Made by a program: the position numbers and the translations under genes | The notes under the pieces: generated by a model | The model's input: the letters and a program-made list of their open reading frames with translations, nothing else | Told to the model about the DNA's origin: nothing | Databases searched by the model: none | From: Kordiimonadaceae bacterium | Lineage (GTDB): Bacteria; Pseudomonadota; Alphaproteobacteria; Sphingomonadales; Kordiimonadaceae | Direction: 5' to 3' | Length of the DNA: 33,152 nt | Assembly: GCA_016765035.1 (NCBI GenBank) | Contig: JAESQS010000325.1 | Span: 1 to 33,152 of the forward strand | Shown here: one piece after another, positions 1-33,152 of the stretch | Numbering within the stretch: the stretch's first letter is position 1 | Layout of the letters: each line of letters begins with the position of its first letter

Positions 1-1
1 A

Positions 2-670
2 TATTTTCAAGAGGTGCGCCGCATTTGTGATAAATACGGTATATTACTGGTCTCCGACGAAGTCATTTGCGCCTTCGGTCGCCTTGGTTACATGTTTGGT
101 TGTGAAAAATACAATTATTTACCCGATATAATCACTTGTGCCAAAGGCCTTACAAGTGGCTTCGTGCCTATGGGGGCAATGATTTGTCGAGATTATTTAA
201 TGGAGCCATTTCAAAAAGATGATGAAAAACAATTTTTACATGGCCAAACTTTTGGCGGACATCCAGTTGCCTGTGCCGCAGCACTGGAAAATTTAGCTAT
301 ATTTAAGAGAGAAAAAATATTAGAAAATGTTCGGAGTAATGAAAGCCTATTCCGATCCGAATTGGACAAGTTACTCACCCTGCCAATCGTCGGTGATGTG
401 CGGGGTGCCGGTTATTTCTACGGAATTGAGCTTGTAAAAAACAAAGAGACACAAGAACCTTTTACACCTGAGGAAGAAGAAGAAATACTATTTAAATTTG
501 TTTCCCCGCGACTATATGAAGAAGGCTTGATGTGCAGAACAGACGATAGAGGCTGCCCCGTTATTCAGTTATCTCCACCACTCACCGCTGGCCCAGATGA
601 AATTCGGGAAATAGCAAGAATTCTTTACAAAGTAATTGGCGAGGCTGCTGATAAAGTGGCAAAACTGTAA
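2..670 (+). CDS. Class III (PLP) aminotransferase, C-terminal part; 5' end outside window
   Basis: VSDEVICAFGRLG...TCAKGLTSGFVPMGA...HGQTFGGHPVACAAAL motifs; open frame continues to window edge. Confidence 0.9.
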   Translation, partial: YFQEVRRICDKYGILLVSDEVICAFGRLGYMFGCEKYNYLPDIITCAKGLTSGFVPMGAMICRDYLMEPFQKDDEKQFLHGQTFGGHPVACAAALENLAIFKREKILENVRSNESLFRSELDKLLTLPIVGDVRGAGYFYGIELVKNKETQEPFTPEEEEEILFKFVSPRLYEEGLMCRTDDRGCPVIQLSPPLTAGPDEIREIARILYKVIGEAADKVAKL

Positions 671-678
671 ACAGTCAT

Positions 679-900
679 CTACTTGAAAGCAAAGTGAGCA
701 TTCTCATGTAATACGCTTGTTATCCACCATTGCGTAACAGTTTTTCTGCGCGTGTGAAACCTAACGCTATCTGGCCCATAAGCCCATAAATCACCAAATA
801 AAGACCGTTTCCAGCCGTCAAACGAATGAATTGGTGCTGGGACAGGCAATGCCACATTCACGCCTTTTATATCGTTCGTAAAATAACGCGCTGCCTCGCC
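679..900 (-). pseudogene. C-terminal remnant of CoA-acylating methylmalonate-semialdehyde dehydrogenase-like ALDH
   Basis: Translation GEAARYFTNDIKGVNVALPVPAPIHSFDGWKRSLFGDLWAYGPDSVRFHTRRKTVTQWW resembles the MMSDH C-terminus; no catalytic part upstream. Confidence 0.7.
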
Positions 901-1004
901 TTCGCACGCTGCCTTCCCCCACAGACATTCCCTTGATATAGGGCTTTAACACGGCTGCATTTTCTATCTGCTTATTTTGCATTTTCACTCTCCAACACTA
1001 CTAA

Positions 1005-2360
1005 TTAATCTATAGAATCAAGAACCTTTCGTACTCTCTCAAATATCATTTCCAAATCTTCTGGCCGCGAATTTAGGAAGGGCGAAAACTGCAAAATATC
1101 CCCGCCATTACGGACAATCATATCCTCATCCCAATAGCATTTTTTATGTACGTCAAAACCACGCTCACCCGGAGCATTTTCTCGTGGCTCTAGCTCTATT
1201 GCCCCCATTAACCCGAAATTTCGAATATCTAATACCTTTGGGTGGTCCGAAAGAGAATGTATGGCTTCTTCAAAAATTGGCTCTAATGATTTTGAGTGCT
1301 CAAATATATTTTCAGTTTCATAAACGTCTAGCGTAGCAAGGGCAGCAGCTGCAGCAACGGGGTGACCCGAATATGTATAACCATGAAACAATTCGATTGT
1401 TCTTTTTGGCCCCGTCATCAACGCATCATAAATACCTTCTTTAAGCAAAACCGCACCCATAGGTATGGTTCCATTAGTCAACCCTTTTGCAGTTGTAATC
1501 ATATCCGGAATAACGCCAAACCGATCCGCTGCAAATGCGCGCCCAACCCTGCCAAAAGCCGTAATAACCTCATCAAAAATTAACAAAATTCCATGCCGAT
1601 CACATATCTGGCGCAGGCGTTTTAAATATCCAATTGGCGGCGGTAACACTCCTGTAGATCCGCTTATCGGTTCAACAATGACTGCCGCAATGTTACTACC
1701 GTCATGTAGCGCACAAATATTTTCCAACTCATCAGCCAAATGCCCCCCCCAATTTGGTAGCCCCTTAGAGAAAGCATTTTTTTTCAAGTTTAGTGTGTGT
1801 GGCAAATGATCAACACCAGGCAATAAAACCGGGCTAAAAACTTTTCGATTGGGCGCTATACCACCCACTGACATACCGCCAAAATTAACACCATGATAAC
1901 CACGAGCGCGACCAACAAAGCGTGTACGTTGCGCATTGCCTTTGGCTCTGTGATAGGCAATAGCAATTTTCAAGGCCGTATCTACGGACTCCGACCCCGA
2001 GTTTGTAAAAAATGCCGAAGAAAAACCATCAGGCGCCATATCAACTAAACGCTCTGCTAAAGAAAAGGCTTTCGGATGCCCAACCTGGAATCCGATGGAA
2101 TAATCCATTTCAGCGACTTGTTCCTGTACTGCTTTTACGATCTGTGGATGGCAATGACCGACACCGCTCGTCCAAAGCCCTGAGAAACTATCATAAAGTT
2201 TTCGCCCATCTTCAGATATGTAATAATGACCTTGTGCGCTTGTCAGTAATCGTGGTGCCTTTTGAAAGTCCCTCAGCGAAGTAAATGGCATCCAATGAGC
2301 ATTCCTATCATTGTCATGGTCTGACAATTTAGATCGTGAACGAATACGTGGTTTGGTCAT
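1005..2360 (-). CDS. Class III aminotransferase (omega-amino acid/pyruvate type)
   Basis: Full-length 451 aa; FDEVITAFGRVGRAF, TTAKGLTNGTIPMGAV, FHGYTYSGHPVAAAAAL motifs. Confidence 0.92.
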   Translation of the reverse strand: MTKPRIRSRSKLSDHDNDRNAHWMPFTSLRDFQKAPRLLTSAQGHYYISEDGRKLYDSFSGLWTSGVGHCHPQIVKAVQEQVAEMDYSIGFQVGHPKAFSLAERLVDMAPDGFSSAFFTNSGSESVDTALKIAIAYHRAKGNAQRTRFVGRARGYHGVNFGGMSVGGIAPNRKVFSPVLLPGVDHLPHTLNLKKNAFSKGLPNWGGHLADELENICALHDGSNIAAVIVEPISGSTGVLPPPIGYLKRLRQICDRHGILLIFDEVITAFGRVGRAFAADRFGVIPDMITTAKGLTNGTIPMGAVLLKEGIYDALMTGPKRTIELFHGYTYSGHPVAAAAALATLDVYETENIFEHSKSLEPIFEEAIHSLSDHPKVLDIRNFGLMGAIELEPRENAPGERGFDVHKKCYWDEDMIVRNGGDILQFSPFLNSRPEDLEMIFERVRKVLDSID

Positions 2361-2401
2361 TTAATCACCCCTACTGGTTTGGAAAGATTAAATGACCTTA
2401 A

Positions 2402-2416
2402 CTTGTGTTAAACAAG
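2402..2416. promoter_or_regulatory. Possible operator palindrome CTTGT-GTTAA-ACAAG
   Basis: Inverted repeat in the divergent aminotransferase/XRE intergenic region. Confidence 0.3.
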
Positions 2417-2501
2417 ATGTTTTGAGCATATTTATTTGCATCTGATTTCATTAGGTTTTTTATGTAATGTGTTTAGTATAATGAGCAAGTTACACTAGGA
2501 T

Positions 2502-3062
2502 ATGATTATGCCAAGAACGTCAGACATCTCACAAAAGTTAATTATGCTTAGGAAGGCCCATGGGTTATCACAGCGAAAACTTGCCAAACGGTCCGGCGTA
2601 TCCAATGGAACAATCTCCATCATTGAGAACGGTGGTAATTTAACAGTTAGCATGCTTAAAAAAATTCTGAATGGCATCCCAATGAGTTTGTCACAATTCT
2701 TTGCCGAAGATGTGGTGGGCAATGATCCAAAGATTTTTTTCAGCAAAACAGAGCTGACAGAACTTTCAGAAGGTGGTGTATCTTTTAAACAAGTTGGTGG
2801 TGACCTTTATGGAAAGGCCATACAATTATTATCCGAAACCTATGCCCCCGGAGCGACAACTGGGCACCATGCACTGCGGCATGACGGGGAGGAGTGTGGC
2901 ATGATTTTAACTGGCTATCTTACCGTAACTGTTGGTGAGAAAACCCAGACCCTAGGCCCAGGCGATGCTTATTATTTTCACAGCAGTGCTCCACATAGCT
3001 TTAAAAATGATGGTATAGAAGTTTGCCGATTGATCTCCGCCTGCACTCCACCAACATTTTAA
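2502..3062 (+). CDS. XRE-family HTH regulator with C-terminal cupin domain (PuuR-like)
   Basis: LRKAHGLSQRKLAKRSGVSNGTISIIENG HTH; HHALRHDGEECGMILTGYLTVTVGEKTQTLGPGDAYYFHSSAPHSFKN cupin. Confidence 0.9.
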   Translation: MIMPRTSDISQKLIMLRKAHGLSQRKLAKRSGVSNGTISIIENGGNLTVSMLKKILNGIPMSLSQFFAEDVVGNDPKIFFSKTELTELSEGGVSFKQVGGDLYGKAIQLLSETYAPGATTGHHALRHDGEECGMILTGYLTVTVGEKTQTLGPGDAYYFHSSAPHSFKNDGIEVCRLISACTPPTF

Positions 3063-3194
3063 AATGACAAATGCGCATTACACCTTGCTATTCTTAATCT
3101 GACGTACCCCTCACTCAACCAAAGGACTCTACCGATAGATGGATCGGTAATCCCCCCATTTATTGGGGACTTGATAAGTAGAACTTTTATAAGA

Positions 3195-3216
3195 AGCCAT
3201 GGTCAAGACCATGGCT
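3195..3216. repeat. Perfect 10-bp inverted repeat AGCCATGGTC-AA-GACCATGGCT
   Basis: Read directly in sequence; in an otherwise unannotated intergenic region. Confidence 0.6.
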
Positions 3217-3556
3217 AGTTTCTGTATTAGCGTTATGCCGCCGAAAGCCACCATGCGCACAGCGCTGGGCTTGAAATAGCCTCATACAGACAGCGGCGTG
3301 CCCTGCCTTTAGCGATAGGTATATTATGATGGGATTAACTTCGGATGGGAGGGGGATCACAGGGCGCTAACCCTCAATAGGCGTTGCATATTCAACTGTC
3401 ACAAAAATTCTAGCCATATAGCAGATTTGAGATCTTATCATGTGTTAGTATGGCGATGCAGCTCTCACGACGCGACTATCCAGCAGATTGCAGATCTTTT
3501 CCTCAGTCCTATGACTGACTGGGAGCGCCTATATAGCGCCCGTTATAAGCAACATA

Positions 3557-3742
3557 TTAGACATAACGGAGGCTACTGGTAGACCGTGCCATCATCGTTT
3601 TTTCAGCTTCAACTGCAACATTCTTACATGGCTTACCACAAGCACATGTCTCTTTTTGAATACGGTTATAAGCAACGTGAAAGTCTTTTCCACAATCACA
3701 TGCAACTATAAAACCTCTAAAAATACATTCTTTAATAACCAT
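3557..3742 (-). CDS. Small cysteine-rich (zinc-ribbon-like) protein
   Basis: 61 aa with CDCGKDF...CACGKPC; AGGAG-type RBS upstream (taggagacaatcATG). Confidence 0.55.
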   Translation of the reverse strand: MVIKECIFRGFIVACDCGKDFHVAYNRIQKETCACGKPCKNVAVEAEKTMMARSTSSLRYV

Positions 3743-4012
3743 GATTGTCTCCTATTATTGTGATCAGTTAGGTAAAGAGGAGCAATCACGATGCCACTGT
3801 ATGTAAATATGACTAAGGCACTGATTTAACTATACAATAAATATGTAGTTAGAAGACACTCACCTAACATACCCCCCCTAGTTTGCGAGATTTATTTGCA
3901 TAATGGGAATCTAAAGTGTGCAATCTGCTTCAAACCCCAAAAAGCTGAATCCCCTAACTAATAAAACTATTTATTTTCATAAGGTTACCTTTAACTTCCC
4001 AAAATGCACTGA

Positions 4013-4027
4013 TGGCATATCCTTTGC
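4013..4027 (+). promoter_or_regulatory. Sigma-54-like -24/-12 promoter TGGCATATCCTTTGC upstream of the Alg44-like gene
   Basis: GG-N10-GC spacing, one mismatch to TGGCAC-N5-TTGC; predicted +1 about 19 nt before the ATG. Confidence 0.65.
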
Positions 4028-4057
4028 GACTTTCTCTAAAAGCCCAAGAGAGAACAA

Positions 4058-5653
4058 ATGGTTCGCATCGATATAGAGAGACCCAGCCAACGGCTCCACC
4101 ACAGAGTAACAGCCCCTATGTTTGTGAAGGTGGCCAAACAATATTATCCTGCTGAAGATTGGAGTTTGGGAGGCTGCCAGCTTGCGCAGCTAAAAACAGA
4201 TTTACCGCAATTAACAGAAACCATTCACTGTGTTCTCGCCCTCCCCTTTCAAGGCTTCACAATCTCATTCCAAGTAACAGGCACTATTATGCGCGCCTGC
4301 CCCCAAAACAATTCCATCGCCATAAAGTTCAATAAACTGGGTGAACGCGAACAGCACCTAATGGAACACTTTATTGATGAATTAGTGCGTGGCAGCATGA
4401 CCGCCGTTGAAGATACCATCCAGCGTATCGATACACCGGTGACACCCGTGTCTACAAAACCTGATCCAAACCCTGTGGATACACTGCCCGTTAGGCGCTT
4501 TAATTTTAGAAACTGTTTCATCGCTGCTCTTTATCTGAGCCTAGGGTTTTTCCTATTCACCTATATGGGCGTCACCCTCTACAGCCAATTTGTGCGGCTA
4601 GAAGTTCGAACCGCTGTCGTTACCGCGCCCCTTGAAGTGGTCTCCGCTGTCATGGACGGTACAGTCAGACGTGTAACGGCTTATAAAGGGGACATGGTGA
4701 AGCACGGCATACCCGTGCTTCACCTGTCGCATTATAAACTGGAAGCGCAACGACAAGAAGCACTGCTCACCATAAAACATACAGCCGCAGAAATCGCGCA
4801 ATGGCAACTTCGCAGGAAACAAGAACTCACCCGCCTGAAGGATTTTTCGCTCGCAAGCGGCTCGCTTATCCGGGGGCTAGAAAGCACGGTGTCCGCTGCA
4901 AGGTCCGCCCTGCGTGTTGCCACTGCAAAACAAGTCCGCAAGACTACACTTTATGAACAAGGGCATGAAACCATTAGCAACCTTGACGCGGCACGAGACC
5001 AAACAGACGCCGCCCACCAAATATTTGACACAGCCGAAGAAGCATTGCTTCGACAAAAGACGATGCAGATACGCGCAGGTGATAGGCGCCATTTTGATGG
5101 CATCAAGTTCGTTGGTGATTTGGACGAAGTAGAGGCAAAGTTGGCCCGGGCAAAAGCCGCAATTAAAATAGCTAAATCCAAACTTGCCGATATTGCCATT
5201 CAAGAAGCCAGGTTGGCCGTTTCTTCCCCTTTCAATGGCACCTTAAAAGAACTCTATGTAACAACAGGCAGTAGCTATAGCCGAGGTGATACATTAGCCG
5301 TCTTTGAAGCCCCTTCACGCTCAGTCATTCACGCTTTTCTTAATCAAGAAGAGATACTGGAAATCGGCCTCGGCGCTATTGCATCTATTTATGTACCTTC
5401 CACAGGCACCTTACTAAAAGGCCGCATTACATCCATCGACCGAACAGAAGGTTTTATCAATGAAGTCGCGTCTAGCTACACATGGCGTGGCCCGAAAGAC
5501 AGGTCCGCACTCGTTGAGTTAGAGATTATTCAGTCAAACGATATAATCACAGCACTTGTCCCCGGCCACCCTGTTACCATTCTTTTCCAAAGGCAGAAGA
5601 CAAACCCCGCCTGGGCTTATATTAAAAAGCTGTTTGGTGCCTCAAATGACTGA
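4058..5653 (+). CDS. PilZ domain + HlyD-type membrane fusion protein, Alg44-like
   Basis: PilZ motifs RLHHR (RxxxR) and DWSLGG (DxSxxG); TM segment; coiled-coil/HlyD barrel; followed directly by the Alg8-like gene. Confidence 0.85.
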   Translation: MVRIDIERPSQRLHHRVTAPMFVKVAKQYYPAEDWSLGGCQLAQLKTDLPQLTETIHCVLALPFQGFTISFQVTGTIMRACPQNNSIAIKFNKLGEREQHLMEHFIDELVRGSMTAVEDTIQRIDTPVTPVSTKPDPNPVDTLPVRRFNFRNCFIAALYLSLGFFLFTYMGVTLYSQFVRLEVRTAVVTAPLEVVSAVMDGTVRRVTAYKGDMVKHGIPVLHLSHYKLEAQRQEALLTIKHTAAEIAQWQLRRKQELTRLKDFSLASGSLIRGLESTVSAARSALRVATAKQVRKTTLYEQGHETISNLDAARDQTDAAHQIFDTAEEALLRQKTMQIRAGDRRHFDGIKFVGDLDEVEAKLARAKAAIKIAKSKLADIAIQEARLAVSSPFNGTLKELYVTTGSSYSRGDTLAVFEAPSRSVIHAFLNQEEILEIGLGAIASIYVPSTGTLLKGRITSIDRTEGFINEVASSYTWRGPKDRSALVELEIIQSNDIITALVPGHPVTILFQRQKTNPAWAYIKKLFGASND

Positions 5654-7241
5654 GAAAGTTAACCCACTTGCACCGACTGAGCCGATCCTAAAGCCAAAGA
5701 ATTTTAGAGAAAAATGGGGTGGCATTATCGCCGTGCAACTCTTTCTGTATTTTGGGCTTTGTTTTGCAGCAGTAACAGCCTTGCCAAACACCCTCTGGGA
5801 TCCGGAACTCAAAACATACACCTATATAATTGGATCCCTTGGCGCATGGCGATACGGATGGTGGCTCACCCACACTGTGCGCTCTTTCATATACGGTAAA
5901 TTTGTATATCCCCGCATACGCCGTAAAGGCGAGGCTGTTTGGAACAATGGGTGGCGACCAAGACACATTCATTTCATGATGACGACTTATAAAGAGCAGC
6001 GAGAAACCACCGAGCGCGTCATACAGTCTATTGTTCGGGAAATTGAGGCCGCAGGTGTAGCCGGCACTATCTGGCTTGGGTCAAGCGACCCTGTTGACGA
6101 AGAATTAGTGATCAACTTTCTACAACGAATTGCCCCGGAACTAGATTTAAACCTTATCGTAATCCGCCAAAACTCTCCGGGGAAGCGCATGGCCATAGGG
6201 CTTATATTACGGGCTATGAGCCGCCACCGCGTCAAGGATGAAGACTTAGTAGTTTTTATGGATGGCGATTTTATATTGGCACCCGGCTGCCTGACTAAAT
6301 GTCTGCCACTTTTTAAATGCAATCCAAAATTACAAGCCCTGACTACTGACGAGGACGTTGTGTGTATTGGCCCGAAATGGTTTTCTATTTGGCTGACCAT
6401 GCGGTTTGCCCAGCGCCGAATTGCTATGCAATCCCACGCGCTATCAGGCCGTGTACTGACCCTTACGGGCCGTTTATCTGTTTTTCGAGCGTATCACCTA
6501 AAGAAGCTTGCTTTCATTAGACTTCTTGAGGCCGACCATTTGAAGCATTGGCTTTGGGGCGACTTCCGCTTTTTGTCAGGGGACGACAAAAGTACATGGT
6601 ATTATATGCTCAAGACAGGGTCGCTTATGCTCTATGTGCCGGATGCTCTTGGTTATACTGTTGAAGTAGTGGAAGGCAATGGTCTGGAGCGCATGATGCA
6701 AAATATCAGGCGCTGGTCTGGGAACATACTCCGAAACGGAAGCCGCGCTTTGGCACTTGGCCCCCGCCGTATGCCCTTTTTTATATGGTGGTGCCTGCTT
6801 GACCAAAAACTGTCCATGTGGACCATGCTGGTCAGCCCGGTTCTTGCGCTTTTGGTGGCAACACTTAAAACCAGCGCATTCTTAATCGCCTATATTATAT
6901 TCATTGCCGTAACACGCATGTTGCTGTCTTTGTTTTTGTTTGCATACAGTCGGCAAGTGCATCTTTCCTATCCGCTCATTTTATATTTAAACCAGCTCAT
7001 AAATGCGTCGGTGAAAGTCTATTGTATTTTTCGGCTTTCAAAACAAAACTGGGCCAACCGTGGGGGTCAGTCATCGACTAATTCGGCAAGCTGTTGGCAT
7101 CAGCGATATCAGAATTTTATGGCGAGCTATCTGACACTGCTCTTTTGCAGCATACTGGTCAGCGCAATCTTGTTATATAGCGGGCTGGTTACGGCCCCTG
7201 ATCTAGAGCTAACCCTCACAATTCTATTCCGTGGATTCTAG
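5646..7241 (+). CDS. Alg8-like membrane family 2 glycosyltransferase
   Basis: VVFMDGDF, FLSGDDKSTWYYML, RRWSGNILRNGSRAL motifs; multiple TM segments; ATG at 5646 overlaps the preceding stop. Confidence 0.85.
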   Translation: MTEKVNPLAPTEPILKPKNFREKWGGIIAVQLFLYFGLCFAAVTALPNTLWDPELKTYTYIIGSLGAWRYGWWLTHTVRSFIYGKFVYPRIRRKGEAVWNNGWRPRHIHFMMTTYKEQRETTERVIQSIVREIEAAGVAGTIWLGSSDPVDEELVINFLQRIAPELDLNLIVIRQNSPGKRMAIGLILRAMSRHRVKDEDLVVFMDGDFILAPGCLTKCLPLFKCNPKLQALTTDEDVVCIGPKWFSIWLTMRFAQRRIAMQSHALSGRVLTLTGRLSVFRAYHLKKLAFIRLLEADHLKHWLWGDFRFLSGDDKSTWYYMLKTGSLMLYVPDALGYTVEVVEGNGLERMMQNIRRWSGNILRNGSRALALGPRRMPFFIWWCLLDQKLSMWTMLVSPVLALLVATLKTSAFLIAYIIFIAVTRMLLSLFLFAYSRQVHLSYPLILYLNQLINASVKVYCIFRLSKQNWANRGGQSSTNSASCWHQRYQNFMASYLTLLFCSILVSAILLYSGLVTAPDLELTLTILFRGF

Positions 7242-7243
7242 CT

Positions 7244-7258
7244 TTTGCAAAACGCAAA
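7244..7258. promoter_or_regulatory. TTTGC-AAAAC-GCAAA palindrome (putative enhancer/operator)
   Basis: Exact match to recurring TTTGC-N5-GCAAA; about 138 bp upstream of predicted +1 for the algD-like gene. Confidence 0.55.
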
Positions 7259-7362
7259 ACTTCCTTGCAGCTTGCTGACCACACCATTCGCACCCTGCAT
7301 TTCCCCTAAACCAATCACACCATAACCACTTGAAAATACTTATTATTATCCAGCATATGATC

Positions 7363-7377
7363 TGGCACTCATCTTGA
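7363..7377 (+). promoter_or_regulatory. Sigma-54-like element TGGCACTCATCTTGA upstream of the algD-like gene
   Basis: Perfect -24 TGGCAC; -12 is TTGA rather than TTGC, so weaker. Confidence 0.45.
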
Positions 7378-7417
7378 AATATTTCATGTAGGATAATGAA
7401 ATTGAAAGGACACCCCC

Positions 7418-8818
7418 ATGGATGGCGGTCGTTTAAAAAATCACGTAAGACAACAGGTATGGGCACCGGTTTTTCTCGGGCAATTTAGCGTTAGTGTTTT
7501 TGGCCTTGGGTATGTTGGTGCTGTATCCATGGCTTGCTTATCAAAATTAGGGCACCGGATGATCGGAGTTGATATCGATCAAAAGCGCGTTGCCGACATG
7601 GCTGCTGGTAATAACTCGCTAACGGAGCCCGGCCTTGCAGACCTTATCGCCAAAGGGCATTCCCATGGCCTTGTAGACGCTACTACAAATGTGAAAGACG
7701 CTATTCTTCTCAGCGATATATCCCTCATTTCAGTTGGTACGCCAACAAGCGAAAATGGTGCCTGCGATGACGCAGCTATTCGCCAAGTATCTTCGGCCAT
7801 TGGCGCCGCTATCAAAGAGAAAAATAGTTATCACCTAGTCGTCCTCAGGTGCAGTGTTCCGCCCGGCACAACGCTTGGAATTGTTGCGACTGAAATTGAA
7901 AGAGCGTCGGGCAAAAACCTCGGTAACGAGTTTGGCATTTGTTTTAATCCAGAATTTCTGCGAGAGAGTACAGCCGTTGAGGACTTCTTCTCTCCGCCAA
8001 AAACTGTCATAGGGGCCAGCGACGAGAAAGCCGGTAAAATGTTAGCCCTGCTCTACAATCAAGTTGATCAAAATCCTATAATGACAGATATCGGCACTGC
8101 AGAAATGGTGAAATATGTGAACAATACTTGGCACGCCAACAAAGTGGTGTTCGCGAATGAAATAGGCCGCCTCTGCAAGGCTATGCATTTGGACGGCCAT
8201 AAAGTCATGGATATCTTTGTGCAAGACACCAAGCTGAACTTGTCTTCTTACTATCTTAAGCCTGGGTTTGCCTACGGCGGTTCGTGCCTCCCCAAGGAGG
8301 TCCGTGCGATGAAACATTTGGCAAACACACGCGGTGTTTCAATACCACTCATAACAGCCCTGGGGCACTCAAACACCGAACAGATTTTAAACGCTCTAGA
8401 TATAATTGAACACACAGGGAAAAGAGAGATTGGATTTCTGGGCATCACTTTCAAGCCCGAAACCGGCGACATAAGAGAAAGCCCATTTCTCAAACTATTC
8501 ATTCTATTGGATGAGGCCGGATACAAAGTGCGTTTTTATGATCAAGAATTCCCAACGGGGAACGATCTTAAACAGCAAATTCGTTATTTGAAGAACACCG
8601 ACCCTCGTTTCGCCAAACTGGCAGATAAGCTCCTACAAAGCCAGTGCAACCATATCAGTGAGCTATGCGACAATAGTAGTCTACTGGTGGTTTCTCACCG
8701 CACCTCAGCCTATGAGGACATCGTTAATTGGCGACGTAGAGAAGTGATGGTTGTTGATCTTGTTGGTTTAGGCGGCATCAACGAAACCCACCACAGTATA
8801 CTCGAACTGGCACGCTAA
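7418..8818 (+). CDS. GDP-mannose/UDP-sugar 6-dehydrogenase, AlgD-like
   Basis: VFGLGYVGAVSMACLSKLGH Rossmann motif; CFNPEFLRESTAVEDF; YYLKPGFAYGGSCLPKEVRA catalytic Cys region typical of AlgD. Confidence 0.88.
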   Translation: MDGGRLKNHVRQQVWAPVFLGQFSVSVFGLGYVGAVSMACLSKLGHRMIGVDIDQKRVADMAAGNNSLTEPGLADLIAKGHSHGLVDATTNVKDAILLSDISLISVGTPTSENGACDDAAIRQVSSAIGAAIKEKNSYHLVVLRCSVPPGTTLGIVATEIERASGKNLGNEFGICFNPEFLRESTAVEDFFSPPKTVIGASDEKAGKMLALLYNQVDQNPIMTDIGTAEMVKYVNNTWHANKVVFANEIGRLCKAMHLDGHKVMDIFVQDTKLNLSSYYLKPGFAYGGSCLPKEVRAMKHLANTRGVSIPLITALGHSNTEQILNALDIIEHTGKREIGFLGITFKPETGDIRESPFLKLFILLDEAGYKVRFYDQEFPTGNDLKQQIRYLKNTDPRFAKLADKLLQSQCNHISELCDNSSLLVVSHRTSAYEDIVNWRRREVMVVDLVGLGGINETHHSILELAR

Positions 8819-9255
8819 TGAATGCGGGCTATAAAAAACCAGTACCAATTACCCACCTTTCACCTGTAAGCTGGGGGGAACGTCCCCTAGTGGAACAGCG
8901 GAGGGCCTACGCCTTGGATTATGATTTGCTCAATATGCTTCGGAAAAACCAAAGCAACGACAAATTTATTCACCTTATGGAGCAGTGTGTTTCTGACATA
9001 AAAGAGTCGCTTCATATTGTCGGCGACGGCCTAGCCAATAATGATTTTCTCACTATCGAAAGAGGTAGCCATAAACTGAAAAGCCTTGCTGGTACCTTTG
9101 GCCTAGAAGACACCTTTAAGCTGGCGGTCCTAACCAACGAAGCCCACCATAAAAACGAGCCAGAAAGTCTGATTAAAAAGCACGCTACCGACCTACTCGC
9201 ATCCGGACAATATAGCCTACGCACCTTGCAGGTTTATATCTCAGGAATTGAGTAA
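8818..9255 (+). CDS. Stand-alone Hpt (histidine phosphotransfer) protein
   Basis: GSHKLKSLAGTFGL Hpt motif; start overlaps upstream stop (TAATG). Confidence 0.8.
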   Translation: MNAGYKKPVPITHLSPVSWGERPLVEQRRAYALDYDLLNMLRKNQSNDKFIHLMEQCVSDIKESLHIVGDGLANNDFLTIERGSHKLKSLAGTFGLEDTFKLAVLTNEAHHKNEPESLIKKHATDLLASGQYSLRTLQVYISGIE

Positions 9256-9315
9256 GCAGCCCATAGGCGCTTATTGTAAAGACAGCACCACCACTGCCGC
9301 AAAGTGGTAATGATC

Positions 9316-9330
9316 TTTGCAATAAGCAAA
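9316..9330. promoter_or_regulatory. TTTGC-AATAA-GCAAA palindrome
   Basis: Exact match to recurring motif; about 126 bp upstream of predicted +1. Confidence 0.55.
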
Positions 9331-9333
9331 GCC

Positions 9334-9348
9334 TTTGCACATTGCAAA
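9334..9348. promoter_or_regulatory. TTTGC-ACATT-GCAAA palindrome
   Basis: Exact match; exact reverse complement of the site at 19356; 18 bp centre-to-centre from the 9316 site. Confidence 0.6.
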
Positions 9349-9422
9349 GAATACAGCCCTCCCCCCCTTTTTCTAAAAAATTATAACCCATTGATTTTAA
9401 AATATATTTCAAAAGTTTGCAC

Positions 9423-9437
9423 TGGCGTGTGCTTTGC
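9423..9437 (+). promoter_or_regulatory. Sigma-54-like promoter TGGCGTGTGCTTTGC upstream of hybrid kinase
   Basis: GG-N10-GC spacing; TTGC at -12; predicted +1 about 9449. Confidence 0.6.
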
Positions 9438-9476
9438 GTTGCACTACAGAAATGAGTAATGCAACAGGAGTATGTT

Positions 9477-11765
9477 TTGACAGAAGCCAATAGTGCCATA
9501 AATACCTCCCACAAGACCTGGTCTGCTAGATTTAGATTTGTACCTTACGATTGGCCCCTTGCCGTTCAAGTGGCCGCTGTCATGTTAACAATATCAATTG
9601 CTGCTGGCTTCGTGGCTTGTGAACTAGTTCGCGGTTACGAACGTTCTGTTCAAGAAAGCATCTTAGAACGCGAACTAGAATATACATTACCGCTTCTGGC
9701 CTCGAACATCACTGCCAAGCAAACAATGTTACCCGCGCAAATGCTCGCGTACCAACTGGAAACTCAAGGGTTACAAAACCAAAACATAGCCCACCTTATA
9801 GTCACAGATGCCAGCGGCATCGCTATGGCTGAATGGTCTAGAGAAGATGTAACAACAAGAGCAAGATTTCAGGCTTCAAAACCCATATTTTCTAATAACG
9901 GCACCCAGATAGCAACGCTAACTCTAGCCATGCGCGCCGACTTGATAGAAAAGGAAACAGACCGTTCTGCCGCCACTACATTCCTGTCGGTGTTTGGCGT
10001 TATGCTCTTGTTGACCTTCTGTATCTGGGTTTGGATACAGCGGCGCGTTATCTCACCTATAAGTGCGCTGGCACGCAGAGCAACAAAAGGGCGGCTTGCA
10101 ACACTCCCCAAATGGATGCAATCCAGAAGGCTATCGCCTGAACTTCAACATTTATCGCGAGAAATTCATAGTGCCTTTGACCTAAAGGACCGACATACAG
10201 CTGAGATTGCTACTGCGCGCAGAGCTGCAGATGAACATACCCGCAGTAAATCAAAGTTCATTGCCTCCATCAGCCACGAAATTCGCACACCGTTGAATGG
10301 CGTTTTGGGCGCTCTCAACCTCCTGAAAGGAACGGAGCTTAATAACGGCCAAAACGCCCTTGTGAATGTAGCCCATTCTAGCAGTGAGCTCTTACACACC
10401 TTGCTAAACGACATCATCGATCTGGCCAAAGCTGATAACGGGAAACTAGACTTGGAAGTGAAACCCTTCTCGCTCCACGACACGCTTAAAAGCACCAAAG
10501 ATTTCTGGATGTACCAGTTCTATGCCCTCAATCGTTTCCTAACCTTAAACATAGACGACAATGTACCCAACCGAATATTTGGCGACGAAGGCCGGGTCAA
10601 ACAGATCCTCAACAACTACATCTCTAACGCCAAAAAATATGGCGGTGACGGCAGTGTAACGATAAAAGTCTCATGCACACCTTCACAGGGCACTCAGGAA
10701 TTCTCCATCCACTTTGCAGTAGAGGACCGCGGCAAAGGCGTAAAAAAAGAAGACCAGCAGATGATATTTAAAGAGTTCGCCCAGCTTGAAGGTCATTCCG
10801 ACGACACTCAAGAAGGCGCTGGCCTCGGCCTTGCTGTTTGCCGTAAATTATCAACTGCAATGAATGGTAAAGTTGGTGTAGATAACAATAAAAATAACGG
10901 CAGCATTTTCTGGTTTGAAGCGCCATTCACTGCGGACACTGAAGCGCCCAAAGTCAATACGTCAACCTCAAAAAACTTCCCACCCATTATAACGCCCAAC
11001 GGTGCAAAGCCTATTGTTCTGGTGGCTGAAGACTTGGCTACAAACCGTCTTGTTGTTGGTCAATATCTTGAGAAGTTTGGCTGTGAAGTTGAAATGGCAG
11101 AGAACGGCATAGAAGCAATTCACGCAGCAGCATCTAAGAATTTTGACGCTATCTTAATGGACATCTGTATGCCCAAGATGGACGGCATGGATGCTACAAA
11201 ACGCATCCGAGAAGGTTTCGGTGTATCAGACGATGTCCCTGTTATAGCGCTATCTGCTAATGCAATGCCTGCACAGCTAGCAGAGCAGGAGAAGATCGGC
11301 TTTGACTTTATAATTGCTAAACCCTTTAAAGAAGAGGCCTTATACCAAGCATTAAAAGAATGCATGGCCAACAATAGCGCTGACAGATTATTGGACCAGA
11401 AAAGACTTCAAAAAAATCTCGCGGTTCAACCAGAAAACAGCCCGCCAATTCAGTTGGAAGAATCAATCGAACAGCTTGTTGATACGAGCAAAAAATTGAT
11501 GCATTCCGTCTATATGAAAGATTTTGCTGCTGTTGAAATTACCAGCCAAAAAATCGACCAAAATAGTGCCAACTTGGGGCTTACAGCGTTAGAAAAAAAA
11601 TGCGCTAAAATAAGACAATCCTGCCGTTCCATGCAGCTTGACAAAGTTGAAGCATTGATGCCCAGTTTCAAAGCACTGGTATCACTTTCTGTTGAACAAT
11701 TAGATGCAGTAACCGCCAATGGAAAAACGCTGGCATCGCCCTCTCAGCAGAGGTCAAGGCTGTGA
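9477..11765 (+). CDS. Hybrid sensor histidine kinase with receiver domain
   Basis: SHEIRTPLNGVLGAL H-box, GAGLGLAVCRKL, receiver VAEDLATNRL...ILMDICMPKMDGMDA...AKPF. TTG at 9477 has an AGGAG RBS; the ORF track start ATG 9459 does not. Confidence 0.88.
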   Translation: MTEANSAINTSHKTWSARFRFVPYDWPLAVQVAAVMLTISIAAGFVACELVRGYERSVQESILERELEYTLPLLASNITAKQTMLPAQMLAYQLETQGLQNQNIAHLIVTDASGIAMAEWSREDVTTRARFQASKPIFSNNGTQIATLTLAMRADLIEKETDRSAATTFLSVFGVMLLLTFCIWVWIQRRVISPISALARRATKGRLATLPKWMQSRRLSPELQHLSREIHSAFDLKDRHTAEIATARRAADEHTRSKSKFIASISHEIRTPLNGVLGALNLLKGTELNNGQNALVNVAHSSSELLHTLLNDIIDLAKADNGKLDLEVKPFSLHDTLKSTKDFWMYQFYALNRFLTLNIDDNVPNRIFGDEGRVKQILNNYISNAKKYGGDGSVTIKVSCTPSQGTQEFSIHFAVEDRGKGVKKEDQQMIFKEFAQLEGHSDDTQEGAGLGLAVCRKLSTAMNGKVGVDNNKNNGSIFWFEAPFTADTEAPKVNTSTSKNFPPIITPNGAKPIVLVAEDLATNRLVVGQYLEKFGCEVEMAENGIEAIHAAASKNFDAILMDICMPKMDGMDATKRIREGFGVSDDVPVIALSANAMPAQLAEQEKIGFDFIIAKPFKEEALYQALKECMANNSADRLLDQKRLQKNLAVQPENSPPIQLEESIEQLVDTSKKLMHSVYMKDFAAVEITSQKIDQNSANLGLTALEKKCAKIRQSCRSMQLDKVEALMPSFKALVSLSVEQLDAVTANGKTLASPSQQRSRL

Positions 11766-13114
11766 AAATACTCCAACAGGCATCCGCATGGATTAACTTC
11801 AGGAAAAGGCGTTTTAGCCAGAACATGCCCGGGGCTAGTCCGACTGTTTCCCCGCAGGAACATCTGGAAATACTCAACAGATTCTCCCTAGCTCTTGGGG
11901 CTTTAGACACCGAAGAGGACTTGGCTTGGTACGTGGCACAGGAAGTTGTTGGCCGTCTTGGTTTTGTGGACTGCGTTTATTACCTTTATAGCGCTGATGA
12001 AAACTGTCTGGTGCAACGTGCAGCAATTGCCAGCAAAAACCCCCGGGGGCACGAGATCACCAACCCCCTTCACATACCAATGGGGCAAGGCATTACCGGG
12101 TCTGTAGCCTCTTCTTTCCGGCCAGAAATTATCGCTGATGTCACTCAGGATACGCGTTATATTACTGACATAACCCCCGCTGGTTCAGAAATATGTGTGC
12201 CCATCGTTCAAAATGACAAACTCATCGGCGTGCTAGACTGTGAGCATATTGAAAAAGCAGTCTTCACCAAGGAGCATTTGAACCTTTTGACAACGGTTGC
12301 CAGTTTCGCCGGAACAAAAGCAGCCGAGCGCCGCGGCGTAAACAAGGTCGCCGACCTACGCGTGCAACGTAATAAAGCCCTTATGGAGAAACAGCTGGCC
12401 AATGAATCTCAGGCAGCCTTTTTTTCAGCAGTATCTCATGAATTTCGCACACCTTTAAATGCTGTTATCGGCCTATCCGACTGTCTTGCAAAGGCAGAAG
12501 ACGAAGCACTTACCCCAGCTCAAATTGGTGCCTTTTCTACCCACATACATGATGCTGGTGAGCAATTGGAAACACTGGTGAATAACGCCTTGGACATAGC
12601 CGCAGCACATGCACATGACCCCAAGGCCAATACAGAACTAACTGAGATTACACCAAGCTTGGAAAAGTGTATTGAACAAGCTCAAACACAAGCACTTCAG
12701 AAAAAAATAACAATACAGACACAAGGAAGCAGGCTTCTAAAGTCGATCCTTTTTGATCCGACCCATTTTAAAAAAATCATCCAAAATCTATTAGACAATG
12801 CCGTTAAATTTAGCACAGATAATTCCGTCATCCGCGTCAAAACTAAGGTGAATACTCACCATGAAAAATCCATACTAACCATTTCAATTAGCGACGAAGG
12901 AAAAGGCATAGCCCCTGACGCCCTCAATCATATTTTTGACCCTTTCTTTGCAGAAGATGCGGGTGCCCGCTCGCCGAACGACAACACAGGATTGGGACTT
13001 ACAATTGCCAAGCAATTTGCCAAACATAATAACGCATCCATAAAAGTCACAAGTATCTTGGGCAAAGGTTCAGTCTTCTCTCTCAACATTCCCCTCCAAC
13101 AAGCCCTCACCTAA
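11762..13114 (+). CDS. GAF-domain sensor histidine kinase
   Basis: GAF-like N-terminus (GQGITGSVA...CVPIVQNDKLIGVLDCEH), SHEFRTPLNAVIGLS, NTGLGLTIAKQFA; GTG start overlapping upstream TGA. Confidence 0.88.
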   Translation: MKILQQASAWINFRKRRFSQNMPGASPTVSPQEHLEILNRFSLALGALDTEEDLAWYVAQEVVGRLGFVDCVYYLYSADENCLVQRAAIASKNPRGHEITNPLHIPMGQGITGSVASSFRPEIIADVTQDTRYITDITPAGSEICVPIVQNDKLIGVLDCEHIEKAVFTKEHLNLLTTVASFAGTKAAERRGVNKVADLRVQRNKALMEKQLANESQAAFFSAVSHEFRTPLNAVIGLSDCLAKAEDEALTPAQIGAFSTHIHDAGEQLETLVNNALDIAAAHAHDPKANTELTEITPSLEKCIEQAQTQALQKKITIQTQGSRLLKSILFDPTHFKKIIQNLLDNAVKFSTDNSVIRVKTKVNTHHEKSILTISISDEGKGIAPDALNHIFDPFFAEDAGARSPNDNTGLGLTIAKQFAKHNNASIKVTSILGKGSVFSLNIPLQQALT

Positions 13115-13179
13115 CATGTCGCACTATAGGGGTTTATTGAACCCTTCTACTTGCAAAGAATCGACCAAAACCCTGTCAT

Positions 13180-13197
13180 AATACCATGGGTGGTATT
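13180..13197. terminator. Possible bidirectional terminator hairpin AATACCA-TGGG-TGGTATT
   Basis: Stem-loop between convergent genes, followed by T-rich sequence. Confidence 0.4.
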
Positions 13198-13224
13198 TAT
13201 TTCCAGATACGGCAGCCAATATAT

Positions 13225-15276
13225 TCAATTGAGATTATTATCCTCCAGAGCATGACGCACTGATTTAAATGTTTTCCTATATTCTGCATTCATCGGGTGA
13301 AGTGAGATCGCTTTTACAACCAACTGCAGAGCGCGTTGGGGCTGATCCCTGCTGATCGCCATATGGTACGCTAAGTTATTCAGCGCCATATGATTATTTG
13401 GATTTTGCTGCAACAGCTTTTCATAGGTGGCAATAGACAGATCAATATCATTTTTCCCTTCTGCAAAAGCTGCCAACAAAGAAAGTCTCTCCCGCAGTAA
13501 TTGCTCCCCCTCTGGGTGCGTAACAGTCAGGTTTCGTGCCTTCATTTCCAATAATGTAACGCCCTGCCACCAATGCACTAATTGGTTCGCTGAGATTTTG
13601 TTTCCATCTTCATAAAAGCCCACAGCAAGACGTAATGTTTCAACAGCTCGGTTGGGGCGATGGGCCACTGCAGATGAAAGTGCTATAAAGACAGCTTCGG
13701 TGTCCCCAAAATAGAAATAGGCTGTTGCCGCTAACAATTGGGCGGCAGAATGGCCGGGCACCCAAGTTAACACAGGGCGCAAAATTATAAGCGCCTCAAC
13801 CATGCTTTCATCGTCACCTGCACGCAAAAGCGCCTGTGCCAAAACAATACGCCATAAGACAGCTTCCTCTGGGCTATGTTCACGTAATTGTTTCGCCAAA
13901 AGCAAATTCGGCTTAAAACCCGCGTCAATCGCCTGACGCCACAAACCTAGATCACCGACAAAGCTGGATAGTGTGTTAGATATACATAGCTGATCATTGG
14001 CACCACAGGACAATTGTCGGTGGTGAGGCATAGCCCCAAAAGACATGATACCCTTGTATCCCACCCCCTCGGCTAACCGTTCATACTTATGGGCAAGTGC
14101 CTTTTCCCCTAGCGATGACAATAGGGACGCTTTAAATTGGTGGGCAAGGCCATTGCCATCAAGCAATGTCCCCATATCATTCAAGGCATCAATCAACTGG
14201 CCAGCCTGTAAGTCTTCCCCTGACAGCCCTTCAAGTAATACCGCCCATTTGGATGCCGCATAGGCACCATGCCGTTCCTGATACTGCGCTTCATCAAACT
14301 CAAAGGGGCATATTTGGTTCCCGCGCCGTTTTGCCAAACATACGGCGAAAATCACTTCTGCGGGCATCATTCCTTGCGCTTTTCTAGACAAAAACTCACC
14401 GTCCAGTGACTTTAAATCCCCCTGCATCCACATAAGATGCGCCAAACGAATGAGCAATTGTGATGTCATGGCCCTACCGGGTTGATCTAGCATGATGGTC
14501 GCAACCACCAATTTTCCTTTTGCGGCAAGCAGTGACGTCGCGGTCGCAAGGTCGTCGAATGACATTGTCGCCGCAACTGCCATTGCAACAGGCAAGATCA
14601 TTTCATCCTGAGTGGGCTCCGCGATGTAAGTAACTAACTGCTCCATACTCCCGCTGGCAGGCGCGGCAAGCGGCAGTTGTTCCTCTCCGTCTTGGTCCTC
14701 AACAGGTGTATTATCTACCGCTAATATACTCGAGCGTTTCAAAAGAAGCCTGTGCGCCAATAACAGCGAGAAAGTTGAACCGTTGTTTTCTTCAAGCTGC
14801 TTAAAGTCGAACTCAATTTCTTTATCTTCGGCTAACGCGACAGACGCAGCAAGTGCTATCAACCCAGACTGTGTAGTTTTAAACTGCCTTGCCATAGCTC
14901 TAGCCTGCGCCCATTTCCCATGCACCAAATAGGCTGAGGCCATTTCCAAACCCGCGCTTGTATCTTCTCCTAATTGCAATCCTTGCTTAGCCAGCACAAT
15001 TGCTTGTCCGAGATGTGCATTGCTTGGCAGCGGTACATGTTTACGAGATTTTGTGAGCAAATGCACCGCATCTGCATCCTGCGCGCTACGGCAGGCTGTG
15101 CTGTGAAAATATAATGTTAGTGTGGTTATTACCCGAGCATTCAGACCTTTTTCTTCCGCCGCTTTTGCCTCTCTTAACCAATCCTCACATTGAGCCGCCG
15201 CTGAATAATCTACAGCCACGTAGCTTCCAATGGCGACACATCCACCCAGCAATAATCCAATCAGCAATTTTTTCAT
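13225..15276 (-). CDS. TPR-repeat protein with N-terminal membrane/signal segment
   Basis: 683 aa; MKKLLIGLLLGGCVAIGSYVAV N-terminus; C-terminal TPR LLQQNPNNHMALNNLAYHMA...PQRALQLVVKAISLHP. Confidence 0.75.
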   Translation of the reverse strand: MKKLLIGLLLGGCVAIGSYVAVDYSAAAQCEDWLREAKAAEEKGLNARVITTLTLYFHSTACRSAQDADAVHLLTKSRKHVPLPSNAHLGQAIVLAKQGLQLGEDTSAGLEMASAYLVHGKWAQARAMARQFKTTQSGLIALAASVALAEDKEIEFDFKQLEENNGSTFSLLLAHRLLLKRSSILAVDNTPVEDQDGEEQLPLAAPASGSMEQLVTYIAEPTQDEMILPVAMAVAATMSFDDLATATSLLAAKGKLVVATIMLDQPGRAMTSQLLIRLAHLMWMQGDLKSLDGEFLSRKAQGMMPAEVIFAVCLAKRRGNQICPFEFDEAQYQERHGAYAASKWAVLLEGLSGEDLQAGQLIDALNDMGTLLDGNGLAHQFKASLLSSLGEKALAHKYERLAEGVGYKGIMSFGAMPHHRQLSCGANDQLCISNTLSSFVGDLGLWRQAIDAGFKPNLLLAKQLREHSPEEAVLWRIVLAQALLRAGDDESMVEALIILRPVLTWVPGHSAAQLLAATAYFYFGDTEAVFIALSSAVAHRPNRAVETLRLAVGFYEDGNKISANQLVHWWQGVTLLEMKARNLTVTHPEGEQLLRERLSLLAAFAEGKNDIDLSIATYEKLLQQNPNNHMALNNLAYHMAISRDQPQRALQLVVKAISLHPMNAEYRKTFKSVRHALEDNNLN

Positions 15277-16670
15277 GGTGCCTTTTCCTGTTTGATTTTA
15301 ACTGCCTGAAGAAATTGAAGAACTGTCCCCAACCGCGTAGCGTTTGGCACCAAGTTGGTCTCTACAAATTGAAAGCGGATTACACCTTGAGCTAGATAAA
15401 TTGGCAACGCAGATGCAGAAACTCGCACTTCAGCAACAGACTGTATTTGGTTATAGTTACGCACTGTCATATTTTCGACTGTAAGGCCGGTGCCAAGCTG
15501 CGAGGGAAGCTGCACAGACGTATGCCACCCAAGGGCTTCAAAGCATTTTTGGCTGGAATGCTGTGCAGCTTTGCGCGTGTCAGAATGATACATCACTGTA
15601 ACAAGAATTTCTCTGTCACTAGCGGCATTACTATAGAGCCGACGGGCAGAAAAATCTGCTCCAAGTATACGTGTTTCACTTCCAGGAATTGTTATAGGAC
15701 GCCCAACCCACCCATCCATATAAACTGGGAGAAACCCAGGGGGAAAAAGCCTAACGTCATGATTGGGCATTTGAATGAAGGCTATTAGAAGTGCCCCGGC
15801 AGTCCACCCGATAAGCACAGCGCCCCCACCTATTGCCTTGGCGGGCCAAATGAACTGGACCTTTAAAGCTGCCGAGCTGCACAATATAGGCAAAAGCCAA
15901 ATCAGTGGCATAACCACCCAACCCAGAAAATCATGGAACCCTGCGGCAATATTCTCCGGGGCATTGAAATTGACACCGATTAAAACCGCAAAGCGCCCTA
16001 AATTAAGGAAAAAGGCAATCGGCACTGCGGCTAAGGTGATGCAAATACGGTGTTTCAAAGACCTATTACCAGTCGCAGCCACGACTAAACACCCTAGCAC
16101 CGCTGGTGAAAATAGAAGCGTACCGCTACAATCACTATTGACCGTCACAGCCTCACCACCAGATATAATCTGCGGCCCGAATTGGTACACAGGCATAGAA
16201 AAAAATTGACCAATAGCAACGAACAACGAGGCTTCTTGGTGCGCTAGCCATACACCGACAGTTGCTTCGACACCTGAGGGAGGTGGCACAAAGAAACACA
16301 GGCACAAAAAGGCACAAAAATAGTGCGTCGATGAGCAAGTGAACAAATGCACTGAAATCCAGATGACCAGTAAAACACCAGCAAAAATCATTAGTTTATC
16401 AAGGTGAAAATTCATCCCCACCAAAATACTCAGAACAACTAAGCCTAAAACACCCTTTTGCCAAAAATGACTTGGCATTCTGCGCGTCAGGTTGCCTCTG
16501 TCGGCAGACAAAATCATCAGGGCGCTTACAAATGCAAGCAGAAGCAACGCCCATCGGTCCGTTGTAAAACTGCTACTGATTGTAGGAACCAACAAAACCC
16601 CACACAAAAGGGAGGCTAAGCCCAAATGGAAAAATTGTGCCGTTTGTCTGCTAAAAAAAGTCGTAACCAC
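15273..16670 (-). CDS. Exosortase with C-terminal EpsI/DUF3485-like region
   Basis: Multi-TM; candidate triad Cys (NSDCSGTLLF), Arg (FFLNLGRFAVLI), His (GFHDFLGW); next to PEP-CTERM-like substrate. Confidence 0.85.
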   Translation of the reverse strand: MVTTFFSRQTAQFFHLGLASLLCGVLLVPTISSSFTTDRWALLLLAFVSALMILSADRGNLTRRMPSHFWQKGVLGLVVLSILVGMNFHLDKLMIFAGVLLVIWISVHLFTCSSTHYFCAFLCLCFFVPPPSGVEATVGVWLAHQEASLFVAIGQFFSMPVYQFGPQIISGGEAVTVNSDCSGTLLFSPAVLGCLVVAATGNRSLKHRICITLAAVPIAFFLNLGRFAVLIGVNFNAPENIAAGFHDFLGWVVMPLIWLLPILCSSAALKVQFIWPAKAIGGGAVLIGWTAGALLIAFIQMPNHDVRLFPPGFLPVYMDGWVGRPITIPGSETRILGADFSARRLYSNAASDREILVTVMYHSDTRKAAQHSSQKCFEALGWHTSVQLPSQLGTGLTVENMTVRNYNQIQSVAEVRVSASALPIYLAQGVIRFQFVETNLVPNATRLGTVLQFLQAVKIKQEKAP

Positions 16671-16674
16671 CCTC

Positions 16675-17505
16675 TTATTCCTTACGCCGGCGGCGTTTCC
16701 AAATAAGATACAAAGGACCTAAAAGGGCGGCGATGGGGCCCGGCAGGGGCACAGCGTTTGCCACCAGCATCTGAACATTAGCAACTCCAATGTCCATCGC
16801 CACAACTATGTCATTATAATCTTCGTCACCACCGCCAAAAAGGTCTTCTGCGCCTATAAGTAGATACGGGCTGTCTGGCGTAGCTAATACGATAAAATGC
16901 TCAATTCCATCCGGGTTTAACAGCATATCTGTATAGTAAGTATTCGTGCCGCCATTGGCTCCATTTGCAATCAAAAACAGGTTGAGTTGAGTACCGCTAT
17001 CAAACTCACCCAAATCCACAAAATCACCCGCAGCTACAGGCGCATTAAGAGACCTATAATCACTGCCTGTCGGGTCCAAATAGGAAGACGAAGAACTGGC
17101 ATCAGGGAAAATAAGCCCAGCGTCGCCTGATAATCCAGCACTACTTTCACCCGTGTAAACACCAAAGCTGTTATGATAGCCTGCCCCCTCACCTATGAAA
17201 TATATACGAACATCTGAGGCCTCACTTAAATATAAGTCATTGGAACTCAGCGCTATTGAGGAGAGGTTTTGAAGCGGTTGCTTTTCAGTAAGCACCGTAT
17301 TCACTGCATCTTGTAAATCGGGCAAAGCGTTTTCGAAGAAGTCCAATGCTGCAGCATCAGAACCCGCGAGCTGTACGTTATCAATAGGTGTTAAACCAAA
17401 TGGCCTTGCGCTGGATTGCACGGGAGACACTGTTGCTGCAAAACTCGAATTGGCACAAACCGCCCCTAACAAAAAAGCCATAAGAAGTTTTAGAGATCTC
17501 TGCAT
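16675..17505 (-). CDS. DUF4114-like secreted protein with PEP-CTERM-type sorting tail
   Basis: Signal peptide; DUF4114-like GGGDEDYNDIVVAMDIG; C-terminal VPLPGPIAALLGPLYLIWKRRRRKE (motif + TM + basic tail). Confidence 0.82.
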   Translation of the reverse strand: MQRSLKLLMAFLLGAVCANSSFAATVSPVQSSARPFGLTPIDNVQLAGSDAAALDFFENALPDLQDAVNTVLTEKQPLQNLSSIALSSNDLYLSEASDVRIYFIGEGAGYHNSFGVYTGESSAGLSGDAGLIFPDASSSSSYLDPTGSDYRSLNAPVAAGDFVDLGEFDSGTQLNLFLIANGANGGTNTYYTDMLLNPDGIEHFIVLATPDSPYLLIGAEDLFGGGDEDYNDIVVAMDIGVANVQMLVANAVPLPGPIAALLGPLYLIWKRRRRKE

Positions 17506-17507
17506 AT

Positions 17508-18539
17508 CTATTTACCTTGCAAAAACTTAAGCTGCACAAACGGTTGGAATACACCCCCAAGAAGTTGCAACGTTGGAGCAGCGGCCTTAACGACTTGATT
17601 CCAACTTTCCAGACCATTCTCAGGCACAAAAACAATACCATCGGGCATGAGTTCAAGGTCAGGAACACGGCCTCTCAATATGTCTATTGCATTCACTAAT
17701 ATTAGCTGCCCTTCAAGGGCAGTATGGGTTCGAATGACCCGCACTTGCGACATAAGAGCCGTTGAACTCAAATGGCCTCCTACACTTGTTAAGGCTTTCA
17801 ACAGTGTCATAGGTTCATTTGAAAAAGGAACCACACCCGGATGCTCGACTGCCCCCAGCACGTAGGCTTTGTTATCAGCTTTACTCGGCACAAAAAGCGT
17901 GTCGCCTGACTGTAGCTGAATATTATGGGCCGACTTTCCCTCTATCAATAATGCCTGTATATCGACGGCGGCAATCTCCCCGCCACGCCTCAAGCGCGCA
18001 CCTCTTAAGTGGGCAAGGGTAGATAAGCCCTGCCCAAGGCTCATGGCCTGGATAAGGTTAGTGGGACCATCCAAATAAATAACGCCGGGCTTATTAAACT
18101 CACCAAGCAAATATACAGGGCGGCTTCTGTGGACCACGATTTGCACAACTACCCATGGCTCTAAAAACTGCGTAGAAAAACCCTGTTTTATTATGGTTTG
18201 GATTTCGCCAACAGTTTTTCCAGCCACCTGAATACGCTCCATAACCGGCACTTGAATAAATCCAGCACCATCAACGGCAACCAAAAGGTCATCCAGTCCG
18301 TCCTCACCAAAAATATTGATAGATAGTTTATCGCCTCCCCCTACTCGATATACTGCTTCCTGCGGCTCTGCTTCTGCCCCATTGATAGATATAGGCTCGA
18401 TTTTAGCTACAGCAGGCGTGACCCGTGCCCCGTACGCCAAAATATCCTTTTCAAAGGCGGCATCCCCTTTATCGAAAGTCTGTGTTGATAAGGCATTGCT
18501 GCACCCCATAAGTAGAAACAGCATAAGAACAGGTGACAA
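17508..18539 (-). CDS. Wza/GumB-like polysaccharide export lipoprotein (start uncertain; same frame continues upstream into sugar transferase tail)
   Basis: Lipobox LLMGC (Cys at about 18501-18503); YRVGGGDKLSINIFGED and repeated SLBB-like segments. Confidence 0.8.
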   Translation of the reverse strand: MSPVLMLFLLMGCSNALSTQTFDKGDAAFEKDILAYGARVTPAVAKIEPISINGAEAEPQEAVYRVGGGDKLSINIFGEDGLDDLLVAVDGAGFIQVPVMERIQVAGKTVGEIQTIIKQGFSTQFLEPWVVVQIVVHRSRPVYLLGEFNKPGVIYLDGPTNLIQAMSLGQGLSTLAHLRGARLRRGGEIAAVDIQALLIEGKSAHNIQLQSGDTLFVPSKADNKAYVLGAVEHPGVVPFSNEPMTLLKALTSVGGHLSSTALMSQVRVIRTHTALEGQLILVNAIDILRGRVPDLELMPDGIVFVPENGLESWNQVVKAAAPTLQLLGGVFQPFVQLKFLQGK

Positions 18540-18556
18540 CCGGACTATTACTGGTA

Positions 18557-19237
18557 TCCGCCTGAATAATTTTTTTGCCAAGAAAAGTATTGTGAGCCAT
18601 ATGATAATCAAATCATACGGCACAGAGCGATTATAGAGATATTGTAGCTCTGCTTCGAACCGTGCAGACCAATCTGAAACCACCTTGTCAGCATTATCAA
18701 ATATACACACTTGAGCTAGCTCGTTAAACCAGGGCGTACTCCCAGTCGCCGCGAAAAGCCGGGAATTTTTTGTTCCAGTTCTGTTTGTAACTCAATCGCG
18801 ATCGGCCTTGGCCCGACTAAGGCCATCTCGCCTCGTACGACATTGACCAACTGTGGCAGTTCATCGAATTTCAACTCTCGCAAATAACGACCAATGAAGG
18901 TTATCATTGGGTCCGATTTATTGACATTACGAGCGCGCTTGACATCTTTGTCTGCCCCCAATTTCATAGTTCGGATCTTATAAGCCGTGAAAATTTCCCC
19001 GTTCAGTCCTGGCCGACGTTGTTTGAAGATAAACGGGCCCTTAGACGTCACGCGCACCAAAATGAACAACAACGCAAAAAGCGGCAACAAAACAGCCAAC
19101 GCGAATACGGCGATTAGGCGTTGCAGTGGATACCAGATAGGGCTGACCTTATTAAGTGTCTCCCAGCGATATGGTTGCCAACCACACGTAACATCGTGGT
19201 TAAAGGGGACCCTATTCTCAGTTGAACTGTGGAGCAT
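18557..19237 (-). pseudogene. Bacterial sugar transferase (WcaJ/initiating glycosyltransferase), apparent 1-nt deletion near 18718-18722
   Basis: KIRTMKLGAD..., LRELKFDELPQLVNVVRGEMALVGPRP, RPGLTS*; tail LAQVCIFDN...DWSARFEAELQYLYNRSVPYDLIIIWLTILFLAKKLFRR continues in a different frame. Confidence 0.8.
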
Positions 19238-19275
19238 GTAACGCCTCGCAATTTATTTACTAGGCTTCCACCGCC

Positions 19276-19290
19276 GCAATAGACATGCCA
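19276..19290 (-). promoter_or_regulatory. Sigma-54-like promoter TGGCATGTCTATTGC (minus) upstream of sugar transferase
   Basis: GG-N10-GC spacing; predicted +1 about 19264, 27 nt leader containing GAGG. Confidence 0.6.
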
Positions 19291-19355
19291 CCAACGCAGT
19301 TCTTGAAGAGCGTTGATTCTAAAGGAGTTATTGCTTCACGTTGGTATTTCTCTGC

Positions 19356-19370
19356 TTTGCAATGTGCAAA
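19356..19370. promoter_or_regulatory. TTTGC-AATGT-GCAAA palindrome
   Basis: Exact match to recurring motif between two divergent sigma-54-like promoters. Confidence 0.6.
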
Positions 19371-19383
19371 CATGCGAGGACTT

Positions 19384-19398
19384 TTGCCAATCTGGCAA
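19384..19398. promoter_or_regulatory. Variant palindrome TTGCCA-ATC-TGGCAA
   Basis: Perfect inverted repeat between the two canonical sites; spacer differs from the consensus. Confidence 0.4.
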
Positions 19399-19413
19399 TT
19401 TGCAAAGTGCAAA
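19399..19413. promoter_or_regulatory. TTTGC-AAAGT-GCAAA palindrome
   Basis: Exact match to recurring motif. Confidence 0.6.
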
Positions 19414-19474
19414 TTTAAAACTACGCATCTACGTTATCTTCATATATTTCAGCCCCTTAGAGCCGCTAAATCAG

Positions 19475-19489
19475 TGGCACATGCCTTGC
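19475..19489 (+). promoter_or_regulatory. Sigma-54-like promoter TGGCACATGCCTTGC
   Basis: Exact match to TGGCAC-N5-TTGC; predicted +1 about 19501. Confidence 0.7.
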
Positions 19490-19501
19490 GGTTCCTGCTG
19501 T

Positions 19502-20764
19502 ATGGAACATTCAATCAAATCTATAGTATTAGCAGGTGCTGCACCTGATACCGGAAACCACGGCGTTACGGCCCTGTGCCAGTCTACTGTTTCCGGGCTT
19601 GCGGAACGTGGCATCGACCATTTCACCATTCTTGATAACGGGGCAGATACCAGAACAATAGATCAGCTCAATTGGCTTGCTGACGCGCATATATCCCGCC
19701 TGCCATTCAAAGCCGGGAAACGTGTATACCAACCTGCCAACATGCATAACATCCGGTTGCGCCAACTGTTTGGGCTGCTCTCGCCAACACTGTAAGCCAT
19801 CAGGGCAGCGGATGCGGTTCTAGATGTTAGCGGCGGCGACAGTTTTACTGACATGTATGGTTCCGCCCGTTTTGAACAAATAACCATACCAAAGAAAATC
19901 GCTATTTCTTGTGGCACACCCCTGATCTTATTGCCGCAAACCTATGGCCCCTTCAAATCCATAAAAGCCCGAAACACAGCGAGGGCCATCATCAAAGCCA
20001 GCACTGCGGCCTTTGCACGGGACAGTGATAGTTTTGCCCGCCTCAGAGATCTAGTAGGAGCAGACTTTAATCCAGCAATTCATAAACAGGGCATTGATCT
20101 AGCCTTTGGCTTGCCGTGGGAGCAGCCATCAGAGCCACCCCGTAAACAGCATGTTGGCATTAATGTAAGTGGGCTTTTGTGGAACAACAACTGCAGCCGT
20201 TCACAATTCGCTCTGAAAGCGGACTATCAGCAAACGCTCCTTAGCTTTTGCCAGCATATATTAGAAAATGAAAATCTGGACATCTTGTTGGTCCCGCATG
20301 TTACGCCAGCCAACAAATATGAATGTGATCTGTTTGCCAGCGAAATGCTCAAAAAACAATTGCCGTGGCGCTATCGCCACCGCGTTCACATTGAAACGAC
20401 AGCAAAGACGCCGTCACACTTAAAGTCCGTCATTGCAAATACCTGCTGGTTTACAGGTGCCCGTATGCACGCAACAATCGCAGCTCTTTCTACAGGCGTA
20501 CCAGTAGTCAACGTGGCATACAGCGCTAAGGCAAAGGGCGTTTTTTCTGGCTGCGGTGTGGGGGACTGTGTCTTAGACATGCGCCACCTCACAACTGCAA
20601 ATATGGTGACTGGCCTTATCAGGTGCTTCAATGAGCGTTCCCACCATAAAGCGGTACTTTGTCGCAAGCTTCCCTTTTTAAAACAGCAGTGGGCCGCCCA
20701 GCTCAACGCCATCAACCAAGCTATTTTAACATCACCCAAAAAACAGGGGTGTTGCTATGCTTAA
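19502..20764 (+). pseudogene. Polysaccharide pyruvyl transferase family protein interrupted by in-frame TAA at 19793-19795
   Basis: Same frame on both sides: AGAAPDTGNHGVTALCQS...LLSPTL*AIRAADAVLDVSGGDSFTDMYG...PLILLPQTYGPFKS...GARMHATIAALSTGVPVVNVAYSAKAKGVF. Confidence 0.82.
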
Positions 20765-22028
20765 AGTGTGCTGGACACGTAAACTTAGCGTCATCACCTG
20801 CAACCAAATGTTTTTGGAAGTTTGCGTTTTCTTGCGCAATATTATCATCGCCCGCCTCATTGGCGCAGAAACACTTGGCGAGTTTATCTTTCTAGTCCTC
20901 AGCATCAGGTTCTTTGCCATGTCCACCGACTTGGCAGTGGACCGGTTCATCCTACAAACTGAACAGTCTTCCATAAACAAAGCACTTGCAGGTGCTCATT
21001 TTATCATTCGCACACGCAGTTGTCTTTTGGCTGTTTTCCTGCTGATCATGGGCCTGCTAAGCTTTCAAGGGATAAGTGCCAGCTGTTATATCATTCTTGC
21101 GTGTGGGTCTTGCATTCGCGGGTTTACTCATCAGGGCTACAGGCTAAAGCAACGACACCTCGACTTTCGCCCGGCCTTATATGTTGAAGGCTTCAGTGCA
21201 GTACTGGCCACCTTTGCCATGTATGCCACTGCCCTATATTTTCCAACCTTGGAAGCGATGTGCTTTGTGTTGCTTGCACAGTCAGTCATGCACACAGTTT
21301 TATCGCACCTTATTTCCAAGCGACCCTATTATGCCCCTGCAGAAGGGTCAATGTTACGGCAGCAATTGAAATTCGGGCTACCCTTAATGTGTGCTGGCAT
21401 CGCTATGTTCTGGAGTATGCAGGGCGAGCGAATAATATTGTCCACCGTTCTTTCCGCAATAGAGTTTGCCCATTTTTCCATGGTATTTCAGTTGGCGTTA
21501 GTCCCTATATTGATAGCGGGGCGCATCGCCCTTACCCTCGGCTTACCGCTCATGGCAAACCATAAGGGCTCCCCTGTAGAATTTAGTATTCTACTAACAA
21601 AATTTCAAAAATATCACCTTGGAGGGGCGGGCCTGTTTGTACTCCTGTTTATTGCAGCAGCAAACCCCGTCCTGATGCTGTTATTTGGTGCAGACTTTAA
21701 AGCCGACCTCAGTCTTGTTGCGCTGGTTGCTGTGGCACAAGGTCTTCGTTTAATACGCATCCCGCATTCCGTTGCAGCACAGGCTTTTGGCCAAACAGAT
21801 ATCCCCTTCAAAGCAAATATCATCCGCGTATTGGCTGTACCCATTGCAGCGCTGAGCCTGAGCCTCAATGGTTCTCTTACCACTCTATTAGGAATTGCCT
21901 GTGTGGGAGAAGTCATTTCCTGGGCAGTCCAACGCACCTTGTTTCTCACACGAAACAGCCAGTTGACATGCAGTACCCAGCGCCCAAATCCACCCACAAC
22001 AATAAACCAAACAGGGATTATGCCATGA
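20757..22028 (+). CDS. Polysaccharide flippase (Wzx/MATE-like)
   Basis: Multi-TM, IIIARLIGAETLGEFIFLVLSIRFFA N-terminus; EPS gene context. Confidence 0.8.
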   Translation: MLKVCWTRKLSVITCNQMFLEVCVFLRNIIIARLIGAETLGEFIFLVLSIRFFAMSTDLAVDRFILQTEQSSINKALAGAHFIIRTRSCLLAVFLLIMGLLSFQGISASCYIILACGSCIRGFTHQGYRLKQRHLDFRPALYVEGFSAVLATFAMYATALYFPTLEAMCFVLLAQSVMHTVLSHLISKRPYYAPAEGSMLRQQLKFGLPLMCAGIAMFWSMQGERIILSTVLSAIEFAHFSMVFQLALVPILIAGRIALTLGLPLMANHKGSPVEFSILLTKFQKYHLGGAGLFVLLFIAAANPVLMLLFGADFKADLSLVALVAVAQGLRLIRIPHSVAAQAFGQTDIPFKANIIRVLAVPIAALSLSLNGSLTTLLGIACVGEVISWAVQRTLFLTRNSQLTCSTQRPNPPTTINQTGIMP

Positions 22029-23287
22029 CACAGAAAACGGCCAACCTTCAAGCAATCCTAGACAATCATTTATGTACTGGTTGTGGTGCCTGTGCGGCAA
22101 TTGTCCCTGACACTATTGAAATGGCAGAAACACAGGACGAAAATAGACGCCCCCACTTAAAACAGGCTCTGAACTCCTTCACAGAACAAAAAATCCAAAG
22201 TGTTTGCCCCTCCTTATCTGCATCAACTATGCCCGACCCTAAATCCATACTAGAAAGCGCCTGGGGCCCAGTGCTTGAGGTATGGCAGGGACACGCTGTT
22301 GATGAGCATATCCGCTACAAAGCTTCAAGCGGCGGCGCTATAACCGCATTGGCTTTAAATGCCATTGAGCGTTCTGGCTTTCATGGGGCGCTCCACATCA
22401 AAGCTTGTAAAAGTGACCCTACACGCAATGAAGCTCGCATCAGTCAGAACCGGCACCAACTTTTAGAGGGGGCTGGCTCTCGCTACGCGCCTGCTAGTAT
22501 CTGCGATAAGCTACATTTGATTACCGGAGCCGCCCAAAAAACTGTTGTCATTGGTAAACCCTGCGATATTGCTGGCGCACTTTCAGTTGCTCGGTTCATG
22601 CCTGAAGTGAAGGAAAAAATGGGCCTTACCATTTCCATTTTTTGTGCCGGCACACCCAGCAACAGCGGCACATCCAAACTTCTTCAACGCTTATCGCCCA
22701 GCAAACCCGGACATTTACTCGAACTGAATTACCGCGGCGATGGTTGGCCGGGCAAGATGCGCACTAAGTGGCAAATAGGAAACAAGATTGAAAGACAAAG
22801 CATCAGCTACGAGGAAGGCTGGGGAGAGATATTACAGCAACACCGCCAATGGCGCTGCCATACCTGCAATGATCATACAGGAGAATATGCGGACATATCA
22901 GTTGGCGACCCCTGGCAAACACCTAGACAGCACAATAAAATTGGCCAATCGCTCATTATTGTCCGTACCGAGCGTGGCCGTAAGGCTGTTCGTAAAGCTC
23001 AAGAGGATGGCTACCTTGTGATAGAAAAGCAGGAGCCAAACATCCTGTTCGATGCACAGCCAAACCTTTTCAGCACCAAAGGGGCGGTGTGGGGGCGCAG
23101 CGTTGCATTGTCAACCTGCGGCATTCAAGCCCCGACAAAAACAAAAGCAAGTTTCAATTGCTGGATGGCCCTTCCGATAACAGCAAAGATGCAGTCCATA
23201 CTGGGAACCATAAAGCGTATCATTCAAAAGAGGCTGCGTCACGCCCACCCTACAAAATGGCTGCCAAAGGGGTATTTTTCCAGATGA
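22025..23287 (+). CDS. Coenzyme F420 hydrogenase/dehydrogenase beta subunit-like Fe-S protein
   Basis: CTGCGAC near N-terminus; YKASSGGAITALAL; VIGKPCDIAGAL; CHTCNDHTGEYADISVGDPW. Confidence 0.85.
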   Translation: MTQKTANLQAILDNHLCTGCGACAAIVPDTIEMAETQDENRRPHLKQALNSFTEQKIQSVCPSLSASTMPDPKSILESAWGPVLEVWQGHAVDEHIRYKASSGGAITALALNAIERSGFHGALHIKACKSDPTRNEARISQNRHQLLEGAGSRYAPASICDKLHLITGAAQKTVVIGKPCDIAGALSVARFMPEVKEKMGLTISIFCAGTPSNSGTSKLLQRLSPSKPGHLLELNYRGDGWPGKMRTKWQIGNKIERQSISYEEGWGEILQQHRQWRCHTCNDHTGEYADISVGDPWQTPRQHNKIGQSLIIVRTERGRKAVRKAQEDGYLVIEKQEPNILFDAQPNLFSTKGAVWGRSVALSTCGIQAPTKTKASFNCWMALPITAKMQSILGTIKRIIQKRLRHAHPTKWLPKGYFSR

Positions 23288-24579
23288 GCCTTTCCTCCTC
23301 AAAAGCTCTTACCGCATGGCCGGCGTTGCCCGTGACCCTCTTGTTATTCACCTTCATTTTGCCCCCAGAAACGTCTGTCTCTTTAGGGTCTCTGAGGCTT
23401 TCACCCTACCGCGTCACACTCATAATTTATCTGCTACCTGCATTGAATATTATGCTCCAAAATAGAAGCAATCCTCTTACGGCCCCTGATGGCCTTATGT
23501 TGATGCATAGCTTTTGGGCCGCTGCGGCTTTGATCTTCACAGCAGGCTTGGCAGAGGGCACAGACACCGCCGGCATATATTTTATTGAGACATTTGGCGC
23601 CTTCAGCATTGCCCGTGCTTATGTCCAAACACCTTCAGACTTCGCTAAAGTCATAAAGCTGATCTTTACAGTAGCTGCCTCATTACTAGTATTTGCCGCC
23701 ATAGAATCCTTCTCGGGCGTCCATATTTTGCGCGAGCCTTTTCAAGCAATTTTTGGAGGGCCAGGGCCTCACCACACAGACCCACGACTGGGCCTAGTCC
23801 GTGCTTTTGCTTCGTTCGAACACCCCATTTTATATGGAGTATTCGTTGCGAGTGCTTTTTCCGGCACTTACTATGTCCTGTGTGACGCACAGTTAAATTA
23901 TGCTGCTGCCAAGAAATTACTAATCGTAATTTTTGCCACCTTTTTCTCTCTTTCCGGCGGCCCTTTTACGGCTCTCGGCTTTCAAATGGCCCTTATCGGA
24001 TGGGACAATATTACTAATGGAATAACCGGCCGCTGGAAAATTCTTGTTGGCATTTTTGTTAGCTTTTGGCTGGTCATTTCGCTTCTCTCGAACCGCTCAC
24101 CAGTTCTAATATTTATCTCATACCTAACCTTCAGCGCTGAAAGCGCCTACAACCGCATTCATGTTTGGAATTACGGCACCGCTGAGGTCATGCGCCACCC
24201 GTATATCGGCCTTGGATTAGGCGACTGGATCCGCGCCCCATGGATGAGTTCCAGCATGGATAATTTCTGGCTCCTAACCACCATGCGCTACGGCATCCCT
24301 GCCCTTGTTTTTTTCCTGCTTGCTATTTGGTTCATCGCTAAACGGATCAGAAACATCACCACCCTCTCTGGTGCCACACGCAAGGCTGCCAAAGCTTGGC
24401 TAATAACCATCATGAGCTTTGCTCTTGCTGGCCTCACAGTTCATTTTTGGAACGCCGTAATGGTGCTGTTTTTCTTTTTCGTAGGGTGCGGTATGGCGAT
24501 GACCCACAAGCCGAAGAAAAAACATCCTTCCCCCACAAACAGCATAAAGCTCTCACGGAGAAACATGGCATGGAATTAA
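23284..24579 (+). CDS. O-antigen ligase/polymerase-like membrane protein
   Basis: Multi-TM; RAFASFEHPILYGVFVA and AYNRIHVWNYGTAEVMRHPYIGLGLGDW typical of Wzy/WaaL-like proteins. Confidence 0.8.
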   Translation: MSLSSSKALTAWPALPVTLLLFTFILPPETSVSLGSLRLSPYRVTLIIYLLPALNIMLQNRSNPLTAPDGLMLMHSFWAAAALIFTAGLAEGTDTAGIYFIETFGAFSIARAYVQTPSDFAKVIKLIFTVAASLLVFAAIESFSGVHILREPFQAIFGGPGPHHTDPRLGLVRAFASFEHPILYGVFVASAFSGTYYVLCDAQLNYAAAKKLLIVIFATFFSLSGGPFTALGFQMALIGWDNITNGITGRWKILVGIFVSFWLVISLLSNRSPVLIFISYLTFSAESAYNRIHVWNYGTAEVMRHPYIGLGLGDWIRAPWMSSSMDNFWLLTTMRYGIPALVFFLLAIWFIAKRIRNITTLSGATRKAAKAWLITIMSFALAGLTVHFWNAVMVLFFFFVGCGMAMTHKPKKKHPSPTNSIKLSRRNMAWN

Positions 24580-25514
24580 GCATCATTATCATGAGTTGGA
24601 ACACGCGCGCTATGCTACGCGAATGCCTATTGTCGGTGTTTACCAATGCGCCAGAAGGCAATTTCGAAATCATTGTGGTGGATAACGCACCAACAGACGG
24701 CAGCCAAGAATTAGTGCGCCAAGAATTTCCTTCCGTAACACTTATTGAAAACGCCCAAAACCTGGGTTTCGCCGCCGCTAACAACAAGGCAATTAGGCAA
24801 ACATCCGGACGGCACTTTCTTCTGCTGAATTCCGATACAATTATACATGCAGGCGTCCTACAGCAATCGCTAGATTATATGACGACAAACGACCGCATTG
24901 GTGCCATGGGATGTCGAGTATTAAATCGCGACGGCAGCTTGCAACACAGCACTAGTCAATTTCCGTCATTCCTTAATCTATGCATTCAAACGCTGGCCTT
25001 AGACCGCATACCAAATATACCTTTTTTCCGCCGATACCGCATGCTTGATTGGCAACGAAAAGAGGCTGGTGCCGTAGAAACAATTTCCGGCTGCTATATG
25101 ATGGTGCGCAGGGAATGCGCAAATGCCATTGGTCTATTAGATGAGCATTTTTTCTTCTTTGGAGAAGAGACCGATTGGTGCAAGCGCATGCGCGAAAATG
25201 AATGGCAGGTCCATTTCGCACCAGTAGGCGAAATTACCCATTTTGGAGGGGGCAGTTCTCACACCCTTAGCCATAGGCGTGATCTCATGCTTACCCAAGC
25301 AACTGTACGCCTTCACCTTAAGCACTCCGGGAGAATAATGGCCGCTGCAGTCTTTGCGTTACTGCTCATATTTAACACAAGTCGAGCAATTTTCTGGTCA
25401 TTAAAAACCATGTTCAATTCTACAGAAGCAAGCCAGCGCAGGAAGCTTCATTCTATAAAAGTTATCAAAGGCTTTGTGTCAGCATGGCCTAGCGGAAAGG
25501 GAGCAATGTTATGA
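24570..25514 (+). CDS. Family 2 glycosyltransferase (rhamnosyltransferase-like)
   Basis: LSIIIMSWNTRAMLRECLLSV; NLGFAAANNKAIRQTSGRHFLLLNSDT; EETDWCKRMRENEWQVHFAP. Confidence 0.9.
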   Translation: MELSIIIMSWNTRAMLRECLLSVFTNAPEGNFEIIVVDNAPTDGSQELVRQEFPSVTLIENAQNLGFAAANNKAIRQTSGRHFLLLNSDTIIHAGVLQQSLDYMTTNDRIGAMGCRVLNRDGSLQHSTSQFPSFLNLCIQTLALDRIPNIPFFRRYRMLDWQRKEAGAVETISGCYMMVRRECANAIGLLDEHFFFFGEETDWCKRMRENEWQVHFAPVGEITHFGGGSSHTLSHRRDLMLTQATVRLHLKHSGRIMAAAVFALLLIFNTSRAIFWSLKTMFNSTEASQRRKLHSIKVIKGFVSAWPSGKGAML

Positions 25515-26725
25515 CAAAAACCCTCAATGTACTCGTCATCGTACCTCACTGTGATGGCTCCGATGTAGGCGAGGCTTGGTGCGCCCATATGTGGGTGAGT
25601 GAATTGGCCAAAAGAGCAAATGTAACACTCATTACGCAACAACGCCCAGGTCGCATAGCACTCGAACAGCAGTTACCAAATGTTCGGATTATCGCACGCC
25701 AAGAACCTGCTTGGGCTTTGAAATTCCCCAGATTAAATGCCATGGCTAAACTCTCATATCCTGGTTTCTATTTTTGGGCCAAACGGCAAATTCATACCTT
25801 GTTGAAAAACGAGGAGCATTTCGATGTTGCCCACCAGTTTTCCCCTTTAGCATTGCGTTTTCCAACACCCCTGATGGCTTTCAATATACCTTATGTGCTT
25901 GGCCCCCTCGGAGGAAGCTTATCAACCCCCAGTGCTTTTAAAAAGGAGTGTGGGTCTGCTGCATGGTTCACGCGCTTACGGACTTTTGACCGCCTACGGC
26001 TCGCTTGGGACCCCTTCTTAAAAAGAAGCTACCACAAAGCCAGTGCTGTACTAGGGGTTGCACCCTATGTAGGTACTTTACTTGAAAATGCGCACCTCAC
26101 CCGGTTTGATATCGAAAGCGAACTAGGTTTATCTTCACTGCATTCACAAAAGCACCAACCTGATGGTAGCCAGAAAGGTCTGCGCCTGCTTCATGTGGGC
26201 CGTGGTGTTCGGTCGAAAGGATTGAGAGACTGCATTCGAGCGCTTGCCAACCTAGAAGACCTCGACGGCATTCATTTGGACGTTGCCGGAAGCGGTGAAG
26301 AAATGCCCATTTGCAAGGCTCTTGCTACCAAATTAGGTGTCCGGGACCGTATCACATTCCACGGGCAAATTGACCGCAAGGAAGTTGATCATCTTTATGA
26401 GCAGGCAGATGTATTTTGCTTCCCCAGTTTTCGCGAACCCAGTGGTAGCGTCATCTTTGAAGCCATGAGCTACGGCATCCCCGTCATCACCGCCGATAGA
26501 GGGGGGCCTGGTCACGTTATTGACGACTCTTGCGGCGTGAAAGTGGCAGTAACAGACACAAAAGAATACCCAAAAAACATCGCTCTAGCAGTGCGCGCTT
26601 TGGCCTTAATGCCAGGCTTGCGGCAAACCCTTTCAGATGGCGCATTAGTTAAAATGTCAACTATCGCCATGTGGCCTGAAAAAATTTCCCGGCTCCTAAA
26701 ACTATATCAGGAAATTCGCCAATAA
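25511..26725 (+). CDS. Family 4 glycosyltransferase
   Basis: LLHVGRGVRSKGLRDCIRAL; FPSFREPSGSVIFEAMSYGIPVITADRGG. Confidence 0.9.
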   Translation: MTKTLNVLVIVPHCDGSDVGEAWCAHMWVSELAKRANVTLITQQRPGRIALEQQLPNVRIIARQEPAWALKFPRLNAMAKLSYPGFYFWAKRQIHTLLKNEEHFDVAHQFSPLALRFPTPLMAFNIPYVLGPLGGSLSTPSAFKKECGSAAWFTRLRTFDRLRLAWDPFLKRSYHKASAVLGVAPYVGTLLENAHLTRFDIESELGLSSLHSQKHQPDGSQKGLRLLHVGRGVRSKGLRDCIRALANLEDLDGIHLDVAGSGEEMPICKALATKLGVRDRITFHGQIDRKEVDHLYEQADVFCFPSFREPSGSVIFEAMSYGIPVITADRGGPGHVIDDSCGVKVAVTDTKEYPKNIALAVRALALMPGLRQTLSDGALVKMSTIAMWPEKISRLLKLYQEIRQ

Positions 26726-26785
26726 ATCGACCACAGAAAACTCGGCTATTCGCCACCGAACCACACATTTGAGGAGAACCACGAT

Positions 26786-27250
26786 ATGTCTAAACACATC
26801 AAGCACCCCAAGATATTGGCTGTGTCTTCAGGGGGAGGGCACTGGATCCAAATGTTACGGCTAAGGCCAGCATTTAAGGAGTGTAAGGTGCATTATGTTT
26901 CAGTGAACCCAAAATGCGCTGCTGATGTACCTGAAGCAAAGTTTCACAGCGTTACAGATGGCAACCGCGACACAAAATTATCGCTTATCAAAATGGCAGT
27001 GAAAATCCTTTTTCTTACATTCTGGGTACGGCCAGACGTCGTTATATCAACTGGTGCGGCTCCCGGCTATTTCGCTTGCCGGTTTGCCAAACTTGTGGGC
27101 GCAAGAAGCCTGTTCATTGACAGTGTCGCCAATGCTGAAGAAATGTCTCTTTCTGCTAAACTATCAGCTAGCCATGCGAGCAAAGTCTTCTCGCAGTGGC
27201 CTGATGTTGCCAAAAAGTTCGGTGTAGAGTGGCACGGTAGCGTCCTATAA
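26786..27250 (+). CDS. Alg14-like membrane/scaffold subunit of UDP-GlcNAc-type transferase
   Basis: AVSSGGGHWIQMLRL...RPDVVISTGAAPGYFACRFAKLVGARSLFIDSVA. Confidence 0.85.
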   Translation: MSKHIKHPKILAVSSGGGHWIQMLRLRPAFKECKVHYVSVNPKCAADVPEAKFHSVTDGNRDTKLSLIKMAVKILFLTFWVRPDVVISTGAAPGYFACRFAKLVGARSLFIDSVANAEEMSLSAKLSASHASKVFSQWPDVAKKFGVEWHGSVL

Positions 27251-27332
27251 GCATCCTCTGAGGCCTATTCGGGCCATGGCACAAGCTTTGCTCCTTTCTT
27301 GGTATGAACCACACCTTGGAAGGAGTTTTTTT

Positions 27333-27833
27333 ATGATTTTTACCACTGTAGGAACCCAGCTTCCTTTCCACCGACTGATAGACGTAATCGACATTTGGTC
27401 TTTAGAACAAGATGTTAGAGGATGTTTTGCGCAAATCGGGAATGATGGAAACCCACCCCAAAACATGAAGTTTTCAAACACATTGGATCCTGCCCAATTT
27501 GCAAACCAAATTGCAAAATGCAAAGTCGTCGTCTCCCATGCTGGCATAGGCACAATTCTAACAGCCTTACAGTACGGCAAACCAATAATTGTAATGCCAA
27601 GGCTCGCTAGATACGGCGAACACAGAAATGATCACCAGCTAGCAACAGTGGCAAACCTTGAAGGCCGAGCTGGCATTCATGTGGCTCACAATGAACATGA
27701 CCTAAAGGCTCTTCTCAATAAGGCTCATGACCTCGGCACAAACACCAATGTTACATCAGCGGCAGAGCCAGAACTTATTCAGGCCATTGATTCATTTATC
27801 GGCGCAAGGCAGACAGGAATTATATATGCCTAA
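27333..27833 (+). CDS. Alg13-like catalytic subunit (glycosyltransferase family 28 C-terminal domain)
   Basis: MIFTTVGTQLPFHRLIDVID; VVVSHAGIGTILTALQYGKPIIVMPRLARYGEHRNDHQ. Confidence 0.88.
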   Translation: MIFTTVGTQLPFHRLIDVIDIWSLEQDVRGCFAQIGNDGNPPQNMKFSNTLDPAQFANQIAKCKVVVSHAGIGTILTALQYGKPIIVMPRLARYGEHRNDHQLATVANLEGRAGIHVAHNEHDLKALLNKAHDLGTNTNVTSAAEPELIQAIDSFIGARQTGIIYA

Positions 27834-28695
27834 TAATTTTCAACAGCCGATTTGTAGCATAATCATTCCGGCACATAATGAAGATTTAGTCATTGGCCAC
27901 ACACTCGACACAGTCGTTTCCGGTGCACAAAACGGTGAATTTGACATAATTGTCGTTTGCAACGGGTGCTCCGACAAAACATCCCAAATCGCCGAGACTT
28001 TTACCCCGCACGTTCGGGTTATAGAAACAACAACAGCCTCTAAGACAAACGCCCTAAACCTTGGCCTAAAAGCTGCCCGTGTTTATCCAGTGGTTTTTTT
28101 GGATGCCGATATCAGCACAAGTGCTGCCGCCATCAGAGCAATGGTAAAACAGCAAAGAAAAACGGGCGCAAACCTAGCCTACGGACAAGCCATTTTCGAA
28201 ACACACCGCTGCAGTTGGTTGGTTCGCGCATTCTATAAAGCCTGGCAGCAAAACCCATATTTTGACCACAAAAAAATGGGGGGCTTTTTCTCCCTCAACC
28301 ACTCAGCACTTAAAGAGCTAAAGACATTCCCTGACATACTGAATGATGACGAATTTGTCCGCCGGAGATTTCAGCACAATAGTGTATGGGTCAAACATGC
28401 CCAGTACACCATAAAGGCCCCTCATACTTTACGAAGCCTCATCAATGTTCGAAGCCGCATATATCGCGGCAACCAAGCGCTAACAAAAATAAATTTTGGG
28501 TTCACTGCAAAAACGCTGCACCAAAATACTTTCACTTTTGCGACTAGGTTGATCAAAAGCCCCTCCCTTTGGCTTGGGGCAGTGATTTTCGTTTTAACAG
28601 CAATTGCGGCCCATTCAAAAAACCATCTGACACCTTCCTCTCACCAGCATTGGGATAAAGATACAAGCGCACGTATCAATGCGCGGGAAAGTTAA
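27826..28695 (+). CDS. Family 2 glycosyltransferase
   Basis: CSIIIPAHNEDLVIGHTLDTV; VVCNGCSDKT; PVVFLDADIS. Confidence 0.88.
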   Translation: MPNNFQQPICSIIIPAHNEDLVIGHTLDTVVSGAQNGEFDIIVVCNGCSDKTSQIAETFTPHVRVIETTTASKTNALNLGLKAARVYPVVFLDADISTSAAAIRAMVKQQRKTGANLAYGQAIFETHRCSWLVRAFYKAWQQNPYFDHKKMGGFFSLNHSALKELKTFPDILNDDEFVRRRFQHNSVWVKHAQYTIKAPHTLRSLINVRSRIYRGNQALTKINFGFTAKTLHQNTFTFATRLIKSPSLWLGAVIFVLTAIAAHSKNHLTPSSHQHWDKDTSARINARES

Positions 28696-28700
28696 GCCCA

Positions 28701-30770
28701 GTGTCTGACCAAAAAAATATGCCGGATACCGATACCGAAATAGGGGACCCTGCCCTGTGGCAGGTACGTGACTTTGTTGAAGAAACCGATGTGGCCCCTG
28801 TTAACCCAGTTGCGGTTATCATCCGCATTTTCCGCGGGCTATGGATGTATACAACAGTTGCTGCATTATCTGTTGGTTTAGTGGCTGGCTACGGCGCTTA
28901 TAGTGCCACCAACCCCGTCTTCGAAAGCCAAGGGTTGGTACGGATTATAGCGCGCGACCCAAAAATTCTATTCGCGGACAGAGATGATACACGCCTACGG
29001 ATATATGATGCTTTTGTCGCCTCTGAAGCAACATACATGGGCAGCCGCACTGTCCTCATCCGGGCACATGAATGGCTCGTGGAGACGATAAATAAGCGAG
29101 AAACCGCCCTTAGCGCTCCAAATCAAAACGACTTCATCAACGCCCTAACAATTAAGAAATTAAAAGGGCTGATTGCCATTTCCGCAAAAAGCCGTGCCCC
29201 CTATCTTGCAAAAAAATATGTAGAAGCTCTTCTCCACAGTTATGCCTCCCTACACGCTGAGCATTCCGGATCACGGCAAACCTTGCGCGCCCGGGAGTTG
29301 GAAATGCGGGTGTTAGAACTGCAAGCGAAACAGCAAAATTTCAGTAAAATAATCCTTGAGATTGGACAAGAATATGATGTTTTTTCGCTCGCTAAAGCCC
29401 ACCTTACCAAAGTGACCCAGCTCGAAGCCCTTGATCTACGCATTGAGGCTCTAGCAACCACCCTGATGGAAATGGAATCCACGGGCGGCACTCTAAATGC
29501 TGATGTTGGCGATATGGAAATTAAACGTGCCACCCTTCTAGATAGAGCCATGGCAGATATGATTTTTGAACGTGCTAAACGGGCGGCAGACTTGGCAAAA
29601 TTACGCCTGCGCTACCAGCCCACACACCCCAAAATCAAAACCCTAAAAACCTCTCTTGCCGTGATTGACGCCGCAATAGAAAGCAGACGTCGTCTAATTT
29701 CCACATTAGGCAGAGCGGGTGCAATGACGGGCGCCGACGGCATGACACAATCTCAATCTCTGGCAGAGCTAAATGCGCTCATGAAAAAACTCACAAATAG
29801 ACGCAATGACCTTTCAAACCTGTCGAGGGAGCTCAACGGTAAACTCATTGATCTTAGGCGTATCAGCGAGGAAAAAGCACAAATCACAGGTATGCTGGCA
29901 GAAACCAGACGCATACTTGACGGTGTGCTCCTTGAAAGCAGAAACAGCATGCCCGGCACGATTGATATTCTTGCTGCTGGGGACATGCCGGAAATACCGA
30001 CAACAGACAAGCGAAAGCAATTCGCATTGCTTGCTTTCCTCGCGGCGAATATGTTGACTTTTTTCTTAGTATTCTGCAAACGCCAGTTTTCCGCCGTGGT
30101 AAAATATAGTGACGACCTACAAACTATTTTACCTGCAACTCTTGATATTTCTGTTATGCCAAGCGAACCATCCAATACGCGGGTGGCCGCTTTCCTCAGC
30201 GAATTACAATTCAGTAGTAATTGGCAAATGGGCGATGCCACAATCGTCAGCATTATACGCCTTAGCGAGAAAACGGATATACCTTTAGACGCATTAGCAA
30301 GCCTGGCTGGCAGCCAAGGTATGAAGACATTATTGGTCTGTGCAGCCCAACACGATCAATGCACCTCTGCCGGGTTTTCTAACAGCATAAAGCTTGGTTC
30401 TGATGTCCGGCCAATACGAGCATCGGGTTTTGACTTTATGTCCTTTGGTACATCCAGTGTAGAGGATGGCTATACTTTGGACAATGCGCGCACGTGGCTA
30501 AAGTCCGTTTCTCAAAACTATGATCTTATTCTTCTGTATGCCGGTGTGCCAGAAAAAGACTTTTCTGCCCGGGTCATCCCGAATTTATCTCATATCAACA
30601 TTATGGCAGTTTCACCGGGCGTTAACACCAGAGTAATTCGCCGCACACTATCCCGTTTGCAAAACCTAAAACCCTTATTCACGGGCGCAATACAAAACGA
30701 CCCCCAACTAGCCACCTCTGCCGATGTCCCTGCAATAAAACAAGGAAAAGCCGATGATAAAGCAGCGTAA
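28701..30770 (+). CDS. Wzz/GumC-like chain-length determinant with degenerate C-terminal BY-kinase-like domain
   Basis: N-terminal Wzz region with TM; long coiled coil; FALLAFLAANMLTFFLVF TM; C-terminus lacks Walker A and acidic Walker B. Confidence 0.8.
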   Translation: MSDQKNMPDTDTEIGDPALWQVRDFVEETDVAPVNPVAVIIRIFRGLWMYTTVAALSVGLVAGYGAYSATNPVFESQGLVRIIARDPKILFADRDDTRLRIYDAFVASEATYMGSRTVLIRAHEWLVETINKRETALSAPNQNDFINALTIKKLKGLIAISAKSRAPYLAKKYVEALLHSYASLHAEHSGSRQTLRARELEMRVLELQAKQQNFSKIILEIGQEYDVFSLAKAHLTKVTQLEALDLRIEALATTLMEMESTGGTLNADVGDMEIKRATLLDRAMADMIFERAKRAADLAKLRLRYQPTHPKIKTLKTSLAVIDAAIESRRRLISTLGRAGAMTGADGMTQSQSLAELNALMKKLTNRRNDLSNLSRELNGKLIDLRRISEEKAQITGMLAETRRILDGVLLESRNSMPGTIDILAAGDMPEIPTTDKRKQFALLAFLAANMLTFFLVFCKRQFSAVVKYSDDLQTILPATLDISVMPSEPSNTRVAAFLSELQFSSNWQMGDATIVSIIRLSEKTDIPLDALASLAGSQGMKTLLVCAAQHDQCTSAGFSNSIKLGSDVRPIRASGFDFMSFGTSSVEDGYTLDNARTWLKSVSQNYDLILLYAGVPEKDFSARVIPNLSHINIMAVSPGVNTRVIRRTLSRLQNLKPLFTGAIQNDPQLATSADVPAIKQGKADDKAA

Positions 30771-31227
30771 GTTACTCATTTTGGACGATGACCCACAATA
30801 TGCAGTGATGCTCGCTTTAAAACTCCAACAGCGCTTCCCAGAGCTCGATGTAAGTTCCAGCAAACGCGGTGTGTTGCAGAAAGGCTATGATATTTACGTG
30901 CTCGATAATGATTTTGGAGGAGATAAACGCGGCGCGTCACTCGCAGAAAAAGTACGTGAAGAAAGCCCTGATAGTCTTGTTATGATCCTATCTGGCACAC
31001 TGGAGATGGACCTTCTCAAGCGTTTAGTTAATTGCCACGCCGCTGGCGTTTTTGACAAAAGCAGACCCGGTGATTTGGAGCAACTAATGCGCCTAACCCA
31101 TGCCTTTCTAGTTCAAAAACCGCAATCGCCCCCCAATTCACCAGCCAATCTATCAGAAACCATTTCCGGTATCCGTACTTTGATATCTGAGTGGAATAAA
31201 AGGCTCTCCTTTGAGGAAAGTAGATAA
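30754..31227 (+). CDS. Single-domain receiver-like response regulator
   Basis: LLILDDDPQYAVML; YVLDNDFGG; MILSGT; FDKS. Confidence 0.8.
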   Translation: MIKQRKLLILDDDPQYAVMLALKLQQRFPELDVSSSKRGVLQKGYDIYVLDNDFGGDKRGASLAEKVREESPDSLVMILSGTLEMDLLKRLVNCHAAGVFDKSRPGDLEQLMRLTHAFLVQKPQSPPNSPANLSETISGIRTLISEWNKRLSFEESR

Positions 31228-31930
31228 GACGGTGAAAGCACGTGGCAAGCATATGTTGATAGTTGAGGATACAGAGAGCATCGCTCTATTATTATCCGCG
31301 TGTTTTACTGAAGACGGGTTTTCCGTAAAAATCTCATCCACACTAAAAGAAGCTACACGGTTTTATCGTGCTTCCCTTTCATCCAACTCACCCTTTGATG
31401 TGCTGCTAGTCGATAACTGCTTACCTGATGGTTCCGGCATAGCGTTTTTGCGAAAAATTGACACCCTAGGCAATAGCCCAGTGAAAATAATGCTCAGCGC
31501 CGACGGAAGTGAAAAAACAAAGATTGAGGCACTAAGCGCAGGAGCTGATCAATTCCTAGAAAAACCAGTGAACACCCTAGATCTCCGGAACACTGTCGCA
31601 ATGCATCTTAACCACAGATCCATTACCAACCTCAAAACTGATACTCCCTATGAAAGAGAAAAAACAAAACTGCTGAAAAATTACTTGCTATACCTCCAAA
31701 ATCTGGCTGAAAAACTCCACAATCCAATGACCTATGAAGAACTTAAGTGCCATTTGCATCAGCTCAAAGGCAGCGCAGCCTTATATGACCTTTTTGACCT
31801 TTCTTCGGCCGCCGGAAAGTTAAGCAGAAATTTACAAAAGTCAGGCTCAAAGCTCACTAGCCGCATACGTCAGAATCTCATCACAAGCATTTCCTCTCAG
31901 CTCAAAATGCTCACAGAAAAAGCCCAATGA
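31211..31930 (+). CDS. Receiver-Hpt fusion protein (start may be ATG about 31253)
   Basis: MLIVEDTESIALLL; VLLVDNCLPDGSG; KIMLSADGSEKTK; LEKPV; Hpt motif LHQLKGSAALY. Confidence 0.85.
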   Translation: MRKVDKTVKARGKHMLIVEDTESIALLLSACFTEDGFSVKISSTLKEATRFYRASLSSNSPFDVLLVDNCLPDGSGIAFLRKIDTLGNSPVKIMLSADGSEKTKIEALSAGADQFLEKPVNTLDLRNTVAMHLNHRSITNLKTDTPYEREKTKLLKNYLLYLQNLAEKLHNPMTYEELKCHLHQLKGSAALYDLFDLSSAAGKLSRNLQKSGSKLTSRIRQNLITSISSQLKMLTEKAQ

Positions 31931-32066
31931 TAGTTATTAGGTGCGATTTCTTTTAAGCCACAAAACAGTATAAAATGGGCTGAAAGGCAAAACTACCATC
32001 AAGATGACCGAACATATTTTTAAAACAGCGACAGTGAGAAAATTCATGCTTACAGCCCTTCTATGA

Positions 32067-33152
32067 TCATACCGCGTCAGGGTTTAGCCTGCGTTGCAGG
32101 TTTATGCGTTTGAGCCACAAAGAGATAACAAGCAATATCAAGGTAACGCCATACCCGGTACTGGCCCAGTTCAGAGCAGCAGATACGCTCTCCTGCTCAA
32201 CAATCCAGGCGCTTAGCGCTGGTGCAATAGCAGACCCCAACGTCATACTGAACATCAGAAAACCAACCATGCGCGCAGTTGGCTTTTTGGAGAACTGGGT
32301 ACCAAAAGAAATCAAGGTTTTCAAAAGTCCGCCGCCTAATAAGCCAAGGATCAGCATGGCGTACGAAAGTGTGTCTATGTCTGGTGCCACCCCTATAGCA
32401 ATAGTTGCCAGAAAAGCCCCGCTGGAGCACATCAAAATCAAGAGAGATACGTTCACTCTCAATGCCAGAAAAAACATCGCCAATTGGCCGAAAAACATAC
32501 CTGTAAACATCTGCCCCACCAACGCACCAGCCTCTGCGGGCAAGGCACCAAAACTAGTAGTCGCGTAGGTCGGAACCCATGAATAGATAGACGTCAGGCC
32601 GGTAACATATACTGTCAGGGCAGCAGCAACAAAAAAGACACCCAGTGGCCAACGGACAGGTCCTGTTGTGCTGGTTTGTTTGCGCGGCACCTCCAAACTG
32701 GGGTATCGGGACACCATTGTAAGGAGGGCTATAATCAAACAAGCAACTGCAACAATAGCATAAGCAGTTGTCCAGTGCAGATGGCGCGCAGCGGCGGCGC
32801 CTGCGGCATAAGTCGATAGTACACCAGCCAGACTATAGAACGAGTCTGTTGCCAGAAGAGCAGAAGCCCGGTGTTTTTCCGTGTATACAGCCGTTAGGCT
32901 GATGGCCGCACCTGACAGCAACAAGCCACCACACACCCCTAGAATCGAGAAAGATACAGGCAGAAAGTCAGCTTGATCAACCAGACGCGTTATTATCATC
33001 ACGACCAAAAGCAGCGTATTTGCGATCAGTATAACGCGTTTGGTACCAAGTGCTGAAAAAGCAAACATGGAAAGAAAACAGCCAAAGAAAACACCCACCG
33101 TGATATAGCTGAAAAGTGCTGTCGCATGGGTAACCGAGATACCATAGTGAGC
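32067..33152 (-). CDS. MFS transporter, 5' end outside window
   Basis: Multi-TM; frame stays open from 33098 to window edge (AHYGISVTHATALFSYIT...); MFS-like organisation. Confidence 0.8.
   Translation of the reverse strand, partial: AHYGISVTHATALFSYITVGVFFGCFLSMFAFSALGTKRVILIANTLLLVVMIITRLVDQADFLPVSFSILGVCGGLLLSGAAISLTAVYTEKHRASALLATDSFYSLAGVLSTYAAGAAAARHLHWTTAYAIVAVACLIIALLTMVSRYPSLEVPRKQTSTTGPVRWPLGVFFVAAALTVYVTGLTSIYSWVPTYATTSFGALPAEAGALVGQMFTGMFFGQLAMFFLALRVNVSLLILMCSSGAFLATIAIGVAPDIDTLSYAMLILGLLGGGLLKTLISFGTQFSKKPTARMVGFLMFSMTLGSAIAPALSAWIVEQESVSAALNWASTGYGVTLILLVISLWLKRINLQRRLNPDAV

Follow-up and report, generated by a model that had tools for sequence, protein, structure and literature searches.

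Palindromes of a Kordiimonadaceae EPS locus as predicted operators of a LuxO/SypG-type sigma-54 activator

The palindrome recurring in the EPS locus of a Kordiimonadaceae bacterium (the window, meaning the whole stretch of 33,152 nucleotides analysed here) is most probably, at roughly 0.8, an upstream activating sequence (UAS) for a LuxO/SypG-type sigma-54 activator, and the likeliest such activator is LuxO2, a LuxO paralogue encoded on contig C293 of the same genome. What was observed is the identity of the motif, its spacing and conservation, the co-occurring genes, RpoN and the phosphorelay domains, whereas binding and expression are inferences. The boxes, to which no strand is assigned, are:

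7244 to 7258: predicted LuxO-type box, exact copy, upstream of ugd (nucleotide-sugar dehydrogenase)
9316 to 9330: predicted LuxO-type box, exact copy, upstream of the kinase operon
9334 to 9348: predicted LuxO-type box, full TTGCA-N3-TGCAA, upstream of the kinase operon
19356 to 19370: predicted LuxO-type box, exact copy, shared divergent enhancer of pgt and pvt
19393 to 19405: one-mismatch box, 15.4 bits by matrix, overlapping the 19399 box
19399 to 19413: predicted LuxO-type box, exact copy, shared divergent enhancer of pgt and pvt
3896 to 3908: weak and tentative box, two mismatches, 9.6 bits, upstream of alg44

The five exact TTTGC-N5-GCAAA copies reported by an earlier sequence-only reading were all recovered by a pattern search of the window (mean 0.15, maximum 1 in 100 dinucleotide shuffles), and its statement that they are intergenic holds, as none of the five falls inside a likely gene: the 7244 box lies just 3' of the alg8 stop (7241), the 9316 and 9334 boxes between the HPt gene (end 9255) and the hybrid kinase gene (9459), and the 19356 and 19399 boxes in the gap that separates pgt (start 19237) from its divergent neighbour pvt (start about 19502). 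The 9334 and 19356 boxes are, as claimed, reverse complements over 15 bp. The whole genome (3.36 Mb; pattern searches only, not a matrix scan) contains 23 copies versus 6 of a reversed control, and the window, 1% of the genome, holds 5 of the 23 (binomial 3e-6). The stricter TTGCA-N3-TGCAA occurs nine times in the genome, four of them in the window (9335, 19357, 19400 and 27511), versus none for its reversed control; three of the five original copies have this full form, and in the copies at 7244 and 9316 one of the halves deviates by a single base. The fuller consensus of the window palindrome is TTTGCA-N3-TGCAAA, with central three bases that are 84% A/T (23 intergenic boxes from orthologous loci). 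Among the other exact TTTGC-N5-GCAAA copies that were checked, those on contigs C246, C354 and C137 were rejected as regulon members, being inside murI, pyrE and modA, respectively, as was a copy on C293, which sits in the last part of fdhD, 370 bp ahead of luxO2.

The published Vibrio LuxO UAS is TTGCAWWWTGCAA, TTGCA-WWW-TGCAA (PMC10162802), and the V. cholerae LuxO ChIP sites include ttgcaaaatgcaa (PMC10328515). The window boxes meet this 13-bp inverted-repeat pattern; since their consensus is the published LuxO operator, the motif, previously regarded as not assignable to a known regulator, can be assigned to the LuxO/SypG type.

The following promoters accompany the boxes:

7363 to 7377, plus strand: weak sigma-54-like promoter of ugd-hpt, TGGCACTCATCTTGA, -12 element TTGA
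9423 to 9437, plus strand: sigma-54 promoter of the kinase operon, TGGCGTGTGCTTTGC
19276 to 19290, minus strand: sigma-54 promoter of pgt-wza-ctermP-xrt-tpr, TGGCATGTCTATTGC, conserved in relatives
19475 to 19489, plus strand: sigma-54 promoter of the operon running from pvt-wzx to pssD, TGGCACATGCCTTGC, zero mismatches, conserved in relatives

Every original box lies upstream of a sigma-54-like promoter, as had been proposed, but the distance given then (about 95-145 bp) was too long, the measured gaps to the -24 element being somewhat shorter: 105 bp for the 7244 box (site 7363), 93 and 75 bp for the 9316 and 9334 boxes (site 9423), and 105 and 62 bp for the 19356 and 19399 boxes on the plus strand (site 19475). 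The divergent minus-strand site (19290-19276), absent from the earlier description, is 66 bp from the 19356 box and 109 bp from the 19399 box. The -12 element of site 7363 ends in TTGA, without GC; relative G019 has TGGC-N8-TTGA at the matching -55 position before ugd, and a box upstream of ugd too. The 8/10 variant at 3895, noted earlier before alg44, is 104 and 99 bp from the divergent sigma-54-like sites 4013 (plus) and 3796-3782 (minus); it is weak, and two-mismatch matches in the window show no excess over chance (39 vs 37 expected).

Across 12 orthologous polysaccharide/exosortase loci with 45 sigma-54 sites, near-matches were defined as at most one mismatch to the published LuxO consensus, an outside pattern not trained on these loci (the matrix behind the bit scores given above was). 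Among 84 near-matches, 39 sit 40-115 bp upstream of a sigma-54 site; random placement put a mean of 0.76 in this interval (maximum 8 of 1000) and each of 59 permuted palindromes at most 1, the TTGCA half-site being specific among 60 permutations. The boxes meet the spacing expected of a UAS (about 50-130 bp upstream of a -24/-12 promoter). In five genomes (G000, G017, G005, G003 and G023), each promoter of the divergent pgt/pvt region has one of the two boxes at 62-69 bp and the other at 102-111 bp. Loss of conservation at orthologous intergenic regions would have refuted the enhancer proposal; the box-to-promoter spacing is kept. Kordiimonas aquimaris JCM 16665 was among the relatives scanned. 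Many of the composite box-promoter matches outside EPS loci were judged to be chance, since they fall in long reading frames and have either GC-rich spacers or boxes off the consensus, and no composite of an intergenic box with a consensus sigma-54 site was found in the genomes with core LuxO only.

Two proteins of the genome, LuxO2 (C293, 5738-7198, unlinked to the window locus) and core LuxO (C139), have the group I bEBP architecture: receiver, sigma-54 AAA+ domain with a GAFTGA-type loop (GSFTGA in LuxO2 vs GAFTGA in core LuxO) and C-terminal Fis helix-turn-helix (PF00072, PF00158 and PF02954). The LuxO model NF041946 is the best model for both (572 bits vs 394 for the next in C139; 535 vs 411 in C293), and LuxO 5ep0 is the best PDB match of LuxO2 (9e-123). 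Neither protein reaches the 800-bit equivalog cut-off; LuxO2 is therefore a relative of LuxO and not an orthologue. Core LuxO is present in all 30 family genomes. A second LuxO is encoded inside the locus in 10 of the 11 relatives carrying it and was found at E<=1e-130 in none of 18 genomes without it (Fisher 2e-7; 3e-6 if a split copy is counted, that of G021, an exception without the locus in which the split second LuxO lies beside another polysaccharide locus with boxes). The second copies and the C293 protein form one clade (support 97/95); its helix-turn-helix, GSIPKAAxSLGVSPSTIYRKK, closely resembles that of Aeromonas LuxO (GNIPKAALLEISPSTIYRKK). In V. cholerae LuxO, S423, Y426, R427, K428 and others are critical for DNA binding (PMC11407668); the PSTIYRK order of LuxO2, also present in Aeromonas LuxO, fits these listed residues, the V. 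cholerae sequence itself not being in the comparison. RpoN is present in the genome, and several weak boxes as well as a sigma-54-like site (5666) precede luxO2, in a context obscured by contig breaks of the 76% complete assembly. The earlier proposal of a UAS for a dimeric NtrC-type enhancer-binding protein thus gains support from the operator match, the conserved sigma-54 spacing and the co-occurring LuxO paralogue, with binding still inferred.

Phosphorelay components are encoded beside the boxes:

8818 to 9255, plus strand: stand-alone HPt phosphotransfer protein (PF01627, 26.5 bits, cut-off 24.6), LuxU-like role inferred
9459 to 11765, plus strand: membrane hybrid histidine kinase, HisKA-HATPase-REC (Pfam)
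11762 to 13114, plus strand: GAF histidine kinase without REC and HPt (Pfam)

The GAF kinase has 39% identity to the GAF-kinase part of a hybrid kinase of the relatives, which has its own HPt domain. In the relatives, luxO2 usually shares a putatively box-controlled operon with the hybrid kinase and H-NOX, a nitric-oxide sensor (in 10 relatives, the H-NOX gene and the kinase gene form part of one operon), and these operons are preceded by box-bearing promoters equivalent to the 9423 site. No H-NOX was detectable in the window's genome (76% complete). The locus includes an EpsH-type exosortase (PF09721, 68.8 bits over cut-off), no named exosortase class reaching its cut-off, and the protein encoded at 16675-17505 has a C-terminal sorting tail ending in VPLPGPIAALLGPLYLIWKRRRRKE.

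In the control that we propose, the hybrid kinase and the GAF kinase would pass phosphate to the HPt step (in the relatives, the HPt domain of the hybrid kinase), which would hand it to LuxO2; LuxO2~P would then bind the boxes and activate the sigma-54 promoters of the kinase operon and of pgt and pvt with their divergent operons; ugd, alg44 and pssE would probably be activated in this way too. Through this shared activation, export, exosortase, sorted-protein and glycosyltransferase genes would come on together, with positive feedback of LuxO2~P on the kinases and luxO2. Phosphotransfer, binding, direction of control and signal are inferences here, without binding or expression data.

The pssE gene has a different arrangement:

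27277 to 27291, plus strand: sigma-54 promoter between pssD and pssE, TGGCACAAGCTTTGC, zero mismatches
27290 to 27326, plus strand: conserved hairpin that overlaps the -12 element and has the Shine-Dalgarno in its 3' arm, followed by U7 and the ATG of pssE
27511 to 27523, no strand: sixth predicted LuxO-type box, TTGCAAAATGCAA, in the coding sequence of pssE and thus downstream of the gene's sigma-54 promoter

This box had not been listed before. The promoter was found in 10/10 aligned pssD-pssE gaps and an exact box in 9/10 pssE genes. The hairpin (-16.8 kcal/mol, z -4.0) has 14 pairs, six with compensatory changes among nine sequences. Conservation of the box through the protein sequence alone was rejected: for each of the nine genomes with a box, synonymous resampling yields one in 2-11% of cases, so that a single genome is weak evidence, and the case lies in the 9/10 genes and in the two different registers, 15-19 nt apart, in which the boxes fall, with shared ancestry as a caveat. 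We suggest only tentatively, and with more doubt than conviction, that the same LuxO-type activator acts from downstream, within the gene, on a sigma-54 promoter set in a terminator-like hairpin, which would let the activator control a way around an internal stop. RNA reading through from pssD would fold the hairpin, leading to termination or a hidden ribosome site; RNA from the pssE promoter, with its start inside the hairpin, would be without the 5' arm and would escape. The intragenic enhancer would be maintained via synonymous codon choice.

The main box activator might be core LuxO (C139) or another bEBP instead of the locus-linked paralogue. The universality of core LuxO in the family, the overlapping UAS of LuxO and SypG in Vibrio fischeri (PMC10162802) and an exact box that precedes the core luxO of G017 by about 100 bp speak for it. 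We consider it unlikely: core-LuxO-only genomes lack the intergenic composites, the second paralogue goes with the locus in its distribution and is encoded within it, its recognition helix is nearer to Aeromonas LuxO than that of core LuxO (SPSTIYRKK vs NPSTLYRKL), and no box with 0-1 mismatches was found near the genome's own core luxO.

Judged by sequence only, the box is a generic inverted repeat without binding data and could serve a repressor or other dimeric regulator, sigma-54 proximity being incidental; the fixed spacing to both divergent promoters in five genomes, the half-site specificity and the co-occurrence with the LuxO paralogue make this very improbable. Barely tenable is a PrsR site of the PrsK/PrsR/PEP-CTERM system (Haft et al. 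2006), which has the same architecture of an enhancer motif and a sigma-54 motif near PEP-CTERM-like and EPS genes; its motif 1 has 17 nt, a TTTACA end and an average distance of 63 bp from the promoter motif (PMC1569441), so that only the spacing is similar. Our palindromic reconstruction of that motif has no window match even at two mismatches, and no protein reaches the PrsR cut-off (TIGR02915, 502.6 bits; best 368 bits), so that the PrsR-like bEBPs once named as candidates can be dropped in favour of LuxO2.

Vibrio LuxO-qrr, a sigma-54 system often with two boxes, shares with the window the operator sequence, boxes in pairs that precede -24/-12 promoters by about 50-110 bp, a receiver-AAA+-Fis activator (LuxO being the closest solved structure of the window genome's own protein) and an HPt relay. 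It differs in its targets, Qrr RNAs as opposed to EPS, export and exosortase operons, and here the bEBP scores under the LuxO equivalog cut-off and the host is alphaproteobacterial. No Qrr or other Rfam family was found at gathering threshold in the window, in the contigs bearing the genome's own luxO genes or in stretches from four relatives. In Vibrio fischeri syp, the order is HnoX-HahK, SypF/LuxU, SypG (PMC12369376). The relatives' loci resemble SypG-syp in a LuxO paralogue encoded in a polysaccharide locus, predicted sigma-54 control, hybrid kinases with HPt steps and, in the 10 relatives, H-NOX operonic with the kinase; unlike it, the boxes fit the LuxO consensus and not that of SypG (TTCTCANNNTGMDWN), the glycosyltransferase set is another one, an exosortase and a sorted protein are added, and the window's genome lacks a detectable H-NOX. 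The PrsK/PrsR regulon (PMC1569441), alike in its NtrC-family activator, enhancer motif with sigma-54 promoter and EPS/PEP-CTERM-like genes, has a different motif and bEBP family and consists mostly of single sorted-protein genes, whereas the window system comprises whole EPS operons.

The pssE arrangement offers a concrete test case for intragenic downstream enhancers and promoter-in-hairpin control. To our knowledge, the LuxO/SypG-type switch has so far been mainly a matter of Vibrio quorum sensing and biofilm control. The present reading would extend its operator and sigma-54 logic from the Vibrionaceae to alphaproteobacteria, in the marine Kordiimonas group, and would tie a LuxO-type operator to exosortase-type EPS loci, previously associated with the PrsR model only. 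The linkage of H-NOX, hybrid kinase, LuxO paralogue and EPS locus makes a nitric-oxide-to-matrix circuit testable in culturable Kordiimonas, with its parts arranged as in the squid symbiont Vibrio fischeri.

The five copies of the palindrome TTTGC-N5-GCAAA reported by the sequence-only reading were present exactly where it had placed them, all intergenic as it held, and its judgement that they are not a chance outcome was upheld. The assembly scanned (3.36 Mb, 360 contigs, 76% complete) contains 23 copies versus six for the reversed control, and five of the 23 lie in the 33 kb window. The N5 spacer is constrained, copies tending toward TTTGCA-N3-TGCAAA; the genome has only nine matches to TTGCA-N3-TGCAA, with none for the reversed control, and four of the nine are inside the window. 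The original list of five was correct but overlooked a further TTGCA-N3-TGCAA box, at 27511. The sequence-only reading could not assign the motif to a known regulator; it is, however, the sequence published as the UAS (the enhancer site of a sigma-54 activator) of Vibrio LuxO, TTGCAWWWTGCAA (PMC10162802). LuxO ChIP sites include ttgcaaaatgcaa (PMC10328515). The syp polysaccharide locus of V. fischeri is driven by the LuxO paralogue SypG, whose UAS overlaps that of LuxO (PMC10162802). The proposed sigma-54 enhancer-binding activator was supported and sharpened to the LuxO/SypG type, binding being inferred.

The window is an EPS locus, with the following features:

Alg44-like and alg8-like genes, ugd, HPt protein, two kinases, in that order
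Minus strand: tpr, exosortase, sorted protein, wza, pgt
Plus strand: pvt, wzx, cofB, wzy, glycosyltransferases, pssD, pssE, gt2b, wzz, two receiver proteins
27277-27332: sigma-54 promoter overlapping a hairpin (conserved, covarying) with U-tract, directly ahead of the pssE start

The sorted protein carries a VPLPG tail and is 68% identical to its counterpart in Kordiimonas aquimaris JCM 16665, indicating a Kordiimonas-like source organism. The polysaccharide pyruvyl transferase-like gene (19502-20764) was read in two frames (19502-19795 and 19853-20764), and the relatives' tblastn matches show the same apparent split, probably an undetected linking stretch and not damage. Divergent to alg44 is a 61-aa cysteine-rich ORF (MVIKECIFRGFIVACDCGKDFHVAYNRIQKETCACGKPCKN...; 3557-3742, minus strand) with its own sigma-54-like site at 3796-3782; the two share a weak box at 3896.

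An exosortase orthologue and the same gene order were found in 11 relatives. Searching the 12 loci with the outside LuxO consensus (at most one mismatch) gave 84 boxes, 39 of them 40-115 bp upstream of a sigma-54 site (45 sites); random placement gave a mean of 0.76 boxes at this distance and never more than 8 in 1000, and none of the 59 other palindromes of the same letters gave more than one. The spacing of the boxes to sigma-54 promoters is conserved at orthologous intergenic regions; the sequence-only reading had named a lack of conservation there as grounds for refuting it. The gap between the divergent operon heads pgt and pvt contains two boxes, separated by 36-44 bp, which lie 62-69 and 102-111 bp from both promoters (window, K. 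aquimaris G017, and relatives G005, G003 and G023); one side or one box is recognisable in G020, G016, G012, G006 and G018. Kinase-operon boxes lie at 51/83 bp or 61/74/93 bp. Boxes were also seen downstream of the receiver-HPt gene in G003, G006 and G018 (e.g. 4338 and 4359 in L104, a stretch of a relative's DNA), two or three preceding a small gene whose product is secreted and chaperone-like (IDFFLRPTNVSMVEDW...) and which may also belong to the regulon.

In every relative, the gap from pssD to pssE contains TGGCAYnnnnnTTGCT, which overlaps a hairpin; the ribosome site lies in the hairpin's 3' arm, and U residues and then ATG come after that arm. Compensatory changes affect 6/14 pairs; the version in relative G026 folds poorly. 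Hairpin and U-tract resemble either an internal terminator or a lock on the ribosome site, which the promoter would bypass. In 9/10 genomes pssE contains a box, in one of two registers, that lies downstream of the promoter by ~230-248 bp. This arrangement of hairpin, promoter and box is suggestive, though not proof, of a downstream enhancer inside pssE and a sigma-54 promoter bypassing an internal terminator.

The window's genome encodes RpoN and at least eight sigma-54 activators. Two, on contigs C139 (core LuxO) and C293 (LuxO2), scored best with the LuxO model (572 and 535 bits; runner-up models, 394 and 411), neither reaching its 800-bit cut-off. A core LuxO-type protein occurs in 30/30 family genomes; a second copy lies inside the locus in 10/11 locus-bearing relatives, in most adjoining the hybrid kinase, and at the threshold used was found in 0/18 genomes without the locus. 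In genome G021, which lacks this locus, a LuxO2-type copy, divided in the assembly between two reading frames, adjoins another EPS locus with boxes and a sigma-54 site. That stretch (L181, G021:C2:270000-289000; positions 4098-9378, and boxes at 7932, 13537 and 15193) carries H-NOX, hybrid kinase and the split gene. The C293 protein and the second copies form one clade (97/95), with C293 and G020 placed on long branches; the helix-turn-helix of this paralogue almost matches the one in Aeromonas LuxO. The luxO2 gene on C293 is preceded by a cluster of weak boxes and a sigma-54-like site, a pattern expected under autoregulation. In K. aquimaris, an exact LuxO box (G017:C1:491596-491608) ~100 bp upstream of core luxO suggests autoregulation there.

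In relatives, the gene order of the operon under box control is H-NOX, GAF-kinase-receiver-HPt hybrid, LuxO2. H-NOX occurs in 11/30 genomes, the ten relatives with in-locus LuxO2 plus G021, and was not seen in the incomplete assemblies of the window's genome and G019. In the window, a membrane hybrid kinase occupies the H-NOX position, the GAF kinase, which shares 39% identity with the relatives' hybrid, no longer has a receiver or HPt, and HPt is a separate gene. In V. fischeri, HnoX-HahK acts through SypF and LuxU on SypG (PMC12369376); H-NOX input at LuxU is described for V. harveyi and V. parahaemolyticus (PMC3759921, PMC6759604). A limited literature search found no paper connecting LuxO with EPS in Kordiimonas, and none connecting H-NOX with exosortase. 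For the relatives, NO control of the EPS locus is an inference; for the organism of the window itself it lacks support. With motif, spacing, conservation, co-occurrence and domains observed, and binding, phosphorelay order, activation and signal inferred, the data support a LuxO/SypG-type sigma-54 regulon over the exosortase EPS locus in Kordiimonadaceae.
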